The notes beneath the pieces were generated by a model. That model was given only the letters and a program-made list of their open reading frames with translations. It had not been told where the DNA came from and ran no database searches. Source: Gracilariopsis chorda (taxonomy: Eukaryota > Rhodophyta > Florideophyceae > Gracilariales > Gracilariaceae). From it: a DNA stretch of 56,160 bases. The position numbers and the translations under genes were made by a program. The DNA lies in assembly GCA_003194525.1 (NCBI GenBank), contig NBIV01000366.1:1-56160 (forward strand), given 5' to 3'. This document shows, piece after piece, positions 1 through 56,160 of this stretch (position 1 is its first letter; every line of letters starts with the position of its first letter).

Positions 1-219
1 GGTGCCAACCTCCTCTTGACTATCCGTGTCACACGTGGTCCACTCACGCCTTGGGCGGCACAACGGCGCATGCACAGGTGTGCACCCTGCGCATAGCGCG
101 GATCCGCTGAGGGCTGAGACACCCGCTAATAGCAGTAGTAATCATAAACACGCGAAAGCGGCAAAAACACCAAGTCCACAGGGCATCGCTGAGTCTTCCT
201 CCTTGAGGATTGCACTTCA
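1..219 (-). repeat. 3' LTR of element A (left copy, first ~12 bases outside window)
   Basis: Positions 1-219 repeat 10749-10966 almost exactly. On the minus strand this LTR begins TGAAGTGCAATCC, directly after the purine tract at 220-231. Because the plus-strand gene starts 35 bases beyond this LTR, the LTR must contain or lie just downstream of that gene's promoter, if the gene is transcribed. Confidence 0.93.
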
Positions 220-231
220 TATCCCCCTCCT
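220..231 (-). promoter_or_regulatory. Polypurine tract of element A
   Basis: Read on the minus strand this is AGGAGGGGGATA, ending directly at the LTR TG. It is the expected plus-strand primer site for reverse transcription and fixes the element's orientation as minus. The same purine tract is found next to the LTR at 48943-48955. Confidence 0.85.
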
Positions 232-254
232 GAGGTGCGAATACGACATCCACG

Positions 255-2068
255 ATGGCGACGGAAGCACCGGGCAAGGTCCTTAAATGTAAGTCCGGTT
301 CGCCGGTTCTCCATCCCACTCTGGGTAACGAGCACCTAGCTGCGAACAGCGAATCTGCGACCAACTCTTCCGAGGTTCTTCCAACAACACATACGCTTTC
401 GCGGCCTTCTTCTCCGATTACTCGGCTTCCTTCATCTACGATGAACAACAACAATGGCGACAACAACAGCAACGCCGGCAGCAACACACCGTTACAGTAC
501 TTCTCCGGATTTCATTCCGTGCCTCTACCGCAGAGTGGTCTCTCAACTCCGTCGCAACAAACAGGCGCAAATGCGAGTGCGGCTCCCACGGGAGGGTATG
601 TAATGGCAGCGTGGCCGTCGTACGACATGCTGGTCGGGCTGCAGCCTTCGCAACATGCGATGACTCTCCGGCTGGCGCCGTGGTTCCACCCGACTGCGGT
701 GTTCAATGATGCGCTTCTGGCGATGTACACCGATGGAAACGGGATGCTCCCGGGTGACGTTCCAGCAATTGTGACAACTTCGTGGGATTGGCGCAATCGC
801 GTAGCGATACCCGTGCACACGGTAATCCGACGGGGTCGGGAATCAGCAGCTTCCGCGCACGTGGCGTTGGTCTTACTCGCTCATCAACGGCTTCGCCGGG
901 CTCCCTTTGAGTATCCCATCCCAGATGGTATGGGCTCCGACATCGGATTGTATCGCACCCAAGGTGAAATGGGGTACCTCGACCGCCTCGCGGGTTTGGA
1001 ACCACTCTCGTGGAGAAGCATTCCCGCGGCGCGCCAAGACGCGGTGTGCTGGACACGACCGATCATTCGGGCTGAATTCCGCTATATGCGTCGCTTAGCG
1101 AGGGCCAACGTCTTGTCGATTATACGATTTGAGCGGCGAGCACGGTCCCGATTCGGGTATTTGATTCCGTATCAGAACGTAGAAGTCGAACGCATCCGCG
1201 TGGTCAACCGACGGGGTCGGTACGTTCCGATTCCACCGTGGTGGTCGCATCTCGAAGCGTGCCGAGGTTGCTACATCGAGTTGCCTCCCGTGATCACGTA
1301 TTACGGCTCATACCTCATCGAGGATCCTCAGTCCGGGCTCGGGTCCGTGGTGGTCACCGAATGGGCGGCACAGCGGCTTTCATCCTCTGGGAGGTTTATG
1401 ACCAGTACAGACTGTGGTCCATCCCGTTGCGGGTCCGTGCCGCCATCCGAGCTCTGGACTTACGAATCCCACTAGGTAGTGAGGCAAACGCTGACGAAGT
1501 AGTGGGGCTCCTCGATTACATCGACCAGGTTGACTGGGCTTCAGTTCCTCTAGAGCAGAGTGGGCGTACTGCCGGTAGCCGGATACAGGACCTGTCGCTA
1601 GGGCGTCGAACTCCGCTCGCGGGTGACTTCATCTACTTCAACCCTTTGGAGGGGCATGAGATCTCCGCGGAGGAAGCGAACGAGCTCCGGTTTGCACCGA
1701 GATATATCCCCGAGGGGCATCCGACCGCGTTTGTTGACGCCGATGAGTACTACAACGTCTACGACGGTGAGGATCCGATGTTCGACAACGAGCCCGACGA
1801 AGGTGCCGGTCACGCCGGGGCAGAGGGAGAACCATATGGTATGGATGCTACCGGAGTCGCCCCTGCGAGTCAGCCGTCCAATCCGTCGGTCATTCTTCCC
1901 ACTGGTGGGTCCTCTACGCCAGGTGAGGCGAACGTGGCCCCTGCGGGTCAGGCTGCCGTGATCTCTCAGTTCCTCCGCCAAGTGGGGCTGGGAGGTAACG
2001 AGGCCAGTGGCGATGTCACCGCGATGCGGGATGCTCTGATAGCCCGACTCCAGGGAAATAACCACTAA
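255..2068 (+). pseudogene. Antisense retrotransposon gene aORF-A, unknown function, one frameshift
   Basis: A plus-strand gene opposite in direction to gag-pol. It opens at ATG 255; a second in-frame ATG at 441 matches the start of the copy at 49106 and may be the true start. Frame 1 runs to 1475, then homology with the 49-kb copy continues in another frame to 2068. The switch lies near 1372, where about 4 nt are missing relative to the other copy. Conserved blocks include LRLAPWFHP, TTSWDWR, RPIIRAEFRY, FGYLIPYQNVE, CYIELPP, DPQSGL, VVTEWAA, YDQYRLW, IPLG, LAGDFIYF and SGDVT. Poly-Asn and acidic or Ser/Pro-rich stretches flank the core. No signal peptide, membrane segment or known domain is visible. 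Conservation of protein blocks with many silent differences argues for past selection. Function unknown. Confidence 0.82.
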
Positions 2069-2176
2069 GGTGGGGGCAGTTCCAACCCGTAAGGGGGCAT
2101 GTTCCCTCACCATGGGGGTGCAACCTTGTGACGTAGTGTAGCCCTTCGACTAGTCGGTGTTCCATCGATCGTATCG

Positions 2177-2182
2177 AATAAA
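2177..2182 (+). terminator. Polyadenylation signal AATAAA of aORF-A
   Basis: AATAAA lies 109 nt after the aORF-A stop and before the pol stop on the other strand (2283). The copies at 47464 and 50871 also have AATAAA shortly after their aORF stops. The position is conserved, so this is likely the 3' processing signal of the antisense transcript. Confidence 0.6.
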
Positions 2183-2282
2183 ATCCGAGTTGACTTGTGT
2201 TCCTTCTTCTTTCCTTTCCTTTCTTCCTTTCCACACCACAACTCGATCCTTCATTTCCTTCCTTTCCACCGCAGTGGCTAGC

Positions 2283-2504
2283 TTATCCCACTTGAGCGTG
2301 TATCACCGATGCCGGGATTCCTGTTCGCGTTCTGCGATGATATGAAACCACTTTCGAACGTGGGAGGTGCTCTATCGGCTCATCCGAATCATATTCGGGC
2401 CCGAAACTGTACCAGTGTACGCGGTACTGGATGTAGCCATTTGGATGGTAAGAATGTTCCACAATGTGGTCAACAACAAACTCCTGTTTGTAGACTTCCC
2501 GGCC
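2283..2504 (-). CDS. C-terminal chromodomain of element A pol
   Basis: Continuing the pol frame past the TGA at 2505-2507 gives about 73 residues ending at TAA 2283-2285. They contain EFVVDHIVEH, then YRVHWYSFGPEYDSDEPIEHLP, which is split here as YRVHWY and DSDEPIEHLP. This is the fold pattern of a chromodomain: an opening beta strand, aromatic positions, and the W/D-x-EP-x-x-x-L helix start. The W usually found before EP is D here. Element B has the same block with DTWEPIEHLP and the same final AQVG-stop. Chromodomains at the pol C-terminus define chromoviruses and steer integration to modified histones in characterised members. The domain lies behind nonsense codons in this copy. Confidence 0.78.
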   Translation of the reverse strand, partial: GREVYKQEFVVDHIVEHSYHPNGYIQYRVHWYSFGPEYDSDEPIEHLPRSKVVSYHRRTRTGIPASVIHAQVG

Positions 2505-3497
2505 TCACCGTGTTCGCATTATCGCGTCCTGCACGGCAGGCTCTACCACCACTGGTGGGTGTTGGACCGTCTTCCCCAGAACAGGCATGGCTTGGTACTG
2601 CCTGTCCATGCCCATAGAAAGGTAATTAACCGGTTTACGGGTAGGTTCATCCGCTTCGCGGGCCTGGAGGTCCTCGGCACGGCCGGTTGCGTCGACTACT
2701 TGATGGTGCGTATCGGGACCCTTGCTGTGGGTTAAAGTATCCCGCTTCGCGGTTTCTTCACTCCTGGAGGGGGCTTCTACTGACGATACCCTTTGAGGGG
2801 CTTCTAACGCATCTGAAAGATGAGCATCTGGGTCGCGAACCACAGGTTTGTGTGTAGATATCCGTCTTGACCGGGGTGCTTCAGACGACGAAGTCGGTTG
2901 CCCCACGGTGCGTCTTACAGTACGCGTCGACTCGCCTCGGGCGGTAATTGGTGCCTTTGCCGTCCGTACGGTGTCGGGGTCACGTGCCGTTTGCAACGGA
3001 TGGTCGAGGGTTGTCTGCGCCGTGTTGCGTTCCGCCTCCTCACGTGAGGGCGGTTGCAACGGTGCTGCCGGTGTGTTGTCTCGCTTCGGCGACGAAGTAT
3101 TTCGGTCTTTGACGTGCTTTCCTTCCGGAGTGACCGGTGCGACTTCGGCGACACTGTCGGGATCAACCGAGACACTCGGAGTGAGTTCGCAAATGCGCGA
3201 TGGTCCTAAACAAGAATCCAGCTTGCTGGTCGTTTTCATTCCGTCCTGTACGGTGTGCTTGCCCGGCCTGGCCGGTGTGTTCTGCCGTGCAGTAGGAGTT
3301 ACCACGTCCGGTGTAGTCGGCTCAGAGGATCCCGCGAGGGCCTGCTCTGCATTATCCAGCGTAGCTGTTGTTGACGAACCGTGACCCACGGAATGCGGAT
3401 CAACGCTCGACGGCACAGCCGGTTCAGTATCGCGAACGCGAATAGTTTCCTGCAACGATTTCACTTTGGCGAGAGACTTCCCACTGTGTGGTGCATT
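2505..3497 (-). CDS. Low-complexity pol tail between integrase and chromodomain
   Basis: In the same frame as pol, between TAA 3498-3500 and TGA 2505-2507, about 330 codons are open with no ATG start. They encode a Pro/Thr/Ser/Arg/Asp-rich sequence without hydrophobic segments, predicted disordered by composition. Added to the last part of the preceding pol ORF, the integrase core and chromodomain are about 400 or more residues apart. The related element B has an equally long, similarly composed tail, so this is not chance read-through. The underlying DNA is full of short perfect hairpins, for example CCACCA-c-TGGTGG at 2546-2558. Confidence 0.7.
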   Translation of the reverse strand, partial: NAPHSGKSLAKVKSLQETIRVRDTEPAVPSSVDPHSVGHGSSTTATLDNAEQALAGSSEPTTPDVVTPTARQNTPARPGKHTVQDGMKTTSKLDSCLGPSRICELTPSVSVDPDSVAEVAPVTPEGKHVKDRNTSSPKRDNTPAAPLQPPSREEAERNTAQTTLDHPLQTARDPDTVRTAKAPITARGESTRTVRRTVGQPTSSSEAPRSRRISTHKPVVRDPDAHLSDALEAPQRVSSVEAPSRSEETAKRDTLTHSKGPDTHHQVVDATGRAEDLQAREADEPTRKPVNYLSMGMDRQYQAMPVLGKTVQHPPVVVEPAVQDAIMRTR

Positions 3498-6400
3498 TTA
3501 ACGACTAGAATCCCGGTGGGGAGTGCGATCTGGCGCAGATGCGGTTGAAATTCCTCGAGAGGGTTCAGCAGGAGCTGTAGCGCGCAAATGCGAAGATGGC
3601 ACGTCAGTAGACGGAATTCTCGGTCCACTATTGTCCTTTTCGATGTGTCCGGAGGTCCGTGCACCACGGTTGTCATGACGCGACGAAGCGGTTTCAGTCT
3701 CTCGACGAGAGTTAGGGTTCTCCTCCCCCTCCTTAGATGGAGCGGCATGGGGAGTGGTAGAAGCGCCCAAACTGCGGGGATAGACACCGTGCGGTGGCGT
3801 TAGAGAAGAAAGGCCATTCGGGCCTGCGTCCAATAAGGACGGTATATCTGAGAGTCCCCTTGAAGGGTGTGGCAACACAGAAGGCCTGTTAACCACAGAT
3901 GTGGGTTGTTCCACTGGGGTGTGTTGGTTCTCATCTTTGTAAGCAACCTCTACGGAAGGTGGCGGTGCCATAACAACGCGATCGCGGGAAATCCGCTCAT
4001 GAGCGTCGTTCATTTCCACCACTAAGGTGTCTTTATCCACTGATATGACCTTGTAGGGACCGTCCGCGACGGGTGAGATCTTATGCCGTTTCTCCTTATC
4101 AGGGTTCCAGTTCTCCTTACGGACGAAGACGTAGTCACCCTCCGTAATTGGCGGTGCTGTAACTCGTACACGAGAGTCAAAATCACACTTGTACGCGGCC
4201 TGTGCTCGTGCTATGGAGCTCCGGGCGACCGGGATTAACTTCATAAGCCACGCTTTCCATCGTTGGCGATAATCCTTCACGGAAGGGAAGTTTGCCAGCG
4301 TAGGCTGGGGTTCCAACGCTACGGCGGGCGGATGACGCGAAAGTACCAATTCAAATGGAGTCAAACCCGTTTTACGGTGTACCTGTGTGTTATACTCAAA
4401 CGTGAAGGCGTCAGTGTACAGGTCCCATGTTTTGGGGTGATCAGCAACGTAAGAACGGAGAGAGGCCAACAGCGTTCGGTTAAACTGCTCGACCTGCTTA
4501 TTACACTGGGGGTGGTAGGTCGTTGTGAACAGATTCTTGATATCGAGAATCCGACACACGTCCTCAAAGAATCGCGATGCGAATTGCTTTCCGTTATCGG
4601 ATAGAATGTTAACCGGTGGTCCGTAGACAAATACCCAATGGGTGACGAAGGCTTGCGCCACCGCGAAAGCGGATATCTTCCGTAAAGGTACGGTGCGAAC
4701 CAACTTGGAGAAACGATCCGTGATAACGAGTAAAAACTTATGTCCACGCTTTGTGGTGAGCAGCGGTCCCAAGAGGTCAATTGCGACAAACTCGAGAGGG
4801 GCCCGTGCTGGGAATAACTTCAACTTCGTTGAGTGCTTCCGGAGTTTGACCCGGTTTTTGGCACACTCCGTGCATGACCGCACAGTCGCGTAGCAGTCCA
4901 CAGCCATGGCTGGCCAATAGTAACTCCGTCGCAACGTGAAGTAAAGTTTCCGTCCACCGGCGTGTCCACCAAGTTTTGCATAGTGCGACAAGTGCAACAC
5001 TCTAGATTGTAGAGTATGCGGTACCACTACCTGTGGGGTTGTTTGAACCGTCCTGACGAGGCATTCAACATCATTCACCTCGAAAGGGAGTTGCGCACTG
5101 CCATTAAGTCGGGCGCGAATCTGAGTACAGAAGGGATCACCTTGTTGTTCTCTGACCATCTCCTCCGGGGGTATTGGCACGAAATTACCCGGTGGGGGTT
5201 TCTGAGCATCGTCCGAGACGAGTACTGCGTCCAGTTCATCATCCGATTCTGGTTCTTCATCCTTGTTATCGGGTTCACGGTCCGGGTTCTCCGGTTCTCG
5301 ACCGTCGACGACGAAGCAAGGAATGTCCTCGTCCCCAGCGGGTAGAGTTTCACCATCCGTGGGTAAACGCGACAGCGCGTCCGCCTGAGCGTTCTTTGTG
5401 CCCTTCTTGTAGATCACCTCGAAGTCGAATTCCGCAAGGCGGAGCATCCAACGCATTAAGCGGCCTGACGGTTCAGAGACTGTCATGGGCCATCGTAATG
5501 ACGAGTGATCCGTGTAAACGGTGAAGTGCACACCCATAAGATAGGGGCGGAGAGTGGAGAGTGCCCACACAACTGCAAGACACTCTTTCTCCGAGACGGA
5601 GTAATTCCACTCGTGAACATTCAGTGAGCGTGACCAGTACCCAATAGGGGTTCGTTTTCCTTCGGGAGTTGTCTGGAAGAGAGCGCAACCTACTTGGTAG
5701 TCACTAGCATCCGTGTCTACGGTAAACGGTAGTCCGGGTTTCGGTAATGATAAGATCGGTGCTGATGTTACAGCCTCCTTGAGGGAGTTAAACGCTTTCG
5801 TCTTGACGGATGTAAAGGGTTCCAATTTCGGTGGTTGGCCTTTCCGCAAGAGCGCGTTCAAGGGTGCTGAGATATCCGCACAATTCGGGATAAACCGTCG
5901 ATAGACGTTGACTAATCCTAGAAAGGAGCGTAGTTCCATTTGAGTGGCGGGTTCCTTCGCTTGACAGAGCGACTTAACTCGAGCTTCCTCGATCATCACA
6001 CGCCCAGGGCGGATTATGTGGCCCAGATACTTCACTTTATCTGTAAAAAACTCACATTTCCTCAACTTGAGATTAACTCCAGCCTCACGTAGCGTGGTCA
6101 TGATATCTCTCACGTGTGTGAGGTGTTCATCCAGATTATCTGAGAATACTATGATATCGTCCAGGTAGACGAGGCATGTACGCCATTTGAAGCGAGCCAG
6201 TAGTATGTCGATAGCACGCTGGAAAGTCGCGGGAGCATTGGTCAAACCAAAAGGCATCCGTTTGAAACGGTAGAGTCCGGAATGACAGACAAAAGCCGTC
6301 TTGTCGCGGTCCTGTTCCCTGACGGGCACCTGCCAGTATCCCCAATTGGCGTCTAGGGCCGTGAAAACGGTAGCATTTCCGAGTGAATCGATGCACTCAT

Positions 6401-6836
6401 CCATTCGTGGGATCGGGTACACATCCTTGATGGTTACGGCGTTCAGTCGACGGTAGTCAATGCAAAAGCGCCAGGATCCATCCGGTTTCGGAGCCAGTAC
6501 CACTGGGGATGCCCACGGCGACTGAGCCGGTTCTATTACTCCAGCTCGGAGCATCTTTTCCACTTGGAATTCTTCCTCTTCTCGAGCTTTAGGGCCTGCC
6601 CTATAGGGGTGCTGAGTGATCGGCCTGGTATCAGGTAGGAAGTCAATCCGGTGCTCCGTTGTAGTAATCTCCCCTATGGAGCCATCCCACATCGTGGTGA
6701 AATTCCGTAGCATCTCACGGAGACGTTCACGGTGCGATTCCGGCACATGACCGAGGTCAAGTTCCTCGAGTTCTTTCACGGGATCCATCCGGTCGTAACT
6801 CTTTGGAACCGACTTAGCATCCGAGCATTTCGGCAT
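3498..6836 (-). CDS. pol: Element A pol: reverse transcriptase, RNase H, integrase
   Basis: 1112 codons. Order: RT about residues 60-290 with the catalytic YLDD box (LVYLDDIIVFS); RNase H about 320-450 (DTDASDYQVG, then YTDHSSL); integrase about 570-850 with an HHCC zinc module (HLSHYAKLGGH ... SCTECAKN), catalytic D in FVAIDLLGP, D in LSDNGKQF and E in KQVEQFNR; a GPY/F-like module (VADGPYKVISV) about 940. These activities copy the RNA and insert the cDNA. The frame is the same as protease upstream (separated by TAG 6852-6854) and the tail downstream (separated by TAA 3498-3500). Catalytic residues all look intact. The first ATG lies at the listed start, but protein is probably made as a PR-pol fusion, since element B is open across that point. 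Confidence 0.95.
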   Translation of the reverse strand: MPKCSDAKSVPKSYDRMDPVKELEELDLGHVPESHRERLREMLRNFTTMWDGSIGEITTTEHRIDFLPDTRPITQHPYRAGPKAREEEEFQVEKMLRAGVIEPAQSPWASPVVLAPKPDGSWRFCIDYRRLNAVTIKDVYPIPRMDECIDSLGNATVFTALDANWGYWQVPVREQDRDKTAFVCHSGLYRFKRMPFGLTNAPATFQRAIDILLARFKWRTCLVYLDDIIVFSDNLDEHLTHVRDIMTTLREAGVNLKLRKCEFFTDKVKYLGHIIRPGRVMIEEARVKSLCQAKEPATQMELRSFLGLVNVYRRFIPNCADISAPLNALLRKGQPPKLEPFTSVKTKAFNSLKEAVTSAPILSLPKPGLPFTVDTDASDYQVGCALFQTTPEGKRTPIGYWSRSLNVHEWNYSVSEKECLAVVWALSTLRPYLMGVHFTVYTDHSSLRWPMTVSEPSGRLMRWMLRLAEFDFEVIYKKGTKNAQADALSRLPTDGETLPAGDEDIPCFVVDGREPENPDREPDNKDEEPESDDELDAVLVSDDAQKPPPGNFVPIPPEEMVREQQGDPFCTQIRARLNGSAQLPFEVNDVECLVRTVQTTPQVVVPHTLQSRVLHLSHYAKLGGHAGGRKLYFTLRRSYYWPAMAVDCYATVRSCTECAKNRVKLRKHSTKLKLFPARAPLEFVAIDLLGPLLTTKRGHKFLLVITDRFSKLVRTVPLRKISAFAVAQAFVTHWVFVYGPPVNILSDNGKQFASRFFEDVCRILDIKNLFTTTYHPQCNKQVEQFNRTLLASLRSYVADHPKTWDLYTDAFTFEYNTQVHRKTGLTPFELVLSRHPPAVALEPQPTLANFPSVKDYRQRWKAWLMKLIPVARSSIARAQAAYKCDFDSRVRVTAPPITEGDYVFVRKENWNPDKEKRHKISPVADGPYKVISVDKDTLVVEMNDAHERISRDRVVMAPPPSVEVAYKDENQHTPVEQPTSVVNRPSVLPHPSRGLSDIPSLLDAGPNGLSSLTPPHGVYPRSLGASTTPHAAPSKEGEENPNSRRETETASSRHDNRGARTSGHIEKDNSGPRIPSTDVPSSHLRATAPAEPSRGISTASAPDRTPHRDSSR

Positions 6837-6851
6837 TTGGACGGCAGTGTC

Positions 6852-7871
6852 CTACCCCTCCTTAGAGTGAACGAGACCGAGGACATCGGCGGCGGTCATT
6901 CTCGTGGGAACCATCGCGGTGGGGTGGGGCATTACCGAACCAATGACTTGGTTTTTCACCAGTGACTGGGGCATAGAGCCTAGATTGGCGACCAGCACGT
7001 TAAATGGTTTATCGGGCTCAATTTGAGCTACTCTATTCGCCACGGCGAGTTGATACCTATCATATAAGGATGAAAGGGGTTGAATTACTCGTAAACCGTG
7101 TTGACGGGAAGTGACTCGTACCCAAACTTGGGATTCCGGTGGAAGTTGGACAGACGCAGCAACGCGGAGCTTTGTAGAGTCCCGGGAAGCGGGTGGGGGT
7201 TCCTGCGCAGCAGGTAATGGAACGTGCTTCTTCGAGGCAAGTCGTAGAGGACGACGTACGATCGAAACGGAGGAGCCGTCTTCCATTTCCACACGTCTTA
7301 GACGGGGCCTGATGGCATCGAAGAATCTGTCACAGAATTCGCATCCCAAGATCAAAGGGGGGGCAAGTTTCCGACAAACAATAAAGTTGAGTTTCACAAG
7401 AAAGGAGCCAAGGCGCACGACCAGGTCGATTGTCCCAACCGTTGATAACAGGTTATCATTTGCATCCGCGACATCCGGTATCACGCCATAGCGGATCTGA
7501 GACTGCAACGACGGTGGCAGGAGCGACTCAACGATGAAGTTCGGGCCTGCACCTGTGTCCAAAACAATGAGAACTCGCACCATAAACTGGGTGGAAAGGC
7601 CAAAGTCAGCATATACCTTGTAGTTTCCCTTGGCCATTACCAAAACTCTGTCCGGGAACCGGTTTTTTCGAACACGTTTCCACGGTCGATGCAGAACACT
7701 AAAGTGTTCAGAGTTCACGTCTGAGACGGCCTGTTTCCTAGTAAGGATTTTGACCGGGGAGCGAGGCAGTGACGCCTCGGGCGCCTTCGACCTCAACTCT
7801 GAGGGCGCCTCTCCCGTAGGGGAGACTCCCGAAATCAGTTTTCCTGAGCCCGTTCCGCCTGAGGCGGGGTC
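6852..7871 (-). CDS. PR: Element A aspartic protease region
   Basis: The frame is open from 7871 (after a TGA at 7872-7874) to TAG 6852-6854, with no ATG at its beginning, so it is expected as a gag-PR frameshift product. The retropepsin active-site DTGA lies in VLIVLDTGAGPNFI; the second conserved block is LILGCEFCDRF. The protease matures Gag and Pol. It overlaps the end of gag (7835) by 37 nt in the -1 frame. The final residues (DVLGLVHSKEG-stop) align with an uninterrupted region of element B, so the TAG is most simply a nonsense mutation, though stop read-through cannot be excluded. Confidence 0.85.
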   Translation of the reverse strand, partial: DPASGGTGSGKLISGVSPTGEAPSELRSKAPEASLPRSPVKILTRKQAVSDVNSEHFSVLHRPWKRVRKNRFPDRVLVMAKGNYKVYADFGLSTQFMVRVLIVLDTGAGPNFIVESLLPPSLQSQIRYGVIPDVADANDNLLSTVGTIDLVVRLGSFLVKLNFIVCRKLAPPLILGCEFCDRFFDAIRPRLRRVEMEDGSSVSIVRRPLRLASKKHVPLPAAQEPPPASRDSTKLRVAASVQLPPESQVWVRVTSRQHGLRVIQPLSSLYDRYQLAVANRVAQIEPDKPFNVLVANLGSMPQSLVKNQVIGSVMPHPTAMVPTRMTAADVLGLVHSKEG

Positions 7872-9949
7872 TCAGTATCCTGAACCACTAGCAGTGGAGC
7901 GCTAGTGGGGGTGTCTTGTCGAACAAGACGGGGGTTAGTGACCTGCTCAGCAGAGGTAAGCAACGCGTGTCGCGGGTTCGTATCCGGGATATTCCGGGGG
8001 AAGTCCGTCTTCGCTCGTAAGTACGATGCAATCGGAACGGTCTGCTTCTCCGCTGGAGTAAGGGCTTCATAGTTACTGATCACTCGGGTTACTTCTCTCA
8101 AAGTGAGGATGCAGTCCGGTGAAATGTGACCGTGTTCGTAACATATGTAGCATATGACTCCAGAGCGTGGGGGCGGCTGACTGGAACGAGCATCCGTGTG
8201 TCTCACCGCTGGGCGGGTATCCTTCGATCCGGGACGACTCTGCCGGAAGGCACCATTCGAATAGGGGATGCGAGGTCCATGAACACGGGGTCTGTCAACA
8301 TACAGCAGGGAATTCTCCTGAGCTGTGTCATAGGACGCATCCGTCGTGGACGGCAGTTCCGTTGTCGGAATAGACTGAGCACCGGCCTGAGCAAGGTACA
8401 CGTTATCGTAGTCCCTTGAAGGGCGTCCAATTGCTGCTAGCGAGAAAGGTGGTGAACTGGCTTCCACCATCAACGCCTTGGCGGGACGAGACTTCGATGC
8501 GGGGATACGAGCTCGAAGTGCATCACCTTCCACTTGCGCGTGTTGAATCAACTCCAGGTAGGTGGTGTTACGACGACCCTCCCGATATCGGGCCACCAGC
8601 GTACGGATTGCCGGATCCAATCCATCGATGTACATGGTGCAGCGCTCTCCAGAGAAGTAAATATTGCCACACCTGTGGAAAGCCTTATTAAGGCGTACCG
8701 AGAATTCGGTTTCCGTCTCTCCAGCTTTCTGGCGGGTATCGCGTAGAGCGAGAATAGCCGCCTGAATAGCGTTGTTCGTCGCATAGGATCGCAAGAGGTA
8801 CTGAACCGCTGCCGGCCAGCACGTTACACCCCCTTCGGAGGCTCGGGAAGAACCTCTTACAGAGTTGTATTGATCCTCGGCGAGTCCACGTAGAAAATGC
8901 GGTAGGGCAATAAACGCCTGTCCTTCGTTCATACCAAGTATGTCCGCTTCGGAAACGAACCTTCCGAGGAAGTCCAACACCAATATGGGATCCTCTCCAG
9001 AAAAGGACTGGTTACGAACGGAAAGCTGCATACGCTTTATGCAGTCCTTCACCTTACCCGTACCACGGGGTGTACGATCCAATGAGGAGTCCTCAAGCCG
9101 ATAATATCGGTACGATACCAACTTCTTGTAGAGGGGATTAGTACATTTGAGTTCCCTCAATCCTAAGTGTTTCCTCCCCTTCCTCCGGCGGCGAATCACA
9201 CCTTGGGTGGAAGAAGACCGTTTAGAATGGGACGAGCGTCGGCGACGATCATCGTCCGACGAATAATCCGACGACACCGAACCATCTGAATGGTGAGAAT
9301 CCTGTGAAGACAGGGAGGAATGCGACGAGTCGGGATCGTGCTTGGGTTGCTTCTTACGAGTGCGGCGGGTAGAATCTTTCTTCTCGCGCTTCGCTTTTTG
9401 CGAGACAGCAGCGGCCTCACCCGGGACGTTGTCATCCATCAAGATAGTTTGCTCCAACGTCCTCATACGGGCACTGACACGATCAAATCGGGTTTCCACA
9501 TTCTCAACATAGTTGGCAGGGCCACCAAAACATTCCAACACAGTGTTGACATCCGCCCTTAAAAGGCGAATGTCCTCAGCCAAATCCTTCATAAAAGAGG
9601 TATCAAACCTGACACGCAGGACTTCAAACTCCTCCACGAGGGTATTGTGTGCTTCACGCACCTCATCAAGCTGCGCTTGGACACTAGGGGGGGCGTCGGT
9701 ATTGAGTTCTCCCCTCCGGGGTGCAGTTAAATCGGCAGAAGCCCGGTCGACACCAGAGTTGGGAGCGTCCTTCAACGTCTTAGGCGGGGGTTTCTGTGCT
9801 CTCGACGAGTCTTGGCCCTTCGACTTGCCTTTCAAAGTGGCACGTCGAGGGCGGCCAGCGGGGACCTTCGAGATCTCTGCCTGTTCCACTTCACTGATAG
9901 AACGACTCCGCGTGACAACGGGTTCGGCGGAGGATGGTCGCCGAGACAT
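7835..9949 (-). CDS. gag: Element A Gag with CCHC zinc knuckle
   Basis: 704 residues from ATG 9949 (MSRRPSSAEP); the frame stays open a little further upstream but only with non-ATG codons. The N-terminal ~300 residues are charged and Ser/Arg-rich with a probable helical stretch (LDEVREAHNTLVEEFEVL). A capsid-like retrotransposon gag domain follows around residues 325-490 (FLGRFVSEADILG ... FSVRLNKAFHRCG). A perfect C-x2-C-x4-H-x4-C knuckle, CYICYEHGHISPDC, lies near 600. Gag forms the particle and packages RNA. The frame is fully open, the best preserved reading frame of the element. The C-terminal coding DNA carries strong hairpins (7811-7824, 7855-7867, 7885-7908). Confidence 0.92.
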   Translation of the reverse strand: MSRRPSSAEPVVTRSRSISEVEQAEISKVPAGRPRRATLKGKSKGQDSSRAQKPPPKTLKDAPNSGVDRASADLTAPRRGELNTDAPPSVQAQLDEVREAHNTLVEEFEVLRVRFDTSFMKDLAEDIRLLRADVNTVLECFGGPANYVENVETRFDRVSARMRTLEQTILMDDNVPGEAAAVSQKAKREKKDSTRRTRKKQPKHDPDSSHSSLSSQDSHHSDGSVSSDYSSDDDRRRRSSHSKRSSSTQGVIRRRRKGRKHLGLRELKCTNPLYKKLVSYRYYRLEDSSLDRTPRGTGKVKDCIKRMQLSVRNQSFSGEDPILVLDFLGRFVSEADILGMNEGQAFIALPHFLRGLAEDQYNSVRGSSRASEGGVTCWPAAVQYLLRSYATNNAIQAAILALRDTRQKAGETETEFSVRLNKAFHRCGNIYFSGERCTMYIDGLDPAIRTLVARYREGRRNTTYLELIQHAQVEGDALRARIPASKSRPAKALMVEASSPPFSLAAIGRPSRDYDNVYLAQAGAQSIPTTELPSTTDASYDTAQENSLLYVDRPRVHGPRIPYSNGAFRQSRPGSKDTRPAVRHTDARSSQPPPRSGVICYICYEHGHISPDCILTLREVTRVISNYEALTPAEKQTVPIASYLRAKTDFPRNIPDTNPRHALLTSAEQVTNPRLVRQDTPTSAPLLVVQDTETPPQAERAQEN

Positions 9950-10736
9950 GTGTAGACCAAAAACTCCCAAGAAGTGGTAAGAAACCAGAAGTTTGGACAG
10001 TGAATCTCCGAGGAGAGGTAATACAAAACCTAACCGTTTCCGATTCTAGGTCGGGAGACCACTTTGTAGTGCAATACCCGCAAGCGGGATAACACACGAT
10101 GACGTTCGGAATCTTCCCCTCTGGAGGGTAACACAGCGAACGGAGCCTCTCCGGATGAGCACGACGAAGTCGGGTTGTAAAGCCGAGGCTCACCCTCACG
10201 CCAAGCGAGGAGAGTTGAAACGGTAGGATTAGGATCACCACGAATGGGAAAACAGCCCTTCCAAGGAGTACGAGTCCACGTAAGTGCGGGAAGACGTCAC
10301 GGGATACCGGCACGAGAGACACGCGTCAGCTGTGACGAGCAACCACACAAAGGGGTAGGAACCACGAGAGTGGGGTAAGGGAAATACGGGGGATGCCCGA
10401 TTGGGGGCAACGGGGGTGTGGGCCAACGGGACCACGAAAGAAGGTACAAAGGAACCCTATACAGGGGCGAGAACATGGCGGTGGTGAATTAAGTGACAAG
10501 TGCCCAAGGCGGTGATACTCCTAGTGACGCAGGGTGGATAGGTCTACCGTTAGTAACGCAGCTTTACCTCCGAGGAGTGTAGAAGACTCGCGAAAGCGGA
10601 AAAGACTTAGAGCCAAGAACCCTGGTTGGGGACGTTTACTCAGTGTCAGAGCGAGGTCGCCGAGCCACTATATAGTGTAGTAATCTCCCTACTGTAGCGT
10701 AGATAAATAATAAATAATAAATATAAGTTAACTAAA
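9950..10736 (-). promoter_or_regulatory. Structured 5' leader of element A
   Basis: About 790 nt between the 5' LTR and gag with no convincing ORF. It holds many short inverted repeats: CCCGC-aa-GCGGG at 10077-10088, CCCTC-tg-GAGGG at 10117-10128, and others near 10480 (CCCTATACAGGG type) and 10665 (CACTATATAGTG type). The leader at 48149-48763 is recognisably homologous. It is the expected place for packaging and translation-control signals. Next to the LTR the minus strand reads TTTAGTTAAC followed by AT-rich repeats, not the TGG of a usual tRNA primer site. Confidence 0.65.
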
Positions 10737-10966
10737 TGTCCACACCGTGGTGCCAACCTCCTCTTGACTATCCGTGTCACACGTGGTCCACTCACGCCTT
10801 GGGCGGCACACGGCGCATGCACAGGTGTGCACCTGGCGCACAGCGCGGATCCGCTGAGGGCTGAGACACCCGCTAATAGCGGTAGTAATCATAAACACGC
10901 GAAAGCGGCAAAAACACCAAGTCCACAGGGCATCGCTGAGTCTTCCTCCTTGAGGATTGCACTTCA
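10737..10966 (-). repeat. 5' LTR of element A (complete, 230 bp)
   Basis: Starts TG (TGTCCACACC) and ends CA (GCACTTCA) on the plus strand, hence TG...CA on both strands. Matches 1-219. The leader precedes it on the plus strand and unrelated sequence (GTAACGGCTT) follows at 10967. The target duplication cannot be checked because the left flank lies outside the window. Confidence 0.93.
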
Positions 10967-10996
10967 GTAACGGCTTTGAGAGGCAGGGATCATATA

Positions 10997-11336
10997 AATG
11001 CAAAAGAAGTGGAAGATGCTGAGTTATGAAGACTGCAACTTGAAATGTTTGATGCGCAGGCAATGCACACAACTTCAGCGATGGAAGCGCTAACGCGAAC
11101 GATGAAGATGTTAGAGAGCGCAAAAACGGATGAAGACAGGGCTGTCTTTGAAAACCTGCTGCAACAGCTAAAGTTTAATCTGGCCACTGGTTCTGCGATG
11201 CGCACAGATTATTGAGACGGTGTCTGTTGAGGACGCAGTTCAATTTCAGCTACAAGTGGTTCAAGAGCAGGCCACTGCCTCGATTCCATTGTCTTTGAAC
11301 ACTATGCAAGTCGAAAGCGCGCAATCGCACAGGTAG
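10997..11336 (+). pseudogene. Decayed coding fragment next to the LTR
   Basis: Directly beyond the LTR the plus strand encodes a helical, acidic peptide (AKEVEDAEL, then after a TGA RLQLEMFDAQAMHT and LESAKTDEDRAVFENLLQQ) up to TGA 11213-11215. A second frame then continues with ETVSVEDAVQFQLQVVQEQA to about 11336. Composition looks protein-like, but stops and a frame change break it. Product not recognised. Element A may have landed in or beside this gene fragment. Confidence 0.35.
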
Positions 11337-12615
11337 CAGTATTCGCAGGTCGAATATGTAGATGGGTAGCATCAAGAAGCTACAGATGAGCATCCCACCA
11401 CAATCTTTTCTGGAGATGTTCTGCGCATATCGCAAAGCTCTTGCGCCAGGTGGCGGCGACTGTTGCAACGGCGGGAGCAGGCTCACGATGGCGGTGGGCA
11501 ACACTTGAAGCGGAGGGAAAACGGACAACACAGCATGTCGTCAGGTGTGTACTGAGGAGAGGGAGGCGAAGGAAAAAGAGCATGAAATCATGTTTGTACA
11601 TACTACTGCCAAGAATGGCTCCAACATCAACTCTCTTTTCAAAAAGAGCACCGCTGCTGTTCCTGCCCTGGAAAACCCACAACTTGCAGGAGAAACGGAT
11701 CTCATGGATTTCAATATATCACCTCGACCTACCGCCGCTGGTGAGCTATTCTCAAAGGCTTCTTCATGCGCTAGTTACCCAATATATTCCCTTCTTTCTA
11801 TGTACGTCAATCCACTCCGTTTAAACCAGCTATACCCATATTTGAACACGACTGAAACATTCAAATACCTGCTGTTGTTGCAAAGTAACCGACATTTAAT
11901 CATTTAGAACTCATCTATTATGTGCAGGGTTTTCCGAACTCATTGACTGCGGCGCAACCCAGTTTGGCATCCGTGGCTTCTCCTGTGTCATCCAGCCCCG
12001 ATCTCTACAATCCGCGTACTGAAAACCTTTAGGCCGTTGACCGCACCTGGAGTGTTCCTTCTTTTCATTCGTGCAGCATCACAGAGCTTCTCACGACCAA
12101 AAAATGTGGCATACGCAGATAGAACCGCTAAAGTTACTATTTTATCGTCTCCGCCAAGCCATTTCTCTACTAACAGGTGATTCTTTGGCCATATCTCCTC
12201 CCAGCTGATTGCTCTCTCCTCCTTTCGCATCCAGTATTCGGTGGGCTCTGTTAAGGTCGAGAGATTCTGAGAATCGCCAACTATTCCGTACCCAGCGATG
12301 GCAAGAGAAGATACAAGAACGTCATGAATTGACTCACACTAGATTCCGTGGTGCTCAAAAAGCAAATCAAGCCATTCATCGCCTGCTATGGCAGCCTTTT
12401 GTACTCTTGAATCCTCAAGCACATTCGCAGCAACCTCCGGGACCCAAAAAGTTTCCTGGACGTGATCCAAGTTTGAATCGTTCTCCGCGTCCGTGATTTT
12501 TGGTAACCATGTTGCGCTACAGCGCCAACGGTCATCATCTCTATCGCTTACCTCTTCTGTCTCACAGGTGGGTTGACTGGGTAAATGCCCTTCGCGAACT
12601 GGCAGGTGTATGGTA
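11337..12615. other. No convincing gene
   Basis: Short open stretches occur on both strands (for example 11545-11907 plus and 11988-12230 or 12339-12668 minus). The minus ones look moderately protein-like (FFGREKLCDAARMKRR; ATWLPKITDAENDSN) and could be exons or remnants of the gene at 12.6-14.0 kb. No homology is recognised. Confidence 0.3.
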
Positions 12616-13955
12616 TTAAATTGTAAGTGCTGTTTGGGATCCAGTGGCCTGGACGTTTTGTTTCCCATTGGCTGAGAACAATTCCGGAACTCTAGACTTC
12701 AGACTCGAAAGTAGCTTCTTAGGTACCACTTTCTTCGCACGATTTTGGCTACGACCAATTGTGGTGATTTCAATGACCTCAGGGTGTGATTTATTCACTA
12801 GTTCTGCCGTTATTGTGCACCTCTATCTAGAACGTCCTTTACCTCGAACGTCCACTTGAGGAAAATGTGGATTACGGAGAAAGAAAAACTTTTTTTTCTG
12901 CTGTAGCTGGTTAAGACCGGACACATAGTCCACTCCGTCTTCTTCTTCTTCGCATGAAATCGCATCGACTTCATCAAGGGATGCTTCTGGAGTCTTCTTT
13001 GACTGCTGTTTCTTGTTTTCCGTCAGCAGGACGTTGTCTCTCGCAGCTTTAGCCTTGACATCAACATCGGAGACCGAAGGTACTGACGGTTCCTCCGTGT
13101 TCTTTTCTGATCCTATTTTGTTTGCATCCTTGCGGTGTCCTCGTTGGATGGTCTGACCTCAAGGTTCGTCTGCGGTATGATCGGACGTGCCGGAAAGGTT
13201 GCGCCTTCGTGACTTGATGTAGAGACTATTGGAACATTGACGTAAAAAGGGTTGCCCAAAAATTGGACGTCATTCATGGCGGAATTGAAAGGGGTTGATT
13301 GGTGGGGATACACACTTCCCTCAGGACTTTGAAGATAGCGGTTCACTACCATTTGAGGTGCCATGGTTAAGAAATTTGGTTGCAATGGCAGCGGGCCTTG
13401 ATATCCCATCATCGGTGCCATATGCAGCAGTGCAAGAAAAGGAGGATGAGGAAATCTGTTCAACTGAAGAATTGCCTGCCGTGGAAGGCAGTGAACTCTT
13501 TCATCAGGAACTTGGGCAAGATGTGGACGTCCATGTCCAAAGCGTGGATTGGACACACGTTGATCGTTGCCGGTGGTAGCAGTTGCGCCCAAACTGTTCA
13601 TGTTGGCCAGATCAAATTGGAGTTGACATCCCTGTGGAATTGTCGGAACTGCAAACGCAGGAGGAAACGATGGACGCCCTACTACTGGCGGTGAAGTTCC
13701 AAGCGGTACCCTGACTTGTTGTATGGATACTACAGTATCGGGAACGGTTTTGGGCTTGTGAACGTGCGTAGTCGCAGTAGCTGTGGTTTGCGCCAGCATG
13801 GCGCAGCGCGCTTGTTCATCCGCCCTACATTGCATGACGGGCGTAGATTCATTTGGAGTTCCAGAAAGAGGGGCGGGGTGCATGCGCTGTTGAGTACGCG
13901 TTAGATGTGGAACAGGGCCATCGCAGTTGGCGACGAGTGAGACGTTTGTGTTCAA
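12616..13955 (-). pseudogene. Pro/Gln-rich hypothetical protein, split across frames
   Basis: The longest piece, 13113-13955, encodes about 280 residues rich in Pro, Gln, Thr and Asn with no transmembrane segment and no recognised domain; it lacks an ATG at its 5' end. In another frame downstream, about 13100-12860, a Lys/Glu-rich segment (KQQSKKTPEASLDEVDAIS, then an EEEEDG run and QLQQKKK) follows. A basic piece with an NLS-like look (NRAKKVVPKKLLSSLK) then lies at 12616-12798. All three lie in one direction and read like parts of one nuclear-type protein. Introns or frameshifts could both explain the breaks. Function unknown. Confidence 0.4.
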
Positions 13956-14667
13956 GAGTGGCGCACAATCCTTGGTTTTGTCTGTTTAGTGGTGCAATTT
14001 AAAAGCAGTAGAATTTTGAGACCTTCTGGTTCTGTGAGCTATCGGAGAGGTAGCGACGCGCAATCGACGCGGATGCTGATCTGCAACAACGGCTCCCATG
14101 CTCTGTCGCTCCTTGGCGGAGGTTTGACGCGCGCCAAGCTTTCTAACCGCGACAGTTCTGTTCTTGGATTTCGTCTTATCTGGCAGATCTGTAAGAAGCG
14201 CAAACTGTTTGCAGTAACTCTTCACCTCGCCAGCAAAACGGTTCGTTCACATTAGCGAGCAAGTTTACCATACGAATCGTGTAAGCGAGCCAAGGCAATA
14301 TACAAAAGTGCGATTCGAAATGAAGCTCACAGACTCTCTTCCTGAGCTGGCTGGATTGGTCTTCGTCATGACTGGGAGTGAGATCTTCTTCCGAAAAACC
14401 CGAGCTCTTGAATTTTTTCCGCAATTGTCTCTCGGAGATTGGAATGTTCACGTCGTCAATCTCGGGATCTCAAGTTATCCCTTTGCGTATGACAGACATC
14501 TTGAAAGTGAATTAACGGGGATCCTATCAAACTATTGTCGTCATGAGGAGGTCCAATATCAAACACTGGGGATTTTCTGCAGTCTCAATAATAAAGTTAT
14601 GCAGCTTACAAGCTACTATTATTATGAGCGTTCATAACCGCAGTGAAGACCAAAATATGCCAAACCG

Positions 14668-15287
14668 TCATATAAGTATGCCAAACGCTTGTTCCACGCA
14701 AACAATACAGGATGAATGATACGCATTATATGTGTCCTGCTTAAACGATAAGTTTTTCCCTGGATAGGGAATCAGAATGCGATATTCATTTGAATATGCA
14801 TCATCCACTACAACTGCAGCCCATGATGGAAGATCTGAACCTTGCAACAATTCGTACAATTTTGTAGCGCTGAAGGCGGTAGAATCATGTGGTACCCCCG
14901 CATGTCGAGCGGATACAAAGCACAACTTGTAATCAGCTTGGAAGGCTGCCTGTACGCAAAGTGCGAAGAAGACTTTTCGATTGTAGTACTTCCGGGGTCA
15001 GAAACTTCACGAAATTTTGGCTGTGTTATCTCGATTTCAATACCATCTAGCGCCGCTATGATGCCACTAAATGGCGTTTTCCTTAACAAACAAAACTCTT
15101 GAGCCTTGTTCTGACAGTATTCAGTAGAAGTAGGAAACGTTATCCGTGGCAGTGTTTCGTTTAACGCCAATATTGTGTCAGTAAATACAACATAAACAGT
15201 TGATTCCGATATGCCGTATGGCCATCCAAGGTCAAAATAGATAGCTCCAGCGAACAAACGGAGACTTACACACAAAATTACTTCCAC
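14668..15287 (-). pseudogene. PIF/Harbinger DDE transposase relic (Harbinger-1)
   Basis: Minus-strand frame 15287-15000 carries LRLFAGAIYFDLGWPYGIS and the first catalytic Asp in IIAALDGIEIEI, as in DDE Tnp4-type nucleases. After a frameshift near 15000 the homology continues as YYNRKVFFALCVQAA, LCFVSARHAGVPHDSTAF (second Asp region), VVVDDAYSNEYRILIPYPG and CIVCVEQAFGIL (third acidic residue, E). No terminal repeats or partner ORF were found, and the 5' end is uncertain (15290-15484 may belong). An immobile relic. Confidence 0.78.
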
Positions 15288-16885
15288 TTCTACTGCCGGT
15301 GCGAGAAGAGACGTATAGCGTTGCTGTAGAGATAATTGAGGACTAACCAGATGTTTAAGACCAATGATTTAGGCTTTGGAGACTCTTTACATCCTTCGAA
15401 ACAGCCAATCAGACAAGCAGCTAATGTGGTGAAGAAACTTGAAAGGAGAACGATGGAAAGAAAATCGTTGTTCGTCTGAATCATTAGCAGCCTCTGACAG
15501 AACGGCAGCGAGAGGTATTGAGATAAACAGTTTTTATAGAGTTGTTGGACTCTTTTTGGTGATTGAGTGAAAGCGTTTGAGACGACAGTGGGTCGAATTC
15601 ACACGCCGGTTTGCGAGGGCGTTAATAGGACGGTTCATGTCAATCATCTACTGCATGACCTTGTGACAAGCATCCTCAGCTTCGTTTGGGAACAGTTACG
15701 CAGCTCGTAGAATGAATATGGTTCTGGATATCGGAAATATTTACAGCTTGTCAGTTTCCGATTTCCAGATTCACAAAGTCATACAACGCCCCTCAGCACA
15801 TGGTTTCTGAAGCCGGGCCGTTTCTGATTGCTTTGCATCTGTTCTTGAAACGAATACTTACAAGTGAGCAGCATGAGAGGTTGCACTTCGGTGCAACTCA
15901 TATTCGGTGCAAGATCTTTTTGCCGCTGTTGCACTCTTGTACTGTAGTCTACCAAGAGTAGTGTTCAAACTATAAGAGGGCGATTTTTCGGAACATTGCA
16001 GTGGGGCAAGTAGCCTCAAGCATGATGACAACATTAACTTGCAGTACATATGCCGTTGGTAAGGGTCCTCTTCGGTACTTGCGCAAGATCGATAAGCGTG
16101 ACGTACCAGTTTGGAGTCCAAGCTTTGGACCCCAGCCACAGAAATGTGCTCGTACAGTATTCCAGTTACAGCGTTCGTAAGCCAGAGAAAAGTTTGACCG
16201 CATCTCTATGCTACGAAGCCTTGCCAACGAAGCAATCATTAATATATCAAAGACCGACGATTGACAAATATGCCCAAGCGGTGTTCCCATAGAGATATTT
16301 CACAACACTAGAATCAATGTTCAATATTCTTCTTGGCTAAATGATGTCTATTGGATATCGGTATTGGTGAACGCAATTTGAGCGAGTGAACCTTTCGAAC
16401 TTAGATACGATTACCGCATCAAGTGTCGATTGGAATACCGTCTACGAAAGAAAAGAGGACTGCAACAGTAGTGTCAATGTCACTAAGTTACATGGCTTAC
16501 TGTCACTGGCCTTGTGGTTGCTTTGTATGCCTATGCGTATGTGGTTCAGTTCTTTTTGGCTAAGAGCCACGTGCCCATACTGGCCGCTCTCTATTCAGCT
16601 CCGAGACGAATAGCTGTTGCCAACAGTTTTTCAACAATGAAAGCAACGCTCGGATACGCTGCGAATGGGCCTCTCATAACTGGTATGATAAGCTATCCTC
16701 TTAGCCGGCATCCACTCAAGGTTGTAAGTCATTTAACAACGGGCCCCGTGCTTTCCAAGCGCAAAACCGGGCACCCCGAGAGAGAAGATGATGGCGTACT
16801 TGTCATGAAATGCTTCTCGTAGCCTTTGTGCCCAATCTACACTCTCGAATGATCCTTGGTTGTATCTGATCTTTGTGCGAACTTC
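15288..16885. other. No gene recognised
   Basis: About 1.6 kb with only short unsupported ORFs on both strands. It separates the Harbinger relic from the membrane-protein gene and may include the promoter of the latter. I see no repeats or RNA genes here. Confidence 0.4.
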
Positions 16886-18046
16886 ATGTCCTCTCCACAA
16901 CTGACAACTGCAGCTTATGCGGATCGCTCCTACGAGGCTCTGAAACCGTACAAGGTTGTGAAACCCTGTAGTTTCATAAGTCTCCATTCCAATCTCACTC
17001 TTCTCCTGAGCTCTTTCCACGGGCAAAGAAACAGGAGACCGCTGCCATGCTCCGCCGACCGTTTCACGAGCTCATTCGTCTTGCGAGAAGCTCTTTACCT
17101 GCGGTCTTCTGCTCAGGAACGAATACCACAACATCCAACGCACAATTCAGAATGTTCGAAGCCTTGTCCCAGAGCCAGTTCCATGCTTCTCATGTTCCTC
17201 TCCTTCCTTATCGCATCAACTGGAATTACACTTAGCATCTTATATCAATCGGTGTGGTTCCTTATCGCTCAGGCTTTCGTCCTCGCCGTCCTTTTCACGC
17301 TCTTCATATCTACTGTTAAGCTTCAGTACGCCGCTCGAGTCCCTGGGGTAGCGCTTTCATTTGCAAACGACGCTGTGTACCTTTCCCCAAGGTATGAGGA
17401 TCCATTTCCTTACCTTTCGATATCTTCCATCCGTCATTTTGGAGTTGTTGCAGTTCATCGAAGGGAGCGAAATATCGGCCAAGGAGTAACAGGGTCTGAA
17501 CAGGCGTCAGAAAACTCATGCTATTGCCTAGAGGTTATCACGTTGGGCGAAGTTCTCCTCATCGGAAGTTGCACAAGTAAGCAGTCGATCACAATTATGG
17601 CCGACGAAGCAAATGCACACCTGCAACGAATGCGAGAGGAAGGTATTGCGTTATTTCCACCTCCCTCCCTCTTTACCGAAGACCAAGACGATTATCAGCA
17701 AGCAAGTGTTCAACTCACTTCGACATGGGACTCATCTGTCATTCTGCCCAGAACGCATGGAGTAACCGTCGAGCATCCTGGCGATCAAACAGTCATCATT
17801 CGATTTCATAACCCACAGCGCTGTGCATCCTCCGTTAAAGCAATTCTGTTGGTCATGCTAGTATCTGCCATGATCTACTTCGTTACAAACTGTGAAAATT
17901 GCCATCTATTGCAAAGGCTCTACTGGACTTTACCATCGGTTATCTACTCAGTAGGCATGTTTCTGGCGATGAACTTCATTTCATGCGAATGGACGACGAT
18001 CGTCTTTTCCCAAGAAAGAAAGCCATGTTTCTTTGTCCCCCCTTGA
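16886..18046 (+). CDS. Hypothetical multi-pass membrane protein
   Basis: 386 residues from the first ATG at 16886; the frame is open earlier only from a TTG at 16856, and a later ATG at MLLMFLSF is also possible. The N-terminal ~110 residues are polar and may be untranslated if the later ATG is used. Two adjacent hydrophobic segments (MLLMFLSFLIASTGITLSI and FLIAQAFVLAVLFTLFI) are followed by a soluble region of about 170 residues, then two more (AILLVMLVSAMIYFV and LPSVIYSVGMFLAMNFI). The soluble loop resembles PH-like bacterial-type membrane domains in layout, but I cannot assign it. The single open frame suggests a host gene. Confidence 0.55.
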   Translation: MSSPQLTTAAYADRSYEALKPYKVVKPCSFISLHSNLTLLLSSFHGQRNRRPLPCSADRFTSSFVLREALYLRSSAQERIPQHPTHNSECSKPCPRASSMLLMFLSFLIASTGITLSILYQSVWFLIAQAFVLAVLFTLFISTVKLQYAARVPGVALSFANDAVYLSPRYEDPFPYLSISSIRHFGVVAVHRRERNIGQGVTGSEQASENSCYCLEVITLGEVLLIGSCTSKQSITIMADEANAHLQRMREEGIALFPPPSLFTEDQDDYQQASVQLTSTWDSSVILPRTHGVTVEHPGDQTVIIRFHNPQRCASSVKAILLVMLVSAMIYFVTNCENCHLLQRLYWTLPSVIYSVGMFLAMNFISCEWTTIVFSQERKPCFFVPP

Positions 18047-20442
18047 TGTGGATGTTAAGACGGACGCGGTATGTGAATATAAAGCAGTTTAATAAGGTGT
18101 TTTTTCGGCGTTCTACCGCGAAAGGATTGAAAGGCGGAGGAATCATCCCGAGAAAGTCGCCTACAATAACGAGAGGTGGACGACGATACGAGGTTGAACT
18201 GAAGTCCACCTCACTCATCGGGAAGAACGCGCGCTTTTCTCAACTCTGCGAAGGTCAAGCGTTGACGATAGCACAGCAACTTGTGTTGATCTTTCCTTTC
18301 TTGTGCAATTCCTCTTCCGAAACCTATTCCCAAGTGTGAAGTTCACACTTTTGAGTGGGATAACCTGCAGTAAGTTTTTCGTGTACGAAAATGTCATCAG
18401 ATTCGATCATACAAATCAGTTTTTCATAGTTCCCTATTTGTCTTCAAAAGAAGGGAGCTTGAGGGAAATATGGTCTCATCCTACTTCATGGGGCCCTTAC
18501 AATGCATTGAACTACATGTCTAATTTTGCTCGCGAACAGCATAACGTGAAACATGGTCGAAACAAAACTACGCGATGTCGCGGGCGATGTACCTGTCTTC
18601 CCCTCGAGTGAGCCGTAATTGCACGATTTCTTCTATGTAACGTTATCGCACTGTTTCCGGACGTGTAGCGAAGCAATCTCTGCAAGCCAATAATGCTCGA
18701 AAAATGAATAAGAGGAATTGACATCGAAATCAACGTTTTACCCAATGGTAATCTCCCCGGTAGAGTGAGATTACCGTGCACCGCTGAGGAATCTTTCACT
18801 CGTTCGGTGCGATAATAACCTCTGATACAAGCCTCACATGGAGTCACGAAGAGATGGTATCTCTGTTTAGAAGTTTTGTGGGCTTTATGGCGGTCCTGTG
18901 TATCCTTCGTAACTTGTTGCCGAAACAGGTGATCAGATAGCGAATCGGCCCATTCTGGTTTTAATCTCGAAAGGGGAGATCAGACCAACCTTGAAGCCTT
19001 TTGTGCAGTTATTTCGGAGTAAATAACCAACTACCTGTTTGTCCACCAGAATAGTCCTGGGCCAGCAGTCCACACAACTATCATCAGCGCACCTGTATTC
19101 TTACTGCAAAATGCTATATCACACTACAAAAGTCATGTGAAGCCAGCATCGGTTAGATCTGCACACAAAGCACTCCCGACCGCTGCTTCAACGCCTTCTC
19201 CATTTATTTTCAAACGCAGTTCAACTCATCAAGTCTTCTGCTCTCGTCATGACGGGTTCATTGCAGCCGAACATTCACTCTGCGACGATCAAAATCTTTG
19301 TGAGATTTTCGTTTTACACCCAACGCTCCCACTTCCGGACGAGATCCAATACTTTATTCACAGCCGCACAGAAAAGCCTCAATGGATTCGAACTATCGAC
19401 TTGAAGGCGTCATCAACATTGTGGCGGTAAGGGCTACCACGAAGGAATACAGGGATATCGTTTAGTGCATTGGGCGCCTCCTGAAAACACAAGACAGCTC
19501 TTTTGATACTCACAAAGGTCACCATTTGTGCGGCAACGTGACTTTGCGCGTCGATTCTGTTCGACGTTGTCGCCCCATGGAAGCACGCCGCGAGCAATCG
19601 CAAATACGTTTTACGGCCGCGCACTCCCCCCGAACTGCATATCGCTTTCGATTCACACTGCTTGCGATTGACGCTGCGCACTGCTGCTGCCCTGCTTCAT
19701 ACGTGGTCGGAGCCATTCTATGCATGGGTGAATGAGAGTGGGGTTACCTTCACTGATAAATGTCGCGGTTCGCTTGCGCTTGCGCGCTGTGCGAGTGTCG
19801 TGTATTTCAGATGGCATGACCATACGCAAACGCACAAATGCGCAAAGAGCGTATTTGGGATTATGTGTCTTCAGGAGGCGCCCACTGTTAGAGTGGCTAG
19901 CCTTACTTTGCCCCCGAATTCCTATGGTTTGGAGGAGGCTAGCACAGATACCTACATTGTCGCATGCGAGATTCATTCCGCTATCTACGTTCAAGCACTA
20001 TCTCCTACGGCAACTTGAGTGGGCGCTTATCCTTCACCTTCAGCCTTCTATTCTTCGGAAAGGCTAGAGTCCGTTCAACACGAGTTTTGGCCTCATGTTA
20101 GCACATTCTTTGTCCTTGCATGAAGACGAGAATTTCGAGGTATTCACCAGAAACCTTATTTTGTGCAAACTTTAGAAGCACCATATTGCCAATAAACCCT
20201 TGGTAAATACCATTCTTGGTATGGGTTAAAAAGTTGCCAAGGTTGACCTTGTTGACCCTTCCCTGGGTTCATGAGACATACCTTCGCATGTCTGTGTAGA
20301 AGCGTGTCCTTTTTATCCTTTGTTATAGTAGAATGCAATAATACTATTCGCAAGACGCTATCTCTGCTTCAATGTTCTTGTATGCTTACGGGCGCACGCC
20401 ACAAACTCCGAAAGCGTGGTTTCCAGGTTCTAAGAATCATCT
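18047..20442. other. Gene-poor region
   Basis: 2.4 kb with only short unsupported ORFs. A GGATTCGAACTATCGA string at about 19383 resembles a reverse-strand tRNA T-arm, but no acceptor or D arm could be paired with it. Nothing else is seen. Confidence 0.4.
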
Positions 20443-21854
20443 TCAACAATCCTTCTGATTCAAAGCCTTCTGGGTTTGTTTCTTTCCACCATTCTCATCC
20501 TTCCAAAATACTCTCATCGTAGATTGCCTGTTTATATCCTCAATAACTAGAAATGAGTCTCCTGCCGTTGCAGTGCCGGTTCCCTTCTTGCTTGTACGAT
20601 ACACATCCCAGTCATAAGCGACCTCAAACGAATTCGGATTTCGAATTCTTACGCGATGAGAACAAGTCGTCACCCAACATATAGATGTTAGAATGAGACG
20701 TTCAACAGGCTTTACGCCGGAAGCAGAACCTTCCGCCCCCTTTATTACTGCCTTCTTTAAAGCATCAACAACTTCAGAAGCGGAGGCAGCAGCGAAAACG
20801 GTTCCATTCGTCATCGAAGACAAGGCGGAGAAACTGCTCTTCGTCGCTGCAGAGCCCCCTGTAGGGATCATGAGTAGGGGCACGTAACCAGTGAATACAA
20901 CGTTCACGATGGTGGCTGGCATGCGCTCCACTGGTTTCTCCAAGGAAAGAAGCTGACGTACGGCGGGAGAGCTATCCACCGACACATAGACGCTGTTCGC
21001 TAGAGCCACAATCTTTGCCTGTGTCAAGCCTGTGCCCGGCTCAGGATCCTTTGGCGGCGCATCACCCATCGTTATTATCGTTCGCGTCGCTTCAGGTCTC
21101 CAAGGTAGCTTCAACGCCAGCTCTAGTCCACTATACACATGCTCAGGAGTATCTCCTCCACCTGAAGCCCTGAGGCTATTAATTGCTCCAGTGATTGTGG
21201 ACTTGTCGGAAGAAAAACTACTCACCACTCCTGCTGAAGGATCGTTGTACTGAACAACAGCGACTCGATAGTCAGCCGAGTTGTCGTCCAAGGTATTAAT
21301 GATATCATTTGCCGAAGCATTGACTGCAGCTATATCGTCCGACATTGAACCAGTCGTGTCGATCACGAAGGCAAGATCGTCGGCTGTCTTCTTTGCCAGA
21401 GCAAGACTTGTCTCTGGAATCAAAACGATGGGATCGGTAGCATCGCTTATTATGACAGTTGCACGCGGGAACAAACCGATGCATATCCATCCGAAATGAA
21501 GTCTTCAATAAGGGGAATTCCGATCTCAACTATTCCGCTTCGGGGAGTAACCACCCACTGATCAATGTAGAGTCCGATATCCCGAAAGTAAACAGGATTG
21601 TCTCCCGGAGTGGACAAAGAACCAAGGGAACCAGTATTCTTGTTAAACCAGTAGCCAGCAGCGCCAACTTGTATCGGTGGTGGAAGAAATTGGCCTTTCA
21701 AGCTAACAGTGAGGGTAATTGTGATTGTCCCGGAACCAGTCTGCACGCCATCAACAAAAGCAGTACCACAGGGGCCCACCGCCTCACCAGCATGCGCGTA
21801 TGAAATTATAGAAAGAACCAAAGACAGTTTCAGAAGATAGTTCAAGAAGGTCAT
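20443..21854 (-). pseudogene. Secreted von Willebrand A-domain protein, one frameshift
   Basis: From ATG 21854 a typical signal peptide (MTFLNYLLKLSLVLSIISYA, then HAG) is followed by a beta-rich ~110-residue segment with two Cys. Near 21460-21485 the frame changes. In the second frame a VWA domain begins (LAFVIDTTGSMSDD), with a MIDAS metal site of the D-x-T/S-x-S type. VAVVQYND, SGGGDTPEHVYSGLELAL (second MIDAS Thr region) and IITMGDAPPKDPE follow. A C-terminal beta-rich domain (RIRNPNSFEVAYDWDVYR) then runs to 20443. Such proteins are extracellular adhesion or matrix factors in many eukaryotes. The frameshift means pseudogene, sequencing error or an unseen short intron; simple GT-AG removal did not restore the frame. 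Confidence 0.75.
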
Positions 21855-22980
21855 CTTGAGTTCGCGTCTGAGCAAAGAAGACTTGACTGCTTTCGCCGAG
21901 TTATCGACATGAAACGGGAGTTCAGCAGAATCGTGCTATTTACGCAAATCCTGCAAGGGGGTGTTGATGGTTTTATTATGTTCAGATGAAGTTTGACGAA
22001 AGCAAGAGCCCAAGGCTATCTTTTCGGAATCCTTGGCAACATTTTCTCCAAAGGTACAATGGTGAGCTTCTCCGAAGTTCAGGTTGGAGATATATGGTAC
22101 CAGCGGATCGGGGTTTCGTTTGTCGAGCAGTTATTGGGGATGTGTCATTGTTATATTCATACAACACATTTCTTGTAGACCTCTTGAGAGAGCTCCCGAT
22201 TTCAAAAGCGCGTGACAGGGGTAATTATCCGAATGGTATGAAGAGTCTCTGGAATGAAGATGGGAAGTCCGTGTTACCCTATCGATATTGTCTCAAAATT
22301 TCCTTCCCGTCGAGGATAAATCTCCTGGACATGAAATCACATACATTCAGGGGACACAGATATCGGAGAAACCTTCACGTATGAAGCCTGTCTAGTTCTC
22401 ATATTTCCAGCAGCAGTGTTTCGCATGGCTATGGCATACATGATATTTGTTACTCCATCTCTTGTACAGGTACCTTTGACACTATGACATTGACCAGTCT
22501 GACGACGTCTACTAGGGTGAACCAAAACCAAAAGAATTGCCACAAGATAATGCACAAGGGAAGCTGTGCTGCATAGCATTTTTGACTACTGCCATGGACG
22601 GAATCCGAAAAGGGCGCAGAAGTTTCTGAAGGCACAAAGTGTTATCGTCTCTTTAAGAATGTGATCAGTTGAATATTCGGAGTTCAGATGATGATTGTAA
22701 TGTGCGACTCTTTGAATTGAGATGGTGTGAGTAATTCGAGCTCAAAAGCTCATTGGTACAGCGATGTGGTTGCTTTTGTGAGGCAATCTCTTGTCATGTA
22801 CCAGCTCGGTACTGGTAAGGGTTACCCAACGGTAAACGGTCACCAAGGCTACCGCAGTCAGTCATGAAAAAGTCCAGCGTTGGACTGCGATCGATTCACA
22901 GCAAATCAACAGTTGATTTGTACCGAACCATGCTCCGTCAAATATTATCTTAACACGGCGTAGATGAAGGATTCACCGAA

Positions 22981-23031
22981 CGGCTAAGCGATCAGTGCAC
23001 GGCAAAGCGATCAGTGCAAGGCTAAGCGAGC
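22981..23031. repeat. 19-bp tandem repeat, 2.7 units
   Basis: Units CGGCTAAGCGATCAGTGCA (22981-22999) and CGGCAAAGCGATCAGTGCA (23000-23018), then a partial AGGCTAAGCGAGC. They differ at one base. No function assigned. Confidence 0.8.
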
Positions 23032-23176
23032 CCTAGAAAAGCCCGGCCGCAGCTGCTAGCACGAAAGGCGCGTTGTAGATTGTCCTGCAGATCCAGTCCA
23101 TAGTGAACAAGGTACTGACTGCTCGGCATGAGCCAGTTACTTGTCAGATGCAACACATTGCAACCGCTCTACAGTT

Positions 23177-23518
23177 TTAGGAGTGGACTTGACAAACTGG
23201 AATGAAAAGCAGGTCTGACTGGTTTGGATTACGTTCGGTCCATTTTGAAAGTGTGGTTACGATCTGCTCGTTTATTGATTCTAGGGCGCAGAAGTCGGCA
23301 TCATAAACTCGATCCGTAAGTTGGTCAACATTGTTGGCCTCCAGACAAACCGTGGACGGTATCTGCTTCGAATCTCCGGCTGCCTCGCGACAGCTTTGTT
23401 GAAGGAAGCACAACGCCTTGGAATCCCGCCTGCACTGCAACAACAATTTCTTACAAAGCACTCCGCTTTGAGTACGATCTGACAGCGAGTGGAGTGACGA
23501 CGAAGTACGCAATAGCAC
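23177..23518 (-). CDS. Possible small hypothetical ORF
   Basis: About 113 codons beginning at a GTG, with no ATG in its first part, so it could be a truncated reading frame or an exon. Composition is balanced (for example QLTDRVYDADFCALESINEQ) and looks more protein-like than its surroundings. No homology recognised; may be spurious. Confidence 0.25.
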   Translation of the reverse strand: MLLRTSSSLHSLSDRTQSGVLCKKLLLQCRRDSKALCFLQQSCREAAGDSKQIPSTVCLEANNVDQLTDRVYDADFCALESINEQIVTTLSKWTERNPNQSDLLFIPVCQVHS

Positions 23519-23926
23519 ATCAGAAAGAGGGTTTCTGATATTATTGGTGAACTCTCCTACCCGGAACCTTTCGGGAAAGGACGTTTATGACCGCTGTATT
23601 GTAGAATGGTCATTATTCTTAGAGTGATAGGTAGACAACTCTCCTCCCGCGCTTTTGGAGGAGAGCTGACACGCAATAGAGCACGCAGAGGCAGCTGACC
23701 TGTGCCGACACTCGACCTCACCCCTTTAAATAGGACTCTGTAGAGCTATGTCTCGTCCCGAGGAAAAGAGTGTCGTAAAATCAGGTTAAGAGTTGCTAAA
23801 TGCACAGACCCTAAGAACAACATTTCTTCCACCGGAAATGGCGTTGCATGTCCGTTCGTCTTTCACGAGTCCCAAGCGTTAAGAACGAGGAGATTGTGTC
23901 CTGCCTCGCTGCTGATAAAAATGATC

Positions 23927-25471
23927 TCAGGTATCAGAAGTTAGAGCTTTCTCTTGTCTCCGAGGTGTATCAGTTGCGGTAGGACCAACGTCAGGGGTGC
24001 GAGTAAGAAAAGCCGCAATACGATCAGCTTCTCTATATCCCGATTCAATGGCACCATGCACGGTGGAGTAAAAATGGGGATGAGTACCCTCACCAGCAAA
24101 ACACAGCACAGGTTTCTCCAACGAAGGCAAAGGGTCTGCAAGCCGATCAACAGATTCTAGCGAACATCCAAGGCGGGGGTACGAATAACTACCCAAAACA
24201 AAAGGATTGCAACACCAGTTTGAACGTATTACACTGGTGACGGATACTTTCTGATCGCATACGAGACTGAGAAACGAGGATACTTGTTCCAAAGCCTGCT
24301 TCTCTGAGAGCTGTGACAGCTCAAGTGCCGGGTCGCCGTTAAGCCAGAAGGACACGAGCCGTTTCTCAGCGCTGTAGAGAATGGCAAACGCACCCTTGCA
24401 CCAGGCTGCGCACGATAGCGTCGCAGGGGGAGGCGCTGGGAGCCAAATGATGGGTACAGCTGCGTCGGATACAAAGTCGAGAAGATGAGTTTCCAGTAAG
24501 ACGAAAACCTTTTCCACAACTCCTTGACCCCTTTGCTCCAAGTGCTTCAACTTGAATTGCGGCAACTGCGGGCGGAAGAGCTGTTGTTTCACCGCTTGTT
24601 TGGTGACGTTTAGACTGGGCGTCCACAAAACCGCACGCGCTTTACGGAGGGAACCGTCGGAAAAGTGAAGATGGGGACCTTGTTCGTGCTGCCAGTGTAC
24701 AGAGGTTACGGACTTATTGTAGAGGATTTGAGCGGGTTGCAAGGAGGAGAGTAGCTTATCTACTACGACGGTCATGCCAGTACGTTGGGGTCGAACGTTG
24801 TCACCGGGAAGCGTGATATACTGACTACTACGGTGAGTGGACATGTCTCTGGTGGAGTTACTGCATCCATTCCAACAACACTCCAATTTATCAAGAGTTT
24901 GGAACACACACCTCTCGAAGTCAGGCAGCGCGTCGTAATTGACAGACCGCTCCAGTGTGTCTCGCATGGATCGGTCGTTGTCACCGGTTTTAAGAGGGTG
25001 AGAGTCAACGTCAGACAAAGCCTCTATCGCACGGTCATATGCTCTTGCGACGGACAAAGAAAGTCGCGGATGTATTCGACTTGTTCGGACATGAGAGTTG
25101 AAGTCGACAACGATAGCCGACGTGGAGAACAACAACGCGCGATCTCCCTCATTCCAACGATCACTTTCCTCCTCCTTCCGCGGGGCGTCACGGCGCAACG
25201 CGTTCTCAAAGACGAGTTCATAAGCGGCATTCCCGTGAGTGCCGTGCCACCAGGTGGCGCCGAGGTCAATTACGAATTCGTGACCACAGTGCTGAAGTTG
25301 ACGGGAGAAGACTCGTCCACCGGGTCGACTCTGTGCCTCGAAAAGCGTGGCGTGGATGCCGTGGCGGAGACGGAGACGGCTCGCGGCGGAGAGGCCGGCC
25401 AGTCCGGCGCCGACTATGGCTACGGAGTGGCGGCCGTCCTCGGGGAGCGAAGACGGACCGGGATCACACAT
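23927..25471 (-). CDS. Flavin-containing amine oxidase, polyamine-oxidase-like
   Basis: 514 residues from ATG 25471, a single open exon. The N-terminal FAD-binding Rossmann motif is VAIVGAGLAGLSAASRL with the following acidic residue (FEAQSRPGGRV). The GATWWHG block of polyamine/spermine oxidases follows near residue 70. The C-terminal FAD block is FAGEGTHPHFYSTVHGAIES. Length and block order match spermine or acetyl-polyamine oxidases, which oxidise polyamines to an aldehyde plus hydrogen peroxide; the exact substrate cannot be told. No clear peroxisomal C-terminal signal (ends TSDT) and no signal peptide. The gene looks intact and is the best preserved host gene in the window. Confidence 0.9.
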   Translation of the reverse strand: MCDPGPSSLPEDGRHSVAIVGAGLAGLSAASRLRLRHGIHATLFEAQSRPGGRVFSRQLQHCGHEFVIDLGATWWHGTHGNAAYELVFENALRRDAPRKEEESDRWNEGDRALLFSTSAIVVDFNSHVRTSRIHPRLSLSVARAYDRAIEALSDVDSHPLKTGDNDRSMRDTLERSVNYDALPDFERCVFQTLDKLECCWNGCSNSTRDMSTHRSSQYITLPGDNVRPQRTGMTVVVDKLLSSLQPAQILYNKSVTSVHWQHEQGPHLHFSDGSLRKARAVLWTPSLNVTKQAVKQQLFRPQLPQFKLKHLEQRGQGVVEKVFVLLETHLLDFVSDAAVPIIWLPAPPPATLSCAAWCKGAFAILYSAEKRLVSFWLNGDPALELSQLSEKQALEQVSSFLSLVCDQKVSVTSVIRSNWCCNPFVLGSYSYPRLGCSLESVDRLADPLPSLEKPVLCFAGEGTHPHFYSTVHGAIESGYREADRIAAFLTRTPDVGPTATDTPRRQEKALTSDT

Positions 25472-27829
25472 TGGGACGAGCTGGGGATAGCTGTCGCAGG
25501 ATACGGAGGGTTAAGAGTGAAACAGTAAATGGTTACTCGTGGGATACCCGGGAACAAAGACAAGACCGTGCGGAGTTCTGGTTACACGACGGTGCCGCTT
25601 ACGATTGGATACGCGGCTCCCAAGTGTCGCTGCCATGAAGCGCCACGTCTTTTTACAAGACATTGTGTCCCGGCAAGCGTCCAGTTGGACCTGCTTACAA
25701 CCCGGTAAGGTTGATCTAGTTAGCACTCTACACGTAGCTCTTGTTTTCTCTCCTTTTCTTCGTCGCTATCCACTGACGACTCCATTCTCACCCTTACTCT
25801 TCGCCGACGGCTCTTGAGTGGATCCGTCGCAGCACGTTGAGCCACTCGAATCAGATAGGGAATAGCCCTTCGTGAAGACCTCTTTGCGGAATACATGTGC
25901 AACCGAGCTTGTTGGCGCTCTTTGTGTTGTATCAACCGCGGATGGAAGCTCCTGGATATACGCCCCATGTTGTACCTTACGAGATAAGTCAAACACAGAA
26001 AAGGTGAAACAACTGAAATCAGAAAGCCAGCGAACAAGTATGCATCGTATCACAGATTCGTAGCTCTATTAAATGGTTGTCTATGTATAATTCATTGGGA
26101 GTTGCGGCCGCTAAAGAAACGAACTGCCATGGGCAAGAGGACGCCACTGCATAAAACATAACAAAACATGTAAGCCTAAACGGTTGCTAACTTAGAATTG
26201 AAATCCGTTGAGTCTCATGGAACACGTCCATCAATACTCCGAACTTCCCTATAGTAGTAAGGACGAACCCTGAAGACCTTCATACACGAATATTTGGCAC
26301 CCTTCCAGTTTGCCTTCCACGCCTTATCTTCAAAGCCATTTCCCAAACTCATGTATCAGAAATGCATCCCAATGCGATTGCACACCTCCACCAGCCCATT
26401 CATGAGCTTCCATGTGTACTTGCTCATCTTGGTGAACTCGCCGTTAAACTACCTCAGGCTTTCGCATACCCAATTATCACCGGGCGACAATGCACTACCT
26501 CCAAGCGAGTAGGCCCGTGTATTCAATCTTGGCATTAAGGGCCAAAAATTAGGAATCCTCACTACCCTCGGAGTTGGCAGACAACGAGCAAAATAGAGTC
26601 TTCTGGCTTTCTTTGCCCCTCTGTTCAGCAAAGCCTCGTTCCAGCCCGTCGTCTACGGTATTTAAGCCACAGGCCACCTCAGCTCAGACGAGCATGCCTC
26701 CCCCGCTTTCCGTTATCATCGTCTATCATCCCTAACGAACAATTGCGAGCTTTCTCTGGCCTGTTGTTCTTATTCTTTCTGTTGTCGAACAATATCATTT
26801 GTGAACGTAATATCTGAACGGAGTTTGTGCCTGGCATCAAAATCGAGCCCCTCTCAAGCAAACTCCAGAACAACTACCGTTTTCGTGGCATTCTCGGGAG
26901 CGTGGCCATTAAGAGTGCCGCCATATCACGTCGCCGCCACCTGTCAAGTCACGTCTTCGAGCCATCAACGTCTTTCCACCTCCTTAACTAGATCAACGAA
27001 CACTTCTCGCGAGAGGAAGTGATTTGTTTGCGAAAGTGCAACCCCTATATTCTTCTGTTCAGAAGCCGTTTGTAGTTCAAAACGTTATGGATCTGCTACA
27101 CAAACTCCTCATGCTGTAAAGGAAGCGCAGGCAGCAAAGAAAACGAAGGAGGAAGCGAAACAAACGCATCTTAGTGATACTTCACAGCTGGTTCCGGGAA
27201 ACTCGCTCGTATCGCCGACGCAAAAGGAGGATGCATAGACGTAACCGCGAATTTCTGAGATGGTTTTTTGGGCCTTAAGCCCGTTGGCCACTTCCGTTTG
27301 CAAGTTACTACGGTATCGGCAGCACATTTGGCGAGTGTTTTGTACTATTGAGTGTATTTGTATGAATGTATTTATTGTGTTCGTTTCTTGTAAAACAACT
27401 TCTTGAGAAGCAGTTTGTATGTCATAGGATGGCGTCTACAGAATCATGAATATAACTTATGGAGACGGACTGTTGTAGATAAGCACGACGGTTCGTATGC
27501 ACATCAAGACGGCTCACACGATCCGAAATGGCAATATAGGTAGGTTAGCTCCTTCGGTATTCATAGTTTTACAGTAATTGCCGTTAGGATCAAGCATCAG
27601 GAAATCGTCGGTTCTGAGAAATGGGTCGAACCTGATATTCAATTTGAGTGCAACGCATAAATGCCAAAAATGTAAATACCCAAATTTGATAGCAGTGTTT
27701 CTGCCACTGAAAAGCCGCACCTTTTTCCACACGAGTATGAGGCCAGCAAACCTTGTCGAGGCCAGTACGACATCAGGCAAAATTATGCCTCCTCTTCTGC
27801 TTTTCAACAGCTCGCAGTACTTCCGCGCG
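25472..27829. other. Intergenic region
   Basis: Contains the presumed promoter of the amine oxidase. ORFs here are short and unsupported. No Harbinger terminal repeat could be identified on this left side of the 27.8-kb transposase. Confidence 0.4.
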
Positions 27830-29005
27830 ATGGAATCCTTGTCTACTATGTTACTGGTTCTTCTCCTCGACCGTCGGCGTCGAAGGCTTGCAATTACGTT
27901 TCGCGATCGACTTTCAATTCGGGGGCTCCACCGTCGCTCACGACGAATATCTCGTGTTGCCCTTCTCGATCCATCATCTTCTCCATTCGTTCAACTTTTC
28001 AACTCCGCATGTGACCAATCTCTGATAACATTGACCGGTTTCGATCATCTCATCTTTGCGTATCTACTTGAACGATTTGCTCCACTGTAAGAACGATACA
28101 CACCCTACTCAAAGGACGGCTGCATTCGCATTCTACGAGTGAGGAACCGCAGACGGGGTCGGCCGCGATTGCTTACCGCACGGAACGCACTGTGACTTAT
28201 CCTGTCCTAGCATTGCACGCGTGGTTCTACTATGACTTTGTGCATTTTTTTTGGTATCACGGCCTCTTTGTGTTCGTTGTTTCTACGTTTCTCAAGGCCA
28301 ATTCTTCTTCGTGTTTTCATCTATGACTGTCAAGCACAAGTTCGGATTCCAACGGAACAGGAAGCTCTTCAGGTCATGCTAGCGTTTTCTGCAAAGTACT
28401 TCACGCTAAAAGATGTTTATGCAGTTGCCGATGGACTTAAACTCTGCCTAGAACAATCGGGACACTGCTTTATTCAAAACCGTTTTTATAATGGTTGGAA
28501 ACACGATCATTACGTCACAACCGTGTTGGTGTTTGCTCCCAGTGGAGTCATCATCGCATACGCCTTGAATGCACCCGGCAGTATGCATGATTCTCTCGTA
28601 TCTGAATGGGGAGGCGTGTATGAGAAACTCGAGGCCGCCTTCGATGCTTTTGGTGGCCGCTGTGTGGTGGATTCTGCATTCGCACGGGGGCAATACCCGT
28701 TCCTCATCAAATCGGCGCAGGACGAAACGAGCGCCAATTCGTCGGCCGAAATCATATTGCTGCGCCAAGCAACTTGTGCGCGGCAGGCGGCAGAGTGGGG
28801 CATGAGAGCGTTCCAAGGGTCATTCCCACGCATAAAGGACCGGTTTTTATACGAAGAAAACGGAGAGCGAAGACTCGTTTTACTATGTGCTGTATACTTG
28901 TTCAACGTGAGAGCGAGACTTGTTGGCATTAATCAACTGTTGTCGTCGTACATGCCGCAGATGAGTGTTGAAGCCAACTATCTCATTAGCCACATGAGGC
29001 TCTGA
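27830..29005 (+). pseudogene. PIF/Harbinger transposase (Harbinger-3), three in-frame stops
   Basis: 392 codons in one frame from ATG 27830 to TGA 29003-29005, interrupted by TAA 28088-28090, TGA 28193-28195 and TAG 28208-28210, with no frameshift. The N-terminal region has TGFDHLIFAYLLERFAPL and GRPRLLTARNAL. The DDE nuclease core shows VYAVADGLKLCLE (Asp 1), NRFYNGWKHDHYV, LNAPGSMHDSLVSE (Asp 2), VVDSAFARGQYPFLIKS and RQAAEWGMRAFQGSFPR (Glu). This matches Harbinger transposases common in fungi and oomycetes. Its stop lies 3 bp from that of the convergent DUF6818-like gene, the usual partner, so the pair is one transposon. The stops make it inactive. Confidence 0.85.
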
Positions 29006-29008
29006 CTT

Positions 29009-30304
29009 TTATCTTGACGACGCAGGATTGCTATTATCATTCACACATTTCGTCATCATGACTAGCATCATCTCCATAAATTGTTTGTGCCTTTCAGAGT
29101 CTTCGCGTATCCGTTCTTCCTCTTTCCGCCTCTCCTCCTCCCGTCGTAAGCGATCCTCCTTCCTCTCCTCCTCTCTCAGGCGTGCTTCTTCTTCGCGACG
29201 ATGCTGGTCCTGCATCATCATCATTTTGATGACGGACGTCAAGTCTTCATCATCCCTGACCATTCGGGGGGGTCGTGTGTTTACAATTGGCCGCAGCGTT
29301 GGGGTAGTGCCGCGTGACGGAGCAGCGGACAAACTGTCCCTTCCGGTAGATTGAGCATCCTGCTCGTCGCCGGATGCGAGCGACGCAGAATTCTCTTCAA
29401 CACCTGGCAGGAATTGATCAACAACCTCACGTGGCTGCTCACCGTCACCAATTTCCGCCAGCTCCGTGAGCCGATACCTCAAATTTTTGGCTCTTCTGAC
29501 GTCTTCGGGCATGCGGGGATCCCCAGTCGGCATCTTCTTGCGATACAAGGTCGCGAATTTTTTCTTGAGACTGTCTGACGTTCGTTTCTTTTCCGGGTGA
29601 CGCTTTCCATGTTCCTGCGCAAGCAAGTCCCACTCATCCCTGCACAGCGGCTGCATTTTTTCGATAAGGTCAAGCATCGTGTCCGTCTCGACAGACGAAA
29701 AGCCACTGCCGCGCGTTGGCGCTTTTCCGATTTTGCTGTTCTTTTTCTTTGCGATTCGACCACTAGCAGGGTCTGGGGGGCGAGTCAGTCGCAACAACGA
29801 GTGTCCACGGACATACGAACCCCCATATCCGGGGCTGCCACGCGTACCAGCGGCAGTGAGATCGATGGCTGGCTTTTCCATGTTCGATTCAGAGGCCGGA
29901 GGCCAGGCCACATCGTCTCTTGCGCTGTTGCATGCGGCGGCGTTCGTCATTCGGTCGGGTGGAGTAGCAGAAGGCATGGGAGGAGTAATGTGGTGGCGCG
30001 GATGAGCGGGTGCTGGCAGCCGATACCCTGATCTATTCGCAGTCGGGGTTTTCGGAGCTGAGAGACCATCCACGGGAAGGCTGAAGCTTTCCCTACAGAA
30101 GATAGGCGGGGTCTCCGGGGAAACAGAAGCGGAGCTGTCAGGAAAGGCAAAATCTGAGCGCGCTTGACACGGTGATGTCGGTTCCTGCCTTTTGCTGGGT
30201 GTATCTGAGCATCGGTGCGTGGCTCGTTGGCGATCGAGCATCGGGTGCTCTGTGTCTTCGGTCGCGTTGCAGATGGAGTTCGTTCCATCTAATACTTCGG
30301 GCAT
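29009..30304 (-). CDS. DUF6818-like (Myb/SANT-type) Harbinger partner protein
   Basis: 431 residues from ATG 30304, intact. Residues 1-190 are low complexity. A trihelix-like domain follows around 200-285 (GFSSVETDTMLDLIEKMQPL ... W ... SLKKKFATLYRKKMPTGDP ... AKNLRYRL); the PTGDP motif is typical of DUF6818. A long charged coiled coil (RREEEARLREEERKEDRLRR, about 365-410) and a Met-rich end follow. In PIF/Harbinger elements such a protein binds DNA and brings the transposase to the ends. Here it stays open although the transposase has three stops, so it may have outlived the element or been kept for another role. Confidence 0.8.
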   Translation of the reverse strand: MPEVLDGTNSICNATEDTEHPMLDRQRATHRCSDTPSKRQEPTSPCQARSDFAFPDSSASVSPETPPIFCRESFSLPVDGLSAPKTPTANRSGYRLPAPAHPRHHITPPMPSATPPDRMTNAAACNSARDDVAWPPASESNMEKPAIDLTAAGTRGSPGYGGSYVRGHSLLRLTRPPDPASGRIAKKKNSKIGKAPTRGSGFSSVETDTMLDLIEKMQPLCRDEWDLLAQEHGKRHPEKKRTSDSLKKKFATLYRKKMPTGDPRMPEDVRRAKNLRYRLTELAEIGDGEQPREVVDQFLPGVEENSASLASGDEQDAQSTGRDSLSAAPSRGTTPTLRPIVNTRPPRMVRDDEDLTSVIKMMMMQDQHRREEEARLREEERKEDRLRREEERRKEEERIREDSERHKQFMEMMLVMMTKCVNDNSNPASSR

Positions 30305-31546
30305 TGTGTGTGGGAACTGGGAACGTCCGACTGCTAACGAGTTTGCGGCAGGATGAGAGCGGTCAGTGATGACGCTGTGGCCGAAGAGCGTCCCGCCATT
30401 GCAGTTGAGGCCGCCGCGCGCTCATGTTGTGCCTGTATCCGTTGCGCGCGTTTGGCGGCAGAAAAAGGCCCCATCCTCTCGAATTTGGCGCAAAATTTTG
30501 TTTTTGGGAGGCCCCTTTTTCCGTCTGCGACGGGGTGAGGACGTCAGAGGGTTTCGGGTGTTTGGGTGTACCCAAAAGGGTATGATAACCTGTTTTTGGC
30601 TACACCCAAAATGGTAAAAGGGTTTTCAGGTTCGACCCAATGTCCGACGCCGACGTCATGCAGTGCGGAGTCACGACGATCGGCAGCGCTAACAAGCAGG
30701 CTATCCGTAACGTCCGGAATGATCTAGTAACGGTGTGACGTAACACTTTCGGTACTGAGGTGTTGAAATCACCAAGGAGATTTGATATACGTGGGTAGAA
30801 ACAGTGATTTCCAGCTCCAATGACAATATTTTGTTTTCTAATGCTAACTACAGGTATGAATCTCGAAACGTGTAAAACAATTGTTTCGAGAATATGCTGC
30901 AAACATATCTAGAAAACAACTGTTCAAAGGTAGGGAGACTTTTTTCCATTTTTGAATACCGATGATTGATCAACCCAAAAACAAAATTGAGAAAAAACAC
31001 TGGTCTCGTTATTGTGTGCCTTGTCGACGTTTTAAAGCGTAAGATATTTATTGCCTGGAGAAACAAGCTAGTCTAGAAGCTCATCCCTAATTCAGCATGC
31101 AAACGAGCCCATCTTGTTGCAATCAGTACTCTCCACAAAAGATGTTCGTCGCAAACTACGTTTTTGACTTTCTTGATTCGTCGTTTCATATTCTTACATG
31201 AATACAACCTCTTTCCTACTCCAAAAAGCTATCAACTTCCTTTGCAGCTTTGAAACCTGAATAGCTTGATACCTAAGATACATATATTGTTCAACAGACG
31301 ACAGTCCGTAGCTATACAAGTTGCATTTGAGACATTGAGCTTGAGCTGAGTTGTTGGGGACTCTTACCTACACGCAGCATGCTTTTTCAGTAATGATAGT
31401 GATTGGCCCTATATCTGCCTTTTCTTCTATAGCTTGTAAAGTGCTTCTTCTTTGTCTGTGAAACATGAATAAACGATGGCATGTTCAATGATCTAATATA
31501 CGACTTTCAAATTATTAAAACCGGAACAAAAGTAAGAAGAGCTTTC
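30305..31546. other. Intergenic region
   Basis: AT-richer, without a convincing gene. At about 30564-30620 a GGGTGTA/TACCC-type motif occurs in both orientations (TTGGGTGTACCCAA, then TACACCCAAAA). It may be part of the right end of Harbinger-3, but no matching left end was found. Confidence 0.35.
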
Positions 31547-31612
31547 GGCCCTACCACTTTTTCCTGCAGTTGTGACGTCTGCATCTTGCCTGCAGGAAAG
31601 AGTGGTAGGGCC
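31547..31612. repeat. 23-bp inverted repeat, 20-nt loop
   Basis: Arms 31547-31569 and 31590-31612 (GGCCCTACCACTTTTTCCTG... against its complement) match at 22 of 23 positions. It would form a strong hairpin or cruciform. No gene is attached. Confidence 0.85.
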
Positions 31613-31638
31613 GGAGCTTGAGCTGTCACAAAACTGAG

Positions 31639-31672
31639 AATCAAACGTTTTGGTTGTCCAAAACGTTTGATT
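31639..31672. repeat. Perfect 15-bp hairpin, 4-nt loop
   Basis: AATCAAACGTTTTGG (31639-31653), TTGT, CCAAAACGTTTGATT (31658-31672). A third perfect stem, TGGCGCA-gtt-TGCGCCA, follows at 31742-31758. These lie just left of the satellite array. Confidence 0.88.
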
Positions 31673-31836
31673 ATCATTGGTGCAAAGAGTTGGCGAACCA
31701 AAAAAATTCAAAAAATGAACGTGAAGCACGATTTTGGGTGCTGGCGCAGTTTGCGCCAAAAAAAACGAAACCGTGCATGTTACTTATTTTTTAAGGGGTG
31801 CAAAGGTCGTTGTCGCACAAATCCTTAGTTAGCTTT

Positions 31837-32370
31837 AACAAGTAGAAGCGGCCTTCGGCCGCGGGTGGCGCTGCGCAACGCTGCATAGGGGTGGCTTTGC
31901 GGGATCTGCAGGCCGCTTATGCTCGCTAATGCTCGCAAACGACCTGCAGACCCATGAGGGCCGCGGCGCCGAGAGTGAATATATATAATAGAGTAATAAT
32001 TGAGCGCCCATGCGATTGTGAATGGCGCGCACTGCAGTTGTGCATGGAGAGTACAGTGGAATGTAATTGGCCGGCACTGCCAAAATGACTGCAGTGCCAA
32101 CTACTGTGCAGTGAGATGGGTAGCAGTGTTGTAGTGCCAGCCACTGAGCAGCAGCGGCAGTCAACATGCAGCAGCAGCCAATGGGCTCTGAGCTTTGCTA
32201 GTGGTGCTCGTGCTGCTGCTGCTGCTGGTGAATGTTTTGATTGGCGGGGAGGCGTGAAAATTGCATGCACTGAAGATGGCATGCAAGGGAATTTTTTGGC
32301 GCAACGCCTCCTGTCCATCAACAACACCCCCTTCATACATTTTTAAATCATTATAGTACAGAATGGTGTT
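31837..32370. repeat. Satellite unit R1 (about 530 bp)
   Basis: First unit of a tandem family starting CAAGTAGAAGCGGCCTTCG. Each unit holds a GC-rich palindrome (CGGCCTTCGGCCG), a GTGCCGCGGCGCC-like box, a TGACTGCAGTGCCA box with its complement about 70 bp on, a CTG-triplet run, and a GGAGGCGTTGCG box with its complement near the unit end. R1 is diverged but shows all of these. Confidence 0.75.
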
Positions 32371-32830
32371 GAGACAAGTGGAAACGGCCTTCGGCCGTGG
32401 GCGGCGCTGCGCAGCGCGTTGTTTTTGTAGCTTTGTGTATTTAGTAGCGTTCGGAGGCTCTCCGAGCACTTTGCTCGCTTGCGCTCGCAAAAGCGCTCGT
32501 AGAACCACGGGTGCCGCGGCGCCTAGAGTATGCGGAGCCTTAGGGGTTGTGTTTAGGTACCTAAATTGACTGCAGTGCCAGCCAATGATGAGAAAGCGTG
32601 ACAAGTTGCTTTGTGTAACTGGGTGGCACTGCAGTCATTATGGGAGTGCCAGCCAGTAAGCAGGAAGCTTTGTTGCTGCTGCTGCTGCTGAATTTTTTAA
32701 ATGGTATGGAGGCGTTGCGTCAAATGGGCGTTTTGCATGCGCGTAGAGGGGCATACAGGGCGGTTTATTGGCGCACCGCCTCCATTCAATCAAGACCACC
32801 CCCCTCATACGCGTATAAATACTTATAATG
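32371..32830. repeat. Satellite unit R2 (about 460 bp)
   Basis: Second unit, same order of boxes as R1: CGGCCTTCGGCCG, TTCGGAGGCTCTCCGAGC, GTGCCGCGGCGCC, TAGGTACCTAA, TGACTGCAGTGCCAGCCA with TGGCACTGCAGTCA, a (CTG)n run, and GGAGGCGTTGCG with CGCCTCC. The short ORFs inside are chance. Confidence 0.85.
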
Positions 32831-33003
32831 GAGAGATTACCAAGTAGAAGCGTCCTTCTGCCGCGTTGCTTCTGTATCTTTGTTGATTCGGTAGCGTTCG
32901 GAGGCTCTCCAAGCACTTTGCTTGCTTACGCTCACAATACCGCTCGTACAACCCCGAGGTGGCGCGGCGCATGAAGTATCTGAAGCCGTAGAGGTTTTTG
33001 TAA
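32831..33003. repeat. Satellite unit R3, left part (split by Harbinger-2)
   Basis: Matches the first third of R2, ending with TAA at 33001-33003. The unit resumes at 35372, so a 2.37-kb insertion split it. Confidence 0.8.
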
Positions 33004-33087
33004 GCCCTTTTGTACATATTTACATGCACAATTTGACACGAGAAACTGACTGGGGGGGAAGATGTCCATTGGACTTTTTCTAGAAAG

Positions 33088-33940
33088 GTGCCCATTTCAC
33101 GCCAAAGTATAGAAACACAACCTGATATTCCCGATCTTCGCACCAACTTCTGTTCCAAATCGTACGCCTACCCATATACGGCTACTGCCTCAGTTCTCTC
33201 CGGAGCTTTGTCTGGGATAAACAACGATTTTCAATGGTGGGCTTCACAACAGCCCATGATTTGCAACCAAGACTTTGCCTACGTCTCCCAACTAGCTGTT
33301 GACCAGAAAAACGTTCCCACTGCAGAAGAAACCCAAGCAGATGACGACTCCCCTGTTTTAGCTGTCAACAACACCCAAGCAGAGCCCAAATCCAGAATTC
33401 CAATTAAACAAAACTCCGATAACGACATTGCCATTCTGTTGTTCTCAATTATGAAGAAGGCTGGATACGGCAATCATAACAACAGAAACAAAGCCTCAAA
33501 GACTTGTATTATGATTCCGGCAGGCTATCGGAGCAAAGCCATGGCATAAACCGCACTGCCAAACGTTGGCAGAAAAAGTTTACTATAATCAAGCAAGAAA
33601 ACTCTTCTTTTATTTCGAATTTGAAGCAATCTGGCAGAGATAGTGACGACGAAGACCTCTTGAACACTACAGAATTCTTCGAATAAATGCATGAGATGGA
33701 AAGAGTAAAAGCAAGGTACGATTTTCCTGCACAATGTTCTACGGACGAAGTTGCAAGCACTGTCGAATTACCGCCCAAAAGCACGCACAAGCCCAGAAGA
33801 TGTCTCGAGATGATTTGCTTTCCAAGTTCATCAAGTACCAAGAAGCAACCACTGCAAGTTTGATTTCAGAGCTCCGCAAAGGAAACAAAGAAAGGGAAAG
33901 AACGCGCAGCCTTTTGGAACGTTTAGTCGAACATTTCTAG
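33088..33940 (+). pseudogene. Second ORF of Harbinger-2, broken
   Basis: Three open pieces in three frames: 33088-33549, 33504-33686 (RTAKRWQKKFTIIKQENSSF, then DSDDEDLLNTTEFFE) and 33734-33940 with a terminal helix LLSKFIKYQEATTASLISELR. Together they resemble a DNA-binding partner with a C-terminal coiled coil, like the DUF6818-type protein of Harbinger-3. No domain can be named with certainty. Frameshifts make it non-functional. Confidence 0.5.
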
Positions 33941-33989
33941 CTCTCTTTACTCTTCATCAAAAGTATTCGTCATGTAGTAAAGAAGTGCG

Positions 33990-35216
33990 TCACGCTGCTG
34001 GTTTTCCAGCGCTTGTCTCTGCAGTTACTACAGCATTTGGGTCTTCATTCTTCTCGGGAGGTAAATAAGCTTCGAGTTCATCGCCATTATCAGCACTCCA
34101 GTTGTGTAAAACCACACAGGCAAACGTAAATAGAACGATGTCGTCCTCGTGATGAAGTTTGATCCCCTTTTTCAACACTGTGAAACGATGCTTCAGCATT
34201 CCAAAAGCACATTCTACCGGCTTCGGAGTCTTGCTTGCAATCTTGTCCGACGTTCTAAGTACGGGGTTCGCATTTTTCTCCGGTTCAGTGCAAGTATTCA
34301 TCATATTTCGGTTTAGCTGGAAGGCGCAATCACCGATCAAGTATGGTCTCACATGTATATTTGCTATTTTCATATCTGGAATCTCAGCTCCAAGCCATAT
34401 CCCATCTTGGATATTCCTGTACAATCTTGACTGTTCGTAGATTGTAGAATCTCCAAGAACGCCAGGCTTCCCAATATCGACGTACACAAACTTCCTGTCT
34501 GCGGTGACCACTGCAAATAACAGTATACTTGGATACCCCTTATAACATCTGTATTCATATTACTGCTCTTCAGGGCACGACGGCCATTTTATATGGGTCC
34601 CGTCAATTGCTCCGACACAATACGGCAGCCAACTGATGCTCTGAAACCCCTTTAATGCCAGTGCAACGTCTTCCTCAGCAGTAGGAAATCGGACTGTATC
34701 TTTGTGGATCTTCGCAATCGTTCTGGAAATCATTGGAACACTCAAAGACACTGTGCTTGGGCCTATTCCAAGATGAGCAGCTGCCTTCTCGTAGATGCAA
34801 CCACCAGCGTAGAGAAGGAATGCAGCTACTTTCAATTCTGCAGACAAAGTTTTGCAGAATGGTGTATCGTTCGCTTCTACATGTGGACGCAGCTCGTTCG
34901 CATGGCGCTGAAATATTGCGTACGAAACGCAAAAGAGGCTTCGCCACGATGAACTTCCAAGAAATTCCTGTGTGATTGCATAGTCAAAGAACCATGAGGG
35001 AGTGTTTCTTGACATTTTCCATGCTCTTCCTGTTGTGCTACGTCTGTTATCGGTCGTCGACAGAAGGCGCAAAGCGATTGACTGAGTCGGAGAAAGTAGA
35101 GTGGTTGCAATGATCTCTGGAGCATCCTCTTCAGCCACTAGAGCGGCTGCAATGGCCATTGAAAAGCGACAGCGGTGTTCCGCAGTCAAACTTTGTTGGT
35201 TACGGTCATGGGTCAC
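33990..35216 (-). pseudogene. Harbinger-2 DDE transposase, one in-frame stop
   Basis: About 409 codons in one frame, interrupted only by TAA 34560-34562. N-terminal part: WKMSRNTPSWFFDYAIT and VAAFLLYAGGCIYEKAAAHL (helix-turn-helix-like), GIGPSTVSLSV. DDE core: PYCVGAIDGTHIKWPSCP (Asp 1), stop, YEYRCYKGYPSILLFAVV, GVLGDSTIYEQS (Asp 2), YLIGDCAFQL and PVECAFGMLKHRFTVLKKGI (Glu). The C-terminus is acidic. Catalytic residues remain, so a single base change separates it from an open frame. The first codon may be an ATG slightly inside. Confidence 0.85.
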
Positions 35217-35218
35217 GA

Positions 35219-35246
35219 GTTGGGGTCGCTCTCGAGCGACCCCAAC
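35219..35246. repeat. Perfect 13-bp palindromic hairpin in Harbinger-2
   Basis: GTTGGGGTCGCTC, TC, GAGCGACCCCAAC. It lies directly upstream of the transposase reading frame and 120 bp from the right end of the element, so it could be a transposase-binding or promoter site. Confidence 0.85.
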
Positions 35247-35371
35247 ATCAGGGGAATGTTGGACAGAATTTCGTGTGTCCGATGCATGTCGTAAGAAACG
35301 GGAAATCCCCAGGATCAGGGAGATTTTGTACGAAATTCACCGTGTCCTGGGGTAGTGTAGAAAGGGCCTAA

Positions 35372-35651
35372 AGGCGCCCAAACTGATTACAGTGCCGGCA
35401 AATGAAGGGAGAGCACGACACGTGGCTATCTGTAACTGACTGGCACTGCAGTCATTATGGGAGTGCAATCCACTCGGCAGCTAGCTTAGCTGCCGCTGCT
35501 GCTGCTGAAATTTTTAATTGGTACGTAGGCGTTGCGCCAAATGGGAGGTTTGCATGCGCTTAGAGGGCATACAGGGCGGTTTACTGGCGCACCGCCTCCA
35601 TTCAGTCAAGAACACCCCCCTCATACGCATGTAAATACTTAAGATTGAGGT
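35372..35651. repeat. Satellite unit R3, right part
   Basis: Resumes the unit after the Harbinger-2 insertion: GATTACAGTGCC, then TGGCACTGCAGTCATTATGG, a CTG run, GCGTTGCGCC and GGCGCACCGCCTCC boxes, ending near GTGTTGAGACAAG. Confidence 0.8.
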
Positions 35652-35715
35652 GTTGAGACAAGAGAAAGCGGCCTTTGGAGGCTGGCGAGGCTGCGTGCCG
35701 CGGTGGAAGAGTGAA
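35652..35715. repeat. Satellite unit R4, truncated at the Helitron
   Basis: Begins CAAGAGAAAGCGGCCTTTGG like other units but is lost after about 60 bp, where the Helitron region begins. The array continues on the far side at about 42150. Confidence 0.6.
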
Positions 35716-35809
35716 AAACGGAGGTAAGAAGAACCGAAAAAGGGTGGAGAAAGCAAAAGCAGAAACGCGAGGAGTTCAATTCAATGAATCAAGAACGCAA
35801 GAAATATGA

Positions 35810-37307
35810 TTACGGTTGTGGAGGGATGCAGAACTGAATGGCTTCAGGCAGCAGTGGGTTGGCGATGGCCACAGGCATGGGATTAATTGTGTGCTCATTT
35901 GCGGATGTAAGCTGCGGGTCATACAGGAGCAGCACATGGTCGTTCCTTCGAGCGCGTGACAATGCGACATACAACTGACTGGCGCAGAACAAGTTGGATC
36001 GCACGTCCACAACCAAGCCATCCAAGGTCTTTCCCTGTCCTTTTTGAACGGTAGCTGCAAACGAGAGACGAATGGGGAACTGCCTCCAAACCATGCGAGT
36101 ATCCGCGAAAGAAAACTCGCAATCGATACGATGCAGGAGCTGTCGTTCCAGCACCTGTCCGTTCTTGTCAAATCGAGCCACCTGAATCGTAAACTGATCG
36201 ACACTCACGACTACGAACAGCTTTCCGTTGACCACATCAGGATGCAGCACGTTCAAATTGACCATAATTGGCACATCAACCTTCAAGTCCAAGATATGAG
36301 ATGGTACTCCAGTAGGTGCATACTGATATTCAAACTCGAGAACAAAAAAACTGGTGACATCAGGCTCTGAGTTCTTTCCACCTTCACTTTGTACCTTTAT
36401 AGCTGACGGAAGAGTGAATAGTTCAGCAGGAAACAGATCCCAGCGCAGCTGCATTATGTTAGTCGACCAACTGGTTTGTGGTTGCGATGAGCATTTTGCT
36501 GAGATCCACTTCCTCTTTGCGTCTTGTTTTGAGCCAGTTTCACAGGAAATGGTAGGCGGTTTGCATCCTGCAGGTGGATCTGAGTGGTAGTGGAGCGTTG
36601 TTTGACATGATGCTGCATGCAATGGAACGTAACAGTGACGCAAATGCCGGATCATCGGCTTGGCGTACTTGTTCGTTGAGGTACAGCACTTGAAGTGAGC
36701 ACATTGTCCACAGATCACTGTTCCACGTTAACTCGTTGAGAATGTTTGTGTACACACTTCTCATCTTTCCACTTCGCTCGGCCTCCATGTACACCTGCGG
36801 CACCACTGGAAGCAGCTGGGAGTAGTCGCTGGATAGAACGATGTTCAAGCCCCCAAACGGAGGCGGGCTTTTCATTCCACTGCAGAGAAGATCTTTGATC
36901 ACCGCATGCATGGGGTCAAAGAGCTTTCGTGAGAGCATGGACGCCTCATAAAAGACCATCAGTTGTATTTCACTTAGCAGTTCCGCACATTGAGATCGGG
37001 AACCGTACATTGACCAAATGGCTGTAGTGCTGCTTGTGCTGTCTCTAACAGCTACCCCCAGTCCGAACAGGCTATGTAACGTGCGGCCACCATCGTACAA
37101 CGAAACTGCAATGCCTTTTTTAGCAGTGATTTCGGCTAGCATTCCTTCCGACTCAGCGATATCGCAAAAGAGGTTGACCACGTATGTCATTCCGGTTCCT
37201 GCGGTTCCTTGCATAAAGAACACCTTTCCCGGAGTGCTTTGATCGCTCCTGCAGCGCTTGTAGTTGTTCCAATGCGGCAATGACGGTGTCAATGACTTGT
37301 CTTTCAA
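35810..37307 (-). pseudogene. Helitron PIF1-like helicase
   Basis: Starts around 37307. Walker A reads GTAGTGMTYV, where the essential Lys is Met. Walker B reads LMVFYEASML, where the usual DE is YE. Motif LPVVP follows (SSDYSQLLPVVPQ). After the EQVRQADDPAF motif the frame changes near 36450, then PAELFTLPS, PSHILDLKVDVPIMV, NLNVLHPDVVNGK, IRLSFAATVQKGQGKTLDG and the last helicase motif QLYVALSRAR continue to 35810. The enzyme would unwind DNA during Helitron transposition, but the Walker changes rule out activity. Confidence 0.85.
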
Positions 37308-37368
37308 GAGGTTTTAAGGTGGCGTACCTTGAGTGCAACGTTGACGCATTTTACACAAATTGCGCGTC

Positions 37369-38421
37369 TCAAGTTTTCGTAGCTCTATTCGCCTCAGTCA
37401 ATGCTGCACCATCGTGCTGTAGGTGTTGTGAGAAGAAGCTGTAATCGCGAAGCAGCCGTCCACTGTGCCGGTCTGAGATCTCGACCACAGCTCGATACAT
37501 TTCTTGCTTCCGTTGCTGCTCATCACCTGTATGTATGTCGCTGCATAGCGCCTCCCAGTTGTCGACAGCCATTTTCTCTGGGTTGGCGCCTTGTTTGTAT
37601 AGCGAGACAACCAGACGTCGTAGCTCGGAGGGCATGCTGTAGATCTGCACTGCTTCTTGGAACGCAATATTAAACTCGGATCCGTCCGCGAGCAGTCCGC
37701 TTGCAATCGCCATTTTACGATACGTTCCATACTGCTGTCCGTTGAAAGTCCTTGCGTCTTCATAAGAGTTCGAGCCGTGATTCATGAGCAGCAAGCGAAG
37801 AGCAATGAGCTCAATTTCAGACGGTGAAAATCTTCTGATCCTGCCGACGCGCTGCTCGTCTTCCGTGCGCTCTACCACGTACACAGGGAGATCGAAGTCG
37901 TCTTTGGGCACCTGGGTGCTGTTTCCGTCTTGTTGATTAAGCACACGTGCAGGAAGCGTGCGATACCAACGCATCTTTTCAAAATAAGAAAGGTAGCCGA
38001 GATTTGCATACGCTTGGGGCCTGGCAAAGTATCTGTCCATTGTAGACAGCTGCGATGCAGAATAGAACTATTTTGGACTTTTCAGCAGAAATTTGAGCTC
38101 TCCTTTCAAGTAAATGGCCATTCGCTCTACTTTAGGTACAATTTGAACGTGGCAAAACTCAAAAATTGTCTAAGCTGCGTTGACAGTGCCCACCACATGC
38201 GCTCGAATGTATGTAAGAATGTCGTTCTGCACCTGCGGCTCTTGTTGCTGCTCGTTCTGCGTGACTATCTCATTAGCACCACCCACATTGAGCACCACCT
38301 CCTGAGCTTTGGGCTGCTTAAAGGATTCCTTTATCACATAGGCCACTGTGACCCCTCCTTGCGTGCGTTCTACGTTGATATGGGGGTGGTAGATCCTGGT
38401 CAGGGTTGGGTTGTACGGCAT
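37369..38421 (-). pseudogene. Helitron Rep-to-helicase linker region
   Basis: Two pieces in one frame, 38421-38170 (MPYNPTLTRIYHPHINVE, the PYNP...HINVE block found after Rep in Helitrons) and 38040-37369 (MDRYFARPQAYANLGYLSYF, FSPSEIELIALRLLLMNHGS, EDARTFNG). The stop at 38170-38172 and one more at about 38060 separate them, while residues between (KVERMAIYLKGE) still match the family. Same frame as the Rep piece upstream; nonsense codons rather than indels broke this part. Confidence 0.75.
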
Positions 38422-38544
38422 AGTCTTGAGGGTTTCTTGCCTTCTTCTGCGCTAGATCACGCCATTTGAGCCTTCTTCAATGTACGTCTCCGGCACAATC
38501 ATGTTGCTGTCGTATCCAAACCTGCACCAGCCAGCGCGATTCCA

Positions 38545-39862
38545 TCAATAGTACGAGTGGCGATGCCCATGCATGAAACGAATAAGGGCACGCAACGCGT
38601 CGTCCTCACCTGGAAGGGGAACTTCTGCACGAATCAAAACGTGTATCGCGTTAATGTCTTCAATCACACCTCCCTCGAGCCACAAGAGCATACGGAGATG
38701 AGTCACATTGCGTTCTTGAGACTCGAGCTTTGATGCAAGCCCCAGGCACTTCATTCCAAAATTATGCTGCGAGTTCTTCTCCAAGTCCTTCATGAAGCCA
38801 TTGGCGTACTGGTTGTACACCCTTGCAATCAGATCCGGTCGTTCAAACGGTCGAAAGCGGTTACTCTGTCCCGTAAATGCGCCACGATTGGTGGTGTCCA
38901 TCCCAAGGCGCTGGATGTCCTCTCTCCAGATGTTTCATGGTGATTTTCATGAAAAGAGAAGGCAGTATTTTCCGCGTCACTATCGCCTGTACGTCCATGC
39001 GCTTGTTCTTCCAGTATGCTGCTGAGTTGACCGATTCATCGGGCAGAAAGATCTGTCCCATTTGCGTGAACTGGGATGGTGGCACGTGACCGGTTTGCTG
39101 TTGTGCGTGCTGGATTTCTTGCTCTTCTAAAATGTTTGCCAGTTGTTCTTTTTCCAAGAAACGCAGTCGCATGTCCTCAATGTTTTTGTGGGTGTAAAGC
39201 ATCCACATCTGCATGAATGGTCCACTGTTCAAAAGTATGTTGTCTAAGTACGGTCGTCTCTTTGCGTTCTCAGCCCAGGTGAGCTTTCGGAGACTCCACT
39301 CGTTGAAGGTGAGACCTGAGCTCTGCTGTGTAGAGTTCCTTGCGTCCAGAAACAAGCCGATGTCAAACGGTTCGTGTTGGTCGCCGTACGTGTAGAGCAG
39401 AGGGAAAGTGCCTTTCTCTGCCATTTTGGATGTCAGTTTTAGAAATTGGTACCCCATTTGCGCATTTTTTGTGGCATTCGCAGTCGCCTCATCTCCAGAA
39501 TTAGTAGCAGAACCAGCCTTCACTCCTTCGTGCTCTTCTGTTACGGTTCCTTCTACCAAGCGCGGTACTTGAGACTCCACTCTGTACAAGCCAGTCGGAT
39601 CCACGACAAGCGTTCTCACCATGGTTGGCCCCCGACCAGGAGCATCTTCAGGGAGAGAGCCAGCACCTGCAAGAGAAGCACTGAAAGCGGCACTTTGGGT
39701 TCCTTCGTATCCACGTACGACTATTCCCTCTTCTACTGCCTGCATGCTGATATCGACGGCGATCTCTGCAACTTGTTGTTGTTGCTGCGTGCTAAACATG
39801 GATCGGTACCGCTCGCGCACCACATCTGGTTTGGGCTGGATCAAATTGTACAACTTGGGCAC
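38545..39862 (-). pseudogene. Helitron N domain and Rep nuclease, HUH motif lost
   Basis: 39862-38930 encodes the Helitron-like N domain (LTFNEWSLRKLTWAE, HKNIEDMRLRFLEKEQL, AYWKNKRMDVQAIV, LPSLFMKITM). After a frameshift near 38930 the Rep part continues (RPDLIARVYNQYANGF ... LLWLEGG, then DINAIHVLIRAEVPLP) to TAA 38545-38547. The HUH motif expected as PHAHxLLWL is THLRMLLWL, so the second His is Arg. Rep would nick and join single-stranded DNA; this copy could not. Confidence 0.8.
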
Positions 39863-39961
39863 GATGTCTCGTACGTTGATTTATTGAATGAACGCACGAA
39901 AATTGGCACGCGTATAGTGAGATGGATCCAAGGAAGGCGGACCGGTAACCCACAGAAAGCT

Positions 39962-40477
39962 TTAGCGCGTATTGTTCTGGTTCTGCGTGGAGAGAGCGAG
40001 AACTGCATTTCCCTCAAGTCTGAGAAAGGAAGGACTGCCGCCCGTCACAAAGAACATGTACATAAACGCTTGCGTCGTTGGTAAGAGTGTATTCAAGTTG
40101 AGGAAGTGTAATTGAAATGCTCTCAGGCTATAAAGACGGCTAACCAACTCGCTGCTATGCCTTCTGCGGAACGTGACGCCCCATCCTGACATTCTTCTCA
40201 TTCCACAGCATACTCTGGTGGTCTCTTTGCCAAGGAAAACACAACCGCAATACTTGCTGCTATGAATTTTCAATGTCCAGTCCGGATAGGGGCAGTATGA
40301 GAGCGTGTATGAGTGCTCGCTGCATCTTCCGCGTCGCCTTTGACCCAAAGTGGAAAGCGTCTCAAATTCCGGCACGCTTGCGCGGATCGCCAGATCATTC
40401 CACGCTTGAGCTGCCACGAGATCCCACGAATAGTACACGAGATTAAGTCTTCGATCGGAACGCGCAGCAAACGGCAT
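39962..40477 (-). pseudogene. Helitron N-terminal Cys-rich block
   Basis: Contains YCGCVFLGKETTRVCCGMRR, equivalent to the zinc-finger-like C-x2-C...CC segment preceding the Helitron N domain, followed by ELVSRLYSLRAFQLHFLN. Same frame as 39862 downstream; separated by a short gap. The first half shows no clear homology. Confidence 0.6.
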
Positions 40478-40509
40478 GGTCGTATCAAGCTGCTGCTGTG
40501 GCGGCTGAC

Positions 40510-41040
40510 GGGATTAGGAGTGATGTAATCTTCCTCAAATTACATGGGAGCCGGCATCTGCTCTTCTTGTTGTTCAGCCTGTCGCAGGTCAGGCTGCTGT
40601 GGTGGCTGTGAGGGAGCAGGAGTGATCTCATCCTCTTCCACTTCCATTGGAACGAGCGTCTGTTCTTCCTCTTGAGCTTGCAGCATAGTAAGCTCCTGCG
40701 GCGGATGTGAGAGAGCAGGATTGATCGGCAGAGAAGGCTGCAGCGATGCTTGGGAGGGCATGGGAGTGATATCAGTCTCTTCCACTTCGATTGGAACGGG
40801 CATCTGTTCTTCAGGCATCGGTGGGAGGGAGGGAAGCATCGGAGGGGGAGGTATGTGACTCGGACGGTCTCTCACAACCTCCAGAAATCCAGGTATTGGG
40901 CAAGAAGTTGGTAGCGCTGTGGGAATGGAACCACTTGCCCCAGCAACGAACGTAGATGCAGGAGTAATTTCGTCTTCTTCCACGGCTGGAACAATGGTCC
41001 TTGCACATGCGCTCCGCTCTCATTAACTGCCACCTCATCT
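40510..41040 (-). CDS. Acidic repeat segment upstream of Helitron ORF
   Basis: On the minus strand a Pro/Gln/Glu-rich sequence holds four copies of a motif of the form VEEDEITPAPS: VEEDEITPAST (about 40985-40950), VEETDITPMPS (about 40800-40755), VEEDEITPAPS (about 40655-40608) and FEEDYITPNPV (about 40555-40511, just after a stop). Spacing is about 100-190 nt. It may be the N-terminal extension of the Helitron protein. Function unknown. Confidence 0.5.
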
Positions 41041-41117
41041 GGAGCGGGAGGAACTGGTAATCGTCGAGCTCGTACAGCTCCTGGCCTTGCGCCGCTTGAG
41101 TTCACTCATGCCCCTCC

Positions 41118-41435
41118 CTAATTGGCTCTGGCACCACCAGAATTGGCTCTGACCCCTCCTGAATTGGCTCTGGCACCTCCAGCGTTTGCTCTAGCACCTG
41201 CAGCATTCTGTATGGCGCCTCCAGAATGGGCTCTGGCACCTCGCGAATTCTCTCTGGCACTTCTGGCATTGGCTCGAGCACCCCCATCATTGCCTCTGGC
41301 ACCTCCAGAATTCGCTGTGGCTCCTCCGGTATTGACTGGTGCACCTCTAGAATTGGCTGGTGCACCTCCAAAATTGGCTCTGGTACCTCCAGAGTTCGCT
41401 ATGGCCCCACAAAAATTCGGTCGTGGACCTCCTCC
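41118..41435. repeat. 21-bp minisatellite, about 13 units
   Basis: Consensus on the plus strand is close to GAATTGGCTCTGGCACCTCC. Read on the minus strand it gives heptads GGARANS in one frame and EVPEPIL in another; the plus strand gives PPELALA. All are open because 21 is a multiple of 3 and the unit lacks stops, so open reading frames here are not evidence of a gene. It lies at the upstream end of the Helitron coding region. Confidence 0.85.
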
Positions 41436-41460
41436 CGCCATTTTTAAAAAAAGAAACAAT

Positions 41461-42149
41461 CAATTCTATTTTCTTAAACCGCTTAAAACATTTGGCAGGG
41501 TTCCAGAATAGTTTCCAGTATACAATAAGTTGAAAATGAAAAAATGGTTGCAGTTTGTTGCTTTGCACCCGCCGGGCTTAGTCGCATGAACATTAAAAAA
41601 AAATGCTGCAAGATTTACATTTACCCGATGCAGTCGTGCACAGCACAGGGAATCTCGACACACTCGTGTTGGATTATGACGGGCGGAGTGTGCCCAGCCA
41701 GTTTTCAAGCCGTTTGATGTTCAACCCGCGTTTGATTGTAAGGATTGGTCTGCCTTTACTCGCACACCGAAGTGTGCATTCCGGCCCCAAGAGGTACGGC
41801 ACAGCGGCTGCCCCGAACCCTGTACAGCAAGATGATATTAGGTCCGGGAAACCCTCAGACGTCCTGATCGCTGTCAAACAACCAATATACCAAAGAGGAG
41901 CACCTGACCTTTCCCAGATCCGTGGTACTCAGTGGGATACTCTTGTGGCCACCTGCACACGAGCTCCGCCTTTCCAAGGTCCCAGGCCAGCAACAGTGCC
42001 CAAACTACCAAAAAGTTACGACACTGCGCTATTGGCCAAGCATGAAAATGGGAGGTGAAAGTAGTGGTTAGGGTCAAAAAGGGTGATGCATTCTGCACTG
42101 TGCCAGTGCAGTATGTATGCTCTGTGCATTGTGCTGCACTGGCGCAGTG
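41461..42149. other. No gene assigned
   Basis: A plus-strand ORF (41603-42058, 151 codons) and overlapping minus ORFs exist but show no recognised domain. At about 42090-42150 a CAGTGCA-rich stretch leads into the satellite. The right Helitron boundary is probably within this region. Confidence 0.35.
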
Positions 42150-42465
42150 CAAAAAGCCAGCCACGTGTTGCGTAAGGCAGTTACTGCTAAGTGGCTGGCA
42201 CTGCAGTCATATAATGTAGTGCCAGCCACTCAGCAGCAGCGGCAGTCAACATAAAGCAGCAGCCAATAATCTTTGAGCTTTGCTGCTGCTGCTGTTGATA
42301 CTGCTACTGGTGCTGCTGCTGGTGAATGATTTGAATGAAAGGGAGGCCCTGCGCCAAGAGAGGTTTTTGCACGCGCTGAAGAGGGCATGGGGTCGTGTTT
42401 ATTGGCCCAACGCCTCCGTTCAATCAACAACTTTGGCCTCATTCACTTTTAAATCTATAGAATGG
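42150..42465. repeat. Satellite unit R5 (left-truncated)
   Basis: Starts in mid-unit with AGTGGCTGGCACTGCAGTCA, the CAGCAGCGGCAG and CTG runs, and a GGAGGC...GCCTCC pair, closest in detail to R1. It ends at GAGAGACAAG, where R6 starts. Confidence 0.75.
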
Positions 42466-42935
42466 AGAGACAAGTAGAAACGGCCTTCGGTCGCGGGAGA
42501 TGCTGCGCGCCTCGTCATTTTTGTATCTTTGTTGATTTAGTATCGTTCGGAGGCTCTCCGAGCATTTTGCTTGCTTAAACTGGCAATAGTGCTCGTAGAA
42601 CCCCGGGGCACCGTGGTGCTTAGAGTATCTGGAGCCGTATAGGTCTGTGGGTAGGTACGTAAATTGACTGCAGTGCCAGCCAATGAGGGGAAAGAGCGAC
42701 ATGTTGCTCTCTTTAAATCGCTGGTAATGCAGTCATTATAGGGGTGCCACCCACTAAGCAGCCAGCTTTGCTTCTGTTGCTGCTGCTGCTGAATGTTTCA
42801 AGTTGTAGGGAGGCGTTGCCCCGAATGGGCGTTTTTTGGGTGTGTACGGGGGCGTGCAAAGTGATTTTGTGGCGCAACGCCTCCCATCAGTCAACCACAA
42901 CCCCCTCATACGCATGTAGATGCTTAACAGTAGGG
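42466..42935. repeat. Satellite unit R6 (about 470 bp)
   Basis: Complete unit with CGGCCTTCGGTCG, TTCGGAGGCTCTCCGAGC, ACTGCAGTGCCAGCCA, the triplet run and GGAGGCGTTGC/GCAACGCCTCC, on the far side of the Helitron from R1-R4, in the same orientation. Confidence 0.82.
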
Positions 42936-43947
42936 TCTTGAGAGCGCGAGATTGAAAATATAACGCTAAAAATCTTTCCGAATGGTATACTGGAGGACAT
43001 ATTGTAACAAATTTTTCTTACTCGTGCAAAATTACGTGGGACATGGAAAAGACAGTATATTAAACAGAATGAGAAAATCACTGGTTCAGAGCAAGAATAT
43101 TTTTCTTATCATAGACGTTGCTCTATAGTTGGTTCTAAAAAGGTGCATCTCAGGCATCGACTCGCACCACTCCGGTAACTAGACTTAATTCTTTTTTGGC
43201 CTTCGTCCTTTCCCCAAAACTTTTACTATTTCTTCCTTTTGTTTTGTAGCAGCCCTTCAAGTGCAATAATGAAGAGGTTACTAAAACTTAGTATAAGATA
43301 CAAAACAATACAAGTTAATTCAATGCTATGATTTGAGAGAATACAGAACTAGATCAAGAATAGGTATAAATCACAAAACCAGCGCCAGGGTCGCAAGATG
43401 GCTCTATCCCTCAAATACCAGCCATGAAATCCCTATGTTCTTGAAGATGCTGTGACTCACGATTTTAGCTATTTATTGCATGTTTGCTTTTGGCATGTTC
43501 TTTCGTGCAAAAAGTCTCAACATTCACGATTCTTCATGAATGAAAGCCCACAAACAATGTGGCCAGGTATGCCATGTTGTAGACGTTTAATACTTGTTTT
43601 TGACACATCGGCAAGTTGTGACTGGTGTAAGAGTACACCTGTCTTGTTGGCCCGAAGCTTAGTCGGACGACCGGAGGTACAGGTGAACACTGAAACTAGT
43701 GTGGGTTCAGAATTTGTGTGGGCACGAAATTAATGTAGGCCACACTAATTTCTGTGTACTAAAGATCACTTCGGTTCCAAATAGTGTGGGTTCGAAAGAA
43801 ACTTGGCGCCAAAAGCAACCATTTTAAATACAACTACCCACAACGTTCCATCTACGAGCAAAACATCCCTGCTCTGAAGTCCTCTGAGCACCGCTATAGC
43901 TGCTCATTTCGCTTTATGCTTCTCTTATTATCAGTGCTTTTGCACAA
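42936..43947. other. No gene recognised
   Basis: AT-rich spacer. Around 43690-43760 a GTGTGGG/CCACAC pair forms a loose inverted repeat. No coding evidence. Confidence 0.4.
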
Positions 43948-44418
43948 ATGGAACATGACGCACAGCCTACGGACAATACTACACTTCCAGTCATTAATAC
44001 TATTTCGCCAAGCAACGATACTCAGCTACTGGCCAACAGTCCCTGGTCGCACGAAGCACAACGTAAAAAACGTTCTGCACAAAATGTCCTAACCAACTCC
44101 CATCGTGCTGTATTTGCTCAATGGATGATTCAAACATCAGCTGCAACTGGAGAAAAACATATCGTCTCCAGGGCAATCAAACAATTTCCGCAGTGGTTCA
44201 AAGGAAGTTCTAAAGCCAACCTTCAGCGCGGATCTCGGTATTGGAGATCTAGCCATGATCTAATAGTTGGCCATGATCGTGCTAGCAAGAACAACAACAT
44301 TTCGTTCATCAAAGCAACGGCAAAGGGTGTACGTCAACATTTTGTTAAGGCCAAACCCGGTCATGGATGTGGTATCGTCCGTTCTCCTTTCGAGTTGATA
44401 GCGCACAACGTCCGTTAG
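43948..44418 (+). CDS. Transposon DNA-binding-like ORF, probably truncated
   Basis: 156 codons from ATG 43948. The core (SHRAVFAQWMI ... EKHIVSRAIKQFPQWFKGS, ANLQRGSRYWRS) resembles the N-terminal helical domain found in transposon proteins of oomycetes and other protists; a basic KAKPGHG segment follows. The frame ends shortly before gypsy-derived sequence at about 44450, so the gene was probably cut by retrotransposon insertion. Family assignment is tentative; it may belong to a Harbinger or pogo-like element. Confidence 0.5.
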   Translation: MEHDAQPTDNTTLPVINTISPSNDTQLLANSPWSHEAQRKKRSAQNVLTNSHRAVFAQWMIQTSAATGEKHIVSRAIKQFPQWFKGSSKANLQRGSRYWRSSHDLIVGHDRASKNNNISFIKATAKGVRQHFVKAKPGHGCGIVRSPFELIAHNVR

Positions 44419-44449
44419 GAGTTTTTGGTGACTCCAAAGGCGCGAGTTC

Positions 44450-44772
44450 CTAGATGTGGTCTCCGGTAATCACGATCGCAAGCCGGGGGAATCCTGAAAG
44501 GGGGTCCGCAAACACCAAACGGAGAAGGGGGTTCACTGGGCGGACAATGCTCCTACAGGCGCTGCTATGAGGCAACCTTGGGATTGACGGCTTAGAAACC
44601 TGCGTTGGGCAAGAGTCTCCAACCGGAAAAAGTAGAGGTAGACTCAAGGGTGCTTTTCTTACTTCCCCAGAGGTGGAGCTTGACCGGCAGATTAAGTACC
44701 GTTCCGGGAGCCCGCCTCGACAGGTCTCACTACTGTAGTAACTGCCTGCACCAATTAACGAAAATAAATCTA
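44450..44772 (-). repeat. Remnant of a gypsy leader (element D)
   Basis: GC-rich hairpin-containing sequence followed by CTACTGTAG, AACGAAAATAAATCTAAAT. Its order (hairpins, CTACTGTAG-like box, AT-rich stretch, LTR) copies the last 300 bp of the element A leader. No gag follows. It appears to be the last piece of another element lying to the left of element C. Confidence 0.45.
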
Positions 44773-44853
44773 AATTCTACAATTCCTTAAGGACAATATC
44801 ACCTTAGGATCCACTGTACTACATACCCCCTTTCCTGAATTGCACTACGTCCC
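44773..44853 (-). repeat. Short or degenerate LTR between D remnant and element C
   Basis: Ends GAATTGCACTA against GATTGCACTTCA of element A and is followed by CGTCCCCGAGG, a weakened polypurine tract on the minus strand. At about 80 bp it is much shorter than the LTRs at 10737 and 48764, so limits are uncertain. Confidence 0.4.
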
Positions 44854-45365
44854 CGAGGTGCATTTTCTAACATATCGTTCCTTAAGTGGCTCCTAATGGC
44901 GGTGACGTCCTAACGGTCTTCCCACAATGCGACATATCCCGCCTTTCAGGAGATTCCCTTGAACTCCCCAGTGTTCGCGCGGCGGACCAACCGCGGGTTC
45001 GCGTATCTCCTTTGAGGCGTTTTTGGGTCCCTAGTGCTTCTTGGCCCGGCCTCATCTGCTCCGTCTTGGCGTATCCCGCTAGTGCTACAGCACCAGTCGG
45101 CGGTGATCTCTTCCGCGCAACCTGAGTGTCGTCCGTACGGCATAGGCGTTCTGCGTTCGCGGCCGGGGCGTGGAACGGTCTGGCCTGTTCGCCGGTTTCT
45201 CCTCGTGGTGCCGTGCCGCCGATTCTCTCACAGCGCTCGACGCTCCGATTCCCTCAAGGATCCCTTTTGGGCAACCCCCGAATCGTCGCGTCCGCTCGTT
45301 CATCCCCAGTGGGTGTGTCTCAACTGATAATCTCTCTCCTGCGCTACCGTCGGCCTCCGTTGGAT

Positions 45366-47420
45366 ATGAACTCGCTCCTTGCCATGGTGCTCATTTCCTC
45401 CCCCGCGGCTTCTTGTCCGTCTTCTCCGCGTATTCCGCGATGGAGTCGTGACACGGCTCCCTCCCCTGTCGGGAGTATAACGGCGGGCCGCTCCCTCAGT
45501 GGCGTTCCGTCGATCTCCTCTGGTGTTACTACACATTCAGTCTCCGTCCTTCCAACTACGTACACCTTCGGGAGGACTTCTCCGGCCCAGGCTCCTGCTT
45601 CTTCGTCCAATCCTGAGGTGTATCACACCTCCACTGGTGCGACGTTTCGCCCGGGGGAGCACTTCGGCCATCGTGCTAAACGGGTCTTCGGGCCCTTCCA
45701 TGACAGGCGCGTCAGCCTCCCGTGCCCCGTGGAGGATAACAATCGCCATTTCGGATCGTACCTCCAGGCGATGTGGTTCTGCGCCGTACCGGAGGTCGCA
45801 TGGAACGAAAACAAGCGAAACCGGGTGGACGCCTTCCACGCTCACTGGCTCCACACTCCGGTGCACGGTGACAATGCTCCAACCACGGTGGGGCGCTGCG
45901 ACACTCCTTACCTCCGATGCGGCGAAGAGCGCGAGATTCAATCTCGGCTCCAACTGCTCCTGCATACGGAGAGCTCACATCAGCGAGCGGGGCGGCCCGG
46001 AAGCATCGCCAATGGACGCTCCGCCCTTGCGGTGCTGCCCTTCGATCCCCCGTACGACCTCCTCTATTGGCTTCACCGCAACCGATGGGGCACGCACCTT
46101 GCCGATGAAACTCGCGTGCGGAACGCCTTCGGATACTTCTATGGCTGGCACAACACGGAGTTCCATGACATGCCGTCTGGGCAGCGCCCGAAGTATTACC
46201 TCAAGGTGAACGACTCCTGGAGGGACCATTGGGTATCCCCGCATCTTTGCGTGGCGACGCCAATCACATTCGCGTACCACACCTCCAAGGTTCTGGATCC
46301 GCGGGACTCCTTAGGACGGTTCATCATGCTGATCGCCTCGACGGAATATGACGTCGGCACCCTCGCGGATTATCTCCAGGCAGCGGATGAGGGCGTCACT
46401 TCCTATACTCGGTGCCACGACGGTCGCCTCTACTAGGACTCTTTGTATCAGCCGACCTCTGGGCGTTTGCTTCCCTTTTCGGTGCCAATTATCCGGGTCC
46501 TCCGCTCCTTAGGAATTCAGAATCTTGTCAAGGGGACTTCGTGGAGCGAATCCAAGGCAGAGACGCTGCTGGATTACAACCTGCAGGTGGCGTGGAACGA
46601 AACGCCAGGTTTCCTCTGGTACGACTATGGTGAAGATAAGTTTCATCCCATTGTGAGGAGTCCTAATGGAGACGATGACGGGCGAGCCTACCCGGCCTTC
46701 CCTCGCCTTGCCACTTCTCAGTTTCCTCAGGTGCCACAGCTACGTGTCCCCGATTATGGTCCCATGGTGGAGAGTCTGGCGATCCGCACGCCTCTGTCGT
46801 TACCCGCTCCGTCGCAGGACGTGGCTGCGCCCCCTGAGGTCGTGACGCAGCCTCCATAATCGATGCCGGATCCTCCCGCAGTGGTGGCCGAAGTGACTCC
46901 TATGGAAGAGGACGATATTACTCCCGTCCCGACTGCTCCGGCCCCGGTGGTGCAACCCCAACTGCGGAGCGTCCCGGTTCCTGTGCCGCCGTCACCTCCG
47001 GTGTTGGCTGCTCCATCCTTGGCCTTGCCAACCTCTGCGGCAGTGCCTGCAGAATCCGCTCGGGAGCCCACCGTCCCAGCCAGTCCGCCGTCCATGACTC
47101 CTTTTGTGGCCATTGTTGTTCCGTCGACGGAGATTGCCGCTTCTGGCGTACCCTCGGGCGGTTTGTCCTCTGGGGATCTTGGTACCGCCCTCCAGAAGTT
47201 GGTGCAGGCCTGTCTGGTAAGGGGCCGTCCTGCTCCTACTTCTCCTGTAGAGGCTCTGCGCGAGGCTCGCAACTGGGTCCTAGAGCTCAATAAGTCCCGG
47301 GCGGACCGAGCCTCGATGGCTGCCATCAAGGAAAGCCTGGCGGAGTTCTTTGAGAGCCAAGCGCTAACGGCGAAGGCTCGCCTGAAAGTGGAGTATGCGA
47401 CGCGATTTGGTGACCTGTAG
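45366..47420 (+). pseudogene. Antisense gene aORF-C, two in-frame stops
   Basis: One frame from ATG 45366 (the frame is open from a GTG at 45126) to TAG 47418-47420, interrupted by TAG 46434-46436 and TAA 46857-46859. It is a distant relative of aORF-A and B: FGYFYGWHNTEF aligns with FGYLIPYQNVEV, PITFAYHTSKVLDPRDSLG with the PVITYYGS...DPQSGLG block, and LLDYNLQVAW with LLDYIDQVDW. The C-terminal part is Pro/Val-rich with MEEDDITPVPTAP and a helical end. Absence of any indel over about 2 kb is notable for a dead gene, so either decay is recent or stops are read through. Function unknown. Confidence 0.7.
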
Positions 47421-47463
47421 GCATAAGGAACCCGGCGATAGGAATTGTCCCACGTAGGGGCAG

Positions 47464-47469
47464 AATAAA
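47464..47469 (+). terminator. Polyadenylation signal AATAAA of aORF-C
   Basis: 43 nt after the aORF-C stop, before the pol end on the other strand. Parallels 2177 and 50871. Confidence 0.55.
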
Positions 47470-47687
47470 GGACCCGTGAGGTGGAGCGGCTGCTCCCCGA
47501 CGGGTGATTGTAGAACTGGTTGGCCGTGCGCGAGCGCCCCACGACGAGAAGTGCCGCCGCGGATGCAACAACAAACGGGCAACAGCGACCTGGAGGCGAA
47601 AAATAGAACTCCAGGTGAGGGGGTGGTAGCAGAAAACGAAAAACAACTCCGTCTTGGGGCCCCTCCCCCTTTCCTAAACGGAAACGC

Positions 47688-48130
47688 CTATACGGAAATG
47701 CGTTTCCGCTCCAGATTGGCGTGGTATCTCCTGAGGAAACTCTCCGGAATGTGTCCCGGGGGTTCCTCCGTGTCCTTTTTTGAGGTGTACCCGTACCATC
47801 GTACGCGGTACAGTAGTCCTGCAGGGGTCTGTCGGTGAGAGACATATGATCCACCGCATAGAGGATATCACCTTGAGGGGTCATGATGGCGTCTGGAGCT
47901 TCCATCAATGGTTCACCGAGAGGTTTGACGGAATTTACAATATCCATCGTTGTCGTCGCTCCTGAGGTGGTAGGAATAGGAATTTCTGCGTGTGGCTCCC
48001 GAGGTGGGGTAGCGGGAGTTCCTGAAAGTCGGGGCGTCGGGACTTTAGTCACCCTATCACGGGAGACGACGTCTCGGAGCCCGTTTACCTCGATGGCGAC
48101 AGTGTCCCTGTAGGTGTTGTGGTGCAATGC
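47688..48130 (-). pseudogene. Pol C-terminus with chromodomain, element C
   Basis: Starts with TVAIEVNGLRDVVSRDRV, equivalent to LVVEMNDAHERISRDRV after the integrase of element A. A tail of only about 70 residues follows, then a chromodomain split by a frameshift near 47815: YAVDHMSLTDRPLQDY, then YRVRWYGYTSKKDTEEPPG and IPESFLRRYH, to TAG at 47688. The short linker contrasts with the ~400 residues of A and B. Confidence 0.65.
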
Positions 48131-48148
48131 CCCAAAGGGGAAAAACAC

Positions 48149-48763
48149 CGAAAGACGTTCGGGATCTTCCTCTCACGAGGTGAACCCAGTTGGGTAGAGC
48201 CCTCCCAGAGGTGTCACGGCGAAGCCGGTTTGTAAGACCAGGGACACCTGTCGCGACTCGCGCAGGGAGGTGAAGGCGAAGAATCGGTATCCGCGTGAGC
48301 GGGGTGTGGTCCTCACTAGAGGTATGTTTCCACGTAAGTGGGGATGTGTGAGCGGATGCGCACACGAGGGCCGCGGATAGCGGGAGGTGCTACCCTAAAG
48401 AGGGGAAAAAGGAAGAGCGAAGAGGAGAAAAAGAGGGCGAAGTGAGTCGCGAGAGCGACGGGGACGAACGGCGATGCCGGTAACAATATCCCTATACAGG
48501 GCGAAACACCAATGCAATTGGAACAATTATACTCCCAGTGATGGGTCCCTTTAGATGTGCAAGGGGGTTAGATGTCCCGTGGTTTACGGCGTTTCCCTCC
48601 AAGAAGGAGTAGAGTACGCGCGCAAGCGGCAACAACTAGAGCCAATTCCCCAGGTTGGGGTCCCTTGTTGGGGAAGGTTTACTGGTGCGACGGCAGTGCG
48701 CCGTCGCACTAAGTACTAGCTTCCCAGAAATGGGTGTGAAAATAATAAATAATATTAACTAAA
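48149..48763 (-). promoter_or_regulatory. Structured leader of element C
   Basis: Homologous to the element A leader (matching GAAGCCGGTTTGTAAGACC and CCAGGTTGGGG stretches). Rich in hairpins, ending with AATATTAACTAAA before the LTR, hence TTTAGTTAAT on the minus strand, again no canonical tRNA primer site. Confidence 0.6.
48685..48709. repeat. Perfect 10-bp hairpin in the leader
   Basis: GTGCGACGGC (48685-48694), AGTGC, GCCGTCGCAC (48700-48709), about 55 bp from the LTR. In the RNA it would sit just downstream of the primer-site position. Confidence 0.88.
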
Positions 48764-48942
48764 ATACTCCACATTTCGTGGCAACATCCACTACTGTGGC
48801 CAACCGCCAACTGACCCAAAACCGTGTCCCACGTGTCCATATCCACCATAGTGGGGCGTAATTCATATACACACTACACAACCGATAATATCGGGAAAGC
48901 GTTCAAGTACCCAGAATCCCTGCCTGAGGGCGTTGCACTTCA
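48764..48942 (-). repeat. LTR shared by elements C and B (about 179 bp)
   Basis: Starts ATACTCCACA and ends GTTGCACTTCA; related to the element A LTR (CCGTGTC-CACGTG-TCCA core). The leader of C lies on its left and the purine tract of B on its right, so one LTR serves as 5' LTR of C and 3' LTR of B. Confidence 0.75.
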
Positions 48943-48955
48943 TATCCCCCCCTAA
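48943..48955 (-). promoter_or_regulatory. Polypurine tract of element B
   Basis: On the minus strand CTTAGGGGGGGATA leads into the LTR at TGAAGTGCAAC, as in element A. Confidence 0.75.
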
Positions 48956-49105
48956 GACGGGAAAACGACCGCGGACGCGGAGGATTCCCAGACGAAAATG
49001 GGTGATAAAAGCGCGTGCTCTGTCTCCGGTTCTCCGGTAAATCCCTCTGCATCAGAGTCATCGAGCGCACAAACAACAACAACAGCCACCCTCCAAAAGT
49101 GAAAA

Positions 49106-50838
49106 ATGAACGACGACAACAACATCAACAACCACAGCCAACCTCCGAGACTTCTCGGGCGATACACCACCGGTTTCCGGTCAGTTCCCGTGCCTCAGGG
49201 CGATCGAAATCCGGTACAACCGGGGAATATGGCTGCTGCAGCCGACCATCCCTTCGCACTACCACCTTCGGTGGTGTCCTCCGGAACCACTCCGGTGTCC
49301 AACTGGCCAACCTACAACACCCTGGTGGGGCTCAACCCGATGAATCGGAATCACGCGTTGCGCTTGCGCCTTGCCCCGTGGTTTCACCCGGTTGCTGTCC
49401 TCAATGAGGGATTGGTCACCGCTTATGCGGATGGCTCAGACACCCTTCCGGGGGATCTGCCCAGAGCAGTCACCACGTCGTGGGATTGGCGTCACCGGAT
49501 TGCGATTCCGCGTCACCACCTCCGAAGAAATTCGGGCGAGACCGTCGCTGCAGCACAGACCGCGTTGAAGCGCATGGCGTACCAACGGCAGAGCCGGGCT
49601 CCATTCGATGTACCGGTCCCACCGGAGTTTGGCTTCGACGTTAGCTACTTCCGCACTCGCGGGGAGATTGGGTACGGCGAGAACCTGTTCCGCCTCGAGA
49701 CCCTCGCTTGGAGGAATTTTCTCGCAGCGCGGCAAGAAGCCCTTTGCTGGGAGCGACCGATTATTCGGGCGGAGTTCAGGTACCTTCCCCGGCAATACCG
49801 GTCCAACGTTCTCCAAAACTTCATCCGCTACGAGCGGCGTTGGCGATCCCGATTCGGGTATTTTATCCCGTATCAGAACGTGGAGATAGAGCGGATTGCG
49901 CCGCCTCACCGACTAGGTCAGTATGTAGCACTCCCGAGTGGTGGCGCTTCCATGAAGCCTGCCGGGGGTGCTACATAGAACTCCCGCCGGTACTTACGTA
50001 CCTCGGTTCACTGCTCATGCAGGATCCCCAGTCGGGGTTGTGGTCCGTAGTGGTTACGGAGTGGGCGGCCCGCACTGCGGCTTATATCCTCAACGAGGCG
50101 TACGACCAGTATCGTCTCTGGTTCCTTCAACCGCGTGTGCGGGCAGCGATCCGAAACCTGGATCTTTGCATCCCCCTTGGGGGCCAGGCCAACAATGAAG
50201 AGGTCCTCCAATTACTTGGATACATCGACAGCGTTAGCTGGAGTGAGGTCCCGCTGGAGCAAAGCGGTCGTCTGGATGGCGGTAGCGGTAACACCGGTGT
50301 TCCGGGACTCGGTAGAAACACCGCCCTTGCGGGGGATTTTATCTACTTCGACCCCTGGGAGTTCCGGGAAATTTCCTCCGAGGAGGCGCGCGAGCTTCGC
50401 GATACGCCCCGGCATGTGCCGGAAGACCACCCGGTGGGGTACGTCGATTCTGACGACTACTACCGCGCATACGGCGGGGATGACCCAATGGTCGATAACG
50501 AACCGGAAGAACCCGGGGAGATGGACGTAGAGGAGACCGGCGCTAGCGCAGAAGCTTTCCCAGAGGGGGTGTCTCCGGCCGAGCCGGCTGCTGACCCTTC
50601 GGCGGCAAGTGCCGGACCTTCTATCCCCAGCGGGGTGACGGCGAATGAAAACGAAATCATCGCACGTTTCGTCCGGGGTGCCGGTCTTAGCGCTGCAGAG
50701 GTATCGGGGGATGTCACCACCATGGCGGACGCGTTGGCCTACCGCCTTGCTGGGGGTTACGCCCGGACGATGGGGGTGAGTGAAACCTCTAGTCCAGTTT
50801 CCTGGTTCTTCTTTCCCTTGCTATGCCAGTTAGTGTAG
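49106..50838 (+). pseudogene. Antisense gene aORF-B, one frameshift
   Basis: ATG 49106 opens a frame to 49978 (MNDDNNINNHSQPPRL); homology with aORF-A continues in another frame to TAG 50836-50838. A 1-nt loss near 49935 explains the switch, at a different place from the break in A. An upstream ATG near 48998 (MGDKSACSVSGSPVNPS) matches the N-terminus of aORF-A but hits TGA two codons before ATG 49106. Conserved blocks: LRLAPWFHP, TTSWDWRHRIAIP, RPIIRAEFRYL, SRFGYFIPYQNVE, CRGCYIELPP, DPQSGLWSVVVTEWAA, YDQYRLW and GDFIYFDP; the end has an acidic linker then SGDVTTMADALAYRL. No known domain. Uninterrupted in both copies except for the private breaks. Confidence 0.8.
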
Positions 50839-50870
50839 TGTAGTATTGTGGGGAGCTAGCTGCTCCCTTG

Positions 50871-50876
50871 AATAAA
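50871..50876 (+). terminator. Polyadenylation signal AATAAA of aORF-B
   Basis: 33 nt after the stop, preceded by a GTAGTGTAGTAT-like stretch also seen near 2130. It lies between the convergent aORF and pol ends. Confidence 0.6.
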
Positions 50877-50974
50877 CTTTCCCGTTTAGAACGGTGCTTC
50901 TCGGTTGAGTTCCCCGTCTTCGACGGACCTTGTCTTGTTATCCTTTCCTTTCGCTCTCCGCTCGCGCGGCAACG

Positions 50975-52560
50975 TTACCCAACTTGGGCATTAACCAGCG
51001 TGGCTGGGGCTGCAGTTCCCGTTTGACGGTGGTATCGCAGGACCTGCGAACGTGGGAGGTGTTCAATTGGCTCCCACGTATCCCCACTGGGGGCGTACCC
51101 GTACCAGCGGACGCGCTATTGTAGAATACCATCCTGGTCCCAGGTGTGTCCGCCAAGTCGGTCTACTACGAACTCTCGTTCGTAGACCTGCCGGCCGTGC
51201 CGGGTGGTGGTTGTACTTCCTTGCGGGGGCTGCCCGCTGTGCGGTATAATGTCCCTTAGCAGGGTGTTCGGCGATAACTCCGGCGTTGCCGTGCGCTGTG
51301 ATATCGGCCGCTGCTCATGCGGGAAGATATCCCTCAAGGGGGTGTGTGGTGCCACGGTTTTCACCAGCAAGTCATTCCCCATTGGGGTAGGTTCATTTCC
51401 GCTTTCGCGGTATTGCCGGCGAACCGCCAGTCGGCGGCGGACTTGGGCTCCGCCTTCGCGGTTGAGCTCACGAACCGCGAGTTTGCGGGAAGATGAACGC
51501 TCCTGCGGGATCGGCATTTCCACAATCCCCTGGGGGTCCCGTGCGACACGGTGATTGGGTGGCAAACCGCCTCCCAGCCAGGCGCACTAGCGCTCTGCAC
51601 CATACGTTCCGGCGATGCCGTGGTGTCCCCGGCTACTGACGGGTTGCCTGGGGCTAACTCCGGTACACCGGTATTTTGGTAAAAATTCCCCTTTTGGGGG
51701 GTGCCGGGCAGGTGCCGATGATACCCTTTTCAGGGGAATTGCCGCTAAGCGCGGTGCAACATCTCCATGAGGAGGAGCAGCGTCCGGTACGACCGGTTTC
51801 GAGCGTGCGATGGCGCGCGTTTTTCCCGAGTTCCTCGGTTCTTCGCCGCAGCGATGCGGGGGTTGGCGCAAATTATTCCCCGTAGCGGGGGCTTCGATTC
51901 CGTCAACGACGGGAGGCGTTTCCGGTGCTTGCGAGCCAGGGCTTAAAGCTTCAACTGCGGCTTGGCTGCCTTTTTCCCCAAGAGGGGTGTGGGTATTTCC
52001 CTGTGAGGCCGGCGTATCTGGGCGCCCCTTCTCCGCAAGGCGCGGGTCTGATCGACCTGATTGAACCACCTCCGCGGGGACTTCCGCCAACGGCGGGTTC
52101 GAGGCATCGGGCGATTGCCTTTCCGCTGCTGCGGTATTGGAGTGAGGCTTCTCGTTTTCCCGTGACAAACGGTGTATTTGCCGCTTTTGCGGGGCCTGCG
52201 CGTCTGGTTCCTGTTGCACAGCACTGCCCGGGAACGGGGGATTAGTGTCGCGTGACATACTCCGTGCTCCACGGTCAGTGTTCCGTATGTTACGGTGTGT
52301 TTCCCGTTGCGACGGCGATATCGTTCCTCGAAAACGAGTGTTCTCCCCCTCCTTAGACGGAGCGGCGGGATAAGGGATAACATTCCCCGCCTGGCGGGTA
52401 TAGATGCGCGCCAGTGGGGCAGACGTGGTAGGGGCGGGCGCTGAGGGGCCGAATTACCCGGCTGAGCCAGTGAGTCCGACAGAGTCGGTAGGTCTGAGAG
52501 TCCCCGGCTGGGGTTTGGTAGTACCGTAGGTCTAGTACTCCCGGATGGTTCCGGTGTTGC
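50975..52560 (-). pseudogene. Pol tail and chromodomain, element B
   Basis: Minus-strand frames 52258-51587 and 51565-51116 share one frame and encode a Pro/Ala/Arg/Ser-rich tail. The chromodomain begins EFVVDRLGGHTWDQDGILQ, is cut by TAG 51116-51118 where element A has Tyr, and continues RVRWYGYAPSGDTWEPIEHL, then PRSQVLRYHRQ, ending AQVG-TAA at 50975-50977. The aromatic residues and WEP motif are complete, making this the clearest chromodomain of the three. The DNA is dense in short hairpins (for example CCGC-cttc-GCGG near 51452). Confidence 0.75.
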
Positions 52561-55500
52561 AGAGTCCGTAGAAACGGGGTTGCCTGGATCCAGGACTACC
52601 TCTGACGAGGGAGGAGGGGCAAGGACAACACGATCACGGGAAATCCGTTCGTGCGTGTCGCCCATCTCTACCACGACAGTGTCGGTGTTAACAGAGATGA
52701 CCTTGAAGGGTCCATCCGCCACAGGCGAGAGTTTGTGACGCTTCTCCCGTTCCGGGTTGTAGTACTCCTTCCTGATGAAGACGTAGTTATTTGCCCGAAT
52801 CGCGGGGGTCTTTTTTCGCAAGCGAGCGTCAAAATTCCGCTTGTAAGCGGCTTGGGCCCGTGCCATAGACTTCCGCGCAGCGGGGACCAGCTTGGAAAGC
52901 CATTGCTTCCATTGCTGCCGGTAGATACCCACAGATGGGAAATTGTCCAAGGTAGCTTGGGGTTCCAGCGCCACAGGCGGGGGTGTTCTAGATAGAACCA
53001 ACTCGAATGGCGAAACTCCGGTAGTCCGGTGTACCTGCGTATTGTAAGCGTAGGTTACCGCATCAGCGTAGAGATCCCAATTCGTTGGGTGGTCAGCGAA
53101 GTAGGAACGTAACGCCGCGAGTAACGTCCGGTTAACCCGTTCAACTTGACCATTACACTGGTGGCAGGTAGTCGTGAACAAGTTCTTGACATCCAGGATG
53201 CGACAAAAATCCTGGAAGAACTTGCTCACGAACTGCTTCCGTTGTCGGAGAGCACCTCCACAGGGGGACCGTACACAAAAATCCAGTGCGTCACCAGAGC
53301 CTGGGCCACCGTGAGAGCGGTTATCCTCCGAAGAGGGACAGTCCGTACCAGCTTAGAAAAGCGGTCGCTGATGACAAGTAGAAACTTGTTTCCACGTTTT
53401 GTGGTGAGTAGTGGTCCGAGAAGATCAATTGCGATAAACTCGAGTGGCGCCTTGCGGGAATAGTTTCGTCTTCTTCGCATTTTTGCGGAGCTTGACGCGA
53501 TTCTTCGCGCATTCGCTACAAAACGGCACAGTTGCGTAGCAATCCATCGCCATTGCGGGCCAATAGAAATCCCTTGGCAGGGTTAGGTAGAGTTTCCTCC
53601 CACCTGGGTGACCTCCAATGGGAGCGTAGTGTGATAGATGTAACACCCGCGATTGCAGGGAATGTGGTACCACAACTGTGGGCGGGCTTCGACCTTTCTT
53701 ACGAGGTAGCCTTTGTCGTTTACCCCGAAAGGGAGATCTTCACCACCGTTGATACGGGCACGAATTCTCGTACAGAATGGGTCGCCGAATTGTTCTCGGA
53801 TCATTTCTTCCGGTGATACCGGTACAAAGTTTCCCGGTAACGGGTTCTCAGATTTATCTCGCGATGCGAGTAGTTCGTCAAAATCAGCATCCTCGTCCCA
53901 GGTTTCTGGCCTAGCCTCGACGGCATATTCCGGATCATCCGGGTTATAGCCATGAAGCATGGGACTTCATCATCCTCCGTTGGGAGTGCTTCCCACTTGT
54001 GGGTAACCGCGACAAAGCGTCGGCCTGGGTGTTCTGCGCACCCTTTTTATAAATGACTTGAAAGTCATATTCCGCGAGGCGGAGTCTCCAGCGCATGAGG
54101 CGTCCCGACGGGTCGGAGATATTCATCAACCACCTCAATGAGGAATGATCCGTGTACACGGTGAAGTGAATTCCCATAAGGTAGGGGCGCAGAGTGGTCA
54201 TCGCCCATACGACGGCGAGGCACTCTTTCTCCGATACGGAGTAGTTCCGCTCATGAACATTGAGCGAACGTGACCAATAACCAATTGGATGTCGTTCCCC
54301 TCGGGGTGGTTTGAAAAACAGCACACCGACTTGGTAGTCGCTCGAGTCCGTATCTACGGAGTATGGCAACCCAAGTTTTGGGAGATGTAGGATTGGAGCT
54401 GATGTGACAGCCTCCTTTAAGGAGTTAAAAGCTTCCGATTGCTCGGGCGTAAATGTTCCCAGTTTTGGGGGGTTCCCCTTTCGCAACAACGCGTTCAGGG
54501 GCGATGCAGTATCCGAAAAGTTCGGGATAAACCGTCGATAGACGTTGACCAGCCCCAGAAAGGAGCGCAGTTCCGTTTGAGTACGGGGTTTCTTTCGCCT
54601 CAACGAGGGATTTGACTCGAGCTTTCTCGATCGCTAACCGTCCAGGACGGATAATGTGACCCAGATACTTCACAGTATCTGTGAAAAACTCGCATTTCCT
54701 CAACTTGAGGGTAATTCCCGCATCGCGGAGTACGGTCAGCACGTCTCGGACGTGAGTGAGATGGTCATCCAACGAGTTGGAGAAGATGATAATATCATCA
54801 AGGTAGACCAGACAACTCCGCCACTTAAAGCGGTTGAGTAGAATATCTACTGCACGCTGAAAGGTGGCGGGGCGTTGGTTACCCAAATGGATCCGCTTGA
54901 AGCGGTACGTTCCTGCGTGGCAGGTGAATGCGGTTTTGTCGCAATCCTCCTGTCTGACAGGTACTTGCCAATATCCCAATTGGCATCAAGGGCCGTGAAC
55001 ACGGTGGCGTCTCCAAGGGAGTCATGCACTCGTCCATACGAGGGATGGGTACGTGCCCTAACGTCACGGCATTGAGCCGGCGGTAGTCGACACAGAACCT
55101 CCAGTTCCGTCGGCCTTTAAAGCCAGTACAACTGGAGATGCCCAGGTGACTGAGCGGGCTCAATCACACCTGCGCGGAGCATCTTGTCCACTTGAAGACT
55201 GCTCCTCTTCCCGAGCTTTCGGACCTGCCCTGTAAGGGGTTGTGCAACCGGTTGCGCACCGGGGATTAAATCGATCCGGTGTTCCGTTGCATTAATCTCG
55301 CCAAGCGAGCCATCCCACATTGTGGTGAATTCCCGTAACATAGTACGGAGTTTGTCGCGGTGCGACACTGGCAACGTGGCTGAAGTCCAGCGCTTCAAGT
55401 GCTTTTTCCGGATCAATCCGGTCGTTGCTCGATGGAGCATTGTCCTGTGGAACAGGTGTGGTTCGCAATTCCGAGTTACTCGGTATGTTCGACGCTGAAG

Positions 55501-55600
55501 TAGCGGTTTCCTCCCCCCCCTTAGACTTGACGTCTTCGGACGGCGGGGCGAACTCCTCAGAAGAGGTGGTAACTCCGAGTACATCGGCGGCTGTCATCTT
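52561..55600 (-). pseudogene. pol: Pol of element B: RT, RNase H, integrase, many frameshifts
   Basis: RT has the YLDD box (LVYLDDIIIFSN, near 54800), RNase H has VDTDSSDYQVG and VYTDHSSLRW, and integrase has the zinc module (HLSHYAPIGGHPGG ... CSECAKN), FIAIDLLGP, LSDNG and QVERVNRTLLAAL, with VADGPFKVISV after it. The pieces lie in at least eight frame segments between 55735 and 52500. No stop separates protease from pol here (55735-55292 is open across the junction), unlike element A. Confidence 0.88.
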
Positions 55601-56160
55601 TGTTGGCAGCATTCCCATAGGATGGGGGGTTACACTCCCAATTACTTGGTGTTTGACCAGATACTGGGGGTGTTTTGCCAAGTTTGGCAACCAATATCCG
55701 GAAAGGACATCCGGGGGAAATGGAGACAATTCCATTAGCCAGCGCCAGCTGGGATTTCTCGTACAACGAGGCGAGGGGTTGTATAACCCGAAGACCGTGT
55801 TGACGGGAATTTACCTGCACCCAGACTTGGGACTCAGCCGGTATAGAAACCGAGGCAGCGACGCGGAGCTTGGTGGACTCGCGGGACGCGGGCGGTGGTT
55901 CCTGCGCAGCAGGGAGCGGAACTTGTTTCCGAGAGGACCGCTTTAGCGGGGGGCGAACAATCGGAACCGACGATCCGTCGTCAAGTTCTACACGCCTGAG
56001 GCGGGGCCTGATTGCGTCGACAAAATCTGTCGCAGTAATCACATCCCAGTATGACTGGTGCTGCCAATGAACGGCAAACGATGAAGTCAAACTTCACCAC
56101 AGAGGTACCAAGTCTCACGACGAGGTCCACTGTGCCCACCGTTTGTAACGGATGTTGTTT
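55601..56160 (-). pseudogene. PR: Protease C-terminal part of element B
   Basis: The window end keeps the segment after the active site: DLVVRLG, DFIVCRSLAAPVILGCDYCD, then after a frameshift near 56020 FVDAIRPRLRRVELDDGSS and SQVWVQVNSRQHGLRVIQPL. These match the same region of the element A protease. The DTG active site lies outside the window. Confidence 0.8.

Follow-up and report, generated by a model that had tools for sequence, protein, structure and literature searches.

Evidence for a resident antisense protein-coding gene beside the 3' LTR of Gypsy elements in the red alga Gracilariopsis chorda

Three Gypsy elements and their antisense genes

The window, that is, the whole stretch of 56,160 nucleotides that was analysed, is contig C366 of the 91.3 Mb Gracilariopsis chorda assembly. 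Element A, the only one of its three Gypsy elements with both LTRs inside the window, lies on the minus strand. Its 5' LTR (10064-10966, minus strand) measures about 903 bp, a length over which the LTRs of other copies match in full, and its 3' LTR (1-219, minus strand, inner edge at 219), with 97.7% identity to 10749-10966, is cut by the contig start. Also on the minus strand are gag (7835-10045, a 736-codon frame with a weak zinc-knuckle match, PF00098, E 0.06, under the curated cut-off), a frame without Pfam match (7871-6852) which we take, from its motif, to be the protease, and the pol region with reverse transcriptase (RT), RNase H and integrase (3498-6851; PF00078, PF17917, PF17921 and PF00665). 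The Pfam search with the pol-tail frame at 2505-3497 gave no match; a remnant of the chromodomain that forms the pol C-terminus was recognized by tblastn at 2286-2531 (minus strand), with 54% identity to residues 505-586 of P0019, itself a protein with a Pfam Chromo match (E 3.9e-10). The antisense gene of element A (aORF A, 255-2068, plus strand) opens with an ATG at a distance of 35 nt from the LTR edge, a polypurine-tract-like stretch read from the sequence (220-236, minus strand) lying between the LTR and the gene, and its stop codon is followed after 108 nt by AATAAA (2177-2182, plus strand), a candidate poly(A) signal.

The second antisense gene, aORF B (45366-47420, plus strand), is a remote homologue by profile comparison, and converges with a chromodomain remnant of the element B pol (47721-47816, minus strand) that tblastn matched to P0019 over 32 residues (59% identity, E 1e-5), the Pfam search with the frame holding this remnant being without match. 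Element C runs past the window end. Its 3' LTR (48117-48942, minus strand, edge at 48942) was delimited by the part that aligns with the intact C-type relative L065 (91% identity), and it is followed by aORF C (48998-50838, plus strand), by a pol tail (50978-52489, minus strand) with 82% identity to P0019 and a chromodomain at approximately 51047-51172, and by pol in broken frames (52598-55425, minus strand), recovered as tblastn pieces and with 72% DNA identity to 3946-6796. Since the pol of B abuts the LTR of C, element C was probably inserted into element B (45366-49000). In A and C the 3' end of the aORF is about 200 bp from pol and the 5' end adjoins the LTR.

Plus-strand ORFs set against minus-strand gag-pol, as proposed in the initial annotation, were found at all three sites. 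That the ORF sits after pol and before the 3' LTR holds for A, with its two LTRs; the elements carrying B and C are incomplete in the window. The breaks were also where they had been put: a frameshift near 1372 splits aORF A into two overlapping frames (234-1475 and 1133-2068), stops at 46434 and 46857 interrupt aORF B, and aORF C switches frame near 49935 and is further broken by an early stop close to the N-terminus and another frame change close to the C-terminus. The relations between the copies had to be redrawn: the close pair is A and C (255-2068 and 49106-50838) rather than A and B, and the remote copy is B (45366-47420) rather than C. The start assigned to aORF C, 49106, was also mistaken, because the real start at about 48998 and the early stop after it make 49106 an internal Met.

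Other features of the window were also noted. A decayed Helitron is probably represented by the minus-strand region 35810-39880, where PF05970 identifies a PIF1-like helicase and PF14214 gives a Helitron-like N-terminal match just under the cut-off. At 28211-30421 a DDE_Tnp_4 transposase-like ORF adjoins a DUF6818 ORF of the other strand; together they probably make up the gene pair of a Harbinger-like DNA transposon. Related repeats, which are 75-85% alike and have lengths of about 130-720 bp, are scattered over 32130-42926, and a long amine-oxidase-like ORF at 23927-25510 (PF01593, E 6e-51) is probably a host gene.

Intact copies and linkage to pol

An intact ancestral protein gene, which the initial annotation had supposed behind its three broken copies, is borne out by uninterrupted copies elsewhere in the genome, and many of these were found. 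When frames of at least 560 codons were called for, 13 of the 30 fetched A loci gave an unbroken, ATG-started ORF of 571-609 codons. The C family has at least 134 matches, the window copy included, and 81 of the 134 listed are stop-free with frames of 590 codons or more; A-type aORFs make up 79 of the 108 matches listed, fragments counted. In six representatives, intact aORFs have no stop in their own frame as opposed to 8-28 in each of the other frames. The borders of the gene are equally regular: the distance from LTR edge to ATG is 35 nt in 28 of the 30 A loci and 57 nt in L065, and a motif made of the LTR edge and a pyrimidine tract, which reads as polypurine in the sense direction, is common to 28 of the 30 A loci and the C family. 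AATAAA is found at +108 past the stop in 10 of the 13 intact A loci (it is missing in L017) and within about 110 nt of the stop in seven of nine representatives taken across families, the two without it after the aORF stop being L063 and L064.

The association with pol was evaluated as linkage, from 67 A-type RTs (out of 114 RT entries) and the 79 A-type aORF entries. An opposite-strand aORF is found downstream of at least 45 of these RTs, at 3.75-4.13 kb in 41 of the 45; the remaining 22 are unpaired, which does not equal absence of the aORF as the listings hold the best-scored candidates. Among the other 47 RTs, which are C-type with at least one P0007-like, at least 18 are paired with an aORF and 29 are unpaired, and no same-strand aORF was seen for the 18 among the matches listed. 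For the B-like families 72 of the 114 listed aORF entries were used (those dropped being mostly fragments or rich in stops) together with 80 pol tails out of 209 matches, pairing being accepted within 5 kb. Convergent orientation was found in 48 of the 49 B-like aORFs with a nearby pol tail and same-strand orientation in one, and the other 23 of the 72 have no pol tail among those entered.

Chromodomain-like pol tails adjoin the aORF in L065, L061, L062, L064 and L034, and remnants lie beside aORFs A and B of the window; the fetched piece of L063 gave no such match. The PF00385 match has E 3.9e-10 in the C-type pol tail and E 1.1e-9 in the B774-type tail. The red-algal gene agrees with an aORF-3R, the accessory antisense ORF of LTR retrotransposons, in its place from pol to the 3' LTR on the strand opposite to gag-pol, and in being present in many copies and conserved as a protein. 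Judged by the pol C-terminal chromodomain alone, the host elements would count as chromoviruses; Gypsy elements with a chromodomain are described outside chromoviruses too (PMC12477816). As a separate observation, the L065 pol tail ahead of the chromodomain (L065:3244-5001) is unusually long, with more than 400 residues, and looks low-complexity.

Selection on the aORF frame

Selection within the A family was determined from 29 of the 30 A loci, L001 being left out as it is 100% protein-identical to the window copy. For variants present in at least three copies, 17 non-synonymous and 22 synonymous changes were counted in the aORF frame, so that N/S is 0.33 of the neutral expectation (P 5e-4). 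The ratio rises to 0.68 (P 0.036), a mild constraint, for variants in at least two copies and to 0.81, near neutral, for singletons. The same calculation for variants in at least three copies gave 0.63-1.82 in the remaining five frames, the minus frames having values of 0.63 (P 0.11), 1.40 and 1.82; one minus frame shows a mild deficit of singletons (0.82, P 0.02). Across families, differences between A and C representatives at codon positions 1, 2 and 3 are 0.347, 0.292 and 0.635, respectively (565 codons), and three A copies compared with L065 gave pN values of 0.32-0.34 and pS values of 0.71-0.73, with synonymous sites near saturation. Pairwise dN/dS among A copies has a mean of 0.76 (range 0.45-1.48, 78 pairs), a value that would follow if the majority of differences had accumulated since insertion. 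With 39 key variants the within-family test is good though not large, and the A-C comparison is the stronger one.

Purifying selection acts on the aORF in its own reading frame. The protein-level selection put forward in the initial annotation is thus confirmed by an N/S well under neutral, and conservation caused by the opposite strand, which it had named among the findings that would undo its proposal, was not borne out by the minus-frame ratios just given. A minus-strand gene as the cause of conservation was rejected, all minus frames having at least eight stops in the six representatives. A chance ORF was likewise rejected on the basis of the intact copies, the stop counts and the selection on the frame. 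The aORF is almost certainly a resident protein-coding gene of the Gypsy elements.

A superfamily of red-algal proteins

A and C family representatives have 54% amino-acid identity over 565 codons, compared with 82-83% for the RTs of the A and C types, so that the aORF protein appears, from these sequences, to change faster than RT. The B copy is much more distant. BLASTP of B against the A-like database protein P0009, a single comparison, was empty (best E 4.6), and the relation emerged from hhalign with profiles of six sequences each, the A-like and B-like profiles matching with a probability of 98.2% (E 5.6e-14) over 203 columns. The B-like set contains open frames of 708-847 codons in L034, L061, L062 and L063. 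On sequence grounds, A, C, P0007-like proteins and several B-like families are grouped in one diverse superfamily. P0007 (Gracilariopsis chorda BWQ96_03215) is 100% identical in residues 1-491 to a locus in the same assembly, and at least 10 distinct protein-database relatives occur among the matches listed, in searches that covered about 7,990 candidates each, those named being from Gracilariopsis chorda and Agarophyton chilense.

The statement that no domain is recognizable also stands, as Pfam, NCBIfam and PDB give nothing credible for the aORF proteins: nothing was over the cut-off in Pfam or NCBIfam, the best PDB hit had E 1.8, and no DNA- or RNA-binding domain was recognized in the three collections. 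Neither a bZIP match (E up to 1) nor a capsid or zinc-knuckle match was obtained in the Pfam scans of the aORF proteins. PF04195 (TRP28) was absent, at E up to 1, from hmmscan of the six window aORF pieces and of P0007, P0009, P0013, P0014, P0015 and P0017. Phage sequences gave no aORF match, and no aORF relative was found in viral contigs with either alignment used. An origin as a duplicate of Gag was rejected, the hhalign probabilities against the elements' own Gag being 0.5 and 0.1 per cent.

The two structure models of aORF proteins are poor overall (mean pLDDT 43 and 53), with parts predicted as folded between low-confidence ends, and fold searches with these two models returned no match. 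The tails are RG-rich in B774 and B847, carry a basic motif in B738 and P0009, and are acidic in the A- and C-type proteins. A mean hydropathy of 1.6 over 19 residues is the usual cut-off for membrane segments; the maximum in nine aORF proteins ranges from 0.95 to 1.71, with P0015 at 1.71, P0018 at 1.67 and the other seven at 0.95-1.58.

Copies without the aORF

Five places where an A-type RT is not paired with an aORF were examined: one is a contig end, three have one common deletion and one has a different deletion. The common deletion spans the aORF from about residue 53 to beyond the stop, and its junction was found at eight places on six contigs with 93-100% identity, which indicates that a derivative without the aORF has spread. 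Amplification of this A derivative in turn implies that the aORF is either trans-acting or dispensable; these are the simplest readings of the aORF-less copies, and the data do not separate the two.

Two arrays were noted along the way. The common deletion junction is present in each of three A-type elements that stand in tandem at intervals of about 8.8 kb in G000:C3:93500-119087. In G000:C73:229471-243800, which holds two A-type elements, the spacing between RT and the aORF N-terminus suggests a further partial deletion of the aORF, different from the common one.

Proposed role of the aORF protein and its alternatives

The reading that best accounts for the whole, and to which we give somewhat under an even chance, is that of a resident coding gene whose product is a trans-acting nuclear regulator. 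With the ATG so near the LTR, the promoter has to be placed within the 3' LTR or close to it. An antisense promoter of this LTR would drive transcription of the aORF, and the protein would work in trans on the element family that encodes it, as an accessory regulator in the nucleus, controlling transcription or host silencing through a link to DNA or RNA, in a working mode loosely like that of antisense retroviral regulators. A nuclear, nucleic-acid-linked trans regulator is favoured by the convergence with pol, the 3' end signal of its own, the fast change and the RG-rich or basic tails. Against certainty are the acidic tails of A and C, the lack of a recognized binding domain and the stretches of borderline hydrophobicity that two of nine proteins contain, and the regulator mechanism taken by itself is tentative, slightly below the reading as a whole. 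A motif for the antisense promoter common to the A and C LTRs was not found. A palindromic TATA, ACTATATAGT with its close variants, lies some 300 nt into the LTR and was considered as a two-way promoter. Of the 27 A loci whose LTR is long enough to judge, 22 have it (the LTR edge was found in 28 of the 30 A loci, one of these being the truncated window copy), but it is not in the C LTR, and the idea was therefore set aside. In a more daring form of the regulator hypothesis, which we consider rather doubtful, family-specific anti-silencing or transactivating proteins would recognize their own LTRs and serve aORF-deleted copies in trans, so that the mode known from HBZ and VANC would have arisen independently in an old, fast-evolving protein family that is encoded antisense in a retrotransposon and related to nothing known.

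Particle genes normally sit on the sense RNA, which counts against a structural role for an antisense product. Nevertheless, the protein might join Gag particles or the pre-integration complex as a partner, for instance of the chromodomain integrase, and possibly be supplied in trans, an unlikely alternative with which the partly folded prediction between low-confidence ends and the co-inheritance with chromodomain pol agree, and in which trans-supply would permit the aORF-deleted copies; the protein has, however, no likeness to its own Gag by hhalign and neither capsid nor zinc-knuckle in the Pfam scans. A transfer function is improbable. An Env- or movement-like protein, which could serve cell-to-cell transfer, e.g. 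through red-algal pit connections, would suit the slot between pol and the 3' LTR, the evolution that is fast relative to RT and the hydropathy of P0015 and P0018, slightly above 1.6, but not the lower values of the other seven proteins, nor the orientation, the aORF being antisense where plant Env-like ORFs are described as sense-oriented (PMC7264820).

The remaining explanations make the protein secondary or irrelevant. A sense genomic RNA that extends as far as the 3' LTR would cover the whole antisense transcript, and RNAs of such a kind are discussed for other elements (PMC7264820), so that the antisense RNA could be the active agent through dsRNA or interference with the sense genome; this option has a low probability, similar to that of transfer, because selection acts on the codons of one frame and an RNA agent alone would not hold approximately 600 codons open in so many of the listed C matches. 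That the gene has no function, being an old frame that chance has left open or a separate mobile gene nested in the element, would be in line with the amplified aORF-less copies and the near-neutral singletons; it is very unlikely in view of the purifying selection on shared variants, the third-position excess, the fixed place next to the LTR and the presence of the aORF in several diverged families.

Comparison with known systems

ORFs that run antisense in the interval from pol to the 3' LTR have already been described as a kind, in the account given in PMC7264820. In plant Retand elements, 97% of the clusters are reported with antisense ORFs bearing TRP28 (PMC11963269), and the red-algal aORF resembles the Retand TRP28 ORF (PF04195, Transposase_28; PMC11963269) in being long and antisense, and in occupying the slot from pol to the 3' LTR across diverged families. 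The position is also that of maize Grande gene23 and of the rice RIRE2 ORF, as outlined in PMC7264820. Unlike Retand, which is presented as a non-chromovirus (PMC11963269), the red-algal host element has a chromodomain, and, again unlike Retand, the red-algal aORFs that were scanned are without TRP28. Thus, the parallel to plant Tat-type elements drawn in the initial annotation fails, since the neighbouring pol ends in a chromodomain and the elements are not Tat-type. In addition, and unlike the plant antisense ORFs, the red-algal aORF begins right beside the LTR, and in A and C some 200 bp separate its end from pol. Outside plants, brtn of Boty from Botrytis cinerea (PMC7264820, PMC8365987) is comparable, by description alone, as an antisense extra gene of a Gypsy element; it differs in its host lineage, fungal rather than red-algal. 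No antisense ORF in red-algal elements is evident from titles and abstract openings, a scope that leaves most of the subscription literature outside.

More distant systems offer analogies of mode. HBZ of HTLV-1 is an antisense retroviral regulator, and by analogy with it the promoter of the aORF would need to sit in or near the 3' LTR; unlike HBZ, the aORFs have no bZIP Pfam match, and an independent origin is likely. VANC proteins are anti-silencing proteins of the plant VANDAL transposons, and may be likened to the aORF protein, by analogy and description only, as family-specific, fast-evolving, trans-acting accessory proteins of a mobile element, with the difference that VANDAL is a DNA transposon and the red-algal elements are Gypsy elements. 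An antisense promoter in the 3' LTR is mentioned for antisense retroviral regulators in PMC7264820.

Antisense accessory ORFs are therefore already known, and what is new is the red-algal protein superfamily and its chromodomain setting. Such ORFs in LTR elements have been described in flowering plants and a fungus, with their function unsettled, and a red-algal superfamily that shows no detectable relation to TRP28 and has both intact and lost copies suggests that the same slot was filled independently. The system lets one ask why an element should need an LTR-adjacent gene that is read from the other strand, and whether the encoded protein works in trans.
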